Assembly (NCBI RefSeq): GCF_022747945.1
Contig: NZ_JALDST010000001.1
Location: forward strand, 5,518,001-5,582,000
Source: Micromonospora sp. R77
GTDB taxonomy: Bacteria > Actinomycetota > Actinomycetes > Mycobacteriales > Micromonosporaceae
Reading direction: 5' to 3'
Length of the DNA: 64,000 bases
A program made the translations under genes and the position numbers. Below, piece by piece: positions 1 through 64,000 of the stretch (the first letter of the stretch is position 1; every line of letters begins with the position of its first letter). Below the pieces are notes generated by a model. It was not told the DNA's origin. It saw only the letters and a list, made by a program, of their open reading frames with translations, and made no database searches.

Positions 1-65
1 TGAACCGCAGCACCGGCGCGACCTGGTTCTCGCCGGACCACTACGGGAACTTCTACCTGCTCTGA
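1..65 (+). CDS. 3' end of a secreted guanyl-specific ribonuclease (barnase/RNase Sa-like)
   Basis: Only the last 20 codons are present, read in the frame that ends at the TGA at 63-65. The tail contains TWFSPDHYGNFYLL, which matches the C-terminal DHY..F block of the microbial RNase N1/T1/Sa family; that histidine is the catalytic acid in barnase-type enzymes. The next gene is a barstar-type inhibitor 59 bases downstream, which is what one expects for a secreted RNase and its intracellular antidote. The length, signal peptide and start lie outside the window. The assignment rests on a short match plus the neighbour, so confidence is moderate. Confidence 0.7.
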   Translation, partial: NRSTGATWFSPDHYGNFYLL

Positions 66-124
66 CCGTGCCGGGTCGGGCCGCCCGCCGGCCCGACCCG
101 CCCGAACCCCGCGAGGAACCGACG

Positions 125-544
125 ATGGCCGACACCCACCCGCCGCTGCCGGCCTGGCTGCGGTTGGCGCCACCCGCACCGACGGGTCCGGACCGCACGG
201 GGGCCGTGCTGAGCGGGTCCGCCGCCCGCACCCGGGCCGGCCTGTACGACGCGCTGGACGCCGCCCTGCACCTGCCCGGACACTTCGGCCGCAACTGGGA
301 CGCCCTCGCCGACGTGCTCGCCGACCGGCTCGACGCCGGACCGCTCACCCTGGTCGTCGCCGACGCCGGCGAGCTGCTGGCCGAGGAGCCGCCCGCGCAG
401 CTCGGCACCCTGCTCGACGTGCTCGGCGGCGTCGCTGCCGAGGCCCGCGAGTCGCTGCGGGTGGTCCTCTGCGACACCCCCGCCCGCCTGCCCGCCCTCC
501 GCTCCCGCCTCACCGCCACCCTGCACGGCGAAGCCTCCTGGTGA
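125..544 (+). CDS. Barstar-family ribonuclease inhibitor
   Basis: A 139-residue protein. Barstars bind and neutralise barnase-type ribonucleases in the cytoplasm of the producer. The core HLPGHFGRNWDALADVL (about residues 50-66) is the barstar signature (FP..FG.NWDAL.D.L), and the acidic stretch DRLDAGPLTLVVADAGELL continues the fold. I chose ATG 125 because GAGGAAC lies just upstream; a GTG at 68 in the same frame would add a proline-rich 19-residue leader without a ribosome site. It sits directly downstream of the ribonuclease tail, forming the usual RNase/inhibitor pair. It converges on the HD-domain gene 18 bases further on, and I see no convincing terminator between them. Confidence 0.9.
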   Translation: MADTHPPLPAWLRLAPPAPTGPDRTGAVLSGSAARTRAGLYDALDAALHLPGHFGRNWDALADVLADRLDAGPLTLVVADAGELLAEEPPAQLGTLLDVLGGVAAEARESLRVVLCDTPARLPALRSRLTATLHGEASW

Positions 545-562
545 GCGGCGCCCGGTGCGGCG

Positions 563-1282
563 TCAGTTCGGCTGGTCCAGGATGGCGCTGAACCGCTCCT
601 CGGCCAGGTCGAGCTGGGCGAAGATGTGCCGCTTCACCGGGGCGGAGAGCGGCGTGTCCGGCCGGGCGATCAGGTCCCGGAAGACCGGCACCAGGGGCCG
701 GTACTTCGCGGCCGACCGGGCCACCTTCGGGCCGACGGTGTGGATCACGCCCACCCCGTTGTCGGTGAAGTCGGACATCTTGATCACCCGGGCCCAGGGC
801 TCGGCGTCCAGGCTCGCCGCGACGTGCTCCCGGTACTGCGTGTGCGCGTCACGCGCCGGGTCGTACGTCGGATTGGTGACCGCGCCGACCAGGCGCGCGA
901 CGCGCGGTCCGAAGCGCGCGGCCAGCGCGGCGAGCGCGGCAGCGGTCGGGTCCCCGGCATGGTCCGGGCCGGCCAGCTCGACCGGGTGGTCCTCCACCGC
1001 GTCGTGCAGCAGCCCGGCGACGATCACGTCCACGTCCCGCACCTGATAGTGGTGCATCATCCGGATCGCCACCCGCAACAGGTGGTTCAGGTAGGGCTCG
1101 CGTACCCGCCGGTCGTCGCGGTGCAGCTCGGCGGCCAGCGCCAGCGCCTCGGTCAGCCGCTCCCGGGCCGCCTCGTCGAACGCCCGGATCTCCAGCCGGA
1201 ACCGCTCCGACAGCCCCGGTTCACCGTGGATCTCGGTGATCGCGTGCATCGGCATGCTGCCCAGGTACGGGGGGAAGTCCAT
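563..1282 (-). CDS. HD-domain phosphohydrolase, SpoT-like
   Basis: A 239-residue stand-alone HD protein. Visible metal-binding motifs are a conserved histidine in EPYLNHLLRVA (about 60-70), the HD pair in GLLHDAVED (about 90-98), and a late aspartate in KMSDFTDN (about 166-173). This arrangement is that of the hydrolase half of RelA/SpoT proteins, which removes pyrophosphate from (p)ppGpp, and of small SAH enzymes. There is no synthetase, TGS or ACT domain. ATG 1282 is preferred because a TATAAG box ends six bases before it, which suits a leaderless transcript; a second Met ten codons in is an alternative. Substrate specificity cannot be read from sequence, so other nucleotide or inorganic phosphohydrolase roles remain open. 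Confidence 0.8.
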   Translation of the reverse strand: MDFPPYLGSMPMHAITEIHGEPGLSERFRLEIRAFDEAARERLTEALALAAELHRDDRRVREPYLNHLLRVAIRMMHHYQVRDVDVIVAGLLHDAVEDHPVELAGPDHAGDPTAAALAALAARFGPRVARLVGAVTNPTYDPARDAHTQYREHVAASLDAEPWARVIKMSDFTDNGVGVIHTVGPKVARSAAKYRPLVPVFRDLIARPDTPLSAPVKRHIFAQLDLAEERFSAILDQPN

Positions 1283-1288
1283 CCGTCA

Positions 1289-1294
1289 CTTATA
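1289..1294 (-). promoter_or_regulatory. Candidate -10 element (TATAAG) for a leaderless HD-domain transcript
   Basis: On the minus strand TATAAG is separated by six bases from ATG 1282, the spacing expected when transcription starts at the start codon. There is no Shine-Dalgarno sequence in between and no clear -35 match. Leaderless mRNAs with this layout are common in actinobacteria. Confidence 0.45.
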
Positions 1295-1358
1295 GCTGAT
1301 CTTCGACTCGCCGGGAGCGGTCGGGGTCGGATGGCCGACAGCGGCCACCCCGCCGGCC

Positions 1359-4300
1359 TCACGCCCCGCCGAGCCGCTTGACCAACCGGACCGTGGTGCC
1401 CTCCGGCGTGCCGACGATGGTCGCCTCGTCCATCACCCGCGCCATGATCATGCGACCCCGGCCCCGGTCCGCGCCGCCGGCACCCGGACCGTTCTCCCGC
1501 CAGCCGCCCCCGTCCCGGACCACGATCTCCAGCCGGTCGTCGTGCAGCTCGGCCCGCAGGGTGGTCACCGCGTCGGGCGCGAACCGGTAGCCGTGCTCGA
1601 TCGCGTTGGCGCACGCCTCCCCGGTGGCGATCAGCACCGCCTCGGCGTCCCACTCGTCCAACCCCAGCGCGTCCAGCCAGCCGCGCAGCCGCTCCCGCAT
1701 CGGGGCGAGCCGGGCCGGGTCGGCCGGTACCGCGACGGTCAGCACGGTGGGCACCCGGTGCCGGTAGACCAGCACCGCGACGTCGTCGCTGCCGGACGGC
1801 GGCAGCAGGTCCCGGACCAGCCCGTCGACCAGTTCCCCCTCGGGCAGCGAGCGGCCGGCGGTGAGCGCCGCCACCGCACGGGCGATGCCGGCGTCGATCA
1901 GCTCCCGCCGCCGCTCCACCAACCCGTCGGTGTAGAGCAGCAACGTCGAGCCGACCCGCAGCCGCGCCGTGGCCTCCGGTCGGCGCTGCACGGGCACGCT
2001 GGCCAGCGGCACCGAGCCGGCCCGGTCCAGCATGTCGACGGCGCCGTCGGGGTGCACCAGGACGGCCGGCGGGTGCCCGGCCGAGGAATAGCGCAGCTCG
2101 CCCCCGGTCGCGTCGATGATGGCGCAGAAGACCGTCGTGCAGTTGCCACCGGGGATCATCCGGGCGAAGCCGTCCAGCGCGACCAGCACCTCGGCCGGGC
2201 TCTTGGCCTGCAACAGCAGCGCGCGGCAGGCGCTGCGCAGCTGGCCCATCACCGTCGCGGCAGGCAGTCCCCGGCCCACGCAGTCGCCCACCACCACGCC
2301 GACCAGGTCGCCGGGGAGCGGCACCACGTCGTACCAGTCGCCGCCCACCTCGAGGGGACGCACGGCCGGCTCGTAGCGGACCGCGAAGCCCGGCGGCAGC
2401 TCCGTCGGGCCGAGCATCGCCCGCTGCATGGCCAGCGCCACCGCCCGCTGCGTCTCGTACGCCCGGGCCCGCACCAGCGCCTGGGCGAGGGCGGCGCAGA
2501 GCTGCCGGATCAGCGGGGGGTCCACCGTCGTCGCCGGTCGGGGCTCGTCCAGCTCCCACCAGATGCCGCCGGTGCCGACGCCCGCCTCGATCCGGGCGCC
2601 CACGGCGGTCACCCGGCCCGCGTCGTCCCGGACCAGGTACGGGTCGTCGGGCAGTTCGTCGAGGGTCCGCCGGAGCTCGGCGGTGAGCGTCGCGCCCGCC
2701 TCCACCGTCACCGGCGCGCCGGCCGGGTCCGGGCACACCGCGACGCCCCGCGCCCCGCCCAGCAGCCCGCCCAGTTCGGCGAGGCCCACGTCGAGCACCT
2801 CGGTGATGTCGCTGGCCCCCGCCAGTCGGGTGGCGAGCGAGGTCATCGCCGCCTGGCGGGCCGCCGCCCGGACCTCCTCGGTGACGTCCCGCAGGGTGGC
2901 CACGTGCAGCCGCTGGTCGGTACGGGGCTCCCGCAGCGCGTTGTAGACCGCCTCCACCCAGATCCGGTGGCCGTCGGCGTGCCGCATCGGCAGGGTGACC
3001 CGTCCGCTGTCAGTGCGCTGGATCTGCCGCAGCGCCGCCTGGAGCCGCTCCCACTCCACCGGCTCGGTCGCCGGGTCCGGCCACCACGGGTGGGGCGCCG
3101 ACGCCGGCAACTCCAGCCGGTCGAGCCCGACCAGCCGGCAGAACGCCTGGTTCGCCTCCAGCAGCGTGGTGCCGGCGTCATAGACGGCGAAGGCGTCCTG
3201 GAGCGAGTCGATCAGCGCGGTCCGCCAGGTGGCCTCCCGGTTGCGCAGTCGGGCCAGCTCCAGGTGCGCCCCGATCCGGGCGAGCAGTTCCAGGGAGGAG
3301 AACGGCTTCGGCAGATAGTCGTCCGCGCCGGCCCGCAACCCCTCCACGGCGGCCTCCGCGCCGGCGCGGGCGGAGAGCACGATGACCGGCATCCCGGCCG
3401 TACGCGGGTCCTCGCGCAGGGCCCGCACCAGGGCGAAGCCGCCGAGCCGGGGCATCATCACGTCGGTGAGCACCAGATCGGGCCGCTCCACCGCGATCAT
3501 CTCCAGCGCGTCCTGCCCGTCGACGGCGAGGAGTACCCGGTAGTGCGGCGCCAGCAGGCCGCGCAGGAACGTGCGCAGGTCGGCGTTGTCCTCGACCACG
3601 AGCACCGTCGCCGCGTCGGCCGGTCGCCCGGCGGCGGCCTCCGCCGGCTGCGCACCGGGCACCTCCGTCGCCGGCCAGCGCCCCGCCTCGTCCGGGTACG
3701 ACCAGCCGGCCGCCCCCGGACCGGTCCGCCGGGGCCCGCCGTCGCCGTCGCCGGGCTGCCCGTACGGCAGCCGGACGGTGAACGTGGTGCCCTCGCCCGC
3801 CACCGACCGCACGCCGACCTCGCCGTCGTGCAGCTTCACCAGCTCCTGCACCAGCGCCAGACCGATGCCCGCGCCCTCGTTCGACCGGCCGCCGCCGCCC
3901 CGCACCCGGTGGAAGCGGCGGAACAGCAGCGGCAACTGGTCGGCGGGGACGCCGACACCGGTGTCGGTGACCGCGAGCGTGACGTGCTCGTCGTCGCCGC
4001 GCAGGGTCAGCCGGACGGTGCCGGTGAGGGTGTACTTCAGGGCGTTGGAGAGCAGGTTGACCACGACCTTCTCCCACATGTCGCGGTCCACGTACGCGGT
4101 GCGCGGCAACGGCCGGGTGTCGACGTCGAAGGCCAGCCCGCCCTGCTGCATGGCGTACCCGAAGGACTCGGCGATCCCCCGGGTGAGCGCCGCCAGGTCG
4201 GTGGGCACCCGTTCGGCCTCCAGCCGGCCGCCCTCGATCCGCGCGAAGTCGAGCATGTCGTTGACCAGCTTGCGCAGCCGGCCGGCGTTGCGGTGCACCA

Positions 4301-5522
4301 GCTCCAGCCGCTCCCGCTGGGCCGGCGGCAGCGGCTCCCGCTCGTCGGCCAGGCTCTCCTGGACGGGGCCGGCGATCAGCGTCAGCGGGGTGCGCAGCTC
4401 GTGGCTGACGTCGGTGAAGAACTCGGTCTTGGCGGCGTCCAGCTCGGTCAGCGCGGCGGCCCGGCGGCGCTGCGCCTCGTAGGCCAGCACGTCGGTCAGC
4501 GCGGTGGAGACCTGGCTGGCGATCAGGTGCAGGAAGTCCCGGTACGGGTTGTCGAGCTGCCGGAACGGGCTGATACCCAGGACCAGCACCCCGACCGGGC
4601 GGGACCGGCCGGTGGCCAGCAGCGGCAGCACCATCGCCTCGTCGACCGGCGTCCCGCCGGCGGTGCCGTCCAGCCGGGCCACCGCGGCGTGGTGGCGGCT
4701 CAGGCCGGTGATCCGGGCCGGTTTCCCGGTGGCCAGCACCTCGGCCACCTCGGCGGGCCGGTCGATCGCCGGCCCCGGCTCCCCGTCGCCGAAGGACGCC
4801 ACCAGGGTCACCTGGTCGGCCCCGGCCACGGCGTCGGTGGACGGGTCGGTCGACAGGTCGCCCTCGCGCAGGTAGATCATGCCCAGCGGCAGGTCGGCGC
4901 GGTTGGTGGCGAGCACCCGGGTGGCGGCCCGGGCGGCGTCCGCGGCGCTGTCCGCCTCGGCGACCGACAGCGCGCCCAGCTCCCGCAGCAGGGCCAACCG
5001 CCGGTCGCCGACCACCCGGCCGGTGACGTCGCTGGTGGCCACGAAGATGCCGATCACCCGGCCGTCCCGGTCCTGCACCGGGCTGTAGGAGAAGGTCCAG
5101 TAGGTCTCCTCGGAGTAGCCGTAGCGCTCCAGGAAGAGCAGCAGGTTCTGCCCGTAGGTGGCGCCCGCGCCGGCGAGCACCTGCTCGGTGAGCGGACCCA
5201 GGGTGTCCCACGCCTCGGCCCAGCACTCGGCGCCGCGCTGCCCGACCGCGTCGGGGAACTTCTCCCCGATGATCCCGGTGTACGCGTGGTTGAAGATCTG
5301 CACCAGCTCCGGGCCCCACCACAGCAGCATCGGGATCCGGGAGGGCAGCACCGTGCGGACCGCGGCCCGCAGCTCGGGCGACCAGGACTCGACGGGCCCG
5401 AGCGGTGTCACGGACCAGTCCTTCGCGCGCAGCGCGCTGCTGGTCACGTCGCTGCCCGGGAACAACTCGTCGACCGCGCGGAGGCGCGCCGCTGGATCCC
5501 CGATGACGGTTTCCTCCTCCAC
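1359..5522 (-). CDS. PAS/GAF hybrid histidine kinase with receiver, SpoIIE phosphatase and anti-sigma-type kinase domains
   Basis: A 1387-residue cytoplasmic protein with no transmembrane segment. Domains in order: PAS (about 35-165); GAF (about 175-345); HisKA with SHELRTPLT (about 373); HATPase_c with NLLSNALKYT (about 494), DTGVGVP and GIGLALV; receiver with VVEDN and phospho-acceptor in LVLTDVMMP (about 689) and KPFSS; second PAS (about 770-890); a GAF-like stretch; PP2C/SpoIIE phosphatase with GGDWYDVV (about 1061) and GDCVGRG; and a C-terminal RsbW-like HATPase with GEACANAIEHGY (about 1306). It joins a two-component phosphorelay to both enzymes of a sigma-factor partner switch. The GTG start follows GGGGAGGAG. 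No anti-anti-sigma or sigma gene is adjacent, so partners must be elsewhere. Confidence 0.92.
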   Translation of the reverse strand: MEEETVIGDPAARLRAVDELFPGSDVTSSALRAKDWSVTPLGPVESWSPELRAAVRTVLPSRIPMLLWWGPELVQIFNHAYTGIIGEKFPDAVGQRGAECWAEAWDTLGPLTEQVLAGAGATYGQNLLLFLERYGYSEETYWTFSYSPVQDRDGRVIGIFVATSDVTGRVVGDRRLALLRELGALSVAEADSAADAARAATRVLATNRADLPLGMIYLREGDLSTDPSTDAVAGADQVTLVASFGDGEPGPAIDRPAEVAEVLATGKPARITGLSRHHAAVARLDGTAGGTPVDEAMVLPLLATGRSRPVGVLVLGISPFRQLDNPYRDFLHLIASQVSTALTDVLAYEAQRRRAAALTELDAAKTEFFTDVSHELRTPLTLIAGPVQESLADEREPLPPAQRERLELVHRNAGRLRKLVNDMLDFARIEGGRLEAERVPTDLAALTRGIAESFGYAMQQGGLAFDVDTRPLPRTAYVDRDMWEKVVVNLLSNALKYTLTGTVRLTLRGDDEHVTLAVTDTGVGVPADQLPLLFRRFHRVRGGGGRSNEGAGIGLALVQELVKLHDGEVGVRSVAGEGTTFTVRLPYGQPGDGDGGPRRTGPGAAGWSYPDEAGRWPATEVPGAQPAEAAAGRPADAATVLVVEDNADLRTFLRGLLAPHYRVLLAVDGQDALEMIAVERPDLVLTDVMMPRLGGFALVRALREDPRTAGMPVIVLSARAGAEAAVEGLRAGADDYLPKPFSSLELLARIGAHLELARLRNREATWRTALIDSLQDAFAVYDAGTTLLEANQAFCRLVGLDRLELPASAPHPWWPDPATEPVEWERLQAALRQIQRTDSGRVTLPMRHADGHRIWVEAVYNALREPRTDQRLHVATLRDVTEEVRAAARQAAMTSLATRLAGASDITEVLDVGLAELGGLLGGARGVAVCPDPAGAPVTVEAGATLTAELRRTLDELPDDPYLVRDDAGRVTAVGARIEAGVGTGGIWWELDEPRPATTVDPPLIRQLCAALAQALVRARAYETQRAVALAMQRAMLGPTELPPGFAVRYEPAVRPLEVGGDWYDVVPLPGDLVGVVVGDCVGRGLPAATVMGQLRSACRALLLQAKSPAEVLVALDGFARMIPGGNCTTVFCAIIDATGGELRYSSAGHPPAVLVHPDGAVDMLDRAGSVPLASVPVQRRPEATARLRVGSTLLLYTDGLVERRRELIDAGIARAVAALTAGRSLPEGELVDGLVRDLLPPSGSDDVAVLVYRHRVPTVLTVAVPADPARLAPMRERLRGWLDALGLDEWDAEAVLIATGEACANAIEHGYRFAPDAVTTLRAELHDDRLEIVVRDGGGWRENGPGAGGADRGRGRMIMARVMDEATIVGTPEGTTVRLVKRLGGA

Positions 5523-5654
5523 GTCCGGCTCCTCCCCGAGCTGGTCAGGGCCGATGAGCCGCGCTGCCGACCTCGTCCGCGTGCCATTGTCCCCGACCGG
5601 GGCGGGGTTCGATCAGCGGGAGCGTGATCGGTGCCCACGGGTGACAATCGGCGG

Positions 5655-6292
5655 ATGGACCGGGTGCTGAACCTGCTGGTGGCGCTGCCGCCCGCCCTGG
5701 TCCTGGCGCTGGTCTTCCTGCTGCCGGCGCTGGAGGCGTCGACCTTCCTCGGCCTGCTCGTGCCCGGGGAGATCGCCGTGCTGGTGGGCGGGGTGGTCGC
5801 GCACGAGGGCCGGCTGCCGCTGTGGGCCGTGATGGTCGCCGCGCTGGCCGGCGCGGCGCTCGGCGACCAGGTCGGCTACCGGGTGGGCCGGCGGCACGGC
5901 CGGCGGCTGTTGCGCCGTACCCCGCGCCGCTTCCTCCGCTCGGGCGAGCTGGAGCGGGCCCTCGACCTGGTCCGCCGGCGCGGCGCGACGGCGGTGGTGC
6001 TCGGCCGCTGGGCGGCGCGCTGCGCGCGCTGGTGCCGGGGCTGGCCGGGCTGAGCGGCATCCCGCAGCGCACCTTCACGGTGGCCAACGTGGCGGGCGGC
6101 GCGCTCTGGGCGGTGACCGTGGCGCTGCTCGGCTATCTCGCCGGGGCGTCCTACCGGCTGCTGGAGCGGCGGCTCGGCTGGGGTGGCGAGGCGCTGCTGG
6201 CGCTGGTGGTGCTGCTGGTGCTGGCGCGGGTCGTGCGGGCCCGCCGCGCCGCCCGCCGGGAGCGGAACGCCGCCGACGCCCACCCGCACTGA
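5655..6292 (+). CDS. DedA/SNARE-associated family membrane protein (frameshifted)
   Basis: DedA proteins are inner-membrane transporters tied to lipid carrier recycling and membrane homeostasis. The first part has the family start (FLLPALEASTFLGLLVPGE, then GDQVGYRVGRRHGRR), and the second has ALRALVPGLAGLSGIPQRTF and two further membrane segments. These lie in different frames. The break is near 6011-6013, where CTGGGCGGCGCG would give the usual GRWxGALRALVPG if one base were added. Whole, the protein would be about 212 residues, normal for the family. ATG 5655 is chosen over GTG 5631. It is divergent from the large sensor and convergent with pectate lyase. Either a sequencing deletion or a recent null allele; I favour the former. 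Confidence 0.85.
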
Positions 6293-6351
6293 GCGCGGAC
6301 CGGCGTCGAGGTCGATGCGCGCCGGGCCGGCCGGCAACGTGCCGGGCGGGG

Positions 6352-6381
6352 CGGGCGCGGCGGGGACACCCGCCGCGCCCG
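6352..6381. terminator. Strong GC hairpin between convergent dedA-like and pectate lyase genes
   Basis: A perfect 13-bp stem (C plus GGGCGCGGCGGG, positions 6352-6364) pairs with CCCGCCGCGCCC plus G (6369-6381) around a GACA tetraloop. It sits 60 bases after the DedA stop and 8 bases after the pectate lyase stop. No T-tract is visible, as is common in high-GC actinobacteria, so it probably serves as a bidirectional or mRNA 3'-end stabilising structure. Confidence 0.7.
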
Positions 6382-6388
6382 GGAGACG

Positions 6389-7737
6389 TCAGCGGAGCAG
6401 CCGGCCGGCGCCGGCGTACGCCCCGACGACGAGCGGCACCAGCGGGGTGGGCAGCACCGGGGTGGCGCGCAGGGTCGGCGTCCAGCCCGCGTCGGCGCCC
6501 AGGTCGGGGTCGTGCGCCGCGTTGTACGCCGCGAGCAGGTCCACCGGTCGGGCCCGGCCGTCGCCCTGGCGCAGCCAGCTGCCCCGCTCGGTGAGCGCGG
6601 TGCCGCCCCAGTCGTGGATCAGGTCGGCCGGGTCGACGTCGTCGCCGAGGCTGAAGAAGTTGTGCTCCGCGTAGATCGCCGACTGGACGCCGACGCCGAG
6701 CGCGTACTCGAAGCCGGGGCCGTGCAGCCGGTAGTGGTTCTCGTGCACGTCGACCTGGCCGAACCGGACCCGTGGCAGCCGTTGCAGGTCACCGTCGAAG
6801 AGGTTGTGGTGCAGGCTGACCTTGAGCCGGCCGACGTCCGGGCCGACGGTGTTGGACGAGCCGATCAGCATCAGCTTGTCCCGGCCGACGAAGCGGTTCC
6901 AGGAGGCGGTGACCAGGCTGGCGGTGTGGGTGACGTCCAGCGACCCGTCGTGCACCTGGTAGGGCCGGCCGAAGTAGCTCGGCTGCCCGCTGTCCGGGTG
7001 GTCGCCGTCGGTGAAGGTGTCGTGGTCGACCCAGACGTGTTCGCTGCGGCGTACGGAGATGTGGTCGTACTGGGAGTTCCAGTTGCCGGTGTCGCCGTCG
7101 GTGGGGGACCAGGCGGGGAAGCAGTCCCGGGCGTCGTCGAAGGTGAGGTTGCGGACGATCACGTTGGCGACCTTGTCGATCATCAGGGTCAGCCCGGTCA
7201 GCCGGGCGCCGGGCAGCCCGACGATCGTGGTGTTCGACCCGACGTTGAGCTGGGTCTGCCGGGTCTGGTTGGCCACCGAGCGGACCCGGGCCGCCTCCAG
7301 CGGGCCGCTGGGGTTGACCCGCCCCCAGGTCGCCGGGTCGTACGCGGCCAGGTAGGCGTCGAGGGAGTAGTCCGCGTCGGCGAGGTCGGCACAGTCCAGT
7401 GGCGTCCCGTCGGGGCCTTCGAAGCCGTCGATGGTGCCGTCGACGTACACGATCTTCGCGGTGCTGTCCGTGGCGTTGGTGGCGTTGTCGCCGCCGAGCG
7501 CGGCGACCAGCTCGGCCCGGGTGTGCGCGACCCGGACCCGGTCGGCGGCGGCGGTCGCGCCGCCGGTGGTCCCGGTGCCCTCGGCGGCCCAGCCGTCGTC
7601 GGCCGGGAGCACCTGCCGGCCGAGCTGCCGCGCCGCCCGGGTCAGGGACGTGTCCTGCGGGCGGCCAGCGCCGGTGCGCCGGCGGTGACCGTGAGGGCGA
7701 CGGCGAGGAGGGCCGCGCCCGCTGCTGTTCTCTGCAT
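6389..7737 (-). CDS. Secreted pectate lyase (frameshifted just after the signal peptide)
   Basis: Polysaccharide lyase family 1 enzymes cleave polygalacturonate by beta-elimination outside the cell. The mature part shows the parallel beta-helix features NVIVRNLTFDD, a calcium-site-like DHISVRRSEHVWVDHDTF, and ASWNRFVGRDKLMLIGSS; LPRVRFGQVDVHENHY supplies the catalytic-arginine region. The signal peptide (MQRTAAGAALLAVALTVTAG then APALAA) starts at ATG 7737 but is in another frame. Adding one base near 7653-7662 joins it to DTSLTRAARQLGRQVLPADD, which fits the family. About 449 residues when whole. It is the last gene of the uronate operon, 17 bases behind the oxidoreductase, and supplies substrate for that pathway. 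Confidence 0.88.
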
Positions 7738-7754
7738 CGAGAGGATCCCGTCTG

Positions 7755-8936
7755 TCAGCTTTCGGTGGTCAGTTCTTCGCCGGCCGGCGCCGCCCGGTAC
7801 GGCGGCACCGCCCACGGCACCCCGGACTCCGTCGGCAGCGTCCCCGTCTGCGCCGCGCGGCGCAGCACCGCGTTGATCCCGCCGATGGTCAGCACCCGCT
7901 GCCCGCCGGTGCCGGTGGCGCGCACCAGGTCGCCGCCGAGCAAGGTCGGTGCGGGTGCGTCCCGCAGCGCCGCCAGCACCGCCGTGAACGGCGCGGTACG
8001 CGCCAGCGGCGCGATCAGCGGCACGCCGGTGGCCCGGTGGTCGAGGAGGTTCTCCAGCAGCCCCCGCCGCCCCGGCACCTCCCGCCAGTCGGCGTCGTCG
8101 GGCAGCCGGAGCCGGTCGGTGGGGTATTCCAGGACGGCCCGGCCCCGGGTGCCGGTGACGAGCACCTCGCCGGGGACGAAGTCCTCCCCGGCCAGGGTCA
8201 CCGCGGCCACGATCGGCGGCCCGATCCGGGGCGTCACCCGCAGCACGGCGGTGTCGTCCACCTCGATCAGGCGTACCCGGTAGCGCTCCGCCTCGATCAG
8301 CTCGGGGTCGACCGGCGTGCCGGCGACTGCCTCGGCGACGGCCAGGCACTGCATCACCGCGTGCGCGAGCGGGTTGGCGAGGGCGCCGTCGAGCACCGGC
8401 CGGCCGTCCAGCTCCCGCCGGCCGGCCCACGGCGCGCGGGCGTAGTAGGCGTCCGGGCGCTGCCAGGCGGCGACGGTGGCGACGCCGGTGACCGTGCCGA
8501 GCCGACCGGCGGCGAGCGCGGCGGTCAGCTCCGCGAGGGCCGCCGAGCCGAGCGCCTGGAAGCCGACCTGCGCGGCCCGGCCGGTGGCCGCGAGCGCCGC
8601 CGCCAGCTCGCGGTGTTCGGCCAGGTCCAGCACCGGCGGCTTCTCCAGCAGCAGGTCCGCGCCGGCCGCCAGGCAGTCCAGGGCGATCGGCAGGTGGGTG
8701 TGCGGCGGGGTGCAGATCACCACCACGTCGGGGCGTACGGCGGCGAGCAGCAGCCGGTGGTCGGTGCAGACCACCGTCCCCGCCGGCACCGGCGCGGCCG
8801 GCTCGTCGTCGAGGGGACGGACGTCGACCAGCCCGACCAGGCGTACCCGGCCGGCGGCGACCAGCGGGGCGATCGCCCGCCGGTGCCACCGCCCGTGCCC
8901 GTTCGCCCCGACCAGCGCCACCCGGGGCGGGCTCAC
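7755..8936 (-). CDS. Gfo/Idh/MocA-family NAD(P)-dependent oxidoreductase
   Basis: A 393-residue protein. The N-terminal Rossmann fold has VALVGANGHGRWHRRAI in place of the usual GxGxxG spacing, followed by DVVVICTPPHTHLPIA and LLEKPPVLDLAEH; the EKP lysine is the family catalytic base. The C-terminal half is the alpha/beta substrate domain. GTG 8936 overlaps the stop of the upstream reductase gene by four bases (GTGA), which fixes the start and shows translational coupling. Family members oxidise or reduce sugars, uronates and inositols. Here it probably handles a uronate or an unsaturated or substituted galacturonate released by pectate lyase, but the substrate is not readable from sequence. 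Confidence 0.87.
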   Translation of the reverse strand: MSPPRVALVGANGHGRWHRRAIAPLVAAGRVRLVGLVDVRPLDDEPAAPVPAGTVVCTDHRLLLAAVRPDVVVICTPPHTHLPIALDCLAAGADLLLEKPPVLDLAEHRELAAALAATGRAAQVGFQALGSAALAELTAALAAGRLGTVTGVATVAAWQRPDAYYARAPWAGRRELDGRPVLDGALANPLAHAVMQCLAVAEAVAGTPVDPELIEAERYRVRLIEVDDTAVLRVTPRIGPPIVAAVTLAGEDFVPGEVLVTGTRGRAVLEYPTDRLRLPDDADWREVPGRRGLLENLLDHRATGVPLIAPLARTAPFTAVLAALRDAPAPTLLGGDLVRATGTGGQRVLTIGGINAVLRRAAQTGTLPTESGVPWAVPPYRAAPAGEELTTES

Positions 8937-10417
8937 GCGGCACCGGCCAGAGTGGCCCGGACGCCGTGCCGGTCCAGGGCGGTCAGCCAGTCGACCACGT
9001 CGGCGCGGACCTCCGCGTCGGCGGCCAGATCGGCGGGGAAGACCTCGGGCAGCGCGAAGAGCGCGTCGACCACCCCGGCCGGGGTGTCCCGACCGGTGGC
9101 GAGCGCGGCCCGGATCCGGTCGGCGAGCGGGTCGTCCAGCGGCAACGGCCGGCCGTCGTCGGCGTGGCCGGACAGGAAGCGCAGCCAGGCCGCCACCACC
9201 AGCGCGGCCCAGTGCGCCGGGCGGCCGGCCGCCCGCAGGTCGGCGACGGTGTGCAGGATCCGCTGCGGCAGCTTCTGCGAGCCGTCCATGGCGACCTGGA
9301 GGGTACGGTGCCGGATCGCCGGGTTGCCGAACCGGGCGAGCACCTCCTCGCCGTATTCGGGCACCGATACGCCGGGCGGAGGGGTGAAGCTGGGCGCGAC
9401 ATCCTCGACGATCAGCCGGCGCAGCACGGCGGTGAGGCCGGGCAGCTCCAGCGCGTCCGCGACGGTCTCCCGGCCCGCGAGGGCCCCCAGGTAGGCGGTG
9501 GCCGAGTGCACGCCGTTGAGGGTGCGCAGCTTGAGCCGTTCCCACGGGCCGGCGTCGTCGGTGAGCACCGCCCCGGCCCGCTCCCAGGCCGGCCGGCCGC
9601 CGGGGAAGTCGTCCTCGATCACCCACCGCGAGTACGGCTCGGCGGCCACCGCCGCCAGGTCGGTGACGCCGAGCGCCGCCCGCGCGGTGGCCCGGGTCTC
9701 GTCGGTGCTGGCCGGCACGATCCGGTCCACCATGGTGCCCGGGAAGGCGACCCGGTCCCGGATCCAGCCGGCCACCGAGTCCGGCACCCGGGCCAGCGCG
9801 AGGGACTGGGCCACCAGCCCCCGCAACCGGTGCCCGTTCGCCGGCAGGTTGTCGCAGCTGACCAGGGCGATCGGTCCGGCGTCGGCGATGGCCCGGGCGA
9901 GCAGCCCGCGCACCAGCAGCCCCGGCACGGTCACCGGGGGCCGGTCGCCGGTCAGGTCGGCGACCAGCTCGGGGTCGGTCCGCAGCGCGCCGGTCACCGG
10001 GTCGAGCCGGTACGCCTTCTCGGTCACCGTCAGCGTCACCACCCGGATCGCCGGGTCGGCGAGCAGCGCCACCACGGCCGCCGGGTCGCCGGCCGCGTGC
10101 CGGACGCCGGCCAGCGACCCGACCACCCGGGTGGCCCGGGCCGCGCCGGAGAGCGTGGTGACGCTGAACAGCCCGTCCTGTGCGGCGAGCGCCTCGACCA
10201 GCGTGGTGCTGCGCGGCGCGACGCCGATGATGCCCCAGTCGCCGCCGGCCGCCCCGACGGCCTCCTCGGTGTGCACCGCCTGGTGCGCCCGGTGGAACGC
10301 GCCGAGCCCGAGGTGGACGATGCCGGCCGGTACGGTGCCGGGGCGCAGCAGGGGACGGCACTCGACGGGCAGCCGGCGCAGGGTGGCCAGGCCCAGCCGG
10401 TCGGTGTCCACGGTCAC
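8933..10417 (-). CDS. uxuB: Mannitol dehydrogenase-family reductase, likely fructuronate or tagaturonate reductase
   Basis: A 494-residue long-chain polyol dehydrogenase. The N-terminal nucleotide fold contains GIVHLGLGAFHRAHQA (about 31-46), and the middle has FPGTMVDRIVPAS and YSRWVIEDDFPGGRP, both typical of UxuB/MtlK proteins; KLRTLNGVHSATAYLG is the catalytic block. The enzyme reduces the ketouronate formed by UxaC to an aldonate (fructuronate to mannonate, or tagaturonate to altronate). GTG 10417 overlaps the preceding stop by four bases. The gene name reflects the family and the context with UxaC; tagaturonate specificity (UxaB role) is equally possible because pectate gives galacturonate. 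Confidence 0.8.
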   Translation of the reverse strand: MTVDTDRLGLATLRRLPVECRPLLRPGTVPAGIVHLGLGAFHRAHQAVHTEEAVGAAGGDWGIIGVAPRSTTLVEALAAQDGLFSVTTLSGAARATRVVGSLAGVRHAAGDPAAVVALLADPAIRVVTLTVTEKAYRLDPVTGALRTDPELVADLTGDRPPVTVPGLLVRGLLARAIADAGPIALVSCDNLPANGHRLRGLVAQSLALARVPDSVAGWIRDRVAFPGTMVDRIVPASTDETRATARAALGVTDLAAVAAEPYSRWVIEDDFPGGRPAWERAGAVLTDDAGPWERLKLRTLNGVHSATAYLGALAGRETVADALELPGLTAVLRRLIVEDVAPSFTPPPGVSVPEYGEEVLARFGNPAIRHRTLQVAMDGSQKLPQRILHTVADLRAAGRPAHWAALVVAAWLRFLSGHADDGRPLPLDDPLADRIRAALATGRDTPAGVVDALFALPEVFPADLAADAEVRADVVDWLTALDRHGVRATLAGAA

Positions 10418-11718
10418 CGCCACGCCGGGCCGTCCGGGAAGCGGAACTCGGCGATCGACGCCGGTTTCATGGTGGTGCTGTAGCCGGGGGCGGTGGGCAG
10501 CAGGTAGCGCCCGCCCCGGGTACGGACCGGATCGGTGAAGTGCTCGTGCAGGTGGTCGACGTACTCGACCATCCGGCCGTCCAGGCTGGTGCCCACCCGC
10601 AGGTGGTCGAAGACGGCCAGGTGCTGCACGTATTCGCAGAGGCCGACGCCACCGGCGTGCGGGCAGACCGGCACCCCGAACTTCGCCGCCATCAGCAGCT
10701 CGGCGAGGACCTCGTTGACCCCGCCGACCCGGCACGCGTCGATCTGCATGACGCCGATCGCCTCGGCCTGGAGCAGCTGCTTGAAGATCACCCGGTTGGC
10801 CGCCACCTCGCCGGTGGCGACCCGGCAGCGTCCGCCGGTCAGCTCGGTGACCGCGCGGGCGATCCGGGCGTGCCCGAGCACGTCGTCGGCGTGCGTGGGC
10901 TCCTCGATCCAGTACGGGTCGACCTCGACCAGCGCGGTCATCGCGGTGATCGCCTCGTCGACGTCCCAGACCTGGTTGGCGTCCATCATCAGCAGCGCGT
11001 CCGGGCCGATCTCGGCGCGGATGATCCGGGCCCGGCGCAGGTCGTCGTCGAGCGGGCCGCCGACCTTCATCTTCATCGCCCGCCATCCCGCCGCGTACGC
11101 CGCGCGGGTCAGCGCCCGCACCTTGTCGTCCGGGTAGCCGAGCCACCCCACCGAGGTGGTGTACGACGGGAAGCCGTCGCGCTCCAGACCGGCGAGCCGG
11201 TCCGCCAGCCCGTCGCGCCCCTGGTCGAGGATGGCGGCGGCGTCGTCGGGGGTGAGCGCGTCGGTGATGTGGTGGAAGTCGACGCTGGCGACGAGGTCGT
11301 CGGTGGGCAGTTCGGCGAGGAACCGCCACATCGGTTTGCCGGCCAGCTTGGCGCGCAGGTCCCAGACGGCGTTGACCAGCGCCCCGGTGGCCAGGTGGAT
11401 GACCCCCTTCTCCGGGCCCAGCCAGCGCAGCTGCACGTCAGCGGTGAGCGAGCGCCAGAACGCCACCGGCTCGGCGCCGATCTCCTCGACGGTCCGGCCC
11501 CGGACGTGGTGTTCGAGGGCGCGGACAGCCGCGCAGGTGATCTCGTTGCCGCGCCCGTTGGTGAAGGTGAACCCGGCCCCGGTCGGTCCGGCGTCGGTGG
11601 TCAGCTCGACGTACGTGGCCGAGTAGTCGCCCCGGTTGATGGCGTCGGAGCCGTCACCGCTGGCGGCGGTCGGGAAGCGTACGTCGTGCACGGTGACGTC
11701 GGTGATGGTGACGGTCAT
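10414..11718 (-). CDS. Enolase-superfamily sugar-acid dehydratase, L-fuconate dehydratase-like
   Basis: A 434-residue protein of the mandelate racemase group. Active-site elements are the K-x-K pair in MKMKVGGP (about 217), metal ligands in LLMMDANQ, IEEPTHADD and VATGEVAANR, and the general base histidine in VCPHAGGVGLCEYVQ (about 353). HAGGVGLCEYVQHL and SVGWLGYPDDKV resemble L-fuconate dehydratases (FucD/ENOSF1). Dehydration of a six-carbon aldonate gives a 2-keto-3-deoxy acid. It occupies the operon position where a mannonate or altronate dehydratase (UxuA/UxaA) is normally found and none is present, so it may dehydrate the UxuB product to KDG. ATG 11718 overlaps the uxaC stop. Confidence 0.85.
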   Translation of the reverse strand: MTVTITDVTVHDVRFPTAASGDGSDAINRGDYSATYVELTTDAGPTGAGFTFTNGRGNEITCAAVRALEHHVRGRTVEEIGAEPVAFWRSLTADVQLRWLGPEKGVIHLATGALVNAVWDLRAKLAGKPMWRFLAELPTDDLVASVDFHHITDALTPDDAAAILDQGRDGLADRLAGLERDGFPSYTTSVGWLGYPDDKVRALTRAAYAAGWRAMKMKVGGPLDDDLRRARIIRAEIGPDALLMMDANQVWDVDEAITAMTALVEVDPYWIEEPTHADDVLGHARIARAVTELTGGRCRVATGEVAANRVIFKQLLQAEAIGVMQIDACRVGGVNEVLAELLMAAKFGVPVCPHAGGVGLCEYVQHLAVFDHLRVGTSLDGRMVEYVDHLHEHFTDPVRTRGGRYLLPTAPGYSTTMKPASIAEFRFPDGPAWR

Positions 11719-13145
11719 GAGTGTTCTCCGAACTTGAAGACCTGCCTGGGCAGCCGGTAGGCCAGGTCGACGATGGTCTCGGCGGCCTCGTCGGCGGGCA
11801 GCCGGTGCTCGGCGACCAGCCGGGCCAGGAAGCCGGCGTCGACCCGGCGGGCGACGTCGTGCCGGACCGGGATGGAACAGAACGCCCGGGTGTCGTCGAC
11901 GAACCCGGCGGTGTTGTAGAAGCCGGCGGTCTCGGTGACGGTCTCCCGGAACCGGCGCAGCACCTCGGGGGAGTCCAGGAACCACCAGGGCGCGCCGAGG
12001 CGCAGCGCGGCGTACCCGCCGGCGAGCGGGGCGAGTTCCCGGGTGAAGGTGTCCTCGTCCAGGGTGTAGAGCACCACGGTCAGCCGGGGGTCGTTGCCGT
12101 GCGCGTCGAGCAGCGGCGCGAGGGCGTGCACGTACTCGGTGGCCTGCGGGACGTCGCCGCCGACGTCGCGGCCGTGCCGGGCGTGCAGCCAGCGGTTGTG
12201 GTTGCGGACCGCCCCCGGGTGCAGCTGCATGACCAGGCCGTCGTCGAGCGACATCCGGGCGAACTCCAGCAGCATGTGCGCCCGGAACGCCTCCGCGTCG
12301 GCCGCGTCGGCCGCGCCGCGCCGGCCCTTGTCGTAGAGCGCCGCCGCCTCCGCGTCACTGAGCGCGAGGGTACGGGCCGTCGGGTGCCCGTGGTCGGAGG
12401 AGGTGGCACCGGCCGCGACGAACGCCGCCCGGCGCTGCCGCAGCGCGTCGAGATAACCGGCGTACGTGCCGGTGTCGACGCCTGCGACCTCGGCGAGCCG
12501 GTCCACGTTGGCCGCCCAGCCGTCGAACTCCATGTCGACCACGTCGTCGGGGCGGAACGTGGTGACGACCCGGCCGCCGGGACCGCCCCACCCGTCGGCG
12601 GCGAGCTTGGCGTGCTGCCCGAGGTCGTCCAGGGGGGACTCGGTGGTGGCGAGCACCTCGATGCCGAACCGGGTGAACAGCGCCCGGGGCCGGAACTCCG
12701 GTTCGGCGAGGCGCGCGGCCAGCTCGTCGTAGACGGCGTCGGCGGTGGCGGGGGAGAGCGGGGTGGTCACCCCGAACACGTCGTGGAAGGTCTGCTCCAG
12801 CCAGAGCCGCGACGGGGTGCCCCGGAACAGGTGCCAGTGCGCCGCGAAGCGCCGCCAGACGAGCCGGCCGTCGGTCTCGGTGGGGCTCCCGTCGACGGTG
12901 GGCACCCCCAGCTCGGCCGGGGGTACGCCCTGACTGAGCAGCATCCGGGTGAGGTAGTGGTCGGGCACGATCAGCAGCCGGGCCGGGTCGGGGAACGGGC
13001 GGTCCTCGGCCAGCAGCGCGGGGTCGACGTGCCCGTGCGGCGAGATGATCGGCTGCTGCGCGGCCAGGGCGTACAGCTCGCGGGCGAGGGCGCGCTGGCC
13101 GGGCTCGGCGGGCAGCAGCAGGTCGCTCCGGGTGGTGGTCGGCAC
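11715..13145 (-). CDS. uxaC: Uronate isomerase
   Basis: A 476-residue amidohydrolase-superfamily protein. It interconverts galacturonate with tagaturonate and glucuronate with fructuronate. Visible family features are ISPHGHVDPALLAEDRPF (about 34-51, metal-binding HxH), the DHYLTRMLLSQG block, VLATTESPLDDLGQHAKL, a late MQLHPGAVRNHNRWL, and the C-terminal YRLPRQVFKFGE. Length is normal for UxaC. The GTG start is preceded by GAGGAG. It is the second gene of the minus-strand operon, between an oxidoreductase and the dehydratase, and it defines the pathway as hexuronate catabolism. Confidence 0.93.
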   Translation of the reverse strand: MPTTTRSDLLLPAEPGQRALARELYALAAQQPIISPHGHVDPALLAEDRPFPDPARLLIVPDHYLTRMLLSQGVPPAELGVPTVDGSPTETDGRLVWRRFAAHWHLFRGTPSRLWLEQTFHDVFGVTTPLSPATADAVYDELAARLAEPEFRPRALFTRFGIEVLATTESPLDDLGQHAKLAADGWGGPGGRVVTTFRPDDVVDMEFDGWAANVDRLAEVAGVDTGTYAGYLDALRQRRAAFVAAGATSSDHGHPTARTLALSDAEAAALYDKGRRGAADAADAEAFRAHMLLEFARMSLDDGLVMQLHPGAVRNHNRWLHARHGRDVGGDVPQATEYVHALAPLLDAHGNDPRLTVVLYTLDEDTFTRELAPLAGGYAALRLGAPWWFLDSPEVLRRFRETVTETAGFYNTAGFVDDTRAFCSIPVRHDVARRVDAGFLARLVAEHRLPADEAAETIVDLAYRLPRQVFKFGEHS

Positions 13146-13162
13146 TTCGGCGGGCTCCTCGG

Positions 13163-14491
13163 TCAGGGGAGGGTGAGCAGGTCGGCGACCCGGACGGGCG
13201 CGCCGGTGTCCAGCGAGTGGTTGGCGGCCAGGCCGGTGAGCAGGGCCAGGGCGCCGTCGCGGGCGGTGGCCGCGCGACCCATCGGGTCGGGTTCGCCGCC
13301 GAACAGCACCCGGGTCATCCGGGCGTCCGCGCCGCCGTGTCCGCCCCGGGTCCAGCCCTCGACCGGGATCTCGACCGGGGGCGCCCAGAACGGCCGCAGG
13401 GTGAGCCGGGCGGCACCCTGCTCCGCGGCGGCCTCGGCGCCGTGCAGGGCGGCACCCTTGAGCGCGCCGGCCACCGTCGGGCTGACGTGGTCGCTCTCGG
13501 TGACCTCCAGTTCGAGGCGGCCCCGGCTGCCGTTGACCATCACCCGGTAGCCCTCCCAGGGGGCGTACGCGGTGAGGTGGTAGGTCATCGTCGCGCCGGT
13601 GGAGTAGCGGGCCAGCACGGCGAGGTCGTCCTCGATGGTGATCCCGGGGGCGAAGACGTTGCGGTCGCGTTGGTAGCCGTCCTCGGCCTCGGCGTCGAGA
13701 TAGAGCTCGCGCAGCCGGGGGTGCCCGGCCAGCCGCAGCGCGAACGGGTCACCGTCGGCGGCGGGGGAGCCGTGCGCCCGGTCGTAGTCGCGGGCGTAGC
13801 CGTGCCGGCGGCCGGCCTCGCCGTAGAAGAAGAGCCGGCCGGCGGCGTACACCTGCACCGGTACCGCGTCGAGCCACCAGTTGACCAGGTCGAAGTGGTG
13901 GCTGGCCTTGTGCACCAGCAGGCCGCCGGAGGTGGCCTTGTCCCGGTGCCACCGGCGGAAGTAGTCGGCGCCGTGCCGCACGTCGAGCAGCCACTCGAAG
14001 TGCACCGAGCCGATCTCGCCGACCGCGCCGTCGGCGAGCAGCCGGCGGACCTGCTCGTGCAGCGGGTTGTAGCGGTAGTTGAAGGCGACCGTCACCCGGC
14101 GGCCGGTCTCGGCGACGGCGTCGAGGATCCGCCGGCAGCGCGGCGCGTCGACGGTCATCGGCTTCTCGGTGACCACGTCGCAGCCGGCCCGCAGGGCGGC
14201 CACCACGTACTCGTCGTGGGTGACGTCCACGCTGGTCACCAGCACCACGTCGACCCGCTCCTTCGCCAGCATGGCGGCGAAGTCGGCGGCGGCGTACGTG
14301 GGCACGGGTGGGTGGCCGAGCTCGGTGAGCCAGCGGTTGTGCGCGTCCATCCGGGTCTGGTTGACGTCGGCGAGGGCGACCAGCTCGGCGGTGGCGGCGT
14401 GGTCCAGGGCCAGGGCGCGCAGGAACATCTCGGCCCGCGCGCCGGCGCCGACGAGGGCGTGGCGGACCCGTTGGCGGGCTGGTGGTGACAT
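13163..14491 (-). CDS. Gfo/Idh/MocA-family oxidoreductase, first gene of uronate operon
   Basis: A 442-residue protein with a Rossmann N-terminus (RHALVGAGARAEMFLRALA, about 10-28), VDVVLVTSVDVTHDEYV, and the EKP motif in CDVVTEKPMTV (about 108). The C-terminal domain is longer than in the other family members here and includes HKASHHFDLVNWWLDAVP, a typical substrate-pocket helix. No signal peptide. It begins the operon 23 bases from a 16-bp inverted repeat that is a good LacI-family operator. It probably oxidises or isomerises an imported pectin-derived sugar before UxaC, but this is inference from position. Confidence 0.85.
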   Translation of the reverse strand: MSPPARQRVRHALVGAGARAEMFLRALALDHAATAELVALADVNQTRMDAHNRWLTELGHPPVPTYAAADFAAMLAKERVDVVLVTSVDVTHDEYVVAALRAGCDVVTEKPMTVDAPRCRRILDAVAETGRRVTVAFNYRYNPLHEQVRRLLADGAVGEIGSVHFEWLLDVRHGADYFRRWHRDKATSGGLLVHKASHHFDLVNWWLDAVPVQVYAAGRLFFYGEAGRRHGYARDYDRAHGSPAADGDPFALRLAGHPRLRELYLDAEAEDGYQRDRNVFAPGITIEDDLAVLARYSTGATMTYHLTAYAPWEGYRVMVNGSRGRLELEVTESDHVSPTVAGALKGAALHGAEAAAEQGAARLTLRPFWAPPVEIPVEGWTRGGHGGADARMTRVLFGGEPDPMGRAATARDGALALLTGLAANHSLDTGAPVRVADLLTLP

Positions 14492-14513
14492 GCCGGCAAC
14501 CTCCCGGTGGAGT

Positions 14514-14529
14514 CTGCAAAGGTTTGCAG
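14514..14529. promoter_or_regulatory. Inverted-repeat operator CTGCAAA-GG-TTTGCAG
   Basis: Perfect 7-bp arms around two central bases lie between the divergent uronate operon and the LacI gene, 23 bases upstream of the oxidoreductase start at 14491. A possible minus-strand -35 (TTGACG) lies at 14556-14561, so repressor bound here would sit between the promoter and the start codon. LacI-family regulators characteristically bind such GCAAA/TTTGC palindromes. Confidence 0.65.
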
Positions 14530-14655
14530 TGAAGAAACCACGACGGTGGAGATCTCGTCAACGGTCGATATCAAACCGGCGGCATACGTCCGCGTTTGCG
14601 GTTCAATGACCCCATGCTGGGAGCGGTTCCGCAATCCAGCCGTAACAAACGGCCG

Positions 14656-14684
14656 TTGACACCTGGCGCAACCGTTTGCATTAA
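14656..14684 (+). promoter_or_regulatory. LacI gene promoter with embedded operator
   Basis: A consensus TTGACA (14656-14661) is followed after 17 bases by CATTAA (14679-14684). GCAACCGTTTGC (14668-14679), a palindrome with a central CG typical of LacI operators, fills the spacer. A perfect 10-bp palindrome AACGGCCGTT (14648-14657) touches the -35. This layout predicts that the regulator represses its own gene and perhaps the importer behind it. Confidence 0.6.
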
Positions 14685-14732
14685 TTGGCGGCACCCCGGT
14701 GACCGCCACCACATTCCACGAGGGAGGCCGCA

Positions 14733-15779
14733 GTGCCCGCCACCATCAGGGACGTCGCCCGGGCCTCCGGCGTGCACATCTCCACCGTGTCCCGCACCTT
14801 CTCGGCACCCCACCTGGTCAACCCGGAGACCCGGGGCCGGGTGCTGGCCTGCGCGGAGGACCTCGGCTACCGCCCCAACCGGGCCGCCCGGGCGCTGATC
14901 ACCGGTCGTACGCACAACATCGGGCTGATCATCGCCGACATCGCCAACCCCTTCTTCCCGCCGCTGATCAAGGCGGCCGAGGGACAGGCCCGGCAGCGCG
15001 ACTACCACGTCTTCGTCGCCGACACCAACGAGGACCCGACCGCCGAGGAGGAGCTGGTCCACGCCCTCGCCAAGCAGGTCGACGGGGTGCTGCTGTGCAG
15101 CCCTCGGATGAGCAACAGCCTGATCGAGCAGGTCAGCCGCGAGGTCCCGGTGGTGGTGATAAACCGTCAGGTCACCGGGCTGCCCTGCGTGATGATGGAC
15201 GTCGGCCAGGGCGCCCGCGCCGCCGTCGAGCACCTGCTCGCCCTCGGGCACCGCGAGATCGCGCTGCTCGGCGGCCCGCGCGGCTCGTGGACCAACCGGG
15301 AGATCCGCCGGGCGGCGGCAGCGGCCGCCCGGGCCGGCGGCGCGGAGCTGACCGTGCTCGGGCCCAACCAGCCCACCGAGACCGGCGGCGGCGCCCAGGC
15401 CGAGGCGGTCCGCCGCAGCGGCGCCACCGCCGTGCTCGCCTACAACGACCTGATGGCGATCGGCCTGATGGAAGGACTCGACACCCTGGGCGTCCGGGTC
15501 CCGCAGGACGTCAGCGTCGTCGGCATCGACGACATCACGCTGAGCCGGCTCACCCGACCCAAGTTGACGACGGTGGCCACCCCGACGGCGGCCGCCGGCC
15601 GGGCGGCCGTCGACATGCTGCTGCAACTCGACTCCGACGCGACCCGCGGCGTCCGGGGCCGGGGCGCGGCGACCGGCGACCGCCGCACCACCGCACAGGT
15701 AATGCTCCAGACCGAACTGGTCATTCGCGACTCGACCGGCCCCGTGCCACCGACCGGTCGACCCGCCGCCGGGGCGTGA
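14733..15779 (+). CDS. LacI-family transcriptional regulator of the uronate locus
   Basis: A 348-residue protein. The N-terminal helix-turn-helix is TIRDVARASGVHISTVSRTF (about 4-23), followed by the hinge helix region PNRAARALITGRT. The periplasmic-binding-like effector domain starts NIGLIIADIANPFFPPLI and ends with GIDDITLSRLTRPKLTTV. The GTG start follows GGGAGG. It is transcribed away from the uronate operon and towards the ABC importer, with palindromic operators in the shared 241-bp intergenic region. It most likely represses both transcription units until a uronate or KDG-type inducer binds. The inducer is not predictable from sequence. Confidence 0.9.
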   Translation: MPATIRDVARASGVHISTVSRTFSAPHLVNPETRGRVLACAEDLGYRPNRAARALITGRTHNIGLIIADIANPFFPPLIKAAEGQARQRDYHVFVADTNEDPTAEEELVHALAKQVDGVLLCSPRMSNSLIEQVSREVPVVVINRQVTGLPCVMMDVGQGARAAVEHLLALGHREIALLGGPRGSWTNREIRRAAAAAARAGGAELTVLGPNQPTETGGGAQAEAVRRSGATAVLAYNDLMAIGLMEGLDTLGVRVPQDVSVVGIDDITLSRLTRPKLTTVATPTAAAGRAAVDMLLQLDSDATRGVRGRGAATGDRRTTAQVMLQTELVIRDSTGPVPPTGRPAAGA

Positions 15780-15786
15780 CGTGGTG

Positions 15787-15818
15787 GCCCGGGCCCGCAT
15801 CGCCGTGCGGACCCGGGC
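15787..15818 (+). terminator. Hairpin between the LacI gene and the importer genes
   Basis: A 13-bp stem with one mismatch (GCCCGGGCCCGCA at 15787-15799, TGCGGACCCGGGC at 15806-15818) encloses a six-base loop, starting 8 bases after the regulator stop. There is no T-run. It could terminate or attenuate read-through so that the repressor and the abundant binding protein are made at different levels. Confidence 0.5.
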
Positions 15819-15879
15819 GGCCCGACCGCAGCCACCGGTGGCGTCGTCGCCTCCCACCACAGCTGAGGAGTGAGCGCAG

Positions 15880-17223
15880 ATGCACCCCGCAACGTCCCCC
15901 ACCGCCGGCACCGCCGGGCGGAATCACCGTACCCCGCTGACCCGACGTCGATTCGTCCGCGGCCTGGCCGCCGTGGCGGTGGCCGTCCCCCTGGCCCTCG
16001 GCGCCGCCGGCTGCGGCGACGACGAGGCCGGGGCCGGCTCGGACGGCCAGGTCAAGCTCTCCGTCTTCTGGTGGGGCGGCGAGGCCCGGGCCAAGCTCAC
16101 CGAGGACGCCCTGGCCCTCTACACGAAGAAGCACCCGAACGTGACCTTCGAGAAGACCTGGCAGGCCAACCAGGGCTACTTCGACAAGCTGGCCACGCTC
16201 ACCGCCGGTGGCAACCCGCCCGACCTGTTCCAGATCGACGACAACTACCTGGCCGAGTACGCCGGCCGCAGCACCACCCTCGACCTGAAGAAATACCAGG
16301 ACTCCGGCAAGCTCGACGTGTCGAAGTTCCCCAAGAGCCTGCTCGAGTACGGCGTGGTGGACGGCAAGCTCGCCGGCGTGGCCGCGGGGGAGAACACCCA
16401 GGGTCTGGTCTACAACAAGACCCTGCTGACGAAGAACGGGCTGCCCGAGCCGACCACCGGGATGACCTGGGAGCAGCACATCGCCTGGGCCGAGCAGGTG
16501 GCGAAGAGGACGAAGGTCCCCGGCACCCAGGACCCGAGCGCCGACTACAAGGCGTTCTGGGTCTGGCTGCGCCAGCAGGGCAAGGATCTCTACAAGGGCA
16601 ACGAGCTCGGCTTCACCGTCGAGGACGTGACGAAGTGGTTCGAGCTGTGGAAGGGCGCCCGGGACCGAGGCGCGACGCCCACCCCCGACGTCATCCACGA
16701 GGGCAACTCCAGCGACATCACCAAGCAGCTGGTGGTCACCGGCAAGTCGGCCACCTCCTGGGTCTGGGTCAACCAGATGCCCGACCTGAAGAAGAACACC
16801 AAGGACGAGCTGGGCGTGGTGGCCTACCCGGGTGACCCGAGCGGCCAGTGGGCCCGGGCGTCGATGTACTGGTCGGTGTTCAAGGGCAGCAAGCACCGCG
16901 ACGTCGCCGTCGACGTGATCAACTTCCTGAACAACGACCCGGAGGCGGTCGCGCTGCTCGGCACCGACCGGGGCCTGCCGTCCAACCTCGACCTGCGGGC
17001 CAAGGTCAGCGAGGCGGCCAGCGACCCGGCCATGAAGCAGTCCATCCAGGTCGAGTCCGACCTGGCGAGCAGGTTCGGCCAGTCGCCGCAGGTGCCGATC
17101 AAGGGCCACAGCAAGGTCAAGTCGGAGCTGGTCAAGGCCGCCGAGAACGCCCAGTACGGCCGGGCCACCCCGGCCCAGGCCGCCGCCCAGTTCATCGCCG
17201 CCTGCACGTCCGCGATCGCCTGA
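15880..17223 (+). CDS. Extracellular sugar-binding lipoprotein of an ABC importer
   Basis: A 447-residue family-1 solute-binding protein. The N-terminus carries a twin-arginine style sequence (TPLTRRRFVRGLAAVAVAVP) and then a lipobox ending LGAAGC, so it is exported, probably by Tat, and lipid-anchored. The mature protein has the CUT1 pattern VKLSVFWWGGEARAKLTEDA and the ligand-cleft aromatic residues SWVWVNQMP. It precedes two permease genes, with GGAGTGAGC before the ATG. There is no ATPase gene in the cluster; actinobacterial CUT1 importers usually borrow the global MsiK ATPase. The expected ligand is an oligogalacturonate or related pectin fragment, from context only. Confidence 0.9.
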   Translation: MHPATSPTAGTAGRNHRTPLTRRRFVRGLAAVAVAVPLALGAAGCGDDEAGAGSDGQVKLSVFWWGGEARAKLTEDALALYTKKHPNVTFEKTWQANQGYFDKLATLTAGGNPPDLFQIDDNYLAEYAGRSTTLDLKKYQDSGKLDVSKFPKSLLEYGVVDGKLAGVAAGENTQGLVYNKTLLTKNGLPEPTTGMTWEQHIAWAEQVAKRTKVPGTQDPSADYKAFWVWLRQQGKDLYKGNELGFTVEDVTKWFELWKGARDRGATPTPDVIHEGNSSDITKQLVVTGKSATSWVWVNQMPDLKKNTKDELGVVAYPGDPSGQWARASMYWSVFKGSKHRDVAVDVINFLNNDPEAVALLGTDRGLPSNLDLRAKVSEAASDPAMKQSIQVESDLASRFGQSPQVPIKGHSKVKSELVKAAENAQYGRATPAQAAAQFIAACTSAIA

Positions 17224-17252
17224 TCCCGCCACCGACGGAAAGGAGCCGGCCC

Positions 17253-18187
17253 GTGGCCCTCACCACGGCGCCCGCCCGGACCCCCCGTACCGGCCCGGCG
17301 AAGGTCTGGCGGGGTACGTCTTCCTGTCGCCCTGGCTCATCGGACTGATGGCCATCACGGCGATCCCCATGCTCTTGTCGCTCTACCTGAGCTTCACCGA
17401 CTACGACATCCTCACCCCCTGGTCCGAGGTGCAGTGGGTGGGGCTGGCCAACTACGAGCGGATGTTCACCGACGATCCGTCGTACTGGCACGCGGTGCGG
17501 GTCACGCTGACCTTCGCGCTGGTCGCCGTGCCGCTGAAGCTGGCCGCGGCGCTCGGCGTGGCGCTCCTGCTGAACAAGGCGTGGCGCGGCGTCGGGCTGT
17601 TCCGTGGGCTGTTCTATCTGCCGTCGCTGCTGGGCGGCAGCGTCGCCCTGGCCATCGTCTGGGTCAACATGTTCAACCGGGACGGCGCGTTCAACTCGTT
17701 CCTGGCGCTGTTCGGCATCGAGGGGCTGCCCTGGGTCAGCGACCCCGACTGGGCCCTGGAGACGCTGATGGTGCTGGCGATCTGGCAGTTCGGCGCGCCC
17801 ATGGTGATCTTCCTGGCCGGGCTGAAGCAGGTCCCCACCGAGCTGTACGAGGCGGCGGCCGTCGACGGCGCCGGCACCTGGCGGCAGTTCCGCGCGGTCA
17901 CCCTGCCCATGCTCTCCCCGGTGATCTTCTTCAACCTGGTGCTGGAGACCATCCACGGCTTCCAGGGCTTCACCGCCGCGTTCGTGCTCAGCAACGGCAC
18001 CGGCGGCCCGGTCGACTCCACCCTGATGTACACGCTGAAGCTCTACATCTCCGGCTTCACCGACCTGGAGATGGGCTACGCCTCGGCGATGGCCTGGGTC
18101 TTCCTGATCGCCATCGCGCTGATCACCACGCTCTTCTTCAGCACCGGCCGGTTCTGGGTGCACTACTCCGACGGGGAGGCCTCGTGA
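17253..18187 (+). CDS. ABC sugar importer permease, MalF type (frameshifted near the start)
   Basis: Six-helix inner membrane permease. The downstream frame runs from MAITAIPMLLSLYLSFTDYD and contains the EAA-loop signature YEAAAVDGAGTWRQFRAVTLP, which contacts the ATPase. The real start is GTG 17253, behind AAGGAG, encoding VALTTAPARTPRTGPAKVWRG. Adding one base in the G-run at 17310-17314 continues this into YVFLSPWLIGL, the normal first helix. About 311 residues when whole. It follows the binding protein by 29 bases and overlaps the next gene region. A sequencing deletion in a homopolymer is the likeliest explanation. Confidence 0.87.
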
Positions 18188-18243
18188 GCGCGAGGAGTGA
18201 GCCGGGGTTGCGAGCCCCGCAGTCGCGAACGGAGAAGGCACCG
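18184..18243 (+). repeat. 60-bp GC-rich intergenic repeat inserted in frame at a permease start
   Basis: The segment begins GTGAGCGCGAGGAGTGAGCC, holds a small CGGGG/CCCCG hairpin and ends before ATG 18244. It can be read in frame as VSARSEPGLRAPQSRTEKAP, giving the second permease an odd hydrophilic N-terminus. Its sequence style resembles dispersed short repeats common in Micromonosporaceae intergenic regions. I see only one copy in this window. Confidence 0.45.
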
Positions 18244-19104
18244 ATGAGCGTCGTCGTGCGGCGCCGGAGCGACCCACGGCAGTGGGTCCGGCTGCTGGTG
18301 CTGGTCGCCATCGTCGCGGTGGTGCTCTATCCGCTGGTCTGGATGCTCGGCACCTCCGTGAAGTCGCAGGAGGAGATCGTCAACAACATCGGGCTGCTGC
18401 CCGAGCGGTTCACCCCCGGCAACTACCGCCACGGCTGGACCAACTTCGACGTCGGCTTCGGCCGGTTCTTCCTCAACAGCGCGCTGGTCAGCCTGCTCAC
18501 CGTGGTCGGCAACGTGATCTCCTGCCTGCTGGCCGCGTACGCCTTCGCCCGGCTGCGGTTCCGGCTGCGCCGGCTCTGGTTCGCCGTCATGATCGGCACC
18601 CTGCTGCTGCCGGGACACGTGCTGATCGTGCCGCAGTACATCCTGTTCCGGACCCTCGGGCTGGTCGGCGGCGACTGGCCGTACCTGCCGCTGCTGATCC
18701 CGCACTTCCTGGCCACCGAGGCGTTCTTCGTCTTCCTGATGGTGCAGTTCATGCGGGGCATCCCGCGCGAGCTGGACGAGGCCGCGAAGATCGACGGGGC
18801 GAACGCGTTCGGCATCTTCCGGCACGTCATTCTGCCGCTGAGCCGCCCCGCCCTGGTCACCACCGCGATCTTCTCGTTCATCTGGACCTGGAACGACTTC
18901 TTCCGGCAGCTGGTCTACCTGTCCAAGCTGGACGACTACACGGTGCCGGTGGCGCTGACCCTGTTCATCGACTCCACCAGCCAGAGCGCGGTCGGGCCGA
19001 TGTTCGCCATGTCGGTGCTGTCGCTGCTGCCGGTCTTCCTGTTCTTCCTCGCCTTCCAGCGGATGCTGGTCGAGGGCATCAACACCAGCGGGCTCAAGGG
19101 ATGA
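18244..19104 (+). CDS. ABC sugar importer permease, MalG type
   Basis: A 286-residue inner membrane protein with six predicted helices, the first being WVRLLVLVAIVAVVLYPLVW. The cytoplasmic EAA motif is LDEAAKIDGANAFGIFRHVI (about residues 178-197), the ATPase contact of CUT1 permeases. ATG 18244 is preferred, with GGAGAAGG upstream; a GTG at 18184 overlapping the previous stop would add 20 residues that come from a repeat-like sequence. It completes the importer with the binding protein and MalF-type permease. The next gene starts inside its stop (ATGA). Confidence 0.9.
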   Translation: MSVVVRRRSDPRQWVRLLVLVAIVAVVLYPLVWMLGTSVKSQEEIVNNIGLLPERFTPGNYRHGWTNFDVGFGRFFLNSALVSLLTVVGNVISCLLAAYAFARLRFRLRRLWFAVMIGTLLLPGHVLIVPQYILFRTLGLVGGDWPYLPLLIPHFLATEAFFVFLMVQFMRGIPRELDEAAKIDGANAFGIFRHVILPLSRPALVTTAIFSFIWTWNDFFRQLVYLSKLDDYTVPVALTLFIDSTSQSAVGPMFAMSVLSLLPVFLFFLAFQRMLVEGINTSGLKG

Positions 19105-19789
19105 GCGCCGTACCGGGGCCGCTGCCGGCCCGCCGGGACTGGCGGGACGTGCTGGGCGACGCCACCGACCTGGCCGTGCTCGGCTTCGCGCTGGTGCTGG
19201 CCGCGCTGCCGCTGCTCACCCTGGCGCCGGCCGTGGCCACCGCCAGCGCGGCCCTGCACGACCGGACCACCCTGGGCGGCTGGCCGGACGCCCGCACCAC
19301 GCTGGGCCGGTTCGGCCGGGCGCTGCCCGCCGGCCTCGCGGCCAGCGCCGTCGCCCTGGCGGTCGCCGGCGCGCTCGGCGCGACCTGGTCGCCGTCGCCA
19401 CCGGGCGGGTCCCCGGTGGCGGTCCGCTGCTGGCCGGCACGGCCGTGGTCACCGCCGTCATCCTCGGGTACGCGGGCCTGGTCGTCGTGCAGGTCGGCCG
19501 CACCGGGGGCCGGGGCTGGCGGGACGCGGCCCGGACGGCGACCCGCACCGGCACGCGGCGACCCGGCACCTGGGCCGCCGCCAGCGGGGTGTGCTGCCTG
19601 GCCGGGCTGCTCGCCGTGCTGGTCACCCCGCTCGCCGTGCCGATCCTCGCCGGGTACGCGCTGGCCGCCCTGCACGCCGTGCATCCCCGCACACCCGCCT
19701 CGGCAGCCGTGCCCGCCCTGACCGCCGGGTGCCCCCGCCCGCCCGTCCCGGCAGCCCTGGCCGCCGGCACCCGTTCGGACGCCTCGTGA
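19101..19789 (+). CDS. YesL-like small membrane protein of sugar-uptake operons (frameshifted)
   Basis: About 229 residues when whole, with four to five hydrophobic helices (LAVLGFALVLAALPLLTLAP at the start; VVTAVILGYAGLVVVQVGR and CCLAGLLAVLVTPLAVPILA later). Small membrane proteins of this kind (DUF624/YesL) accompany ABC importers for pectin and rhamnogalacturonan fragments in Gram-positives; their function is unknown. The two halves are in different frames, joined by adding one base near 19378-19384, which yields ALGA-DLVAVATGRVPGGG. It overlaps both neighbours by four bases. Assignment to DUF624 is by topology and context, so moderate. Confidence 0.6.
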
Positions 19790-20670
19790 CCGGCGATCCG
19801 CGCCCGGCAGCCGCCGGCCGACCGGCAGACGATCCCGAGGTGACCGTGCGCGGCGTGCCGGTGGCCCGGTACGTGATCCACCCCGCCCTCGATCCGAGGC
19901 ACGGACCCCGGCCCTACCTGCACCCGGTGCGGACGCCGGCCGGCACGCCGGTCACCGACGTGCTCCCCGCCGACCACGTCTGGCACCTCGGCGCGTCCCT
20001 CGCCGTGCAGGACGTCGACGGCACCAACCTCTGGGGTGGCCGCACCTATGTGCGGGACACCGGCTACACCTGGCGCGACGACCACGGCGTCATCGCGCAC
20101 ACCGGCTGGCGGGAGCGGGCCGCCGACCGGCTGGCGCACGACCTCGAATGGCGGGACCGGGCCGGTGGGCCGCTGCTGCGTGAGCACCGTCGGCTCGCCG
20201 CCGCCCCGGCCGGCGACGACGCCTGGTGGCTCGACCTGGACACCACCCTCACCTCGGCCACCGGCCGGGACGTCCACCTGGGCAGTCCGGCCACCAACGG
20301 CCGCCCCGGCGGGGCCGGCTACGGTGGCTTCTTCTGGCGGGCCGTCACCGACGGGCAGCCGCAGGTCTTCACCGCCGACGCGGCGGGGGAGGAGACCGTC
20401 AACGGCTCGACCGCGCCGTGGCTGGCGCTGACCGGGGTGGCGCCGGGCGGTGGGGCGTACACCCTGGTCTTCGTCGGGCTGGGGCCCGGCGACCGGTGGT
20501 TCGTGCGGACCGCGATGTATCCGGGCGTCTGCGCCGCCTACGCCTTCGACCGGCCGGCGGTGGTCGCCGCCGGCCGGCCCCGGCACCGCCGGCACCGGGT
20601 GCTGGTCGCCGACGGCCACCTGGACCGGGCGGCCGTCGCGGCCGGCTCGACCCGGCGGCGGGCGCGGTGA
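19786..20670 (+). CDS. PmoA-like (DUF6807) family protein
   Basis: A 294-residue soluble protein. The core reads RPYLHPVRTPAGTPVTDVLP, then DHVWHLGASLAVQDVDGTNL and WGGRTYVRD, which is the conserved front of the PmoA/DUF6807 family found in sugar-catabolism clusters. Despite the old name there is no evidence for methane oxidation; the biochemical role is not established. A later GGAGYGGFFWRAV and an FVRTAMYPGV block complete the fold. The start is GTG 19786, overlapping the previous stop. Position between the importer and KDG kinase suggests it processes an imported pectin-derived compound. Confidence 0.75.
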   Translation: MTGDPRPAAAGRPADDPEVTVRGVPVARYVIHPALDPRHGPRPYLHPVRTPAGTPVTDVLPADHVWHLGASLAVQDVDGTNLWGGRTYVRDTGYTWRDDHGVIAHTGWRERAADRLAHDLEWRDRAGGPLLREHRRLAAAPAGDDAWWLDLDTTLTSATGRDVHLGSPATNGRPGGAGYGGFFWRAVTDGQPQVFTADAAGEETVNGSTAPWLALTGVAPGGGAYTLVFVGLGPGDRWFVRTAMYPGVCAAYAFDRPAVVAAGRPRHRRHRVLVADGHLDRAAVAAGSTRRRAR

Positions 20671-20711
20671 CCGGTCCGGAGGTGGCGCGGTGACCGGCCC
20701 GGAGGTGGCGT
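20666..20711 (+). repeat. 23-bp tandem duplication of a gene start
   Basis: GGTGACCGG(T/C)CCGGAGGTGGCG is present twice head to tail (20666-20688 and 20689-20711), differing at two positions. The first copy keeps a GTGA overlap with the PmoA-like stop but reads only VTGPEVAR and then stops; the second provides the working KDG-kinase start. The duplication appears to have displaced the original coupled start by 23 bases. Confidence 0.7.
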
Positions 20712-21686
20712 GCGTCGGTGAGACCATGGTGGTGCTGGCCCCGCGCCCGGCACGCCTCTGGAACACGCCGACCGGCTCGCCGTCGGGGTCGGCGGTGCCG
20801 AGTCGAACGTGGCGATGGGCCTGGCCCGGCTCGGCCACCGGGCCGCCTGGGTCAGCCGGGTCGGCGACGATCCGTTCGGCCGCCGGGTGGTGCGCGAGGT
20901 CGCCGCCGCCGGGGTGGACACCTCGCTGGTCACCGTGGACCCGACCGCGCCGACCGGCGTCTACCTGAAGGATCCCGGCCCGACCGGCACCCGGGTGCAC
21001 TACTACCGGTCCGGTTCCGCCGCCGCCCGGCTGACCGGCCGGGACCTCGCCGACCCCCGGCTGACCGGCGTCCGGCTGCTGCACCTCACCGGGATCACCC
21101 CCGCGCTCTCGGCCGGCTGCCGCGACCTCGTGGCCCGGACGCTGGCCGCCCGTCCGCTCCCCGGCACCCGGATCAGCTTCGACGTCAACCACCGGCCGGC
21201 GCTCTGGCCGGCCGGCGAGGCCGCCCCGGTGCTGCGGGACCTCGCCGACCGGGCCGACGTCGTCCTCGTCGGCCTCGACGAGGCGTACCTGCTGTGGGGG
21301 GTCGCCGACCCGGCGGATGTCCGGGGGTTGCTGCCCGGGCCGGAGCTCGTGGTGGTCAAGGACGGGGCGGTCGGTGCGACCGCGCTGCCGCGCGGCGGGG
21401 CGGCGGTCTTCGTACCGGCCCTGGCGGTGACCGTGCTGGAGGCGGTCGGGGCCGGCGACGCCTTCGCCGCCGGGTTCCTCTCCGGCCTGCTGCGCGGCCT
21501 CGACCTGGTGGCCTGCCTGCGGCTCGGGCACCTCACCGCCGTGCCGGCGCTGACCGCGGCCGGGGACACCGCGCCCCGCCCGACCCGGCGCGGACCGCCC
21601 GGGCCCTGGCTCTGCCGGACGCGGAGTGGGCCGCGCTGGACCTCACCGGGCCGTCCGGCCAGCACAGTGGAGGGAATGCCGCATGA
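20690..21686 (+). CDS. kdgK: PfkB-family kinase, probably 2-keto-3-deoxygluconate kinase (two frameshifts)
   Basis: Ribokinase-fold enzyme expected to phosphorylate KDG to KDPG. Segments in three frames join into one protein: VACVGETMVVLAP; then PGTPLEHADRLAVGVGGAES and NVAMGLARLG (the GGAExNVA substrate motif) through VTVLEAVGAGDAFAAGFLSG (PfkB signature 2 with the catalytic Asp); then PPDPARTARALALPDAEWAA. One base is missing near 20745-20750 and one in the C-run near 21579. About 333 residues when whole. The next gene is the aldolase for its product, in ATGA overlap, which supports KDG as substrate. Confidence 0.85.
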
Positions 21687-22288
21687 GCGGACACGACGTC
21701 GGGACGATCTTCGGCGACGCGCGGGTGATGGTGATCCTGCGCGACCTGCCGCCGGCCGAGACGGTCCGGCTCGCCGGGCGAGCCTGGGACCTGGGCATCG
21801 GCGTGGTGGAGGTGCCGATCCGCACGCCCGGGGCGGTGACCGCGCTGCGCGCCGCCGTCGAGGCCGGCCGGGCGCGGGGCCGGCCGGTCGGGGCGGGCAC
21901 CGTCCGCACCCCCGCCCAGGTGCGCCAGGCGGCCGGCGCCGGGGCGGCCTTCACCGTCGCACCCGGCCTGGACCTGGCCGTGGTCGACGCGGCCACCAGC
22001 CATGGGCTGCCGCACCTGCCCGGGGTGGCCACCCCCACCGAGGCGCAGCGGGCCCTCGATCACGGCCTGCGCTGGCTCAAGGCGTTCCCGGCGGTGAGCC
22101 TCGGGCCGGCGTGGTTCCGCGCGGTCGCCGGGCCGCTGCCCGAGCTGCGGTTCGTGGCCACCGGCGGGATCGACGCGGCGAACGCGGGCGACTTCCTGGC
22201 CGCCGGGGTACGGGTGGTGGCGGTCGGCTCGGCGCTGTCCGACCCGGGCCAGCTCGGCCGTCTCGCCGCGCTCGCCGCCGACCGTTGA
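21683..22288 (+). CDS. eda: KDPG aldolase (2-dehydro-3-deoxy-6-phosphogluconate aldolase)
   Basis: A 201-residue class I aldolase. It splits KDPG to pyruvate and glyceraldehyde-3-phosphate, the last step of the uronate route. The N-terminal MVILRDLPPAETVRLA, the catalytic glutamate region VVEVPIRTPGA (about 40), VGAGTVRTPAQV, and the Schiff-base lysine in LRWLKAFPA (about 131-139) are all present, followed by FVATGGIDAANAGDFLAAG. ATG 21683 overlaps the kinase stop. It ends the plus-strand uronate operon and converges on the membrane protein gene only three bases away. Confidence 0.92.
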   Translation: MSGHDVGTIFGDARVMVILRDLPPAETVRLAGRAWDLGIGVVEVPIRTPGAVTALRAAVEAGRARGRPVGAGTVRTPAQVRQAAGAGAAFTVAPGLDLAVVDAATSHGLPHLPGVATPTEAQRALDHGLRWLKAFPAVSLGPAWFRAVAGPLPELRFVATGGIDAANAGDFLAAGVRVVAVGSALSDPGQLGRLAALAADR

Positions 22289-22291
22289 CGG

Positions 22292-22999
22292 TCAGCCGGT
22301 CGGGCCGAAGAGGGAGAGCAGGACCAGCGCCGCGGCGAGCGCCAGCAGACCGAGCACCGCCCGCCGGCCCGGCCGCGGCCCGTCGCGCAGCACCGTCACC
22401 CCGAGCGGCACCAACGCGTAGCAGAGCCCACCGACGGCGATCAGCGACTGCGGCACCTGCGTGCCCTTCAACGTGCCCAGGGCGAGCACCCACATCAGGC
22501 CCAGGGCGACCGCTCGGGGCCGGCTCAGCGCCCGCGACCGGTACGCGCCGATCGCCAGGACGACCCAGCCGGTCACCACGGCCAGCGCCGGGAACCGGAA
22601 GAGGTGCCACGCCTGGTACGTGTCGCCCACGATCCGGGTCGCCTCGTCCGCGCCCTCGGCCCGGACGAGCTGGAACGCCAGGTGGTCGATGCCACCGTGG
22701 AAGGTGCGGGTGAACAGGCCGAGGACGACCAGCCCGGCACCCCAGGCCGCCCAGACCGGGTGGGTCCGGCCGATCAGCCGGGCCAGCGCCGCCACGCCGG
22801 GCGTCAGGACGACCATGCCGGCGGTGAAGAGGCTGTACGCGGCCACCATGAGCGCCGGATGGGCCTGGTACGCGGCGAGCTGCTGCGGAAAGAAGTAGTG
22901 GAACCGGATCCGGAGCAGGATGCCGGCGAGGACCAGCAGCGGCCCGAGGACCAGCGAGATGCCGCCGAGCCACCGACCGGGGAAGGAATAGTTCGTCAT
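22292..22999 (-). CDS. Seven-helix hypothetical membrane protein
   Basis: A 235-residue integral membrane protein with about seven hydrophobic helices, starting WLGGISLVLGPLLVLAGILL and ending AVLGLLALAAALVLLSLFGP. I do not recognise a named family beyond general similarity to actinobacterial DUF4386-like proteins, and there are no catalytic motifs. ATG 22999 is chosen because GGGGAGC precedes it; the same frame is open further upstream. It is divergent from the two-component kinase across a 131-bp region with a 9-bp inverted repeat, so it is the likeliest local target of that regulator, possibly as a stress or membrane-active-compound response protein. Confidence 0.6.
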   Translation of the reverse strand: MTNYSFPGRWLGGISLVLGPLLVLAGILLRIRFHYFFPQQLAAYQAHPALMVAAYSLFTAGMVVLTPGVAALARLIGRTHPVWAAWGAGLVVLGLFTRTFHGGIDHLAFQLVRAEGADEATRIVGDTYQAWHLFRFPALAVVTGWVVLAIGAYRSRALSRPRAVALGLMWVLALGTLKGTQVPQSLIAVGGLCYALVPLGVTVLRDGPRPGRRAVLGLLALAAALVLLSLFGPTG

Positions 23000-23032
23000 G
23001 CTCCCCACGGTTCCGGGACCCGGCTCGCGGCA

Positions 23033-23084
23033 CATCGGACCACGGCGGGCTCCCTGCCGGGGCGCGGGTGACCACGGTCCGATG
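23033..23084. promoter_or_regulatory. Inverted repeat CATCGGACC...GGTCCGATG in a divergent promoter region
   Basis: Perfect 9-bp arms (23033-23041 and 23076-23084) are 34 bases apart, and GACCACGG also recurs directly at 23038-23045 and 23070-23077. The pair lies between the membrane protein and the NarL-type kinase and may be the response-regulator binding region. Confidence 0.35.
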
Positions 23085-23118
23085 GCCACGGGGGGACGTG
23101 CCGGCGACGCCGGGCGGT

Positions 23119-23124
23119 TAGCGT
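23119..23124 (+). promoter_or_regulatory. Candidate -10 (TAGCGT) for a leaderless kinase transcript
   Basis: A TANNNT box ends six bases before GTG 23131, with no ribosome-binding sequence between them. This spacing places the transcription start at the start codon. Confidence 0.45.
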
Positions 23125-23130
23125 GGGCCG

Positions 23131-24324
23131 GTGACCGTCTCCCGCCGGCTGCTCGTCACCGATCTGCTCTGGGCGGTGCTGCTGGTGCTGCTGGTCGCCT
23201 ACACCGTCACCGACCCGCCCGGGCCCGCGTACCCCGGACCGGCGGGTGTGGTGTGGTCCACGGCCGCGCTGGTCGCGCTGCCGGTGGCGGTGCGGCGACG
23301 CTGGCCGCTCGTCGTCCTGGCGGCGGTGTCCCTGACGGCGGCCACGGCCACGGCGGCGGGCGTCGCGGGGGCCGGCATGCTGGTGGTGGAGTTCCTGCCG
23401 GCGGCCACCGCCCTCTACACGGTCGCCGTCGCCCTGCCCGCACGTCGTTCCGTCCCCGCGCTGCTGGCCGGTCTCGCGCCCGCGGCGGCAGCGGTCGCGG
23501 TCTTCTACGCGGCCCGGCTGCCGGCGCTGCCGCCCGTCGCCGACGCCGAGGTGCCGCTCTGGGCGCCGGGGGAGATCGGCGTGACGGTGGCGCTGCTGGC
23601 GATCTTCTGGTCGGTCGGGCGTCTCGTCCGGTGGCGTCGGGACGTGGCCGCCCGGCTGGCCCGGTCCCTGGCCCACGCGGCAGTCGTCGACGAGCGGCTG
23701 CGCATCGCGCGCGACCTGCACGACATCGTGGGGCACAGCATGAGCCTGATCGCCGTGAAGGCCACCGTCGCCAACCACCTCGCCGACACCCGGCCGGAGG
23801 AGGTCCGGGCCGCGCTCGCCGTCATCGAGGAGACCAGCCGTAGCGGGCTCGCCGACCTTCGCCGGGCGCTGGGTGTCCTGCGGGCGGAGGGGACCGGCGA
23901 GGTCGTCCCGGCCGACCTCGCGCCGGCCGCCGGACCGGCGGAACTGGCGGAGCTGGTCGAGCGCGCCGAGGACGCCGGGGTACGGGTGACGCTGCGCGTC
24001 GGTGGCGTCGACGACCTGCGGCCCGCGCTCGGACTCACCGCGTACCGGGTGGTGCAGGAGGCGTTGACGAACGTCATCCGGCACGCCGCGCCCACCACGT
24101 GCCGGGTGGCCGTCGAGGTGGTGGCGGGGGTGTTGCGGGTGGAGGTGACCGACGACGGGCCCCCCGACCGCGCCGCCACCCTGCCCGGCGCCGGCCGGGG
24201 CCTGGTCGGCATGCGGGAACGGGTGGTGCTCTACGGTGGCACCCTCACCACCGGTCCGCGGCCCGAGGGCGGTTTCCGCGTCCACGCGTCGGTCCCGGTC
24301 ACCCCGTCCGGGCGGACCGCATGA
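23131..24324 (+). CDS. NarL-type sensor histidine kinase
   Basis: A 397-residue membrane kinase. About five N-terminal hydrophobic helices (for example LLWAVLLVLLVAYTVT and PLVVLAAVSLTAATATAAG) replace a large sensory domain. The HisKA_3 dimerisation helix has the phospho-acceptor in RIARDLHDIVGHSMSLIA (about 191-208), and the ATPase domain has the N-box AYRVVQEALTNVIRHA and G-box EVTDDGPP and GRGLVGMRERV. The ATPase domain ends in FRVHASVPV. The gene overlaps its response regulator by four bases. Such kinases usually sense membrane perturbation or small effectors; the signal here is unknown. Confidence 0.92.
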   Translation: MTVSRRLLVTDLLWAVLLVLLVAYTVTDPPGPAYPGPAGVVWSTAALVALPVAVRRRWPLVVLAAVSLTAATATAAGVAGAGMLVVEFLPAATALYTVAVALPARRSVPALLAGLAPAAAAVAVFYAARLPALPPVADAEVPLWAPGEIGVTVALLAIFWSVGRLVRWRRDVAARLARSLAHAAVVDERLRIARDLHDIVGHSMSLIAVKATVANHLADTRPEEVRAALAVIEETSRSGLADLRRALGVLRAEGTGEVVPADLAPAAGPAELAELVERAEDAGVRVTLRVGGVDDLRPALGLTAYRVVQEALTNVIRHAAPTTCRVAVEVVAGVLRVEVTDDGPPDRAATLPGAGRGLVGMRERVVLYGGTLTTGPRPEGGFRVHASVPVTPSGRTA

Positions 24325-24989
24325 CCGTCCGCGTCGTGGTCGCCGACGACCACGCCCTGCTGCGGGAGAGCTTCCGGCTGCTCATCGAGAGCGTCCCGGG
24401 CTTCGAGGTGGTCGGCGAGGCGGCCGGCGGGCGGGAGGCGATCACGGTGTGCCGGCGGGAACGGCCCGACGTGGTGCTGATGGACGTCCGCATGCCCGAT
24501 CTGGACGGCATCGAGGCCACCCGGCGGATCTGCGCCGCCCCCGACACCCGGGCCGCCCGGGTGCTCATCCTCACCACCTTCGACCTCGATGAGTACGTGT
24601 TCGGCGCGCTCCGGGCCGGGGCCAGCGGGTTCCTGGTCAAGGACACCAGCGCGGCCGACCTGCTCGCCGCGATCCGGGTCGTCGCCGCCGGTGAGGCGCT
24701 GCTCGCTCCCACCGTCACCCGCCGCCTGATCGCCGCCTTCACGGCCGGGCCGCCGCAGCGGACCCCCTGCGGGTCCCCGCTGCTCGACCGCCTCACCGAA
24801 CGCGAGCGCGAGGTGCTGACCCTGATCGCCCGGGGCCGGTCCAATGCCGAGCTCGCGGCGGAGCTGTCGCTCAGCCCCGGCACCGTGAAGACGTACGTCG
24901 GGCGGCTGCTGAGCAAGCTCGACGCGCGCGACCGGGCCCAACTGGTGATCCTGGCGTACGAGACGGGGCTGGTCAGCCCGCAGGGGTGA
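24321..24989 (+). CDS. NarL/LuxR-family response regulator
   Basis: A 222-residue DNA-binding regulator. Receiver domain: VVVADDHALLRESFRLLI, phospho-acceptor in PDVVLMDVRMPDLDGIEA (about 54), ILTTFD and the lysine in GFLVKDTS. C-terminal LuxR helix-turn-helix: LTEREREVLTLIARGRSN followed by ELAAELSLSPGTVKTYVGRL. ATG 24321 overlaps the kinase stop (ATGA), marking them as a cognate pair. It converges on the LacI gene seven bases further on without an obvious terminator. Its probable local target is the divergent membrane gene. Confidence 0.93.
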   Translation: MTVRVVVADDHALLRESFRLLIESVPGFEVVGEAAGGREAITVCRRERPDVVLMDVRMPDLDGIEATRRICAAPDTRAARVLILTTFDLDEYVFGALRAGASGFLVKDTSAADLLAAIRVVAAGEALLAPTVTRRLIAAFTAGPPQRTPCGSPLLDRLTEREREVLTLIARGRSNAELAAELSLSPGTVKTYVGRLLSKLDARDRAQLVILAYETGLVSPQG

Positions 24990-24995
24990 GCGTGG

Positions 24996-26003
24996 TCAGG
25001 CGGGGGCGGGGCCGAGGCTGTCGCGGCGGACCAGCTCGGCGGGAAGGGTCTCCGCCCGGTCCCGGTCGGCGGCCGGTTCCAGGGCCAGGCTCATCGCCCG
25101 GGCGCCCAGCTCGGCCAGGGGGAGCCGGACCGTGGTCAGCGCGGGTGTCACGTCGGCAGCGATCGGCATGTCGTCGAAGCCGACGAGCGACATCTGCTCC
25201 GGCACCCGGATCCCGCGCTCCTTCAGCACGGCGAGGGCCCCCACCGCCATCGAGTCGTTGAGCGCCACGATCGCGGTCAGCCCCGGTACGGCGTCCAGCA
25301 GCTCGGCCGTGGCCCGGGCCCCGCCGTCGCGGGTGAAGTCGGCGTAGTGGATCCGCTCCATGGGCAGCGGCTCGGCCAGGCCCTCGTAGAGGCCGGCGAC
25401 CCGGTCGGTGGTGGTGGTGAGCGCGACCGGGCCGGCGACCACGCCGACCCGCCGGTGGCCCAGCCGGCGCAGCTCGGCGCCGAGCAGCCGCGCACCCTCC
25501 TGGTTGGCCGGTAGCACGGCGTCGCCGCGGTGCTTGTGCCAGCCGATCACCGCGACCCGCCCGCCGGTGGCCGCGTACGCGGCGAGCCGCTCGTCGAGCA
25601 GCGCGTTGACCTCGTCGTCGTGGTAGCCGGAGCCGGCCAGCACGATGGCGGCCACCTGCTGGGCGCGGAGCAGGTCGACGTACTCCAGCTCCCGCTCCGG
25701 GTCGCGGTAGCTGTTGCAGATGATGGCCAGCCGGCCGTGTTCGGTGGCGACCCGTTGCAGTCCCCGGGTCAGCTCGGCGAAGTACGGGTCGGAGACGTCG
25801 TGCACCACCACGCCGACCACGCTGCGCTGCGGCCGGGCCAGCAGCTGGGCGTGCGCGTTCGGCACGTACCTCAGGTCGGCGACGGCCCGCAGCACCCGTT
25901 CGCGCAGCTCCCCGGCGACGGGTTTGCTGCTGCCGTTGATGACCCGCGACGCGGTGGCGGGGGAGACGCCCGCCCGGCGGGCGACGTCGGCCAGTGTCGC
26001 CAT
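24996..26003 (-). CDS. LacI-family transcriptional regulator of the DUF993 operon
   Basis: A 335-residue repressor. The helix-turn-helix is TLADVARRAGVSPATASRVI (about 3-22) with the hinge PNAHAQLLARPQRS. The effector-binding domain begins VVGVVVHDVSDPYFAELTRG and ends with LVGFDDMPIAADVTPALTTV. The start is preceded by a GGGGGG tract. It diverges from the three-gene sugar operon across 128 bases that contain an 18-bp palindrome with a central AAGCGCTT, the classical LacI/GalR half-site pair. The ligand is likely the substrate of that operon. Confidence 0.92.
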   Translation of the reverse strand: MATLADVARRAGVSPATASRVINGSSKPVAGELRERVLRAVADLRYVPNAHAQLLARPQRSVVGVVVHDVSDPYFAELTRGLQRVATEHGRLAIICNSYRDPERELEYVDLLRAQQVAAIVLAGSGYHDDEVNALLDERLAAYAATGGRVAVIGWHKHRGDAVLPANQEGARLLGAELRRLGHRRVGVVAGPVALTTTTDRVAGLYEGLAEPLPMERIHYADFTRDGGARATAELLDAVPGLTAIVALNDSMAVGALAVLKERGIRVPEQMSLVGFDDMPIAADVTPALTTVRLPLAELGARAMSLALEPAADRDRAETLPAELVRRDSLGPAPA

Positions 26004-26053
26004 GTCACCCCCCTGCTCGTCCGGTCGCGGTGAGGGTACCGCAGGAGCGCCGG

Positions 26054-26067
26054 GGTAAGCCCTTGCC
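26054..26067. promoter_or_regulatory. Secondary, degenerate LacI-type operator
   Basis: GGTAAGCCCTTGCC matches the core of the main operator (GGAAAGCGCTTGCC) at 12 of 14 positions and is centred 43 bases, close to four helical turns, from it. It lies 51 bases upstream of the repressor start and could allow looping and autoregulation. Confidence 0.4.
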
Positions 26068-26094
26068 GGATCGGCGGACGTCCCTCTACCCTCC

Positions 26095-26112
26095 CAGGAA
26101 AGCGCTTGCCTG
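26095..26112. promoter_or_regulatory. LacI-family operator, 18-bp palindrome
   Basis: CAGGAAAGCGCTTGCCTG is an inverted repeat with all but one base pair matched, centred on AAGCGCTT. It ends 19 bases before ATG 26132 of the oxidoreductase, where bound repressor would block transcription of the operon. Confidence 0.75.
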
Positions 26113-26131
26113 AGCTGTCGGGAGGACGGGC

Positions 26132-27283
26132 ATGACCCGAAGGTCGATCGGCATCATCGTCAACGGAGTCACCGGCCGGATGGGTTACCGGCAGCACCTG
26201 GTCCGGTCCCTGCTCGCCATCCGGGAGGCCGGCGGCGTGCCGCTGCCCGACGGCGACCGGATCTGGCCCGAACCGGTCCTCGTCGGCCGCAGCGAGACCC
26301 GGCTGCGGGACGTCGCCGAACGGCACGGCCTCACCGACTGGACCACCGACCTGGCCGCCGCGCTCGCCCGCGACGACGTCGCCGTCTACTTCGACGCCCA
26401 GGTCACCCAGCAGCGGGAGAAGGCCATCCGGCAGGCGATCGAGGCCGGCAAGCACGTCTACACCGAGAAGCCCCTCGCCGAGTCCACCGACGCGGCGCTG
26501 GACCTGGCCCGGGCCGCCGAGGCGGCGGGCGTCCGCACCGGAGTGGTGCAGGACAAGCTCTTCCTGCCCGGGCTGCGCAAGCTCAAGCGGCTGGTCGACG
26601 GCGGCTTCTTCGGCCGGATCCTGTCGGTACGCGGCGAGTTCGGCTACTGGGTCTTCGAGGGCGACTGGCAGCCCGCGCAGCGCCCCTCGTGGAACTACCG
26701 GGCCGCCGACGGCGGCGGCATCACCGTCGACATGTTCCCGCACTGGCACTACGTCCTGGAGGAGCTCTTCGCGCCGGTCCGCGCCGTCACCTGCGTGACC
26801 GCCACGCACATCCCGGAACGGGTCGACGAGGCCGGCGAGCGCTACCCGGCCACCGCCGACGACGCCGCGTACGGCATCTTCGAACTCGACGGCGGCATCG
26901 TGGCGCAGCTCAACTCCTCGTGGTGCGTCCGGGTCAACCGGGACGAGCTGGTCGAGTTCCAGGTGGACGGCACCGAGGGCAGCGCCGTCGCCGGGCTGCG
27001 CGGCTGCCGCGTCCAGCACCGCGCGGTCACCCCCAAGCCGGTCTGGAACCCGGACCTGCCGGTCACCGACGACTTCCGCGCCCAGTGGACCGAGGTGCCG
27101 GACAACGAGGAGTTCGACAACGGCTTCAAGGTGCAGTGGGAGGCGTTCCTGCGGCACCTCGTCGCCGGCGAGCCGTTCCGCTGGGACTTCCGCGCCGGGG
27201 CGCGCGGGGTGCAACTCGCCGAGCTGGGGCTGCGCTCGGCCCGCGAGGGCCGCCGCCTCGAGGTGCCGGAGCTGACCCGGTGA
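26132..27283 (+). CDS. Gfo/Idh/MocA-family oxidoreductase of the DUF993 operon
   Basis: A 383-residue enzyme. The Rossmann start is IGIIVNGVTGRMGYRQHLVR (about 6-25), unusual in beginning with NGVTGRMG, followed by VAVYFDAQVTQQREKAI and the EKP motif in HVYTEKPLAES (about 109). The substrate domain includes PSWNYRAADGGGITVDMFPH and WHYVLEELF, a histidine/aspartate pocket. It opens a three-gene operon with GTGA overlaps and is divergent from its LacI regulator. This set (oxidoreductase, DUF993, isomerase) recurs in actinobacterial sugar clusters, but no substrate is established to my knowledge. A 3-keto sugar intermediate is plausible. Confidence 0.88.
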   Translation: MTRRSIGIIVNGVTGRMGYRQHLVRSLLAIREAGGVPLPDGDRIWPEPVLVGRSETRLRDVAERHGLTDWTTDLAAALARDDVAVYFDAQVTQQREKAIRQAIEAGKHVYTEKPLAESTDAALDLARAAEAAGVRTGVVQDKLFLPGLRKLKRLVDGGFFGRILSVRGEFGYWVFEGDWQPAQRPSWNYRAADGGGITVDMFPHWHYVLEELFAPVRAVTCVTATHIPERVDEAGERYPATADDAAYGIFELDGGIVAQLNSSWCVRVNRDELVEFQVDGTEGSAVAGLRGCRVQHRAVTPKPVWNPDLPVTDDFRAQWTEVPDNEEFDNGFKVQWEAFLRHLVAGEPFRWDFRAGARGVQLAELGLRSAREGRRLEVPELTR

Positions 27284-28431
27284 GCGCCGTCGTGCGGCTG
27301 CCCGGCGGGGAGACGTACCGGCTGCGCGGGGGCGCGGACTTCGCGCGGCCCGCCGGCCCGGCCACGTCGCGGATCGCGTACGCGGCGGCGCACGTGGTCG
27401 CCGACCCGGACGCGGAGAACGTCCCGGGCGCCCCGGCCGTGCTCGACTGGGACCGCACCCTCGCCTTCCGGCACCACCTCTGGTCGTACGGGCTGGGGGT
27501 GGCCGAGGCGATGGACACCGCCCAGCGCGGCATGGGACTCGACCACCCGGCGACCCGGGAACTGATCCGGCGCAGCGCCGCCGAGGCGAAGACGGTCGGC
27601 GGCCGGATCGTGGCAGGGGTGAACACCGACCAGCTCCCGCCCGGCCCGGCGAGCCTGGCCCAGGTGCTCCGGGCGTACACCGAACAGCTGGCCGACACCC
27701 TCGCGGCCGGCGCCCGGCCGGTGCTGATGTGCAGCCGGCACCTGGCGGCGGCGGCCACCGGCCCCGACGACTACCTGCGGGTGTACGGCGACCTGCTGGC
27801 CGCCACCGACCAGCCGGTCGTGCTGCACTGGCTGGGCGACATGTTCGACCCGGCGCTGGCCGGCTACTGGGGCGCCACCGACCTGGACGAGGCCACCGGG
27901 ACGGTGCTGCAGCTGGTCAAGGAGCACGCGTCGAAGGTGGACGGGATCAAGGTGTCGCTGCTCGACGCCGACCGTGAGGTGGCGCTGCGCCGCCGCCTGC
28001 CCGCCGGGGTGCGGCTCTACACCGGCGACGACTTCCACTATCCGGAGCTGATCCGGGGCGACGAGGTCGGCCACTCCGATGCGCTGCTCGGGGTCTTCGC
28101 GGCCATCGCGCCGGCCGCCGCAACCGCGCTCGCCGCCCTCGACGACGGCGACCCGGCCCGGTACGACGCCGCGCTCACCCCGACCGTACCGCTGGCCCGG
28201 CACCTCTTCGCCGCGCCGACCTGGCACTACAAGACCGGGATCGTCTTCCTGGCCTGGCTCACCGGCCACCAGGAGCACTTCACCATGGTCGGCGGGCAGC
28301 AGGCCGGCCGCTCGGCGGCGCACCTGGCCCGGCTGCTCGTCCTCGCCGACGCCGCCGGCCTGCTGCCCGATGCCGACCTGGCCGCCACCCGCGCCCGGGC
28401 CCTCTTCACCGTCGCCGGGGTGGCGCAGTGA
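27280..28431 (+). CDS. DUF993 family protein (aldolase-like TIM barrel)
   Basis: A 383-residue protein. The recognisable core is VLDWDRTLAFRHHLWSYGLG, AEAMDTAQRGMGLDHPAT, QPVVLHWLGDMFDPALAGYW and KVDGIKVSLLDADREVALR, and late TWHYKTGIVFLAWLTGHQEH. The arrangement resembles dihydrodipicolinate synthase-type barrels, and the lysine in GIKVSLLD is placed where those enzymes form a Schiff base; that is an inference. Translationally coupled by GTGA overlaps to the oxidoreductase before it and the isomerase after it. It could perform a retro-aldol or hydrolytic step on an oxidised sugar. No biochemical function is assigned to the family as far as I know. Confidence 0.82.
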   Translation: MSAVVRLPGGETYRLRGGADFARPAGPATSRIAYAAAHVVADPDAENVPGAPAVLDWDRTLAFRHHLWSYGLGVAEAMDTAQRGMGLDHPATRELIRRSAAEAKTVGGRIVAGVNTDQLPPGPASLAQVLRAYTEQLADTLAAGARPVLMCSRHLAAAATGPDDYLRVYGDLLAATDQPVVLHWLGDMFDPALAGYWGATDLDEATGTVLQLVKEHASKVDGIKVSLLDADREVALRRRLPAGVRLYTGDDFHYPELIRGDEVGHSDALLGVFAAIAPAAATALAALDDGDPARYDAALTPTVPLARHLFAAPTWHYKTGIVFLAWLTGHQEHFTMVGGQQAGRSAAHLARLLVLADAAGLLPDADLAATRARALFTVAGVAQ

Positions 28432-29291
28432 CCGCCGCTCCGGTCCCGGCCGCCGCGGTGCCGACGGGCACCGGCGTGACGCCGGCCGCCGGGCTGGCCC
28501 GGTTCTCGTTCAACCAGGCCACCGCGAAGCACTGGCCGCTCGCCGAGGCGGTGTCCGGCTGCGCCGCGGCCGGCGTACCCGGCATCGGCCTGTGGCGCGA
28601 ACCGGTCCAGGAGTACGGCCTGGCCCGCACCGCGAAGCTGGTCCGCGACACGGGGCTGACCGTCACCTCGCTCTGCCGGGGCGGCTTCTTCACCGCCGAC
28701 GACTGGCGGGACGACAACCGACGGGCCATCGAGGAGGCCGCCACCCTCGGCACCTCCGTGCTGGTGCTGGTCTCCGGTGGCCTGCCGGCGGGCAGCCGGG
28801 ACGTCGACGGGGCGCGCCGCCGGGTCGTGGACGCCCTCGCCGAACTGACCCCGGAGGCGGCCGCCGCCGGGGTGACCCTGGCCGTCGAGCCGCTGCACCC
28901 GATGTTCTGCGCCGACCGGTGCGTGATCGCCACCCTCGGTCAGGCCCTCGACCTCGCCGAACGCTTCCCGCCCGGCGTGGTCGGGGTGGTCGTCGACACG
29001 TACCACGTCTGGTGGGACGACACCGTCCACGACCAGATCGCCCGGGCCGGGGAACGGATTGCCGCCTTCCAGGTCGCCGACTGGGTCACCCCGCTGCCGG
29101 CGGGCGTCCTGCTCGGCCGCGCCCTACCGGGCGAGGGCTGCATCGACCTGCGCCGCCTCCGGGAGGCCGTCGACGCCGCCGGCTACACCGGCCCCATCGA
29201 GGTGGAGGTCTTCGACGCCACCCTCTGGTCCCGCCCCGGCCCCGAGATCCTCACCGCCACCCTCCGCTCCTACCTGACCCACCTCCCCTGA
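28428..29291 (+). CDS. Xylose isomerase-like TIM barrel (sugar phosphate isomerase/epimerase)
   Basis: A 287-residue protein of the AP endonuclease-2 fold used by sugar epimerases and IolE/IolI-type dehydratases. Metal ligands are visible as a glutamate in VTLAVEPLHPMFCADR (about 149), a histidine/aspartate pair in VVVDTYHVWWDD (about 190), an aspartate or histidine in FQVADWVTP, and a glutamate in IEVEVFDATLWS (about 264). It closes the DUF993 operon and would epimerise or isomerise its sugar. The gene ends 5 bases before a 61-bp palindromic repeat that separates it from a convergent membrane gene. Confidence 0.87.
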   Translation: MTAAPVPAAAVPTGTGVTPAAGLARFSFNQATAKHWPLAEAVSGCAAAGVPGIGLWREPVQEYGLARTAKLVRDTGLTVTSLCRGGFFTADDWRDDNRRAIEEAATLGTSVLVLVSGGLPAGSRDVDGARRRVVDALAELTPEAAAAGVTLAVEPLHPMFCADRCVIATLGQALDLAERFPPGVVGVVVDTYHVWWDDTVHDQIARAGERIAAFQVADWVTPLPAGVLLGRALPGEGCIDLRRLREAVDAAGYTGPIEVEVFDATLWSRPGPEILTATLRSYLTHLP

Positions 29292-29295
29292 CCTC

Positions 29296-29356
29296 GTTGA
29301 TCATGGGGTTGGCGGCACCATCCGAGATCCACATCGCCGTCAACCTCATGATCAAC
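29296..29356. repeat. 61-bp palindromic element with GTTGATCATG ends
   Basis: Two 21-bp arms (29296-29316 and 29336-29356) pair with two mismatches around a 19-base loop; the outer ten bases GTTGATCATG/CATGATCAAC are perfect. It lies between convergent genes and overlaps the last codons of the minus-strand one (stop at 29352). Its AT-richer sequence is unlike the surrounding DNA. It looks like a dispersed palindromic repeat of Micromonospora-type genomes and could act as a bidirectional terminator. Confidence 0.65.
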
Positions 29357-30116
29357 CGCCGGACGGTGAGGAGGTGGTGGCGGTGGCGCGGAGGGCCTTG
29401 ACGATGGCGGGGACGGAGCCGATCAGGAGGACCAGTCCCCAGATGATCGCGACGACGGCGAAGAGCACGGCGCCGAGGTCGTCGGTGATGCTGACCAGGA
29501 TGGTGGGGACCAGGCGGTGCAGGAACTCCAGCACCACCGTGCAGAGCAGCGTGGTGAGCATCAGCAGCACCAGGCCCTTGTTCTGGAGGAAGCGGGGCTG
29601 GGCGAGGATCAGCAGGCCGGCCCAGATCAGCTTGAGCAGCAGGATCAGGCCGAGCAGCACGGCCGCGTCGCCGACCGGGAAGAAACCCCACACCGCGAGG
29701 TAGGCGAGCGTGCCGAACGGGGCGGCCAGGAAGAGCGACACCAGCACGGTCAGCTCCACGAAGGCCACCACCAGCAGCACCACCGACCCGAGCAGCAGCA
29801 GGACCGAGAAGATCAGCGTGGCGACGCCCTGGATCCGGCCCTGGATCCGGTCCGGCAGCACCAGGCTCAGGCAGAACAGCCCGGTCGTCCAGAGGGCGAC
29901 CACGTCGATCAGCGCCAGCGCGCCGGTGCCCCGCCCGGCGGGCTCGGTGACCCCGGCGACGTCACCGACGTCCACGCCGAGCTGGCCGGCGCTGTCCCGC
30001 AGCGCCTCGCCCGCGTCGCCGCCGCCGGTGAGCAGCGCGGCACCCAGCTCCAACGCCACCACCAGTGCCACCGCGAGCAGCGCCAGCAGCAGGAACGGTT
30101 TGCGCAGCTCACCCAT
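29352..30116 (-). CDS. Multi-pass membrane protein at the end of the injection-system cluster
   Basis: A 254-residue protein with one N-terminal helix (FLLLALLAVALVVALELGAA), a roughly 45-residue external segment, then five or more helices (for example LIFSVLLLLGSVVLLVVAFV and GLVLLMLTTLLCTVVLEFLH). I recognise no family. It lacks charged catalytic motifs. It follows the single-pass protein at 30138 by 21 bases and is the last gene of the minus-strand phage-tail-like cluster, so it may help the particle dock on or open the cytoplasmic membrane, or may simply be a neighbour. The last three codons lie in a palindromic repeat. Confidence 0.55.
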   Translation of the reverse strand: MGELRKPFLLLALLAVALVVALELGAALLTGGGDAGEALRDSAGQLGVDVGDVAGVTEPAGRGTGALALIDVVALWTTGLFCLSLVLPDRIQGRIQGVATLIFSVLLLLGSVVLLVVAFVELTVLVSLFLAAPFGTLAYLAVWGFFPVGDAAVLLGLILLLKLIWAGLLILAQPRFLQNKGLVLLMLTTLLCTVVLEFLHRLVPTILVSITDDLGAVLFAVVAIIWGLVLLIGSVPAIVKALRATATTSSPSGG

Positions 30117-30137
30117 GACGGGCCTCCTCGGCGTGGG

Positions 30138-30604
30138 TCAGGACCGGGCGACGGTGACCGCGCATCCCACACCTCCCGGGCAGCCCAGGGTGACCGTGGT
30201 GGCCCGGTCGACGGCGACCTTCGCGACGGCGTCCCCGCCGTCGGTGGGGGTCACCTCGTCGGAGACGGTGACGTCGGCGCCGCCGGGCGCGGGGGCGGAC
30301 ACCGTGAACGGTCCGCGGCTGCGCAGGATCAGGCTGCGCAGCCCGTCCGGCGCGGGCACCCCGAGCCGGCAGGAACCGGTGAAGGTGAGCACCCGCGCCC
30401 CGTCGGCGGTGGCCGGTCCGGCCGGGCAGTCGGCGGTGACCGTCGCCGGGTCGACCGTGGCGGTCGCCCGGCCCAGCCGGGACAGCCAGCCGGGCCGGGC
30501 GGCGGGTCGCCCCGGTCGTGCCGGCCCGCGCCCACCGCCACCAGGTAGAGCACCACCAGCAGCACCGCCAGGGCCGCCAGCAGCACCTTCTGCCGGCCGC
30601 TCAC
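30138..30604 (-). CDS. Single-pass membrane protein with external domain (frameshifted)
   Basis: About 155 residues when whole. GTG 30604 overlaps the preceding stop (GTGA) and encodes VSGRQKVLLAALAVLLVVLY, a clear N-terminal membrane helix. The remainder (WLSRLGRATATVDPATVTAD, then VLTFTGSCRLGVPAP and LGCPGGVGCAVTVARS) is in a second frame and looks like a small beta-rich extracytoplasmic domain with paired cysteines. Adding one base near 30497-30508 joins them. No family recognised. Position inside the contractile-system cluster suggests a surface or envelope accessory role; evidence is only contextual. Confidence 0.5.
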
Positions 30605-31524
30605 GGCTGGACGAGCTGGGTGAAGCGGATCTGGTCGATCCCGGCGAAGTAGCGGTCGAAGCCCTGGGTCTTGCTCACCGCCACCAGGGTCAGCTGGTGC
30701 GGACCCTTGCTCAGCTGCACCGTGCCGACGTCGACGAAGTCGGTCCGCACCACGGTCGGGCTGAAGCCGAAGAACGTGTCGCCGACCTGCCGGCCGTCCA
30801 CGGTGAAGATGGTGTTGGCGTAGTCGAACGAGGTGGTGCGTACCGTCGACAGCCGCCAGGTGCCGTCGACCGGGAGGTCCACGGTGACGGTGACCTGGTC
30901 GCCGACGGCCAGTCCGAGGAAGAACAGCTGCGCGTCGCCGGACCAGACCACGCCGCAGCAGTTCTTCTGCTCCACCACCTTCGCCGCCGCCCCCGACGGC
31001 GAGCGGACCACCGCGCCGGCCACCAGGCTCTCCGCCTCCAGCGTCACCACCTTCGGCGCGGCCGGCGCCGGCGGTGTGTCACCGCCGCGGCCGACCAGCC
31101 ACACCACCACCCCGGCCACGACCAGCACCAGCGCCGCGGCGGCCGCGAGCCACGCCCAGGGCACGCGCTTCGGGGGTACGACCGCCCGCACGTCGTACGT
31201 CACCCGGCCGCTGGAGCGGGAGCTCTCCTCCGGCGCGGTGTTCGCCGAGTACGCGAAGCCGGTCATGTCGTAGCGGCGGGGCGGCGTGCCCGGTGGCACG
31301 ACCAGCCGCACCAGGAAGGAGACCGAGCCCTGCCCGGGCACCACCCGCTGCGGCTCGGCCACGGTGAACCAGGAACGCTGGGTGCCCTCGCCCGGGGCCA
31401 CGTCGAACACCACGGTGTCCGGCGCCTCGCCCGGGTTGGAGACGGTGAAGGTCAGCTCGCCGGTGTTCCGCTCGTTCAGCGTGAACGCCCCGGCGGCGGC
31501 GACGACGGCCCATTCGGTGGTCAT
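30601..31524 (-). CDS. Membrane-anchored protein: N-terminal Ig-like domain, one helix, C-terminal CBM-like domain
   Basis: A 307-residue protein. Residues about 1-105 form a beta-rich Ig-like domain (FTLNERNTGELTFTVSNPGE, later VSFLVRLVVPPGTPPRRYDM). A single helix follows (WAWLAAAAALVLVVAGVVVW, about 120-140). The C-terminal 160 residues resemble a carbohydrate-binding jelly roll of the CBM6/35 type: it opens VVTLEAESLVAGAVV and ends FAGIDQIRFTQ. No signal peptide, so the Ig-like part should be cytoplasmic and the CBM-like part outside. It overlaps tail protein I (ATGA). It is a good candidate for tethering the particle to the membrane and cell wall, by analogy with the membrane protein CisA needed by Streptomyces particles; that analogy is my inference. 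Confidence 0.6.
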   Translation of the reverse strand: MTTEWAVVAAAGAFTLNERNTGELTFTVSNPGEAPDTVVFDVAPGEGTQRSWFTVAEPQRVVPGQGSVSFLVRLVVPPGTPPRRYDMTGFAYSANTAPEESSRSSGRVTYDVRAVVPPKRVPWAWLAAAAALVLVVAGVVVWLVGRGGDTPPAPAAPKVVTLEAESLVAGAVVRSPSGAAAKVVEQKNCCGVVWSGDAQLFFLGLAVGDQVTVTVDLPVDGTWRLSTVRTTSFDYANTIFTVDGRQVGDTFFGFSPTVVRTDFVDVGTVQLSKGPHQLTLVAVSKTQGFDRYFAGIDQIRFTQLVQP

Positions 31525-32144
31525 GACGGCTCCTCTGCTGCTGGTACGAGAGACGGGACGCGCGCCCGCCCGACCGCGCGGTCCGGGGTGGGGTCGACCG
31601 CGCCGGCCGGGGTCGAGTCGACCGGTGGTGGACCGGCGTCGTCGGGCAGGGTGATCTCGACGGTGACGGCGGCCGGTTTCTCCCCCTCGACGACGCGGGT
31701 GATCACGGCGAGCTGGTCGGCGGCGGCCGGCGGCACCCGGACCACCACGTGGAAGGGCCGCTCCGCCGGCTCGTCGAGGACGAACCCGGTCACCCCGGTG
31801 GCCAGCTCCAACGCGGTCCGCATCCCGTACGGGGTGCCCCGCCAGCGGGCCAGCAGCGCGCCGTGCGCCACCAGGTTCCGCAGCCGGCCCGGCGGCAACG
31901 GCACCGGCGCGCCACCCCCCGGGGCGGCCACCACGTGGTCCATCGCCACCCACCGGGTCAGGTACGCCACGAACCCGTCCGGCGCCCGGTACGGCGCGAA
32001 GAGCGCGTCGACGTCGGCGAGCACCGCCTCGTCCGGGGCGTGCAACGTCTCCATCACGTCCAGCAGCGCGCCGAGCACGCTGCCCGGCCCGGCCGCCCGC
32101 TGGTACGCCGCGGGCAGCAGCCGCTCAATCGCCGTTCGGCGCAT
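31521..32144 (-). CDS. Phage tail protein I-like baseplate protein (TIGR02242 type)
   Basis: A 207-residue protein. MRRTAIERLLPAAYQRAAGP at the start, then FLAYLTRWV-like FVAYLTRWVAMDHVV and LVAHGALLARWRGTPYGMRT, which match the tail_TIGR02242 domain of tail protein I homologues in actinobacterial contractile systems. It helps complete the baseplate wedge next to GpJ. ATG 32144 lies 20 bases inside the end of the GpJ gene. The C-terminal 40 residues are proline-rich and variable. It precedes the membrane-anchored Ig/CBM-like protein with an ATGA overlap. Confidence 0.82.
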   Translation of the reverse strand: MRRTAIERLLPAAYQRAAGPGSVLGALLDVMETLHAPDEAVLADVDALFAPYRAPDGFVAYLTRWVAMDHVVAAPGGGAPVPLPPGRLRNLVAHGALLARWRGTPYGMRTALELATGVTGFVLDEPAERPFHVVVRVPPAAADQLAVITRVVEGEKPAAVTVEITLPDDAGPPPVDSTPAGAVDPTPDRAVGRARVPSLVPAAEEPS

Positions 32145-34770
32145 CCTGCCGCACCACCTCGATGTCGTGCTCGCCGGAGCAGAGCAGCCAGGTCCCGGGA
32201 ACGGTCACCACGTCGGCGGTGGCCTGGTTGGCGCTGGCCGTCCAGTCGACGGCGTCGCCACTGCGGTACACCCCGCGTTCGCCGCCGGCCAGGACCAGCC
32301 GGCCCGTGCCGCCGGCGCCGGAGGTGGCGGCGAGCGCGTCCACCGGCACGAACCGGGTCCGGTCCCGCAGCGGCAGCCCGCAGTTGACCATCACCGGCTG
32401 CCACTGCGGCTGGGCAGCCAGGGTGTCCAGCCGCACCACCCCGCCGCTCTGCGTGGCGGCGACCGCGAGCGATCCGCTGAACGCCAGGTCGCGGCAGGTG
32501 CCGCCGATCCAGCCGCTCTGCACGCCCTGCCACTGCACGTCGGACTCGAAGAGCCGAGTGCGGTGGCAGCCCTGGCCAGGCTTCTTCGGGTCCGGCTCGC
32601 CGGCGCCGCTCCACAGCAGGGTGGCCGGGCCGTCGTACTGCACGGCGAGGATGCGGTTGTCCACGTTGGCGAGCCCGACGTGGGCGAAGCTGCCGGGGCG
32701 GCCGGCGGCGGTGGAGAGATAGACCCCGAAGCCGGCCTGCGCGGCCACCGCCACCCCCGGCGCGCCGCGCTCGGAGACGAACGCCCGGACGGCGTAGAAG
32801 CCGCGGTCGGCGTCGCCCGCGTCGACCAGGATCTGCAACGGCACCGAGCCGGGCAGCAGGGACACCTCGTAGAGCCCGGTGTCGGTGGCCAGCAGCAGGG
32901 CCCCGGTGCCGTCCCGGTCGATCCAGGCCAGGTCCTGGATGCGGGAGTCCAGGTCGGTCAGGAGCGACCACGTCTCGCCCAGGTCGGCGCTCAGGTGCAC
33001 CCGGGAACCCCCGGCGTCCCGGGCGGTGACCACGGCGACCGAGCCGGCGCGGGGCACGATCCCCGGGCGTAGCGGCGCGGGGGCGGGGGCGACCCGGACC
33101 ACGGTCTCCCCGTCGAACCGGCCGGCCGGCTCCCAGCCCGCCCCGGCGTTGGTGGAGCGGAACAGCACCGGGCCGCGCCCGGCGTACCAGGTGCCCGGCT
33201 GGTACTGGTCGACGGCGAGGGTGCGCACCTGCGCGTCCGGTGCCTCGTCGACGACGAACCGGACCGACTCGACGTACCGCACGCCCGGCTCGGCGTGCTC
33301 CAGCATCCGGTACACGTTGGACGCCCGCAGCGGCTCGCCGAACGCCCAGCCGGTGGGGTTGAGCGGGGTGGGCAGCGGGCTGAGCGTCTGGTGCAGCCGG
33401 TCGTGGATGCGCCGGCGGACCGCGTCGACGTCCTCCTCGCGGCGGACCACCACCCGGGCCCGGATCGACACCGCCTTGTAGCGGGCCCAGCCGACCCGGA
33501 CGGCGGTGCCGAGGGCGCGGCGGCCCTCCAGGTCCGCCTCCACCCGGCGGCGGGCCTCCGGCACCTCGTGCTCGCGCAGCACGTCCACCGGCAGCCGGCC
33601 ACCCGGGCGGGCCTGCTCCGGCACGTACGGCACCAGCACCACCTCGACCTCGCCGGGGCGGGCGAAGCTGTAGACGGCGGCCCGGGTGAAGGCCCGGGCC
33701 CGGGCCACCGCGCCGGAGCCGGCGGCGAGGATCTCGTAGTCCCGGGCGGTCACCGCGCGTTGCTGGGCGAAGAACTCGTACGGGCCCCGGGTCAGCGCCG
33801 ACTCCAGCGGCTCCAGGTCCCGGCCGCCACCGGCCGGCTCCGGATTCTCCACCCGCAGGCCGGGCAGCGGGTCGCGCAGGCTGGTCCGCGTTCCGGCGGC
33901 CACGTTGCCGGCCGGCCCGCCACCGCTGCGGTACCAGAGCCGCACCGGCCGCCCCGCCGGCGGCACCGCCGCCACCGTCACCGGCCCACCGGGTGACCCG
34001 GTGGGCGCTCCGGCGGTGTCCGGCGCGGGTACGGCGGTGTCGCCGGGCGCCGGGCGCAGGTCGAGGGCGGGGGCGAAGGTGACCACCCCGGACGCGCGGT
34101 CGACCAGGTAGACCCGGTCGGCCGGGCCGAGGCCCGCGAAGCTGTCCACCGGACGCCAGATCTCGTACGTCCGCCCGTCGTGCTCCCGGGCGGCGGCCCC
34201 CAGCTCCACCGAGCCGGCCGGCACCTCCACCCCGAGCAGCAGGTCCAGCGCCTCGGCGGTCCGGGTCAGCGGCGCCTTCGCCGCGCGCAGCACCTGACCG
34301 GGCTGGCCGGTGCCGACGCCGAGCAGCTCCGCCTCGACCGGCTCGCAGTGGTGCAGGCGTACCGTCACCTCGGTCTCCCCGGCGGGCAGCAGCGCCGGCT
34401 CGGTGGTGACGAAGACGACCGGCCGGGGGTCGGCGCCGCGGGCCGCGGCGACCCGGGTGCCGGCCGGGATCCGGACCGCGGCGCGATCCGGCCCGGTCCG
34501 GGTGAATCGGACGTCCGCCCAGGCCGCCGACGGCGGGTGCCGGGTCACCCCGAGCAAATTCAGGAACGCGACGTACGCCTTCTCCGGCAACTGGTTCAGC
34601 CGGTAGATCATCACCTCGGTGAGGTACGCGAACGCCTCCAGCAGCGCCATCCCCGGGTCGTGCGCGGAGAGGTCCGTCCAGTCGGGGCAGGACTGGCGGA
34701 TCCGTTCCCGCGCCTCGGTGACCAGGTCGAGGAAGGCGCGGTCGTCCAGGTGCGGCACCGGCAGCGTCAT
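32125..34770 (-). CDS. GpJ-family baseplate protein fused to an Asp-box beta-propeller
   Basis: An 881-residue protein. Residues about 1-520 are a TIGR02243-type baseplate assembly protein: LDDRAFLDLVTEARERIRQS, DWTDLSAHDPGMALLEAFAY, LTEVMIYRLNQLPEKAYVAF and later YEFFAQQRAVTARDYE and YKAVSIRARVVVRRE. Residues about 530-881 are different: they contain sialidase-type Asp boxes (FRSTNAGAGW about 538, LSADLGETW about 593, a degenerate YRSGDAVDW about 836) and repeated four-strand units, implying a beta-propeller. Typical GpJ proteins lack such a tail. It would project from the baseplate and might bind sugars or protein. ATG 34770 overlaps the gp25 stop. Structural role is well supported, propeller function is inferred. 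Confidence 0.85.
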   Translation of the reverse strand: MTLPVPHLDDRAFLDLVTEARERIRQSCPDWTDLSAHDPGMALLEAFAYLTEVMIYRLNQLPEKAYVAFLNLLGVTRHPPSAAWADVRFTRTGPDRAAVRIPAGTRVAAARGADPRPVVFVTTEPALLPAGETEVTVRLHHCEPVEAELLGVGTGQPGQVLRAAKAPLTRTAEALDLLLGVEVPAGSVELGAAAREHDGRTYEIWRPVDSFAGLGPADRVYLVDRASGVVTFAPALDLRPAPGDTAVPAPDTAGAPTGSPGGPVTVAAVPPAGRPVRLWYRSGGGPAGNVAAGTRTSLRDPLPGLRVENPEPAGGGRDLEPLESALTRGPYEFFAQQRAVTARDYEILAAGSGAVARARAFTRAAVYSFARPGEVEVVLVPYVPEQARPGGRLPVDVLREHEVPEARRRVEADLEGRRALGTAVRVGWARYKAVSIRARVVVRREEDVDAVRRRIHDRLHQTLSPLPTPLNPTGWAFGEPLRASNVYRMLEHAEPGVRYVESVRFVVDEAPDAQVRTLAVDQYQPGTWYAGRGPVLFRSTNAGAGWEPAGRFDGETVVRVAPAPAPLRPGIVPRAGSVAVVTARDAGGSRVHLSADLGETWSLLTDLDSRIQDLAWIDRDGTGALLLATDTGLYEVSLLPGSVPLQILVDAGDADRGFYAVRAFVSERGAPGVAVAAQAGFGVYLSTAAGRPGSFAHVGLANVDNRILAVQYDGPATLLWSGAGEPDPKKPGQGCHRTRLFESDVQWQGVQSGWIGGTCRDLAFSGSLAVAATQSGGVVRLDTLAAQPQWQPVMVNCGLPLRDRTRFVPVDALAATSGAGGTGRLVLAGGERGVYRSGDAVDWTASANQATADVVTVPGTWLLCSGEHDIEVVRQDAPNGD

Positions 34771-35198
34771 GTCGGGTCCCCCTCGGGTTCGTCGTCGCCG
34801 GAGAGGTCGACGGAGAAGACGAGCTGCCCGGGGGACAGGCTGGCCCGGACCAGGTAGTCGAGCCGGATCACCAGCCGCCACGGGTCGTCCGGATCGGGGC
34901 CGGCGTCCACGTCGATCACCTCGACCCGCGGCTCCCACCGGCGGATCGCCTGCCGGACATAGTGGATGGCCAGCCCGGCGGTGGTGTCGTCGTTGGGCGC
35001 GAAGACCAGCCGGTGCAGCCGGGAGCCGTACCCGGGCCGCATCAGCCGCTCGCCGGGCGTGGTGGACAGCAGCAGGAACAGCGCCTGGCGTACGGTCTCG
35101 TCGCCGTCGGTCATCGCGAGCCCGCCGGCCGCGGTCAACGCCGGCCCGCCGGTGCGCCCGGCGTCGAAGCCGGCGCCGACGAAGCGGAAGGCCCTCAT
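34767..35198 (-). CDS. gp25/GPW-like baseplate wedge protein
   Basis: A 143-residue protein. DGDETVRQALFLLLSTTPGE followed by RLMRPGYGSRLHRLVF and RQAIRRWEPRVEVIDV are the hallmark of the T4 gp25 family, which links the sheath to the baseplate in phages, T6SS and extracellular injection systems. ATG 35198 is chosen because it starts in the stop of the tip protein (ATGA). The N-terminal 28 residues before the core are slightly long for the family. Placed in the usual order VgrG, tip, gp25, GpJ. Confidence 0.9.
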   Translation of the reverse strand: MRAFRFVGAGFDAGRTGGPALTAAGGLAMTDGDETVRQALFLLLSTTPGERLMRPGYGSRLHRLVFAPNDDTTAGLAIHYVRQAIRRWEPRVEVIDVDAGPDPDDPWRLVIRLDYLVRASLSPGQLVFSVDLSGDDEPEGDPT

Positions 35199-35533
35199 CC
35201 GTCCGCCCCCAGGAAGTCCTGCCGCGCGGCGCGGACCCGGTGGTGGACCAGCCCCGGCGGGGTGCCGTCGGTCAGCCCGTCCAGGTTGTCCAGCACCACC
35301 CGGTGCCCGTCCACCCGCAGCCAGGTGCTGTAGCCGACGGTCACCCGCAGCGTCTTCACGCACGGCTTGATGGTCGGCCCGTAGTTCGGGCAGGCGGTGA
35401 TGTCCCGCCCCTCCGGGTCGGCGTCGACCAGCACGGGCACGCCCCGCACGGTCACCCACTGCTGCGAGGCGCGGTTGGCGACCCGGCCGTCGTGGTCGCA
35501 GGCGATCAGCGAGTCCCGGTGGATCCAGCGCAT
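35195..35533 (-). CDS. Probable spike-tip (PAAR-like) protein
   Basis: A 112-residue protein. The middle reads DITACPNYGPTIKPCVKTLR and then VTVGYSTWLRVDGHRVVLDN, with two cysteines and glycine/proline turns spaced as in small PAAR-like or DUF4280-like caps that sharpen a VgrG spike. It lies directly between the VgrG-like spike gene and gp25 and overlaps both by one to four bases, the position of Afp10-type tips. Sequence similarity to classic PAAR repeats is weak, so the call depends largely on context. Confidence 0.55.
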   Translation of the reverse strand: MRWIHRDSLIACDHDGRVANRASQQWVTVRGVPVLVDADPEGRDITACPNYGPTIKPCVKTLRVTVGYSTWLRVDGHRVVLDNLDGLTDGTPPGLVHHRVRAARQDFLGADG

Positions 35534-37116
35534 CAGCCACCTCCGTGGGCGCGGGCGAGGGTACGGGCCTGGGCGGCGGCGGTCTCGGCGTCCTCGCCTG
35601 ACTCGGCGCGCAGGAAGTCGACCGTCCGGGCGCGCACCACCATCGCCCGGCCGGGCGCGGAGAGCACCAGGTCACCGGCGGCGTGCACGGTGGTCAGCCC
35701 GGGGCGCAGCTCCACGAAGCTGCCCGCGTCGGTGGCCAGCCGCAGGGTCCGCCCGTCGTCGTCGATGACGATCGACTGGCCGGTGCCGGTCCGCATCGAC
35801 CAGCGCCGGGCCCGCCCGTCGACGATCCCCGCGTCGTACGGCTCGACCGCCCCGAAGAGCGAACCGAGCACGATCCCGGCGGTCGGCTCGCCACCGGGCA
35901 GCAGCACCAGCACGGTGTCCTCCGGGTCGGGCAGCGCGACGATGCCCTTGCCCCGCCCCGCGCCCGGGCAGACCACCGCCAGCCAGCCGGCGTCCAGCTC
36001 CCCGTACGCGGGCAGGGTCAGCCGGACCCGGCCGAGCCGGTCGGGGTCGTCGACGTCGGTGACCGTGCCGAGGGTGACCGTCGCCGGGGCCGGCGCCGGG
36101 CCGGGCGGCGGGCCGGGCGGGACGGTGGAGAACGCCGTCAGGTGACCGTCGGCGTCGACGGTGTGCACCACCTCGGTGAGCACGTACACCCCCGCGACGG
36201 GTTCCGGCACGCCGGTCAGGGCGATCCGCCGGCCAGGGCGCAGCGCCGGGTCGCCCTCGGCCACCCCCTCGGCGGTGACCAGGGTGGCGACCCGGGCGTC
36301 CAGCGCGGCCTGGGCCAGCGCGGCCAGTTCGTCGTCGCTGCGCCCCGGCTGGTCCACCGCGGTCCGTCCGCCGGCCGCCCCCACGTCACCCGGGTCGGGG
36401 CGCAGCGCGGTACGCCGGCCGGAGCGCGCCTCGGTGGCCTGCTGCCGCAGCGGTTCGGCGCGCTGCGGGTGCCAGCCGAGGGCGGTGCTCTCCCCGCCGG
36501 CCCGGTCCAGGTTCTCCGCGACCCGCAGGGTGTGCACGGTGCGGCCGAGCGTCAGCGGGACCGGTTCGCCGTACCCGTCGAGGGTGAGCAGCCGCAGCCG
36601 GTCGCCGTCGACCACCGGGTGCAGTCCGGCCCGGCCGGTCACCTCGGTCAGCAGCTCCAGGTCGGTGTGCCGGTGCTGGAGCAGCCGCTCCAGGCGGGGG
36701 CCGTCGGTCTGCGCGTCGACGGTCAGGCCGAGGTCGGCGCAGAGCTCCCGGGCCAGGTCGGCGGCGGTCACCGACTCGAACACCCGCAGCTCCTGCCGCT
36801 TGCGCAACCGGTGCAGCGGGTCGTACGCCCGGATCCGCAGCAGCGCCGGCCCGTCCGCCGCGTAGGCCAGCTCGACGCAGGTCACCTCGCCGGTGAAGAG
36901 CGGGTCGGGGTGACCGTCGAGGCACACGTCGAGAGTGGCGCCGGGGCGTACCGGCGGGTCGAGGGCGGCGGCGCCCAGGGCGGTGGCCAGGGTCAGCTCG
37001 CACTGGGTGGGCCGGCCCAGCCGGGCGGCCACCCGGATGCCGCGCAGGCGGCCGGTCACCGCGTCCGGCAGCGGGACGCCGTCGACCGCGACGGTCGGGG
37101 TGCGGGGCACGGTCAC
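35533..37116 (-). CDS. VgrG-like central spike protein
   Basis: A 527-residue protein. The N-terminal gp27-like half contains PTQCELTLATAL, LLRIRAYDPLHRLRKRQELR and DLELLTEVTGRAGLHPVVDG, and the central OB-fold has TLGTVTDVDDPDRLGRVRLT, AGWLAVVCPGAGRGKGIVAL and PDPEDTVLVLLPGGEPTAGI, the canonical gp5/VgrG OB block. A beta-helical end follows (GQSIVIDDDGRTLRLATDAG). The GTG start overlaps the tube-adaptor stop. This is the membrane-piercing spike of the particle; the short C-terminus carries no obvious effector domain. Confidence 0.9.
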   Translation of the reverse strand: MTVPRTPTVAVDGVPLPDAVTGRLRGIRVAARLGRPTQCELTLATALGAAALDPPVRPGATLDVCLDGHPDPLFTGEVTCVELAYAADGPALLRIRAYDPLHRLRKRQELRVFESVTAADLARELCADLGLTVDAQTDGPRLERLLQHRHTDLELLTEVTGRAGLHPVVDGDRLRLLTLDGYGEPVPLTLGRTVHTLRVAENLDRAGGESTALGWHPQRAEPLRQQATEARSGRRTALRPDPGDVGAAGGRTAVDQPGRSDDELAALAQAALDARVATLVTAEGVAEGDPALRPGRRIALTGVPEPVAGVYVLTEVVHTVDADGHLTAFSTVPPGPPPGPAPAPATVTLGTVTDVDDPDRLGRVRLTLPAYGELDAGWLAVVCPGAGRGKGIVALPDPEDTVLVLLPGGEPTAGIVLGSLFGAVEPYDAGIVDGRARRWSMRTGTGQSIVIDDDGRTLRLATDAGSFVELRPGLTTVHAAGDLVLSAPGRAMVVRARTVDFLRAESGEDAETAAAQARTLARAHGGG

Positions 37117-37855
37117 GAGGGCTGACCTCCCGTCGGGGCCGGTGCGACGGCCGGCGGCACGGCCAGGGCGGTGCCGGCCGGCACGGTCAGCGGGTCGCTG
37201 ATCCGGTTGTGCTCGGCGAGCAACCGCCAGCGCAGCGGCGAGCCGAGCGCGTCGTGCGCCAGCAGGTCGAACCGACCCCGGACCAGCCGGGCTCCGCGGC
37301 GCCGTCGGCGGCGGCCACCACCGCCGAGCCGGGCGGCACGGTCGGCGTGCTGGCGGTGGCCAGCTCGTCCGCGAAGCCCTCCCGGGCCGCCTCGGCGTTC
37401 TCGGCGACCCGGACCAGCTTGAGCCGCAGCCAGGACCGGCGCGGGCTGCCGGTGAGGGTGAACGCGTCGAAGCGTTCCGCCACCGCGACGATCACGCCGG
37501 GCACGTTCCACGTCTTGCCCCAGACCAGGCGGACCAGCGGCGGGCGGAGCCAGCCGTGCTCGGTGGCGGAGTTCTCCGCCAGCAGCCACAGCGGCGCGGT
37601 CAACGTGCGGACGTCGTCGGGGCGTACCTGCGCCTCCACGAAGTCGACGTCGAAGAGCAGGTCCAGCACCAGCTCGGTGCGCCCGCCGCCGGTGAAGACG
37701 AGCGGGTCGTCGGCGAGGCCGGCGCCGGTGAGCCGGCCGTCGGCGGCGTGCCGGGGGCGTACCCCGGCCAGCCGGGTGACCCGGACGGTCTCCGGGTTGA
37801 GCAGGCAGTCGACCCGGATGCCGGACTCGTCCACCAGGAAGGCGACCCGTTCCAT
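37113..37855 (-). CDS. LysM-containing tube/baseplate adaptor, Afp7-like (frameshifted)
   Basis: About 247 residues when whole. ATG 37855 starts MERVAFLVDESGIRVDCLLN; the CIS-tube part includes RTELVLDLLFDVDFVEAQV, LWLLAENSATEHGWLRPPLV and GVIVAVAERFDAFTLTGSPR. The C-terminal LysM-like segment (WRLLAEHNRISDPLTVPAGT) is in another frame; adding one base near 37289-37300 joins them through ARLVRGRFDLLAHDALGSPL. This protein connects the tube end to the VgrG spike in extracellular injection systems. Its start shares an A with the stop of the upstream proline-rich gene (TGATG). Confidence 0.85.
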
Positions 37856-39234
37856 CAGCCACCGTCCTGTTCCCGGGCCAACCGGCGCAGATGGGCCGCG
37901 TCGCGGGCGGCGCTGGCGGCGCCCACACCTCCCGGTCGTCGGCAACGCGGGCCACGGGTCGCCGTGGCCCGCCATCCGCGCGTCCGCGCCCGCCCACCGG
38001 TCGGTCCGGTCCGCCAACCCCGGGGTACGTCCGCCGCCCGGCCGCCCGGTTCGCCCTCCGGCAGCGTCGGCCAGTGGTCGGTGGGCGCCTCGGCCGGTTC
38101 CGTCCACCGGTGGTGCGGGTCACCGGCGACCGCCGGTCGTCCCGTCGGAGGTGGTCGGCGGTTCGCCGGCCGTCCCCGCGACGGTGGCCGGGCGGCGGCG
38201 TCGCAGCCCGCTCGGGGTGGACCGGTACCGGTCGGCCGGACCGGTCGCGCTGGTCCGGCCCCGGCCGATCTTCCCACCGACCAGGCTCCGCCGGTCGCGT
38301 CGACCGGGAGCCGCTGTGGCGAAGTCCAGTGGGGCAGCCGCCATGGGGGCCGCCGGACGGGACGGCTCGGCCGAACCGACGCCGGCCGACGGGGCTGCCT
38401 CAGTGGACGGCCGCCGGTCCGGCTGGCGTCGTTGCTGCTCCGACACCGGGTGCAGCCGCAGTCCACCGCGCTCCCGAACGGCTGCCCGGCCCGGATCCAC
38501 GGCCGATGTCCCGGCGACCACCGGACGGACGGGTCCGTCGCCGGCTGCCGCACCGCCCGACGGCTCGGGGTGCCCGCGTGGCGGCAGCGGGTCGCTCGGG
38601 CCCGGCCGGTCCGTGCCCGGCGGGGTCGACGGGTCCCCTCGACCCGGCCCGGGAGCCACGGCCGGCGACGCCACCTCCGGTGCGGGGACGCGGCCGGCGC
38701 GTCCGACACCGACGCGTCCGATGCGGCCGACCGCGCCGATGCCGGCTCGTCAGGCGTTGACCGACGCGGCGTCGACACGTCGGGCGCGACGGGTACTTCG
38801 TGCCGACCGGGGTGCCCGGGTGGACGGCGAACGGCCAGTTCCGGCCGGCCGAACCACCGCGACCAGCCCCGCACCCGGGAACCGCCCCGCCCGCCCCTGC
38901 CCTCCCCGATCAGGAGGTCCGCGTCGGCCACGGGGTCCGAGCCGCCCGGAACCACCTGATCAGCGAGGTCGGCGGGGGGAAGGGGTGGGCGGTCGCCCAG
39001 CAGGCCGGGGGCGTGGGCGGCGACCAGGCGCAGCCAGTGCTCCGGAGGCTCGCCGGGGCGACGTGGTGGTGACGCGGCACCGGGGGCCGGCCCGGCGGAC
39101 GGGTCGGGCGAACGGCGCGGGCGACCGGGGTCCGGTCCGGCCGGCTCGACGGCGCGGGCCAGCCGGTCGACGGTCACGGCGGCGGCCCGCAGCCGCCGAG
39201 CCAGCCAGTCACGCGGGCGTCGGGGCGGCCGCAC
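37855..39234 (-). CDS. Arginine/proline-rich low-complexity protein of the injection cluster
   Basis: A 459-residue protein if the frame is intact. Only the ends look folded: an amphipathic start (DWLARRLRAAAVTVDRLARA), EHWLRLVAAHAPGLLGDRP, a short conserved-looking DLADQVVPGG with ADADLLIGEGRG, and a C-terminal AAHLRRLAREQDGG. The middle 300 residues are Arg/Pro/Gly/Ser-rich and may contain undetected frameshifts. The reading frame is supported by coupling at both ends: it overlaps the tube gene by 26 bases and its TGA shares a base with the next ATG. It sits where a tape measure or chaperone might be, but no coiled-coil ruler is visible. Function unknown. Confidence 0.55.
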   Translation of the reverse strand: MRPPRRPRDWLARRLRAAAVTVDRLARAVEPAGPDPGRPRRSPDPSAGPAPGAASPPRRPGEPPEHWLRLVAAHAPGLLGDRPPLPPADLADQVVPGGSDPVADADLLIGEGRGGRGGSRVRGWSRWFGRPELAVRRPPGHPGRHEVPVAPDVSTPRRSTPDEPASARSAASDASVSDAPAASPHRRWRRRPWLPGRVEGTRRPRRARTGRARATRCRHAGTPSRRAVRQPATDPSVRWSPGHRPWIRAGQPFGSAVDCGCTRCRSSNDASRTGGRPLRQPRRPASVRPSRPVRRPPWRLPHWTSPQRLPVDATGGAWSVGRSAGAGPARPVRPTGTGPPRAGCDAAARPPSRGRPANRRPPPTGRPAVAGDPHHRWTEPAEAPTDHWPTLPEGEPGGRAADVPRGWRTGPTGGRARTRGWRATATRGPRCRRPGGVGAASAARDAAHLRRLAREQDGG

Positions 39235-39691
39235 CGCCGGCCTCCAGGTCCAGTCCCTCGTACGCCAGGGTCAGCGCCTCGATGGCGATCTCCTGGGCCA
39301 GGGTGTTGAGGTGGGCGCCCCGCCACCGGGTGGGCCACGCGTTGATCATGTTCCAGCGCAGCACCTCGCTGGTGCCGGCCGGGTCGAGCAGCACCACCGA
39401 GACGTTGCGCCGGCTCACCGCGCCCCGGGCCGCCGCGTTGACCCAGTCCCACAGCTCGCGGGAGGAGGTGAGGCCGAAGTGGAGGGTGACCGGGGCGTAC
39501 TCGACCTGACCCGGCACCGAGCGCACCCGGTCGTTGCCGGCCTCCCGGTACGCCAGCGGCGCGATGTTCACCTCCAGCCCGCTGACCTCGGTGAAGTGCC
39601 CGTTGGTGATGCCGTTGATGAGCAGCTTGAAGTTGTACGCCCGGTACGGGTCGACGGGGGCGCCGGGTTGCGGGGTGGCCGTGGTCGCCAT
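39209..39691 (-). CDS. Contractile-system tail tube protein (T4 gp19-like)
   Basis: A 160-residue protein. AYNFKLLINGITNGHFTEVS with GLEVNIAPLAYREAG, then VRSVPGQVEYAPVTLHFGLT and LNTLAQEIAIEALTLAYEG, match the phage tail tube/Hcp-like family of actinobacterial injection particles. It polymerises into the inner tube. It lies just behind the sheath gene with only one base between stop and start. Only one tube gene is present, where many extracellular systems have two or three. Confidence 0.92.
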   Translation of the reverse strand: MATTATPQPGAPVDPYRAYNFKLLINGITNGHFTEVSGLEVNIAPLAYREAGNDRVRSVPGQVEYAPVTLHFGLTSSRELWDWVNAAARGAVSRRNVSVVLLDPAGTSEVLRWNMINAWPTRWRGAHLNTLAQEIAIEALTLAYEGLDLEAGGAAAPTPA

Positions 39692-39692
39692 G

Positions 39693-40928
39693 TCAGCCTC
39701 CGATCGTCTCGGTCTCGGTGCCGCCGGCCCACTGGCTCAGCTTGAACACCACGAACTCCGCGGGCTTCACCACCGCGATGCCGATGTGGGCGACCACCAT
39801 CCCGGCGTCGCGGACGTCGGCCGGGTTGGTCTCCTCGTCGCACTTGACGAAGAACGCCTCCTCGGGGGTGCGCCCGAGCAGCGCGCCGTCCCGCCACACC
39901 CGGGTGAGGAACGCGCCGATGTCCCGCCGGATCGACCGCCACAGGGAGAAGTCGTTCGGCTCGAAGACCATCCACCGGGTGCCACCGGCGATGGCCTGCT
40001 CGATGGCGATGGAGAGCCGACGGACGTTCAGGTAGCGCCACTCGCTGGCCTCGGCGGCGAGCGTACGGGCGCCCCAGAGCCGGATGCCCTCCCCGGCGAA
40101 GTAGCGGATCACGTTGACGCCCTTGGGGTTGAGCACGTCGTGTTCGGGGCGGGTGACCAGGTAGCCGAGGTCGACCGCGCCGCGTACCGGCTCGTTGGCG
40201 GGGGCCTTGTGCACGCCGCGCAGCGCGTCGGTGCGGGCCCAGATGCCGGCGATGTGCCCGCTGGGCGGGGTGAGCACCAGCTCACCGCTGAGCGGGTCCC
40301 GGACCCGGATCCACGGGAAGTAGCAGGTGCCGAAGTCCGACTGCCGGGGCCGGTACGCGGGCTGCCCGTCGCCGTCGTCGGCGGGGGGTTTGGGCGTACC
40401 CTCGGCGGGTTTGCCGTCGGCGGCGGCCTTCGGTCTCGGCGGCGTGGCGACCCGGGTGAGGCCGGAGATGTCCTCGATGTCCGGCGCGGGGTCGCAGATC
40501 GCCACCATGGTGCGCAGCCGTTCGGCCATGCTGAGCAGCGCCTCGTGGGAGACCGGGTCGTGGAAGCCGGGCGCGGCCAGGATGGAGATCTCGTCGACCG
40601 CCTCCAGCAGTTGCAGCCCGCCCCGGCGTCCGCCGGTGCCGGTGAGCTGGCCGCCCTCGCCGACGTTGACCACCCAGCAGCGGGTGCCGCCGTTGTCGAG
40701 GAAGCCGAAGACCGCCCGCGCGAGGGGGGTGCTCTCCGGGTGCTCCCCGCCGGCATAGAGCCGGAGGAACTCCGACCAGCTGTTCACCGCGACGGCCCGG
40801 TCGACGTGCGCGCCGCGGTCCGGGGCGACGCCGACGAAGGCGGCCGTGCTGGTGCCGACCGGTCCGATCGGGCGGGCGCCGCTGGGCACCTCCTCGACAT
40901 AGATGCCGGGGGAGAAGTAGGTGGGCAT
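39693..40928 (-). CDS. Contractile tail sheath protein
   Basis: A 411-residue protein. The N-terminal MPTYFSPGIYVEEVPSGARP, then TSTAAFVGVAPDRGA, and the C-terminal GALLGRTPEEAFFVKCDEET, NPADVRDAGMVVAHIGIAVV and KPAEFVVFKLSQW are the conserved sheath blocks that make the interlocking strands. The middle carries a variable lysine/proline-rich insertion. It forms the outer contractile cylinder. AGGAGG precedes ATG 40928. This is the clearest marker that the cluster encodes a contractile injection apparatus. Confidence 0.96.
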   Translation of the reverse strand: MPTYFSPGIYVEEVPSGARPIGPVGTSTAAFVGVAPDRGAHVDRAVAVNSWSEFLRLYAGGEHPESTPLARAVFGFLDNGGTRCWVVNVGEGGQLTGTGGRRGGLQLLEAVDEISILAAPGFHDPVSHEALLSMAERLRTMVAICDPAPDIEDISGLTRVATPPRPKAAADGKPAEGTPKPPADDGDGQPAYRPRQSDFGTCYFPWIRVRDPLSGELVLTPPSGHIAGIWARTDALRGVHKAPANEPVRGAVDLGYLVTRPEHDVLNPKGVNVIRYFAGEGIRLWGARTLAAEASEWRYLNVRRLSIAIEQAIAGGTRWMVFEPNDFSLWRSIRRDIGAFLTRVWRDGALLGRTPEEAFFVKCDEETNPADVRDAGMVVAHIGIAVVKPAEFVVFKLSQWAGGTETETIGG

Positions 40929-40962
40929 CGGTCCTCCTGTGCGGGTGCGGTCGGTGACCGGC

Positions 40963-41649
40963 TCAGTCGGCCGGCGGCGCGCAGACGATCACGGGGTCGG
41001 GATCGGCCGGGTCGAGTTCGGCGAGGTGGGTACGGCCCCGGCCGACCAGCCGCAGGTGCAGCGGCCGGCCCGGCGCGGCGGGGTCGTGCGGCACCCCGAC
41101 CAGCCGGAACCGGCCGGCGCTGTCGGTGTGCGTGGCGGTGCCGGTGCCGACCAGCTCGACCCGCATCGCGGCGAGGGGCTGCTGCTGCGGGCCGACCACC
41201 CGGCCGTCCAGGGTGCGCAGCTCCAGTTGGCGCAGCCGCAGCGGTTGCAGCACCGGCGGAGCCGCCGGGGCCGGTCGGGCGATCTGGGCGGGCACGTCGA
41301 CCAGCAGCGCCGGCCGGGGCGGCACGCCGAAGGCCCGCCACAGCGCCGGGTCACCGGCGTCGAGGACCAGTTCCGGTTCGCCGGCCGTCGCGGCGGCGGC
41401 CAGCACCCGGTCCAGCCGGGGCAGCGCGGCCGGCCCGGTGCCGCAGACCAGCAGCCGGAGCACGAACCGGTACGGCTCGCGCGCCCCGCCGCTGCCCCGG
41501 GTCTGCCGGGCCGGCCGCAGCTCCAACGGCCAGACGGTGAGCCCGCCGTCCGGGTCGTCCCGGGGCGGGCCGACCGGGACGGGTTCGCCCGCCGCCCCGG
41601 TCAGCCATGCCGCGAGGTCGGCGGTGGCGGCCTCGATCGCTCCGGTCAT
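40963..41649 (-). CDS. Probable tail terminator (DUF4255/Pvc16-like) with C-terminal CnaB-like domain
   Basis: A 228-residue protein. The first 115 residues (PLELRPARQTRG, EPYRFVLRLLVCGTGPAALP and LDRVLAAAATAGEPELVLDA) have the layout of the Pvc16/DUF4255 cap that finishes the sheath in extracellular injection systems. The C-terminus is a carboxypeptidase-regulatory-like beta-sandwich (LRTLDGRVVGPQQQPLAAMR, then DSAGRFRLVGVP). ATG 41649 overlaps the stop of the upstream membrane gene. Position before the sheath gene suits a cap. Family assignment is tentative because sequence identity to known caps is low by eye. Confidence 0.55.
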   Translation of the reverse strand: MTGAIEAATADLAAWLTGAAGEPVPVGPPRDDPDGGLTVWPLELRPARQTRGSGGAREPYRFVLRLLVCGTGPAALPRLDRVLAAAATAGEPELVLDAGDPALWRAFGVPPRPALLVDVPAQIARPAPAAPPVLQPLRLRQLELRTLDGRVVGPQQQPLAAMRVELVGTGTATHTDSAGRFRLVGVPHDPAAPGRPLHLRLVGRGRTHLAELDPADPDPVIVCAPPAD

Positions 41650-42254
41650 CGCGGCGGCGTCCCCTGGATCCGGTACGCGATGGCCTCGTTCCAGACGTGC
41701 GGGTAGACGCCGATCTCGAAGTAGCGGGTGAAGCGGTTGATCGGCGCGTTGGTGTGGTCGTGCCAGAGCAGCCAGACCGGGGCGATGGTGAACAGCGCGT
41801 AGTTCAGCGCCACCAGGGGCAGGTAGAGCGGCCCGAGCAGCCGGGCCTGGAAGACGTGCACGTCCTCGTGCCGCTGGATGCCGGGGCTGGAGCCGGCGCA
41901 GACCGTGCCGATGGTGGTGGCGTACCGGGGTGAGACGCCCTCGACCACGTTGACCCGCCCGCTGCCCGCCGACGCGGTCCGGTCGAGCTGGTGGCCGACG
42001 ATCAGGTGGCCGACCAGATAGATCGCTCCGGCGACGGTGTTGAGCAGGCTCCAGGTGTGGTCGACGACGAAGAGGAAGATCCCCTTCGCGTCGGCGGCGT
42101 ACGTGCCGGCGGAGGAGACCGCCCAGCCGAAGGGCGCGCCGACGAGCAGTCCGACGACGGCGCCGATCAGCAGTCCGAGGGTGCCGCCGGCGGTCTGGCC
42201 GAGCAGCGCGCCGAGGGCGATGTGGACGACGGCGCTGATGATTCCGAGGACCAT
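41646..42254 (-). CDS. Glycine-zipper membrane protein with HExxH metallopeptidase-like motif
   Basis: A 202-residue protein. The N-terminus is hydrophobic and rich in small residues (GALLGQTAGGTLGLLIGAVV then GLLVGAPFGWAVSSAG), with further helices around HTWSLLNTVAGAIYLVGHLI and PLYLPLVALNYALFTIAPVW. QRHEDVHVFQARLLGPLYLP (about 129-148) carries HExxH followed by a Q and LGPLYLP, as in a family of membrane-associated zinc-peptidase-like proteins; a downstream NEAIAYR may give the third ligand. No close functional analogue is known in injection clusters. It could process the envelope or the particle. It overlaps the terminator-like gene by four bases. Confidence 0.55.
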   Translation of the reverse strand: MVLGIISAVVHIALGALLGQTAGGTLGLLIGAVVGLLVGAPFGWAVSSAGTYAADAKGIFLFVVDHTWSLLNTVAGAIYLVGHLIVGHQLDRTASAGSGRVNVVEGVSPRYATTIGTVCAGSSPGIQRHEDVHVFQARLLGPLYLPLVALNYALFTIAPVWLLWHDHTNAPINRFTRYFEIGVYPHVWNEAIAYRIQGTPPR

Positions 42255-42265
42255 GGGGTCACCTC

Positions 42266-42610
42266 TCAGACCCAGGAGCGGATGTAGCGGGGCTCGCGAC
42301 CCTGCGCGAGCTGGGTCGGCGACGCACTTGTCGCCTGCCGGTTGCCCGGCGGCAGCTGGTTGACGCCGAGCGCGGCGGAGAAGATGACCAGCCCGTTGAA
42401 GAAGGCGATGATCCACTTCTGGGCGCCGGCGTCGGCGGCGAACGCCGCGGTGAGGTAGGACAGCGCGAGGGCGATGCCCAGCGCGATCCACTTGCGGGCC
42501 TTGTCGCCGTCGGGGCCGAGCAGTCCGCCGATGACGTTGGCGGCCAGCAGGGTGGCGGCGCTCGCGCCGGTCAGGCTGCCGAGGGCGGCCCAGGTGAAGA
42601 GATCGTTCAC
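42266..42610 (-). CDS. Small three-helix membrane protein (holin-like in layout)
   Basis: A 114-residue protein with three hydrophobic segments (AALGSLTGASAATLLAANVI, WIALGIALALSYLTAAFAA and WIIAFFNGLVIFSAALGVN) and a polar C-terminal tail ending GREPRYIRSWV. The GTG start follows GGGAGA. It is the first gene of the injection cluster, 11 bases before the HExxH membrane protein. Its size and topology are those of phage holins, which could give the particle a way out of the cell, but nothing in the sequence proves pore formation. Confidence 0.55.
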   Translation of the reverse strand: MNDLFTWAALGSLTGASAATLLAANVIGGLLGPDGDKARKWIALGIALALSYLTAAFAADAGAQKWIIAFFNGLVIFSAALGVNQLPPGNRQATSASPTQLAQGREPRYIRSWV

Positions 42611-42694
42611 GGCGATCTCCCTTCGGATGGTGCCGGGTGGTGCGAGGGAGGGTGGGTGGTGCGGCGGCCCGGGGCCGCCCGGGTGAGGTGCCGG

Positions 42695-43489
42695 TCAGAC
42701 CGGCCCCGGCTGGTTCGCCGGGGGCGTGACGCCGGGCGTGGGCGCGGCCGGGGCGGCGGGTCCCGGGCCGCGCGGACGACGGAGCAGGAGTACGACGACC
42801 ACGGCGACCAGCAGCGCGATGACCACGCCGGCTGCCACCAGCAGCCACGGGAACGAACCGCCGCCGTCGCCGGTGGGGGCGGCGGCCCCCGGACCGGAGG
42901 CGGACGGCTGCGGCGGTGCCTCGGCCACCGCCCGCAGCTCCGCGGGCTTCGGCTGGTTGGCGACCACCTTCCAGCTCACCGAGCGGCCGGTGACCGTGCC
43001 GTTGGTGTCGAGGATCCGGCCGGGGAAGGTCACCGAGATCTCGAACGACATCAACGTCATGAACGCCTGCTGGTTGCGCGGGTCCTGTTCGGCCACCTTC
43101 CCGCCGTATTTCTTCGGATCGAGCGGGAGGGTGAAGCGGTAGAGATCGCCGTCGCGGACCAGGTTCACACTCTCGCTGGTGAATTCGCGCAACGGTTTCT
43201 GTCGGTAGGCGATCAGAATGCCGTAGTAACGGGAGTCCTCGTAGCGGGTCTCGGTGCCGGCGGGCAGCGTGGGAATGTTCTGCCGCAGTTCGGCGAAGGC
43301 CGCCGACACGTCGCTGTTGCGGGACCTGAGCAGGGACTTCTCGGCGGTGAGCAGGAGTTGCCCGCTGACCGTGTCGTCGGCGGCGACGGTGAGGCCGAGG
43401 TTGAGTTGCATGCACCCGGCGAGTGCCGCCACCAGGGCGAGACACGCCGTGAGACGGAGGGCCCGACCACGCCAGGGTCTCGTATTCAT
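42695..43489 (-). CDS. LppM-like lipoprotein with C-terminal membrane helix
   Basis: A 264-residue envelope protein. The N-terminus is a lipoprotein signal (ALRLTACLALVAALAGC, lipobox LAGC), followed by QLNLGLTVAADDTVSGQLLL, the start of the LppM domain found in mycobacterial and other actinobacterial lipoproteins. After a proline-rich linker there is a membrane helix (FPWLLVAAGVVIALLVAVVV) and an Arg/Pro tail, so it spans from lipid anchor to membrane. ATG 43489 is chosen for its good n-region; ATGs at 43513 and 43516 would extend through a CRP-like palindrome. None of these starts has a clear ribosome site. Its connection to the injection cluster 84 bases behind is uncertain. Confidence 0.8.
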   Translation of the reverse strand: MNTRPWRGRALRLTACLALVAALAGCMQLNLGLTVAADDTVSGQLLLTAEKSLLRSRNSDVSAAFAELRQNIPTLPAGTETRYEDSRYYGILIAYRQKPLREFTSESVNLVRDGDLYRFTLPLDPKKYGGKVAEQDPRNQQAFMTLMSFEISVTFPGRILDTNGTVTGRSVSWKVVANQPKPAELRAVAEAPPQPSASGPGAAAPTGDGGGSFPWLLVAAGVVIALLVAVVVVLLLRRPRGPGPAAPAAPTPGVTPPANQPGPV

Positions 43490-43501
43490 GGGCACAGTGT
43501 G

Positions 43502-43517
43502 TGTGATCGCCATCACA
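43502..43517. promoter_or_regulatory. CRP/GlxR-type palindrome TGTGA-N6-TCACA
   Basis: TGTGATCGCCATCACA matches the CRP/GlxR consensus TGTGA-N6-TCACA exactly at its ten specific positions. It lies 13 bases upstream of ATG 43489 of the LppM-like gene and downstream of a likely minus-strand -10 (TAAGAT at 43554-43559), a position suited to repression by a cAMP-type regulator. Confidence 0.55.
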
Positions 43518-43553
43518 TTCAGCAGTCAGCGATCAGTCACATGGCTGTCGCCG

Positions 43554-43613
43554 ATCTTACCGGCCCCTGCTCCCATTCGGCGGAGGCCGGAAAACGCCGG
43601 AAATCGATATTCT
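43554..43613. promoter_or_regulatory. Divergent promoter region (LppM-like / adenosine deaminase-like)
   Basis: This 252-bp intergenic stretch is noticeably AT-richer than its surroundings. Candidate -10 boxes are TAAGAT on the minus strand (43554-43559) and TATTCT on the plus strand (43608-43613). The plus-strand one would give a leader of about 120 bases before GTG 43741. I found no strong -35 partner for either. Confidence 0.35.
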
Positions 43614-43740
43614 GAAAGGTTGTCCCGTTCGGATTTTCGGTGGAGATCATCCCTCGTCCGGGGGAGGTGCGACCGACCCCGCGCGGGGCACGCTGGAGCG
43701 GTCCACGCCGCAGCGCCGCGCGTGCGAAGAGGAGGACCCC

Positions 43741-44732
43741 GTGACCCCGGCCCAGCTCCAGCAACCCAAGATCGAACTGCACGTCCATCTGGAGGGGACG
43801 GTCCGCCCCGGGCTGCTCGCCACCATCGCCCGGGGCCACGGGCTGACCCCGCCCGACCGGCGACCCCCGGACTTCTTCACCGACCTGTACGACTTCATCG
43901 ACCGGTGGAACACGGTCACCGACTGTCTGCGTACCCCCGCCGACTACCGGCGGGCCCTGCTCGCGTACGCCGCCGAGGCGGCCGGGCACGGCGCGGTCTA
44001 CCTGGAGCCGATCCTCGACGCGGAGGAGCGGTTCGGCGGCCCGGCCGGCTGGGCGGATGTCCTCGCCGCCTGCTGCGACGCCGCCGCCGAGGCCCGTGAG
44101 CGCTACGCCGTCGAGATCGGACTGACCCCGCAGGTGTTCCGGGGGCAGGACGTCGACCTGGCCGAGGAGGCGGCCCGGGTGGCGGTCCGGTTCGCCGGTC
44201 GGGGGGTGGTCGGCTTCGGCCTCTCCGGTGCCGAGGGACGCCATCCGACCGAGCCGTACGCCCGGGCGGTCGGCATCGCCCGCGGCGGCGGCCTGCCCTT
44301 CGTGCCGCACGCCGGGGAGGCGGCCGGCCCGGACGCGGTCCGCGAGGTGCTCGCGATGGGCGCGGCGCGGATCCGGCACGGTGTCCGCGCCGCCGACGAC
44401 CCGGACCTGGTCACTGAGCTGGTCGGCCGGGGCGTGGTGCTGGACGTGACCCCGACGTCGAACCTCCGGCTCGGGTGGCCCGGCCGGACCGGCCGCACCC
44501 GGTGACCCGGCTCGCCGAGGCCGGCGTGCGCTGCTCGGTCTCCACCGACGACCCGGCGATCTTCGACATCACCCTGACCGACGAGTACGCCCTCGCGGCC
44601 CGGCTCGGCGTCGACCCCGCCGCCGCCTGGGCCGCCGGACTGGCCGGGGCGCTCTGCGACGACGCCACCCGGACCCGGCTGGCCGCGCTCGGCGACCGCG
44701 CGTACGGTCGGGTGCCGGCCGTCCCCGCCTGA
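43741..44732 (+). CDS. Adenosine deaminase-family amidohydrolase (frameshifted)
   Basis: About 330 residues when whole. Zinc-site motifs of the adenosine/adenine/aminofutalosine deaminase family are present: HxH in ELHVHLEGTVRPG (about 12-24), the catalytic PHAGEA (about 184), and STDDPAIFD near the end. Residues up to VVLDVTPTSNLRLG are in one frame and HPVTRLAEAGVRCSVSTDDP onward in another; adding one G near 44473-44477 gives the normal LGVARPDRPHPVTRL. It deaminates a purine nucleoside or related compound in the cytoplasm. GTG 43741 is preceded by AGGAGGA. It converges on a reductase gene. Confidence 0.85.
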
Positions 44733-44742
44733 CCGCCCCGGG

Positions 44743-45249
44743 TCAGCCCGCAGGCGGTTCGGCCGTGATCCGGAAGACCGGGAAGTCGGCGGCGATCCGG
44801 GCGAAGTCAGCCAGCGGTGCCCGCCGGTCCACCGGCACGTGCGGACGGGCACCGGGGGCGAGAGTCAGGTGCCGACGCAGGATCGGCGGGCGGTCGGCCA
44901 CCGGCACCTCGGTCAACCGGACCACCTCCCGCCGGCCGTGCCGCAGCACCGCCCGACCACCCGCGGCGCGCACGTTCGCCACCCAGTTGGTCCGCTCGCC
45001 GAGCATCGCCACCAGGTAGCGCCCGCCGTCGTGGTCCGCCACCACCAGGGGCACCGACACGGTCCGGCCGGTACGGCGGCCCGGCACCTCCAGGCTCACC
45101 CAGTGCCCCGGGGCGAGCCCGGCCGCGTACTGCCGGGCCGAGAGGCGGTTCATCAGCCGGGCCAGCGCGTTCGGCCGGCGCCCCCGGTACATCCAGCGGA
45201 TGTGCCCGTACCAGATCCCGCCGCGGCGCGGCCCCGTCGTCCCGGACAT
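44743..45249 (-). CDS. F420-dependent nitroreductase/quinone reductase-like protein (Ddn family)
   Basis: A 168-residue split-barrel protein. PNALARLMNRLSARQYAAGL followed by WVSLEVPGRRTGRTVSVPLV, then YLVAMLGERTNWVANVRAAG and GRAVLRHGRR, are the deazaflavin-dependent nitroreductase blocks (Ddn/Rv3547-like). Such enzymes transfer hydride from F420H2 to quinones or xenobiotics, near the membrane. ATG 45249 follows GGGAGGC. It is transcribed towards the adenosine deaminase-like gene and diverges from the NUDIX gene. Confidence 0.88.
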   Translation of the reverse strand: MSGTTGPRRGGIWYGHIRWMYRGRRPNALARLMNRLSARQYAAGLAPGHWVSLEVPGRRTGRTVSVPLVVADHDGGRYLVAMLGERTNWVANVRAAGGRAVLRHGRREVVRLTEVPVADRPPILRRHLTLAPGARPHVPVDRRAPLADFARIAADFPVFRITAEPPAG

Positions 45250-45341
45250 CGCAGCCTCCCTCGGGTCACCACCTTCCATTGGGGACCCCGGCCCGCCGCG
45301 CCGGTAGGGACCTTCGGCCCCCGACTGTCGGCGGTTCCGGC

Positions 45342-45347
45342 TAGGTT
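45342..45347 (+). promoter_or_regulatory. Candidate -10 (TAGGTT) for a leaderless NUDIX transcript
   Basis: A TANNNT box ends six bases before ATG 45354, and no Shine-Dalgarno sequence lies between them. This is the spacing of leaderless actinobacterial promoters. Confidence 0.5.
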
Positions 45348-45353
45348 CGCCGG

Positions 45354-45776
45354 ATGCACCCCATCGCCTGCATCCTGCTGGTCGACCCCGCCGGCCGGCT
45401 GCTGCTCCAGCTCCGCGACCCGCACGCGCCGTACCACCCCGACGTCTGGGGGTTGCCCGGTGGGCACTGGGAGCCGGGCGAGACGATCGAGGAGACGGCG
45501 CTGCGTGAGCTGGAGGAGGAGACCGGGCTGCGCCCCGACGGCGCGCTGCGGCTCTTCGCCACCCAGGAGATGCCCGAGATCGACCGGGTGATGCACTACT
45601 TCTGGGGCGCCACCCGGGCCCGCCAGGAGGACGTGGTGCTCGGCGAGGGGGCGGCGATCGTCTTCGTCTCCGCCGACGAGCTGTTCGACGGCCGCCCGTA
45701 CACCCCGGGCACGGCCGAGGTGCTGGCCCGCTTCCTGGCCTCCCCGGAGTACGCCCGCCTCACGGCTGCCGCCTGA
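45354..45776 (+). CDS. NUDIX hydrolase
   Basis: A 140-residue protein. The Nudix box is complete: GGHWEPGETIEETALRELEE followed by ETGL (about 39-62), with the catalytic REXXEE carboxylates. Members hydrolyse nucleoside diphosphates linked to another moiety, often damaged nucleotides or ADP-ribose-like compounds. The start HPIACILLVDPAGRLLLQLR is typical of the small mutT-like group. It is convergent with the SnoaL-like gene five bases on. Substrate cannot be assigned. Confidence 0.93.
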   Translation: MHPIACILLVDPAGRLLLQLRDPHAPYHPDVWGLPGGHWEPGETIEETALRELEEETGLRPDGALRLFATQEMPEIDRVMHYFWGATRARQEDVVLGEGAAIVFVSADELFDGRPYTPGTAEVLARFLASPEYARLTAAA

Positions 45777-45781
45777 GTCGG

Positions 45782-46312
45782 TCAGCGACCCGGTCGACGG
45801 GCCCGGGACGGGTCGCCCAGCGGGACGATCCGCCGGTCACCCGACCCGGTCAACGCGGCCAGCGGCCGGGTGGCCAGGGCGACCACGCGGGCCAGCCCTG
45901 GCCGACCCTGCCGGCGCAGCAGCCGGGGGCCGAGATCCCGCAGCACCGTGGTCAGCGCCGGCAGCGGCCGGCCGAAGAGGGTCAGCTCGTGGATCAGCCC
46001 GTCGGCGTCCAGCCGGAGCAGCTGCGCCTCCTCCACCTCCTCGCCGCCGGCCCGGGCGTGGAAGAACAGCGCCCGGGTCGCCCCCTCGCCGACCGCCGTG
46101 TGGAACCGGATGTCGGTCAGCACCTCGTAGGCGGCGGCGAGCATGTCGCCCACCTGCCCGGGGCCGTGAAACCGGAACCGGGCGGTCAGCGGCGAGATCA
46201 CCTCGACGTCGGGGGCGAGGCAGCGGACGGCCGCCGCGGCGTCACCCTGCTCGGCGGCGGTCCGCCAGGCCGCGATCGTCCGGTCGTAGCGTTCGGTTTC
46301 CTCGGTGTGCAC
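45782..46312 (-). CDS. SnoaL/NTF2-like domain protein
   Basis: A 176-residue protein with a cone-shaped NTF2-like fold: YDRTIAAWRTAAEQGDAAAA, LAPDVEVISPLTARFRFHGP then VGDMLAAAYEVLTDIRFHTA and LLRLDADGLIHELTLFGRPL. Such domains act as small-molecule isomerases, hydrolases or binding subunits; no catalytic residues can be singled out. GTG 46312 is preferred because GGGAGGG stands at ideal spacing; ATG 46339 in frame is possible. The 45-residue basic C-terminus is an extension beyond the fold. Confidence 0.75.
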   Translation of the reverse strand: MHTEETERYDRTIAAWRTAAEQGDAAAAVRCLAPDVEVISPLTARFRFHGPGQVGDMLAAAYEVLTDIRFHTAVGEGATRALFFHARAGGEEVEEAQLLRLDADGLIHELTLFGRPLPALTTVLRDLGPRLLRRQGRPGLARVVALATRPLAALTGSGDRRIVPLGDPSRARRPGR

Positions 46313-46439
46313 GGCACCCTCCCGTCCCGGTCCCTCCATGCTGTCATCCGATCCCGGCGTCGGCCGTCCCGGTCCGCTGCGGGCACCGCTGCGGTCGTAC
46401 GATCTCGCGAACCGTTCCCTCCCACGCCCCGGAGCCCGT

Positions 46440-47146
46440 ATGTCCGAGCAGCCGTCCACCGACCGTCCGCCGAGCGCCCGTCGTCGGTGGCTGCTGCCCG
46501 GGGTCGGGCTCGGCGCCGCGCTGGCGCTGCTCGTCCCGCTCGCCGTGGTGTGGTCGACCGGGAACCGGTCGCTGCCCGAACGGCCGGTCGCGGAGGTGAC
46601 CGCGGCGGTCGTGGCCGACCCGTCCACCCCGGCCACCACGCCCGTCGCCCCGGCACCGACGGCCACCGCGACGGTCCGCCCCCGCCCCACGGCCGCCGCC
46701 ACGGCCCGCCCGACCGGGCGGCCCGTCCCGGCGCGGTCCAGCCGTACCCCGACCCGGGCGGCCGCACCGCGACCACCACGGCCCGGCCGTCCTGCACGCC
46801 GGCCGGGGTGGTGGACGTCGTCCAGGTCTTCACGTACGGGGTGGTCAAGGTGGCCGCCCGGACCGGCGGGGACGTGTCCGACCAGCTCTGCCCGGGCGAG
46901 CGGATCCGCGTCTTCTGGGCCACCTACCGCCGCACCGCCGACGGCGGCGCCACCCTGTACCGGTCCCAGGTCCGCTGGCTCGACCGCGCGCAGCCCCGGT
47001 GGACCATGACGCTCAGCCTCCCCGGCGCCTGCGGCGACTCCTGGTACGTGGTGGCCGGCAACGCCGGCATCCCGCAGACCCTCAAGCCGGGCGTCGTGCC
47101 GTTCGGTGGCGGCAAGCTCAACTGGGAGACCGGCGGCACCTGCTGA
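46440..47146 (+). CDS. Membrane-anchored or secreted hypothetical protein (frameshifted)
   Basis: About 235 residues when whole. A basic N-terminus and one helix (WLLPGVGLGAALALLVPLAV, about 17-36) are followed by a Thr/Pro/Ala-rich linker and a beta-rich domain with four cysteines (PSCTPAGVVDVVQVFTYGVV, DQLCPGERIRVFWATYRRT, CGDSWYVVAGNAGIP, GGTC at the end). Linker and domain are in different frames; adding one base near 46768-46772 joins them. No known family recognised. It precedes the FUSC gene by 97 bases in the same direction. Confidence 0.6.
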
Positions 47147-47243
47147 CCCGCCGCGCGGTGGACGGGTGAGCGCCACCACCCTCGGGTGCGCCGCGGCGGG
47201 CGGCGGCGCACGATGGGGCGGTCCGGGCGTGGAGGAGGCGGCG

Positions 47244-48362
47244 ATGGCGCGGTGGAGCTGGTTCCGGGAGGCCGCGGGGCGGCTGCGGCGGGGCTGGCTG
47301 CCGGTGGCGGAGGCCACCGGAGCGGCGACCGTCTCCTGGGTGCTGGCCACCCGGCTGGTCGGGCACCCGCAGCCCTTCTTCGCCCCGGCCGCCGCGCTCA
47401 TCGTGCTGGGCCAGGCCCGTGGTCAGCGGATGCGCCGGGCGGTCGAGGTGGTGCTCGGCGTCGCCGCCGGGGTGCTCGTCGCCGACCTCGTCGTCCAGGC
47501 GCTCGGGCCGCGTACCACCAGCACCGTCTTCACCGTCATCCTGCTCACCATCGCCCTGGCGGTGGCGATCGGCGCCAGCACCGTGTCGGTGGTGCAGGCC
47601 GCCGTCTCCGCGCTCTATCTGGTGGTGGTCTCGCCGCCGACCGAGTCGCTGGTGCCGTTCCGGTTCGTCGACGCGCTGATCGGCGGTGGCGTGGCGCTCG
47701 CCGCCAGCCAGCTGATCGACGCGCGTCGCCCGCTCGCCCCGCTGGTGGCCGAGTTCCGGCACACCTTCGAGGAGCTGGCCGGGCTGCTCGACGAGATCGC
47801 CACCGCCCTGGACGGGGGCGACGAGGAGGCGGCGCTGGCCGCGCTGGACCGGGCCCGGCACGCCGACGCCACCGTGGAGCGGCTGCGCGACGCGGTCCTC
47901 GCGGCCGGTGAGGCGCTGCGGCTCAACGTCCGCCGCCGTCGGCACATCGGCCGGCTCCGGTCGGTGGAGGGTTCCATCCGGCAGATCGACTACGCGGTCC
48001 GCAACGTCCGGGTGCTGGCCCGGGCCGCGGTCACCCTGACCCGGGGCACCGCGCCGGTGCCGGCCGACCTGGGCGCGGCGATCCGCACCCTGGCCGAGGC
48101 GGTCCGCTCCGCCGGGGACGCGCTCGCCGCCGACCTGAGCGGGCAGGAGCACATCGCCGACCGGCACGCCGAACGGACCGACATCGCCGCGCTGGCCGCC
48201 GTCCGCGCGGCGGGGCGGCTCTTCACGCCGGGCCAGACGCTGCCGCTCGCCATGATCATCGGCCAGGTCCGGGCCACCGCCATCGACCTGCTGCGCGGCG
48301 TGGGCGTGGACGACGACGCCACCGTGCTGGGCCGGGTGGACGCGGCGGTCAGCGGCCCCTGA
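47244..48362 (+). CDS. FUSC-family membrane protein (aromatic acid exporter-like)
   Basis: A 372-residue protein. The N-terminal half has about six helices (TVSWVLATRLVGHP, FFAPAAALIVLGQARGQRMR, AVEVVLGVAAGVLVADLVVQ, TVILLTIALAVAIGASTVSV), the FUSC/aromatic acid exporter arrangement. The C-terminal half is cytoplasmic and helical (FEELAGLLDEIATALDGGDE). Members are proposed efflux or osmotic-adaptation proteins. ATG 47244 is chosen because GGAGGAGG precedes it; the upstream frame is open and adds an improbable Gly-rich leader. It converges on the esterase gene. Confidence 0.85.
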   Translation: MARWSWFREAAGRLRRGWLPVAEATGAATVSWVLATRLVGHPQPFFAPAAALIVLGQARGQRMRRAVEVVLGVAAGVLVADLVVQALGPRTTSTVFTVILLTIALAVAIGASTVSVVQAAVSALYLVVVSPPTESLVPFRFVDALIGGGVALAASQLIDARRPLAPLVAEFRHTFEELAGLLDEIATALDGGDEEAALAALDRARHADATVERLRDAVLAAGEALRLNVRRRRHIGRLRSVEGSIRQIDYAVRNVRVLARAAVTLTRGTAPVPADLGAAIRTLAEAVRSAGDALAADLSGQEHIADRHAERTDIAALAAVRAAGRLFTPGQTLPLAMIIGQVRATAIDLLRGVGVDDDATVLGRVDAAVSGP

Positions 48363-48402
48363 CCGGGACGGCCGGGTCAGCTGCCGTTACCGGGCCGGCC
48401 GG

Positions 48403-49122
48403 TCAGCGGCCCGGACCGGGGCCGCGCTGTGCGGTCAGCCAGTCCACCGCCCGCTGCCGGATCGCCGCCGGCACCTCGTGGCCGCCCGCGAACTCGGCGT
48501 ACTCGACCGGGTGGCCGAGGGAGCGCAGCCGGGGCACCAGCCGCCGGCTGCACGGGTCCACCGGCAGCACCCGGTCGTCGGTGCCGTGCGCCACGAAGAT
48601 CCGCGGCCGGCCGTGGGTGACCAGCGGCGCGGCGAAGCCGGGGGAGAACGCCAGCACCGCGTCGACCAGGTCGCCGTTGGTCAGGCCCAGGGAGAGGGCG
48701 TACGACGCGCCGTCGGAGAAGCCGCCCAGCGCCACGCCCTCGATCGGGTAGCGCGCGAAGAGCGTGTCGAGCAGCCCGTCGATCCGCCGCACGTCCGGGC
48801 CGTACCCCTCGACGATCAGGTCCCAACTGCTCGCGGTGGCCTGCGGGGCGAGCAACAGCAGCCGGTGCGCGTCCGCGAGGGGCAGCAGCAGGTCCAGCCC
48901 CTGCCGGGCGGACCCGCCGGCCCCGTGCAGCAGCACCACCAGCCGGTACGCCCCGTCCCCGCCCGCCGGGACGTACGCCAGCGCCGGCGACTCCCGCTGC
49001 GGGCCGGGCAGCGACACCAGGCCGGTCCCGCCCTCGGTCGTCGGCGGCGCGGGCCGGGCGGCCAGCCGGCCGTGCCGCGGGTCCTCCTCGGGCTGCCGGT
49101 GCGGCGGCGCGGGCTCGGTCAC
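48403..49122 (-). CDS. Alpha/beta-hydrolase, carboxylesterase/phospholipase type
   Basis: A 239-residue serine hydrolase. The fold starts YRLVVLLHGAGGSARQGLDL (oxyanion region), the nucleophile elbow is ALGGFSDGASYALSLG with GFSDG, and the acid and histidine are in FVAHGTDDRVLPVD and FAGGHEVPAAI. No signal peptide. The closest general families are PHB depolymerase-like and phospholipase/carboxylesterase proteins. GTG 49122 is used; ATG 49161 in frame would add 13 residues. Divergent from the MFS gene. Confidence 0.88.
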   Translation of the reverse strand: MTEPAPPHRQPEEDPRHGRLAARPAPPTTEGGTGLVSLPGPQRESPALAYVPAGGDGAYRLVVLLHGAGGSARQGLDLLLPLADAHRLLLLAPQATASSWDLIVEGYGPDVRRIDGLLDTLFARYPIEGVALGGFSDGASYALSLGLTNGDLVDAVLAFSPGFAAPLVTHGRPRIFVAHGTDDRVLPVDPCSRRLVPRLRSLGHPVEYAEFAGGHEVPAAIRQRAVDWLTAQRGPGPGR

Positions 49123-49294
49123 CTGGTCCCCACCCTTCCCGTGCGCGGACGCCGGGCGCATACCCGCAGGTGCGCCGGTCAACCACCGCTGTGGCGGGCG
49201 CCTCGCCGGTAAGGGGCGGCTCGGGCTTGTGGCCGGTACCGGCCCGGGTGTGTGATCGTCGCAGGACATCCGCAGCACGAGAGGAACCCGCATC

Positions 49295-50524
49295 GTGAAC
49301 CCCACCGGCGCGCCGGTCACCGACCCCGTCGCCGTTCCGCCCGGGTCCCGCGCTGTGCTGGCCGCCCGCACCGGCGTCGCGGTCGTCTTCGCCCTCAACG
49401 GGCTCGCGGTGGCGTCCTGGTTCGCCCGGGTGCCGGCGGTCCGCGACTCGCTCGGTCTCAGCGCCGGTCAGCTCGGGCTGCTCCTGATCGCCATGTCCGT
49501 CGGCGCGCTGCTGGCCATGCCGACCGCCGGGCTGGTCACCCAGCGGCTCGGCCCGGCCCGGACGGTGGTCGCGTCGACCGCCTTCGTGGCGCTCGGCCTC
49601 ACCGTCGCCGGGCTCTCCACCGGCCTGCTCGGCTCGCCGGTCGGGGTTGCCGTCGGCCTGTTCGCCCTCGGCTACGGCTCCGGCACCTGCGACGTGGCGA
49701 TGAACATCGAGGGTGCGACCGTGGAGAAGCGGCTCGGCCGCACCATCCTGCCCCGGTTCCACGCGGCCTGGAGCCTGGGTTCGGTGGCCGGGGCGGGCCT
49801 CGGGGCCGGTGCGGCCCGCGTCGGGGTGCCGATCGGCGTACACCTGACGGTGGTGGCTGCGGTGGTGTTCGGCGGCACCCTGCTCGGGGCCCGGTCCTTC
49901 CTGCCGGCACCCGCCGAGGACGGCGGACCGACGGCGGCGGGCGACCGGCGGCGGACCCTGCTCGCCACCTGGCGTGAGCCCCGCACCCTGCTCATCGGCC
50001 TGCTGGTGCTGGTGGCCGCGTTCACCGAGGGCAGCGCCAACGACTGGGTGGCGGTCGCCTTCATCGACGGGTACGGCGTCAGCGAGGCGGTCGGCGCGAC
50101 CGTCTTCGGGGTCTTCGTGGTCGGCATGACCCTCGGCCGCACCGTCGGCACCGTCGCCATCGACCGGTGGGGCCGGGTGCCGGTGCTCTTCGGCACCATC
50201 GGCCTGGCCGCCGCCGGGGCCACCCTCGCCGTGCTGGCCGGCTCCGGCCCGCTGGCGATCGTCGGGGTGGCGTTCTGGGGGCTCGGCGCGTCGCTCGGCT
50301 TCCCGGTGGGGATGAGCGCCGCCGCCGACGACGAGGACCGGGCACCCGCCCGGGTCAGCGTGGTCGCCGTGATCGGCTACACCGCCTTCCTGGCCGGCCC
50401 GCCGTTGCTCGGGCTGCTCGGCGACCACGTCGGTACGCTCCGCGCGCTGCTCGTCGTCCCCGTCCTGCTGCTGCCCACCCTGTTCCTGGTGCCGGTCCTG
50501 CGTCCACCGGCCCGCCCGGCCTGA
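49295..50524 (+). CDS. Major facilitator superfamily transporter
   Basis: A 409-residue protein with 12 predicted helices. The N-terminal helix reads AVVFALNGLAVASWFARVPA, and loop 2-3 follows as LGLSAGQLGLLLIAMSVGAL. The segment GSGTCDVAMNIEGATVEKRL followed by GRTILPRFHAAWSLGSVAGA is characteristic of the YbjJ-like branch of uncharacterised exporters. The GTG start at 49295 has AGAGGA upstream. It stands alone, divergent from the esterase. Substrate unknown; drug or sugar export are both possible. Confidence 0.9.
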   Translation: MNPTGAPVTDPVAVPPGSRAVLAARTGVAVVFALNGLAVASWFARVPAVRDSLGLSAGQLGLLLIAMSVGALLAMPTAGLVTQRLGPARTVVASTAFVALGLTVAGLSTGLLGSPVGVAVGLFALGYGSGTCDVAMNIEGATVEKRLGRTILPRFHAAWSLGSVAGAGLGAGAARVGVPIGVHLTVVAAVVFGGTLLGARSFLPAPAEDGGPTAAGDRRRTLLATWREPRTLLIGLLVLVAAFTEGSANDWVAVAFIDGYGVSEAVGATVFGVFVVGMTLGRTVGTVAIDRWGRVPVLFGTIGLAAAGATLAVLAGSGPLAIVGVAFWGLGASLGFPVGMSAAADDEDRAPARVSVVAVIGYTAFLAGPPLLGLLGDHVGTLRALLVVPVLLLPTLFLVPVLRPPARPA

Positions 50525-50651
50525 CCGGGCTGGCCCGCCGCCACCTCGCCGACCGGGCGCCCTCCGAGGTCAGGCTTCTCCCACCCGGCTCGCAGCCGGT
50601 TGTCAGGTGACCGTGGTGGACTGGGCGGAGGCCGAGGGCAAGGAGGCGGAC

Positions 50652-50984
50652 ATGGGCTGGTTCACCCGGCGGACTGCCGACCCGACCACGCCGACGAAGC
50701 TGGACCGGGAGGCGACCGCCGACGACCTCGCGGCGCTGACCGCGTTCGCCACCAGCCGCCGGGGTGTGGAGTTCTATCTGGAGCCGGAGACCACCGCCAC
50801 CGACACCACGGTGGTCGCGATCGCCGACGACGGCGAGTGGATCCGGCGGCGTACCGGCACGCCCCGGGCCGCTGCGAAGATCGCCCAGAAGCACGCGATC
50901 CCGCTCTACGAGGCGGCCCGTACCGGCTATCCGGAGCGGATGCGGGCCTGGAACCGGGCCCACCCGGAGCGCCGCGCCCGCTGA
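50652..50984 (+). CDS. Conserved actinobacterial hypothetical protein (110 residues)
   Basis: MGWFTRRTADPTTPTKLDRE leads into ADDLAALTAFATSRRGVEFY, TTVVAIADDGEWIRRRTGTP and AQKHAIPLYEAARTGYPERM. The pattern of an N-terminal helix, a central VEFYLEPETTATDTTVV strand pair and a C-terminal helix recurs in short actinobacterial proteins often loosely named oxidoreductase; no cofactor motif is visible. AAGGAGG precedes ATG 50652, so the 15-codon extension to 50607 is unlikely. Function unknown. Confidence 0.7.
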   Translation: MGWFTRRTADPTTPTKLDREATADDLAALTAFATSRRGVEFYLEPETTATDTTVVAIADDGEWIRRRTGTPRAAAKIAQKHAIPLYEAARTGYPERMRAWNRAHPERRAR

Positions 50985-51344
50985 GACTGGGTCCCCCGTC
51001 ACACCGGCCGCGGCGCGTCCCGCCGCCCGGATCGGTGCCGGGACGGCCTGCCGTGACCTCGTTTCCGGCCGCCGCGAACGCCGGTGCCGGTGATCCGCGC
51101 GGCCCGGTCGACCACGGTTTCCCGCGACGGCGACGACGGCGGTCACCGCCTGCACCCCGGGCCGCCGGACCAGCCCCGACGCACCGTCCCGGCGGCGGTG
51201 TCCGCCATTGTGGATGCCGTCGAGCGGCAATGTCGCGGCCCGTTCCGAGACGTGTGTTCCATTCATTCCCGTGATTGCGTGGGAACTCAAGCGCATTCAT
51301 CGGCGTGCATGCCCAGGGTCCGCCGACGGTCCAGCCGGGTGGCG
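50985..51344. other. Non-coding stretch upstream of the cobalamin riboswitch
   Basis: No supported gene. The first two thirds are GC-rich without clear codon structure. Around 51225-51300 the DNA becomes distinctly less GC-rich (TTCCATTCATTCCCGTGATT), as in a promoter or upstream regulatory region. No hairpin or operator stands out. Confidence 0.4.
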
Positions 51345-51374
51345 TTGACCGGCGGCGGGCGGGTGTGGCAGCAT
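51345..51374 (+). promoter_or_regulatory. Tentative promoter of the cobalamin operon
   Basis: TTGACC (51345-51350) is followed after 18 bases by CAGCAT (51369-51374), a weak -10. It lies immediately before the riboswitch, where transcription must begin upstream of the aptamer. Confidence 0.35.
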
Positions 51375-51535
51375 TCGCGGCCTGACGGCAGTGAAGGAAG
51401 CCGGTGTGATTCCGGCGCGGTCCCGCCACTGTCACCGGGGAGCGATCCCCCCTCGTGAGTCACGGCCGTGCGTGCGCGGTTGGAAGGCCGGGGGTGAGCG
51501 TCGATCCGGGAGCCAGGATACTTCGGCCGTCGGGA
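51375..51535 (+). ncRNA. Cobalamin (B12) riboswitch
   Basis: The aptamer core is plain: GAAGCCGGTGTGATTCCGGC followed by GCGGTCCCGCCACTGTCACC (about 51402-51438), the conserved B12-box strands, then GAGTCACGGCC, TTGGAAGGCC and the 3' box GGGAGCCAGGATACT (about 51508-51522). These are the invariant parts of adenosylcobalamin-type riboswitches. It leads into a 56-codon ORF and the cobN operon and should shut the pathway down when B12 is plentiful. The ribosome site AGGAGGA lies about 30 bases after the aptamer, so control of translation is plausible. Outer boundaries are approximate. Confidence 0.93.
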
Positions 51536-51570
51536 CGTACCCCAGGGCGTGGACACCCGAGGAGGACCCG

Positions 51571-51741
51571 ATGACGCGCAGCGTCTCCACCGTCGACGAG
51601 ATCCGTCGTAGCCGCACCGCGCACGGCAGCGTGCCCGTGCTCAGCCGTACCGCCGTGGTGGTCGTCCCTCGACCCGGCCGGATCCCGACGCCCGCGGCCG
51701 ACTCCGCCGCCGCCTCGGTCAGCCCCGCCGTTCACCGCTGA
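51571..51741 (+). CDS. 56-residue ORF between the B12 riboswitch and cobN
   Basis: ATG 51571 has a strong AGGAGGA ribosome site. The product begins MTRSVSTVDEIRRSRTAHGS and continues VPVLSRTAVVVVPRPGRIPT; it has one short hydrophobic strand but no membrane helix and none of the His clusters of CbtB cobalt transporters. It is the first open frame after the riboswitch and ends 133 bases before cobN. It may be a genuine small protein, or a translated leader through which the riboswitch couples to cobN. No family recognised. Confidence 0.5.
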   Translation: MTRSVSTVDEIRRSRTAHGSVPVLSRTAVVVVPRPGRIPTPAADSAAASVSPAVHR

Positions 51742-51874
51742 GCCCGCCGCCACACCCGCCGGCCGCCCGCCGGTGACCCGGCCGGCGACCCGCCGTACCG
51801 GCTGAACCGCGCCCACCCTCGCCCCGCCCGACCGGCCCCCGCGCCGGTCCGGGCGTCACTCTCCGGAGCCGTCC

Positions 51875-55545
<3,671 letters not shown>

Positions 55546-55549
<4 letters not shown>

Positions 55550-57667
55550 CCACCACCTATCCCTTCTCCGCCGTGCTCGGCATGGACGACATGCGGCTGG
55601 CGCTGCTGCTCAACGCCGTCAACCCGGCGATCGGCGGGGTCCTGGTGCGGGGCGAGAAGGGCACCGCGAAGTCGACCGCCGTCCGCGCCCTGGCCGCCCT
55701 GCTGCCGCCGGTCGACCGGGTGGTCGGCTGCCGGTTCGCCTGCGACCCGGCCGCGCCCGACCCGGGCTGCCCGACGGCCCGCACCCGGCCGGCGCGGCGG
55801 CGAGCGCCGTCCGGCCCGCCTGGTCGAACTGCCGGTCGGTGCCGCCGAGGACCGGGTGGTCGGCGCGCTCGACCTGGAACAGGCCCTCACCGAGGGGGTA
55901 CGCGCCTTCGAGCCCGGCCTGCTCGCCGCCGCCCACCGGGGCGTGCTCTATGTCGACGAGGTGAACCTGCTGCACGACCACCTGGTCGACCTGCTGCTGG
56001 ACGCCGCCGCGATGGGCCGCTGCCACGTCGAACGGGAGGGCGTCTCGGTCCGGCACGACGCCCGGTTCCTGCTGGTCGGCACCATGAACCCGGAGGAGGA
56101 GCTGCGCCCGCAGTTGCTCGACCGGTTCGGGCTCACCGTCGAGGTGGCCGCCAGCCGCGACCCGGCCGTACGGGTCGAGGTGGTCCGTCGTCGGCTCGCC
56201 GCCGACGCCGACCCGGCCGGGTTCGCCGCCCGCTGGGCGGACGCCGACGCCCGGTGGCCCGGCGGGTCGCCGCCGCCCGGGCCCGGCTGCCCCGGGTGTC
56301 CCTGCCGGACCGCGCGCTGCGGCAGATCGCCGAGGTCTGCGCCGCCTTCGACGTGGACGGGATGCGCGCCGACATCGTCACCGCCCGGGCCGCGCTCGCG
56401 CACGCCGCCTGGCAGAACCGCGCCGAGGTGACCGCCGAGGACGTCCGGGTCGCCGCCCGGCTGGCGCTGCCGCACCGCCGCCGCCGTGACCCGTTCGACA
56501 CCCCGGGGCTGGACGAGGAGCGCCTCGACGAGGCGCTGGGCCGGGACCCCGACGACGACCCGGACGACGACGGGTCCGGGCCCGGTGCCGGCGGTGCACC
56601 GGACGACCCGACCGGTGGCGGTCCGGCCGGCGGTGTCTCCGGCCCGCAGCCGACCGACGGCGACGCCCCGCACGACGCGCGGCCGTCCGACCGCGACACC
56701 CCGAACGACGCGCCGTCCGACGGCGACACTTCGCACGGCGCGCGGCCGTCGGACGGCGACGGCCGGCCCGGCGGGACGCACCGGGAGACCGGGGACGACC
56801 GGGGGCGGGCGGTGGCCGTACCCGAAACGGGCTTGACCGCGCGGCTGCTCACCGCGCCCGGGGTCGGGGACGGCGTGCCGGGACGGCGGTCCCGGGCGCG
56901 TACCGGACGGGGCCGGACCACCGGGGCGCGGGTGCCGGCCGGCCGGCCCGGCGCGCTGCACCTGCCGGCCACCCTGCGTGCCGCCGCCCCGCACCAGGCG
57001 GCCCGCGGGCGGACCGCCGGGCCGCTGCGGCTGCGCCCGCACGACCTGCGCGAGGCGGTCCGGGAGGGACGGGAGGGAACCCAGTGCTCTTCGCGGTCGA
57101 CGCCAGCGGGTCGATGGGCGCGCGGTCCCGGTCGGCGGTGAAGGGTGCCGTGCTCGCTCTGCTCACCGACGCCTACCAGCGCCGGGACAAGGTCGCGGTG
57201 GTGGCCTTCCGGGGTGCCGGCGCGCAGACCCTGCTGCCGGCCACCTCCTCGGTCCTCGCCGCCGCCACCCGGCTCGCCGAGCTGCCCACCGGCGGGCGCA
57301 CCCCGCTCGCCGAGGGGCGCTCGCGGCGGCCGAGCTGCTGCGGGTGGAGCGGCTGCGCGACCCGAGACGCCGTCCGCTGGTGCTGGTCGTCACCGACGGC
57401 CGGGCCACCGCCGGCCCGCGCCCCCTCGACCGGGCCGCCCGTGCCGCCGCCGTGCTCGCTGCCACCGGGGCGCCCTGCGTGGTCGTCGACTGCGAGTCCG
57501 GTCCGGTACGCCTGCACCTCGCCCGCAGCCTCGCCACCCAGTTGTCCGCCCCGCTCCACCCGCTCGCCGCCCTCACCACCGCCGGAGACCCCGGCCGGGC
57601 ACGTCCCCCCGCAGGGCCGCTGTCCGCTCCGATCCCGGTAGCCGCCTCGAACAGGAGTGCCGTCTGA
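55546..57667 (+). CDS. Fused ChlI-ChlD-type chelatase ATPase, CobN partner (multiple frameshifts)
   Basis: About 708 residues when whole. AAA+ part: [20 protein letters not shown], Walker [35 protein letters not shown], Walker [41 protein letters not shown] with the arginine finger, and [20 protein letters not shown]. An Asp/Gly/Pro-rich linker follows, then a von Willebrand A domain with the MIDAS motif [14 protein letters not shown] and [13 protein letters not shown]. Single-base losses are implied near 55778-55810 (two), 56255, 57084 and 57315. With CobN it forms the cobaltochelatase, replacing separate CobS and CobT. ATG overlaps the cobN stop. Confidence 0.87.
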
Positions 57668-58278
57668 TGCCGCAGGGGAAGCCCAGCCACGTGCCCGTCG
57701 ACGGGTTGACCACCCGGCAGCGACGGAACCGGCCGCTGACCATCGTCCACACCGGACAGATGAAGGGGAAGTCGACCGCCGCGTTCGGGTTGGCGCTGCG
57801 GGCCTGGACGGCCGGCCTGTCGATCGGGGTGTTCCAGTTCGTCAAGAGCGCCAAGTGGCGGGTGGGCGAGGAGAACGCCTTCCGCGCCCTCGGCGAGGTG
57901 CACGAGCGCACCGGCCAGGGCGCGCCGGTGGCCTGGCACAAGATGGGCGAGGGCTGGTCCTGGATCCAGCGCGGCGGCGAGGCCGACCACGCCGCCGACG
58001 CCCTCGAGGGTTGGCGGCAGATCCAGCGCGACCTCGCCGCCGAACGCCACGGCCTGTACGTCCTCGACGAGTTCACCTACCCGATGAAGTGGGGCTGGGT
58101 GGACGTCGACGAGGTGGTCGACACCCTGGCCGGCCGCCCCGGCTTCCAGCACGTCGTCATCACCGGCCGCGACGCCGACCCGCGCCTGGTCGCCGCCGCC
58201 GACCTGGTCGCCGAACTGACCAAGGTGAAGCACCCGATGGACGCCGGCCAGAAGGGCCAGAAGGGGATCGAGTGGTGA
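57667..58278 (+). CDS. cobO: Cob(I)yrinic acid a,c-diamide adenosyltransferase
   Basis: A 203-residue CobA/CobO-type ATP:corrinoid adenosyltransferase. The P-loop is HTGQMKGKSTAAFGLALRAW (about 33-52), then GVFQFVKSAKWRVGEENAF and WSWIQRGGEADHAADALEGW, and the Walker B-like LYVLDEFTYPMKWGWVDVDE. It adds the adenosyl ligand to the corrin. ATG 57667 shares its first base with the TGA of the chelatase gene, and its own stop overlaps cobB by four bases. Frame intact. Confidence 0.95.
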   Translation: MPQGKPSHVPVDGLTTRQRRNRPLTIVHTGQMKGKSTAAFGLALRAWTAGLSIGVFQFVKSAKWRVGEENAFRALGEVHERTGQGAPVAWHKMGEGWSWIQRGGEADHAADALEGWRQIQRDLAAERHGLYVLDEFTYPMKWGWVDVDEVVDTLAGRPGFQHVVITGRDADPRLVAAADLVAELTKVKHPMDAGQKGQKGIEW

Positions 58279-59632
58279 GCGGCCCGCCGGCGGCCGACGC
58301 GTGGGCGCTGCCCCGGGTGGTGGTGGCGGCGCCGGCCAGCGGGCACGGCAAGACCACCGTCGCCACCGGGCTGCTCGCCGCGCTGCGCCGGCGGGGCCTC
58401 ACCGTCAGCCCGCACAAGGTCGGCCCCGACTACATCGACCCCGGCTACCACGCGCTCGCCGCCGGCCGGCCCGGCCGCAACCTCGACCCCTGGCTGGTCG
58501 GCGAGGAGCGGATCGCGCCGCTGCTGCGGCACGGCGCGAGCGTGCCCACCCCCGCCGACGTCGCGGTGGTCGAGGGGGTGATGGGGCTGCACGACGGTGC
58601 GGTCGGCCGACGCGGGTACGCCTCCACCGCGCACGTCGCCCGGCTCATCGACGCACCCGTGCTGCTGGTGCTCGACACCACCGCCCAGGGCCGCTCGGCC
58701 GCCGCCCTCACGCTCGGCATGCGGGCCTTCGACCCGGGCGTGCGGATCGGCGGGGTGGTGCTCAACCGGGTCGGCTCGCCCCGGCACGAGACCCTGCTGC
58801 GCGACGCGCTCGCCGAGGTGGGCGTACCGGTGCTGGGGGCGGTCACCCGGGCCGCCGAGGTCACCGCGCCGGCCGGCACCTCGGGTGGTGCCGGTCGCCG
58901 AGCGGGCCGCCGGTCGCTCGCCGTCGCCCGCCCTCGGCGACCTGGTCGAGCCCACGGACCTCGACGCGGTGCTGGAGCAGGCCCGGACCGCGCCGCCGGA
59001 CCGTCGCGCCCTGGGACGCCGAGGCGGTCGGCGGCCCCGCCGGCACGAGCCGCCCGGTCGTCGCGGTCGCCGGTGGTCCGGCCTTCACCTTCTCGTACGC
59101 GGAGACCACCGAACTGCTCACCGCGGCCGGCGCAGACGTGGTCGTGGTCGACCCGCTGCGGGACCCGGCGCTGCCGGGCGGCACCCGGGCCGTGGTCGTC
59201 GGGGGCGGCTTCCCCGAGGTGCACGCCGAGGCGCTCGCCGCCAACGCCGGGCTCCGCGCCGACCTGGCCGGGTTCGCCGGTCCGATCGTCGCCGAGTGCG
59301 CCGGCCTGCTCTATCTCGGCCGGTCCCTGGACGGGGTGCCGATGTGCGGCCGGCTCGACCACACCGCCCGGATGACCGGCCGGCTCACCCTCGGCTACCG
59401 GGACGCCGTCGCCGCCACCGACTCCCCGGCCCACCGCGCCGGCGACCCGGTACGCGGCCACGAGTTCCACCGCACCGTCACCGACCCCGGCCACGGCGAG
59501 CGGCCGGCCTGGCGCTGGGACGGCGGCGCGCACGGCTTCGTCACCGGCGACGTGCACGCCTCCTACCTGCACACCCACTGGGCGGGTCACCCCCTCGCGG
59601 CCCGCCGGCTGGTCGAGGCGGCGAGCCGGTGA
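58275..59632 (+). CDS. cobB: Cobyrinate a,c-diamide synthase (frameshifted)
   Basis: About 453 residues when whole. N-terminal dethiobiotin synthetase-like ATPase: VVVAAPASGHGKTTVATGLL, HKVGPDYIDPGYHALAAGRP, DVAVVEGVMGLHDGAVGRRG. C-terminal glutamine amidotransferase: RPVVAVAGGPAFTFSYAETT, IVAECAGLLYLGRSLDGVP (catalytic Cys) and VRGHEFHRT. Three frames are used; missing bases are implied near 58870-58882 (two, restoring ARHLGLVPVAER) and a net shift near 58995-59005 before VAPWDAEAV. It amidates the a and c side chains. It sits between cobO and cobI in the coupled operon. Confidence 0.9.
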
Positions 59633-60404
59633 CCGCATCGGACCCGGGCCGGCCCGTCACCCGCCCGGCCACCCTGACCGGGGTCGGGGTCGGCCCGGCG
59701 ACGGAACTGCTCACCCTCAAGGCGGTCCGCGTGCTGGGCGAGGCGACGTGGTCTTCGCCCGGTGATGGAGCGGCCGCCGAGGGCGACGCGCCGCCCGGCC
59801 GTGCCGAGACCACCGTGGCCGCGCACGTGGCCGCGGACCGGCTGCGCCGGCTGCCGTTCGCCCTCGACGACCGGGGCGGGGTGACCGCCCGCGCCGACGG
59901 GCCTGGGACGCCGCCGCCGACGCGGTGGTCGCCGCGCTCGACGCGGGCGCCGCGACGCCTATCACGGTGGCCGGCATCGGCGACCCCAACGTCTACTCCA
60001 CCTGCGGCTACCTGGCACACGGCGTGCGCGCCCGGCGCCCGGCGGTCGAGGTGCGCACCGTCCCCGGGGTGACCGCCATGCAGGAGCTGGCCGCCCGCAG
60101 CGGCGTGCCGCTCTGCGAGGGACGCGAGCCGCTGACCCTGCTGCCGGCGACGGCCAGGCTCGCGCCGGTCGCCGACGCCCTCGCCGGACCGGGCACGGTC
60201 GTGATCTACAAGGGCTGGCGCCGCCACCCGGCGCTCGTCGACGAGCTGCGCCGGGGCGGCCGGCTCGGCGATGCCGTGCTCGGCCGCTCGCTCGGCCTGC
60301 CCGACGAGTGGATCGGGCCGGTCGACGCCGCCGCCGACGACCTGCCGTACCTGTCGACGCTGCTGGTCCCGGCCCACCGGGACCGCCGGGGAGGAAAACT
60401 GTGA
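59629..60404 (+). CDS. cobI: Precorrin-2 C20-methyltransferase (frameshifted)
   Basis: About 259 residues when whole. The SAM-dependent uroporphyrin methyltransferase fold begins LTGVGVGPATELLTLKAVRV and continues PGRAETTVAAHVAADRLRRL, then ITVAGIGDPNVYSTCGYLAH and VRTVPGVTAMQELAARSGVP, characteristic of CobI/CbiL. The stretch after VLGEA can be restored to DVVFAPVMDAAAEGD only if three single bases are added within about 30 bases (59748-59775), and one more near 59905 gives AWDAAADAVVAALDAG. The clustered changes argue for local sequencing error. Start GTG 59629 overlaps the cobB stop. Confidence 0.88.
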
Positions 60405-61293
60405 CCAGCACCGGGAAGGTCTGGTTCGTCGGGGCCGGACCCGGCGCCGCCGACCTGCTCACCCTGCGCGCCGCGCGGGTGATCGCCGAGGCCGACGTGG
60501 TGATCTGGGCGGCCAGCCTGGTCCACGCCGACGTGCTCGCCCACGCCCGCCCGGACGCCGAGCTCGTCGACTCCTCCCAGCTGCCCGTCGAGGGGGTGCT
60601 GCCGCTCTACCGGCGGGCCGCCGCGCAGGGGCTGACCGTGGCCCGGATCCACTCCGGCGACCCGGCCCTCTGGGGTGCGGTGCAGGAACAGCTCGACCTG
60701 TGCCGGGCCCTCGACCTGGCGGTGGAGATCGTGCCCGGGGTGTCCTCGTTCACCGCCGTCGCCGCCCTCGTCGGCCGGGAACTGACCATCCCCGAGGTGG
60801 CCCAGTCGGTGATCCTCACCCGGCTGGAAGGCGGGAAGACGCCGATGCCGCCGGGGGAGCGGGTCCGCGACTTCGCCCGGCACGGCACCACCATGGCGCT
60901 CTTCCTCTCCGCCGCCCGCTCCGGGCAGGCGCAGGCCGAGCTGCTCGCCGGCGGCTATCCGGCCGACACCCCGGTCGTGGTGGCGTACCAGGCGACCTGG
61001 CCCGACGAGCTGGTGGTCCGCTGCGTCCTCGGCGAGCTGGCCGCCACCGTCAAGGAGCACCGGCTCTGGAAGCACACCCTCTTCCTGGTCGGCCCGGCGC
61101 TCGCGGCCAGCGGCACCCGCTCGCACCTCTATCACCCCGGGCACTTCCACACGCACCGCCGGGCCGAGCCGGCCGCCCGCGCCGAGCTGCGCCGGGCCCG
61201 CGCCGAGCTGCGCCGGGCCCGCGCCGACCGGCCACCCCGCCCACCGACGCCGCCGCCCCGGCCGCCACCGGCGGGGACGGGCCACCCCGATGA
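60401..61293 (+). CDS. cobM: Precorrin-4 C11-methyltransferase (C-terminal frameshift)
   Basis: About 297 residues. VWFVGAGPGAADLLTLRAAR, VVIWAASLVHADVLAHARPD, ARIHSGDPALWGAVQEQLDL and EIVPGVSSFTAVAALVGREL are signature CobM/CbiF blocks; LTIPEVAQSVILTRLEGGKT follows. As read, the frame misses its stop and runs on into cbiD. Adding one base near 61231 gives a tail ending ATGGDGPPR and a TGA that overlaps the cbiD ATG in the usual ATGA way. The variable tail also has a tandem 21-bp repeat. GAGGAAAACT precedes the GTG start. Confidence 0.93.
61181..61222 (+). repeat. 21-bp tandem repeat in the cobM tail
   Basis: GCCGAGCTGCGCCGGGCCCG plus C occurs twice in immediate succession (61181-61201, 61202-61222), encoding AELRRAR twice in the non-conserved C-terminal tail. 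The copies are identical. Confidence 0.85.
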
Positions 61294-62441
61294 CGTACGC
61301 CGAACCGCCGCTGCGCGAGCCGGACCTGCCGCGTACGGCGAAGGTCCGGCCCACCGCGCTGCGGACCGGCTGGACCACCGGCGCCTGCGCCACCGCGGCG
61401 ACCAAGGCGGCCGTCACCGCCCTGGTCACCGGGGTGCCGCAGCGCGAGGTGGAGATCGGCCTGCCCGACGGCCGGCGGGTGTGCTTCCCGGTGGCCCGGT
61501 GCGAGTTCACCCCGCTGCCCGACGCGCACGCCGAGGCGGTCGTGGTCAAGGACGCCGGGGACGACCCGGACGTCACCCACGGCGCGCACCTGACTGCCAC
61601 GGTCGGCTGGCGCCCGGGGACCGGGTTGACGCTGGACGGTGGCGACGGCGTCGGCACGGTGACGAAACCCGGGCTGGGCCTGGCCGTCGGCGGGCCGGCC
61701 ATCAACGAGACCCCGCGCCGCATGATCGGGCAGGCGGTGGCCGAGGTGGTCGACCTGACCGAGGTGGGCGTCCGGGTGGTGATCAGCGTGCCGGACGGCG
61801 AGCGGATGGCGCGGAAGACCACCAACCGGCGGCTCGGCATCCTCGGTGGCATCTCCATCCTCGGCACCACCGGGATCGTCCGCCCCTTCTCCACCGCCTC
61901 CTGGCGGGCCAGCGTGGTGCAGGCGGTGCACGTGATGGCCGCCCAGGGGGAGCGGACCGTGGTGCTGTGCACCGGGGGGCGTACCGAGCGGGCCGCCCGG
62001 GTGCTCCTGCCGGAGCTGCCCGAGGTCTGCTTCGTCGAGGTCGGCGACTTCACCGGCGCGGCCGTCACCGCCGCCGTCGGCGACGGGATGACCGGGGTGG
62101 TCTTCGTCGGCATGGCCGGCAAGCTGGCGAAGCTGGCCGCCGGCATCCTGATGACCCACTACACCCGCTCGGCGGTGGACCTGTCGCTGCTCGGCGCGGT
62201 GACCGCCGAGGCCGGCGGCGACCCCGACCTGGTCACGGCGGTCACCGCCGCCAACACCGGGCGGCACGCGTACGAGCTGTGGGAGGCCGCCGGCCTGCTC
62301 GGCCCCGCCGGGGACCTGCTCTGCCACCGGGTCCGCCAGGTGCTGCTCCGCTTCGCCGGGCAGGCGGTCACGGTCGACGTGGCCATGGTGGACTTCGCCG
62401 GCTCCCGGGTCGTCGCCTCCTCCGGCCGGTGGGCCGCGTGA
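61290..62441 (+). CDS. cbiD: Cobalt-precorrin-5B C1-methyltransferase
   Basis: A 383-residue protein. RPTALRTGWTTGACATAATK (about 20-39) is the CbiD signature, followed by VVVKDAGDDPDVTHGAHLTA, VGTVTKPGLGLAVGGPAINE, LGILGGISILGTTGIVRPFS and FVGMAGKLAKLAAGILMTHY. It methylates C1 of the ring-contracted intermediate. CbiD belongs to the oxygen-independent route, so the organism combines this branch with the CobN chelatase usually linked to the aerobic route. Frame intact; ATG overlaps cobM, and its stop overlaps cobL. Confidence 0.95.
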   Translation: MTYAEPPLREPDLPRTAKVRPTALRTGWTTGACATAATKAAVTALVTGVPQREVEIGLPDGRRVCFPVARCEFTPLPDAHAEAVVVKDAGDDPDVTHGAHLTATVGWRPGTGLTLDGGDGVGTVTKPGLGLAVGGPAINETPRRMIGQAVAEVVDLTEVGVRVVISVPDGERMARKTTNRRLGILGGISILGTTGIVRPFSTASWRASVVQAVHVMAAQGERTVVLCTGGRTERAARVLLPELPEVCFVEVGDFTGAAVTAAVGDGMTGVVFVGMAGKLAKLAAGILMTHYTRSAVDLSLLGAVTAEAGGDPDLVTAVTAANTGRHAYELWEAAGLLGPAGDLLCHRVRQVLLRFAGQAVTVDVAMVDFAGSRVVASSGRWAA

Positions 62442-63694
62442 CCGCTCCCGGTCCTGTGCAGGCCGTACCGGGGCCGTCCCGGGCGCTCGTCACCGTGGTC
62501 GGCGTCGACGCGGCCGGGCGGCCGGCGACCCGGTTCGTGCTCGCCGACGCCGGCCTGGTGGTGGGCGCGGCCCGGCACCTCGCCGCCGCGCCCGGTGCCG
62601 GCCGGCTGCGCCACCGTCGCCCTCGGTCCGCTCGCCCCCGCTGGACCGGCCGACCGCCGTCGCCGCCGGTGTCCCGGCCGTCGTGCTGGCCAGCGGCGAC
62701 CCCGGACTCTTCGGCATCGTCCGGCGGCTGCGGGCGGCCGGCCTGCCGCCGGGTGCGCGGTGTCCAGTGTGGCCGCCGCGTTCGCCCGCGCCGGCCTGCC
62801 CTGGGACGGCGTCGCCGTGGTCACCGCGCACGGCCGGGACCCGCGAGCGGCGCTCAACGCCTGCGGCGCTGCCCGCCGTCGCGGTCCTCACCGCGCCGGG
62901 CGCCGACGTCCGCCGAGCTCGGGGCGGGCCGGTCGGCTGGGCCCGCCGCCTGCTGGTGGCCGAACACCTCGGCACCGACGCGGAACGGGTCACCTGGACG
63001 ACCGCCGAGGAGGCGTCCGGCCGCCCGTGGGCCGACCCGCACGTGCTGCTCAGCCTCGCGCCGACCGTGTTTCGCCGACCCGGCCGGCCCCGACCGGGGT
63101 GCGACCGGCCCGGGGCCGGCCCGATGCGGATGGACAACCAGCCCGCCGCCGCCCCGCCCGGCGGCTGGGCGCTGCCCGAGTCCGCGTACACGCACCGCGA
63201 CTCCATGATCACCAAGGCCGAGGTACGCGCCCTCGTGGTCGCCCGGCCGGCCCCGCCTCGGCCGCCTCGTCTGGGACGTCGGGGCCGGCAGCGGCTCGGT
63301 CGGCATCGAGTGCGCGCTCCTCGGCGCGGCGGTGGTCGCCGTCGAGCGGGACCCGGCCGCACCGGTCCGGGCCAACGCCGCCCGCCACGGCGTCGACGTC
63401 CGGGTGGTGACCGGCAGCGCACCGGCGGCCCTGGCCGGGCGTGACCCGGACGCCGTCTTCGTCGGCGGCGGCGGCACCGACGTGCTCGACGCCGTGGTGG
63501 CTGCCGCCCGCAGCCGGGTGGCGACCCTCGCCGCGCTGGACCAGGTCGCGCCCGCCGTGCAGCTGCTCCGGTCGGCCGGATACGCGGTCGAGGGCAGCCA
63601 GCTCGCCGCCGCGCGCCTGGCCGACCTGCCCGGCGGGTCGCTCCGGCTCGCCGCCACCAACCCCGTCGTCGTCCTCACCGGAGAGCGCCCGTGA
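62438..63694 (+). CDS. cobL: Precorrin-6Y C5,15-methyltransferase/decarboxylase, CbiE-CbiT fusion (many frameshifts)
   Basis: About 420 residues when whole. CbiE-like part: ALVTVVGVDAAGRPATRFVL, ADAGLVVGAARHLAAAP, VPAVVLASGDPGLFGIVRRL and SSVAAAFARAGLPWDGVAVV with TAHGRDPRAALNACG. CbiT-like part: YTHRDSMITKAEVRALVVAR, LVWDVGAGSGSVGIECALLG (SAM motif) and AVFVGGGGTDVLDAVVAAAR. At least six frame changes are needed (near 62595, 62640, 62755, 62868, 63070-63120 and 63245-63265); most are solved by one or two added bases. Both catalytic halves look sound once joined. GTG 62438 overlaps the cbiD stop. Confidence 0.87.
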
Positions 63695-64000
63695 CCACCC
63701 CGACCCCGACCCCCGTCCCGCTCCCCGCCGCATGGGACTCGTCGCCGCGACCGCCGCCGGCCGGCGGCGCGCGGATCCTCGCCGCCGCCTGGCCGCACGC
63801 GCGCCCCGTCGACGGGGCGACCGTCGCCGACGCGCTCCGCGCCGCCTGGGCCGACTGCGACGCAGTGGTCGCCTTCCGGCCACCGGGGCGGTGGTCCGTG
63901 TCCTCGGGCCGCTGCTCGGCGACAAGCGCACCGACCCGGCCGTGGTCGTGGTCGACGAGGCGGCCCGGCACGCGATCGCGCTGCTCGGCGGCCACGCCGG
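63691..64000 (+). CDS. cbiG: Cobalt-precorrin-5A hydrolase, N-terminal part (frameshifted, runs off the window)
   Basis: Pieces in three frames give MGLVAATAAGRR, RILAAAWPHARPVDGATVAD, ALRAAWADCDAVVAF and then ATGAVVRVLGPLLGDKRTDP, AVVVVDEAARHAIALLGGHA. The ATGAVVR...DKRTDP...V.VDE..R..I.LL.GHAG pattern is the CbiG signature. It opens the lactone ring of cobalt-precorrin-5A, releasing acetaldehyde, just before the CbiD step. Implied changes lie near 63725-63730, 63768-63775 and 63877. GTG 63691 overlaps cobL; ATG 63732 may be the true start. In actinomycetes this gene is often fused to cobJ; the window ends too early to tell. Confidence 0.82.
   Translation, partial: MTTPTPTPVPLPAAWDSSPRPPPAGGARILAAAWPHARPVDGATVADALRAAWADCDAVVAFRPPGRWSVSSGRCSATSAPTRPWSWSTRRPGTRSRCSAATP

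What the first reader, a model, noticed from the sequence alone, without database searches (positions are those of the whole stretch)
29352..42610. Compact contractile injection-particle cluster with no visible ATPase, tape measure or fibre gene
Seen: sheath, one tube, LysM adaptor, VgrG spike, tip-like protein, gp25, GpJ, tail protein I and a probable tail terminator, in one minus-strand run of about 15 overlapping genes, bounded by a palindromic repeat at one end. Known: Afp/PVC-type and Streptomyces particles normally carry an AAA+ ATPase (Afp15), a tape measure (Afp14), and two or more tube genes. None is recognisable here; instead there are five membrane proteins interleaved. Inferred: this is a distinct lineage, perhaps intracellular and membrane-docking rather than released, with length control and loading done by unknown or remote genes.
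Basis: partly seen in the sequence, partly recalled or inferred. Interest (0 to 1): 0.75.

Follow-up and report, generated by a model that had tools for sequence, protein, structure and literature searches.

The report
Cargo-less, membrane-linked bacterial injection particle
A soil bacterium carries genes for a spring-loaded, phage-tail-like needle that lacks the usual cargo-loading parts but travels with its own membrane protein, which suggests a needle that pierces the cell's own membrane; related clusters occur in at least five bacterial phyla, and the piercing itself is still a prediction.

Summary
One minus-strand operon encodes a contractile injection system (CIS): probable terminator, short sheath, one tube, adaptor, spike, tip, gp25, GpJ, tail protein I, then three membrane proteins. 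It belongs to a lineage: the set is in 20 of 20 fetched Micromonosporaceae loci; of 59 long loci kept from a scan of named genomes (14 of the 20 recur among the 80 kept), one tube gene is found in 59, the multi-helix protein mTM in 58, a CIS ATPase in 0 (within the DNA held). In 150 family genomes mTM occurs in exactly the 26 with the full-length lineage sheath. Genomes with only this CIS lack the ATPase's winged-helix domain (0 of 18; other-CIS genomes 45 of 56) and, with one weak exception, the eCIS_core cargo domain (1 of 18; 18 of 18 chosen others). GpJ ends in a conserved Asp-box, propeller-like region. Caspase-like genes flank 14 of 24 long loci outside Micromonospora, not the window's. 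Best reading: an ATPase-free CIS lineage that docks to the membrane from inside and punctures its own cell. Lineage and content are shown; docking and death are inferred. Missing tape measure, missing fibres and membrane dependence are already known for Streptomyces CIS. Adaptor and S1 are frameshifted in this assembly.

The parts
42695..43489 (-). LppM-domain membrane protein at the upstream edge; membership uncertain
   Evidence: PF21946 E 6.6e-30; orthologues flank the Micromonospora loci and some Hamadaea loci only
42266..42610 (-). small holin-like membrane protein; membership uncertain
   Evidence: PF16079 E 0.0099, below the curated cut-off; relatives in Micromonospora loci and a weaker one beside the terminator gene in Actinopolymorpha L137
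41646..42254 (-). TM2, membrane protein of unknown function; membership uncertain
   Evidence: Orthologues in Micromonospora and some Hamadaea loci; no Pfam match above cut-off
40963..41649 (-). probable tail terminator/cap (Cis16-like), with a C-terminal carboxypeptidase-regulatory-like domain
   Evidence: Alignment A2: Pvc16_N in 2 of 16 members (best 2.9e-5, not the window's), CarboxypepD_reg in 15 of 16
39693..40928 (-). contractile sheath, 411 aa (short form)
   Evidence: PF04984 1.5e-14 and PF17482 2.1e-14; best solved match 8BKY/9GTP, 341 bits
39209..39691 (-). the only tube gene found in the genome
   Evidence: PF06841 1e-34; single genome-wide hit; NCBIfam CIS5 adaptor 108 bits against CIS1 tube 47 bits, both under cut-off
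37855..39234 (-). X, 459-aa Pro/Arg-rich ORF between tube and adaptor (Afp6 position, recalled); C-terminal end alike in relatives by eye, middle variable and low in complexity
   Evidence: Same place in 21 relatives measured, 298-661 aa, 9-21% Pro; no PHROG or Pfam match
37113..37855 (-). tube-spike adaptor (CIS_tube) with a C-terminal piece in another frame; reading frame broken in this assembly
   Evidence: PF19266 1.9e-10; frames; one frame in relatives
35533..37116 (-). VgrG-like spike
   Evidence: PF05954 and PF04717
35195..35533 (-). conserved tip-like protein, 112 aa
   Evidence: No Pfam match; 46-68% identity in 12 of 12 non-Micromonosporaceae loci compared
34767..35198 (-). baseplate gp25 protein
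   Evidence: PF04965 1.1e-23
32125..34770 (-). baseplate wedge GpJ, 881 aa; residues about 516-881 are an Asp-box, propeller-like extension
   Evidence: PF04865; C-terminal profile A6 matches short stretches of BNR/GH74/sialidase chains; Sortilin-Vps10 in 7 of 24 members, none in the window member; NF045728 26.9 bits, under cut-off
31521..32144 (-). baseplate tail protein I
   Evidence: PF09684 1.8e-4, just over cut-off; TIGR02242 2.2e-11, under cut-off
30601..31524 (-). CisA-like protein with one membrane-spanning segment: N-terminal domain conserved in actinobacterial relatives, TM segment, exchangeable outer domain
   Evidence: Alignment A4; window member has no Pfam match, PASTA in 7 of 16 members, CBM_35, CBM_6 and NPCBM_assoc in one each; no convincing match to IId CisA-like proteins
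30138..30604 (-). S1, single-TM protein; frame broken in this assembly
   Evidence: ORFs 30329-30604 and 30138-30392; intact, about 150-165 aa, in relatives
29352..30116 (-). mTM, protein with about 8 TM segments (hydropathy count) that marks the lineage
   Evidence: Present in exactly the 26 of 150 family genomes that have the full-length lineage sheath; alignments A1, A5
29296..29356 (.). palindrome between convergent genes; a dispersed repeat of this genome, not CIS-specific
   Evidence: 58 half-site matches genome-wide

Best explanation
This is a member of a distinct, widespread lineage of contractile injection systems. It lacks canonical cargo loading (no WHD-AAA+ ATPase, no eCIS_core cargo domain) and has a dedicated membrane module (CisA-like protein, S1, multi-TM mTM) plus a propeller-like extension on the baseplate wedge protein GpJ. 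Proposed mechanism: particles assemble in the cytoplasm from terminator, sheath, a single tube protein and the baseplate. The baseplate docks from inside onto the membrane module, with the conserved GpJ extension as the likely contact. An exchangeable outer domain of the CisA-like protein (sugar-binding-like or peptidoglycan-binding-like) reports the state of the wall. Contraction drives an essentially empty tube through the cell's own membrane, much as an R-type pyocin depolarises a target (recalled). In some relatives caspase-like proteases encoded nearby may belong to the same death pathway. Shown: gene content, lineage, co-occurrence, family matches. Inferred: docking, trigger, empty tube, self-killing.
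For: Gene set in 20 of 20 family loci. Of 80 loci kept from 408, 59 are at least 15 kb with a sheath: tube 59 (one each), terminator 59, CisA-like 59, S1 55, mTM 58, ATPase 0; the ATPase profile finds 6 of 6 known ones when each is left out in turn. mTM in 26 of 150 genomes, identical to the 26 with the full-length lineage sheath. PF22977: only this CIS 0 of 18, this plus other CIS 6 of 8, other CIS only 45 of 56, no sheath match 0 of 68. eCIS_core: 1 of 18 (weak, E 4.8e-5) against 18 of 18 other-CIS genomes that I picked from 56. The GpJ extension keeps 39-61% identity in 12 outside loci, close to the GpJ core's 47-65%, while the CisA outer domain finds no match there: this fits a fixed partner better than a variable prey receptor. 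CHAT or C14 genes flank 14 of 24 long loci outside Micromonospora/Verrucosispora against 0 of 10 other-type CIS loci. The S. coelicolor CIS is cytoplasmic, needs the membrane protein CisA to fire and mediates cell death (PMC12237407).
Against: Nothing shows that the GpJ extension binds the membrane proteins. The CisA-like proteins show no convincing homology to three IId-like CisA proteins (hhalign probability 10.6, 14 columns). The CisA N-terminal domain of the window matches by BLAST in only 5 of 12 outside loci, and profile scores for CisA and S1 are low in many loci outside the better-known actinobacteria (for example CisA 24-74 bits in 8 of 59, S1 21-48 bits in 6 and absent in 4), so the module beyond mTM is less sure there. 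'ATPase 0 of 59' is limited by the DNA held (median 3.5 kb upstream of the sheath ORF); 4 of 10 other-type CIS loci also showed no ATPase in their 20-kb stretch. PF22977 misses 11 of 56 other-CIS genomes, an ATPase without it is not excluded, and genome-wide absence was tested only in Micromonosporaceae. The split sheath variant G112/L059 and the second Rhizocola copy L058 lack mTM. The Micromonospora loci, the window's included, show no CHAT/C14 neighbour. Non-canonical cargo, for example X, is possible. The window copy may be dead if its frameshifts are real.
Confidence: 0.5

Rival explanations
1. A released, extracellular CIS in which the GpJ extension is the receptor-binding part (a fibre substitute) and the holin-like protein helps release.
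For: The extension resembles Asp-box proteins that act on glycans or bind proteins; holin-like ORF 42266-42610; many fibre genes were reported in Actinobacteriota eCIS (PMC12923769, passages).
Against: The extension is nearly as conserved as the GpJ core across phyla, unlike a prey-binding domain; mTM stays linked; the holin match is below cut-off; no lysin family matched among the cluster proteins scanned.
Confidence: 0.2
2. A cell-to-cell secretion machine like the type VI secretion system: the membrane proteins form a docking platform and the tube is fired outwards into neighbours.
For: A membrane module with a multi-TM protein and outer sugar- or PASTA-type domains; the lineage also occurs in Gram-negatives.
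Against: No effector or immunity family matched among the cluster proteins scanned; no CIS ATPase match and no Walker-A motif in the called ORFs of the 20 family loci; the window's mTM has no Pfam match.
Confidence: 0.17
3. Simply a reduced member of type IId that works exactly like the Streptomyces CIS, with loading by an unrecognised ATPase or none needed.
For: Closest solved sheath is the S. coelicolor one; a membrane protein follows the baseplate genes; no tape measure or fibre in either.
Against: Sheath group separate from IId-like rows (94/99); one tube gene instead of two; ATPase domain and eCIS_core not found; S. coelicolor needs its ATPase for activity (PMC10020575).
Confidence: 0.1
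4. A decaying phage-tail remnant without function.
For: Adaptor and S1 frames are broken in this assembly.
Against: In relatives these genes are in one frame and the order is kept; an unrelated gene nearby shows the same kind of break, pointing to assembly error.
Confidence: 0.03

Closest known systems
Streptomyces coelicolor CIS (eCIS subtype IId; PDB 8BKY, 9GTP)
   Same: Nearest solved sheath (341 bits); gp25, GpJ, VgrG and adaptor types; a cap protein; no tape measure, no fibres; a bitopic membrane protein encoded after the baseplate
   Different: Here one tube gene, no ATPase with the winged-helix domain, no eCIS_core protein found, 411-aa sheath (534 there), GpJ 881 aa with extension (652 in 9GTP), additional S1 and mTM; no convincing sequence match between the CisA-like proteins and three IId-like ones
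Afp/PVC extracellular CIS
   Same: Sheath, tube, adaptor, spike, gp25, GpJ types; X lies between tube and adaptor as Afp6 does (recalled)
   Different: No Afp13 fibre, Afp14 tape measure or Afp15 ATPase recognised; one sheath and one tube gene
R-type pyocins/tailocins
   Same: Tail protein I baseplate, no ATPase, no cargo system, one tube gene (pyocin features partly recalled)
   Different: No tape measure, fibre or lysis cassette recognised; dedicated membrane proteins; terminator with a Pvc16_N signal in orthologues
Cyanobacterial thylakoid-anchored CIS (tCIS)
   Same: Idea of anchoring to an internal membrane through a baseplate extension (PMC12237407 text)
   Different: Sheath match much weaker (7B5H, 162 bits; that this entry is tCIS is recalled); other extension and membrane partners

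Membership tests
Contractile injection system (phage-tail-like particle) | Contractile sheath, tube, spike and baseplate genes together | tested here: met
eCIS as usually defined | AAA+ ATPase in the region ('invariably', PMC10020575, passage) | tested here: not met
   0 of 59 long loci within the DNA held (profile control 6 of 6); PF22977 absent from the own genome and from 18 of 18 genomes with only this CIS
eCIS as usually defined | Pvc16_N-type tail terminator | tested here: met
   Through orthologues only: 2 of 16 members match Pvc16_N (best 2.9e-5); the window member does not
eCIS as usually defined | eCIS_core (DUF4157) associated effectors | tested here: not met
   1 of 18 genomes with only this CIS (weak, E 4.8e-5) against 18 of 18 picked other-CIS genomes
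eCIS subtype IId | Sheath groups with the Streptomyces type | tested here: inconclusive
   Separate group of 18 rows (94/99) from four IId-like rows, of which L060 is typed by 688 bits to 8BKY; no Streptomyces row in the tree and the subtype definition was not read
eCIS subtype IId | Two tube genes (cis1a, cis1b) | tested here: not met
   one in the genome, one in 59 of 59 long loci
eCIS subtype IId | CisA membrane protein downstream of baseplate genes | tested here: inconclusive
   Position and one-TM layout match; sequence homology not detected with a three-sequence IId-like profile
Type VI secretion system | TssJLM membrane complex and ClpV | tested here: not met
   No such Pfam family in mTM, the CisA-like proteins, one S1 or the other cluster proteins scanned
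R-type pyocin | Tape measure, tail fibre and lysis genes | tested here: not met
   None recognised in the proteins scanned; only a sub-threshold holin match
Intracellular death-mediating CIS | Cytoplasmic particles that cause cell death | not testable with these tools
   needs cryo-tomography and deletion strains

The most novel reading that the evidence does not exclude
A pan-phylum class of intracellular CIS without any cargo-loading apparatus that acts as a built-in pyocin against its own cell: fixed to the membrane by a dedicated module whose outer sensor domain is exchanged between lineages (CBM-like, PASTA), docked through a conserved propeller-like baseplate extension, and wired to caspase-like proteases in some hosts.
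Probability: 0.33. Interest if true: 0.88.

Novelty: new variant of a known kind. Interest (0 to 1): 0.7.

Why it matters
One of the papers read here calls the AAA+ ATPase invariable in eCIS regions, and cargo injection is usually taken as the purpose. A lineage in at least five phyla that lacks the ATPase domain and, where tested, nearly always the cargo domain, yet keeps a membrane protein in 26 of 26 family genomes with its full-length sheath, separates contraction from cargo delivery. It offers a small system (soil Micromonospora) to ask how a particle docks to a membrane from inside, how length is set without a recognised tape measure, and whether bacterial caspase-like proteases and contractile particles can form one death pathway.

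Tried and rejected
Considered and rejected: X as tape measure (no match, Pro-rich, variable length; that a ruler should be helical and low in proline is recalled); a remote CIS ATPase (PF22977 absent; own-genome hits to a CIS ATPase cover only its AAA part, from residue 405 of 658 onwards); the palindrome as a CIS-specific border (genome-wide repeat); homology of the CisA-like proteins with IId CisA-like proteins (not convincing). eCIS_core absence from the own genome alone had no positive anywhere, so it was repeated with positive genomes.

Limits: 14 of the 20 family loci recur among the 80 named loci, so the two surveys overlap. The 21 of 80 loci that are under 15 kb or lack a sheath were left out of the count of 59; of all 80, 75 have mTM, and the 5 without are four short contigs and L142. 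Walker-A motifs do occur in flanking ORFs of L137, L148, L151, L152 and L157 and in the VgrG of L150; none matched a CIS ATPase. In the tree the rows nearest the lineage are the two sheaths of L056 (86/96, open fork), not IId, and D-type rows are long branches; L137 is too long and L148 too short at the N-terminus. G112, with a split variant sheath, was counted under other CIS. The 'this plus other CIS' group is my reading, whose match list was cut. The CHAT and C14 profiles were built from these loci's own proteins; Pfam confirmed CHAT in L045, L047, L137 and L154 and C14 in L155 and L160; L150 and the rest rest on the profiles alone; the Catellatospora loci are close kin; KJ-029 (L141) is counted outside Micromonospora by its title. 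mTM relatives number 1224 at E <= 0.001 among 8000 scored candidates, 120 listed; their CIS linkage was not tested. One search has no row for the window because my script picked a wrong record; the window's X is.

Not found in print: no paper describing this lineage appeared in the listings (open-licence PMC only; lists capped). The 2019 paper that defined the eCIS subtypes was neither searched for by title nor read.


Full report
1. What is there. The window lies in a 7.14-Mb, 99.94%-complete genome. On the minus strand, 43489 to 29352, sixteen genes follow one another with junctions from -26 to +84 nt: LppM-like, holin-like, TM2, terminator, sheath, tube, X, adaptor, VgrG, tip, gp25, GpJ, tail protein I, CisA-like, S1, mTM. 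The genome gives one sheath and one tube match.

2. Breaks. The adaptor gene loses its frame ahead of its C-terminal piece, and S1 is split into two ORFs. In the relatives looked at both are in one frame. The adenosine deaminase at 43741-44732 is split in the same way, its two ORFs matching consecutive parts of PF00962. Three breaks in about 15 kb, one of them in an unrelated enzyme, point to sequencing error; this is inference.

3. It is a lineage. Of 150 family genomes, 82 have some sheath match; 26, the own one included, have a full-length match, the other 25 at 65-92% identity. In 20 fetched loci the order terminator-sheath-tube-X-adaptor-VgrG-tip-gp25-GpJ-tail protein I-CisA-like-S1-mTM holds in 20 of 20 (S1 by the profile). 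A GpJ scan of named genomes gave 408 relatives, of which the best 80 were kept: Micromonospora, Hamadaea, Catellatospora, Dactylosporangium, Microlunatus, Actinopolymorpha, one Mycobacterium sp. record, Ktedonobacter, Dictyobacter, a Chloroploca, an Acidobacterium, Marinobacterium, a Desulfobacteraceae MAG and others. Phyla were looked up for Ktedonobacter (Chloroflexota), Marinobacterium (Pseudomonadota), Desulfobacteraceae (Thermodesulfobacteriota), Acidobacterium (Acidobacteriota) and Actinopolymorpha (Actinomycetota); Pseudomonadota, Thermodesulfobacteriota and Acidobacteriota rest on one locus each. Of the 80, 59 are at least 15 kb long with a sheath: tube 59 (one each), terminator 59, CisA-like 59, S1 55, mTM 58, CIS ATPase 0. 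Fourteen of the 20 family loci recur among the 80. The ATPase profile finds 6 of 6 known CIS ATPases when each is left out in turn, but the loci hold only a median of 3.5 kb upstream of the sheath ORF, and 4 of 10 other-type CIS loci also show none in 20 kb, so the genome-wide test below carries more weight. In a sheath tree the 18 lineage rows form one group (94/99), apart from four IId-like rows (88/84); the rows next to it are the two L056 sheaths on a poorly supported fork. L060 is called IId-like because its sheath matches the solved S. coelicolor sheath at 688 bits, against 341 for the window's.

4. No recognised cargo loading. PF22977 is in 3 of 3 CIS ATPases tested. In 150 family genomes it occurs in 51 at E <= 0.001 (50 over cut-off): 0 of 18 with only this CIS, 6 of 8 with this and another, 45 of 56 with only other CIS, 0 of 68 without a sheath match (Fisher 0/18 against 45/56, p = 5e-10; the genomes are related, so the p-value overstates). 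It thus misses 11 of 56 other-CIS genomes. eCIS_core PF13699 occurs in 18 of 18 other-CIS genomes that I picked out of 56, and in 1 of 18 with only this CIS (weak, E 4.8e-5). Joint absence fits a role of the ATPase in loading cargo (Pvc15, PMC11495950, start of the abstract seen in the listing).

5. The membrane module. mTM (about 8 TM segments by hydropathy) occurs in 26 of 150 genomes, exactly those with the full-length lineage sheath, and keeps 37-55% identity to the window copy in 11 of 12 outside loci. Variants without S1 and mTM exist: the second Rhizocola copy (L058, the same place as L142) and L059 of G112, whose sheath is split. A class-wide draw of 394 genomes gave 2 hits, both in this genus, so the lineage is patchy. 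The CisA-like protein has an N-terminal domain, one TM segment and an outer domain that differs between lineages: PASTA in 7 of 16 members, CBM_35 and CBM_6 in one each, no Pfam match in the window's. Its N-terminal domain matches by BLAST in 5 of 12 outside loci only; profile scores for it and S1 are low in the distant loci. In several outside loci mTM lies on the other strand or the other side of the cluster but stays near.

6. GpJ extension. GpJ is 881 aa, against 652 in 9GTP. A profile of residues 516-881 matches short stretches of Asp-box proteins: BNR glycosyl hydrolase 3B7F (E 1e-8, about 36 residues), GH74-type enzymes and a sialidase (the GH74 label is recalled); Sortilin-Vps10 in 7 of 24 members. 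A propeller fold is likely but not modelled. Identity to the window in 12 outside loci is 39-61%, against 47-65% for the core, while the CisA outer domain finds no match. Such conservation suggests a fixed partner; this is inference.

7. Neighbours. CHAT or C14 caspase-like genes flank 14 of the 24 long loci outside Micromonospora/Verrucosispora, in several positions and phyla, and 0 of 10 other-type CIS loci, all of these from Micromonosporaceae (p = 0.0017, close kin included). The Micromonospora loci, the window's among them, have the LppM/holin-like/TM2 genes instead. The association supports a death function in part of the lineage only.

8. What is already known. For S. coelicolor CIS (IId) the literature states no tape measure, no fibres, cytoplasmic particles, and firing that depends on the membrane protein CisA (PMC12237407: abstract and sections 3, 6, 7, 9 read; PMC10066040 and PMC10020575: passages). 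Its ATPase is dispensable for particle formation but needed for activity (PMC10020575). Roseiflexus CIS are placed in IId, with an ATPase gene and no close cisA (PMC12998442, passages). Tape-measure-related effectors occur in actinobacterial CIS (PMC13277306: abstract, sections 5 and 10). Fibres were catalogued in PMC12923769, eCIS surveyed in PMC8213781 and in metagenomes in PMC12210884 (passages). So membrane docking has precedent; the ATPase-free, single-tube, mTM-linked lineage was not found described in the searches made.

9. Mechanism. Shown: parts, order, lineage, co-occurrence, family matches. Inferred: particles form in the cytoplasm, dock by the GpJ extension to the membrane module, receive a wall signal through the outer domain, and puncture the cell's own membrane without cargo. 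Rivals are a released particle using the extension as receptor binder and a T6SS-like outward device. X remains unexplained: 298-661 aa, Pro-rich, C-terminal end alike by eye; how length is set is open.

10. Verdict. Real and conserved; a new variant of a known kind, with the Streptomyces type IId CIS as the nearest solved relative but outside it in gene content; interest 0.7.

Noticed in passing
29296-29356: Palindrome belongs to a dispersed repeat: the half-site pattern has 58 matches genome-wide at up to 1 mismatch (0 for the reversed-pattern control), often in pairs 45 nt apart.
   Followed up: partly
43741-44732: Adenosine deaminase split over two ORFs matching consecutive parts of PF00962; probably an assembly indel.
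   Followed up: partly
L047:15466-18018, L045:15382-17874, L137:278-2227, L154:14284-17226, L160:3-2765, L155:1-1362: CHAT or caspase (C14) genes beside CIS clusters of this lineage, in several phyla.
   Followed up: partly
L058 (5959-17259), L059 (5652-17703): Variant clusters of the lineage without S1 and mTM; in L059 the sheath is split over two ORFs.
   Followed up: no
L043:14200-16264, L127:13076-15562: Loci with two CisA-like genes; in L043 the N-terminal domains agree and the outer domains differ.
   Followed up: no
L056:16640-19708: CIS ATPase fused to a BTAD transcriptional-activator domain in a two-sheath cluster.
   Followed up: no
window 51875-55549 and 61290-62441: A 1224-aa and a 383-aa ORF that look like cobalamin-pathway genes (CobN and CbiD, recalled, not tested) in the same window, beyond the CIS region.
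   Followed up: no
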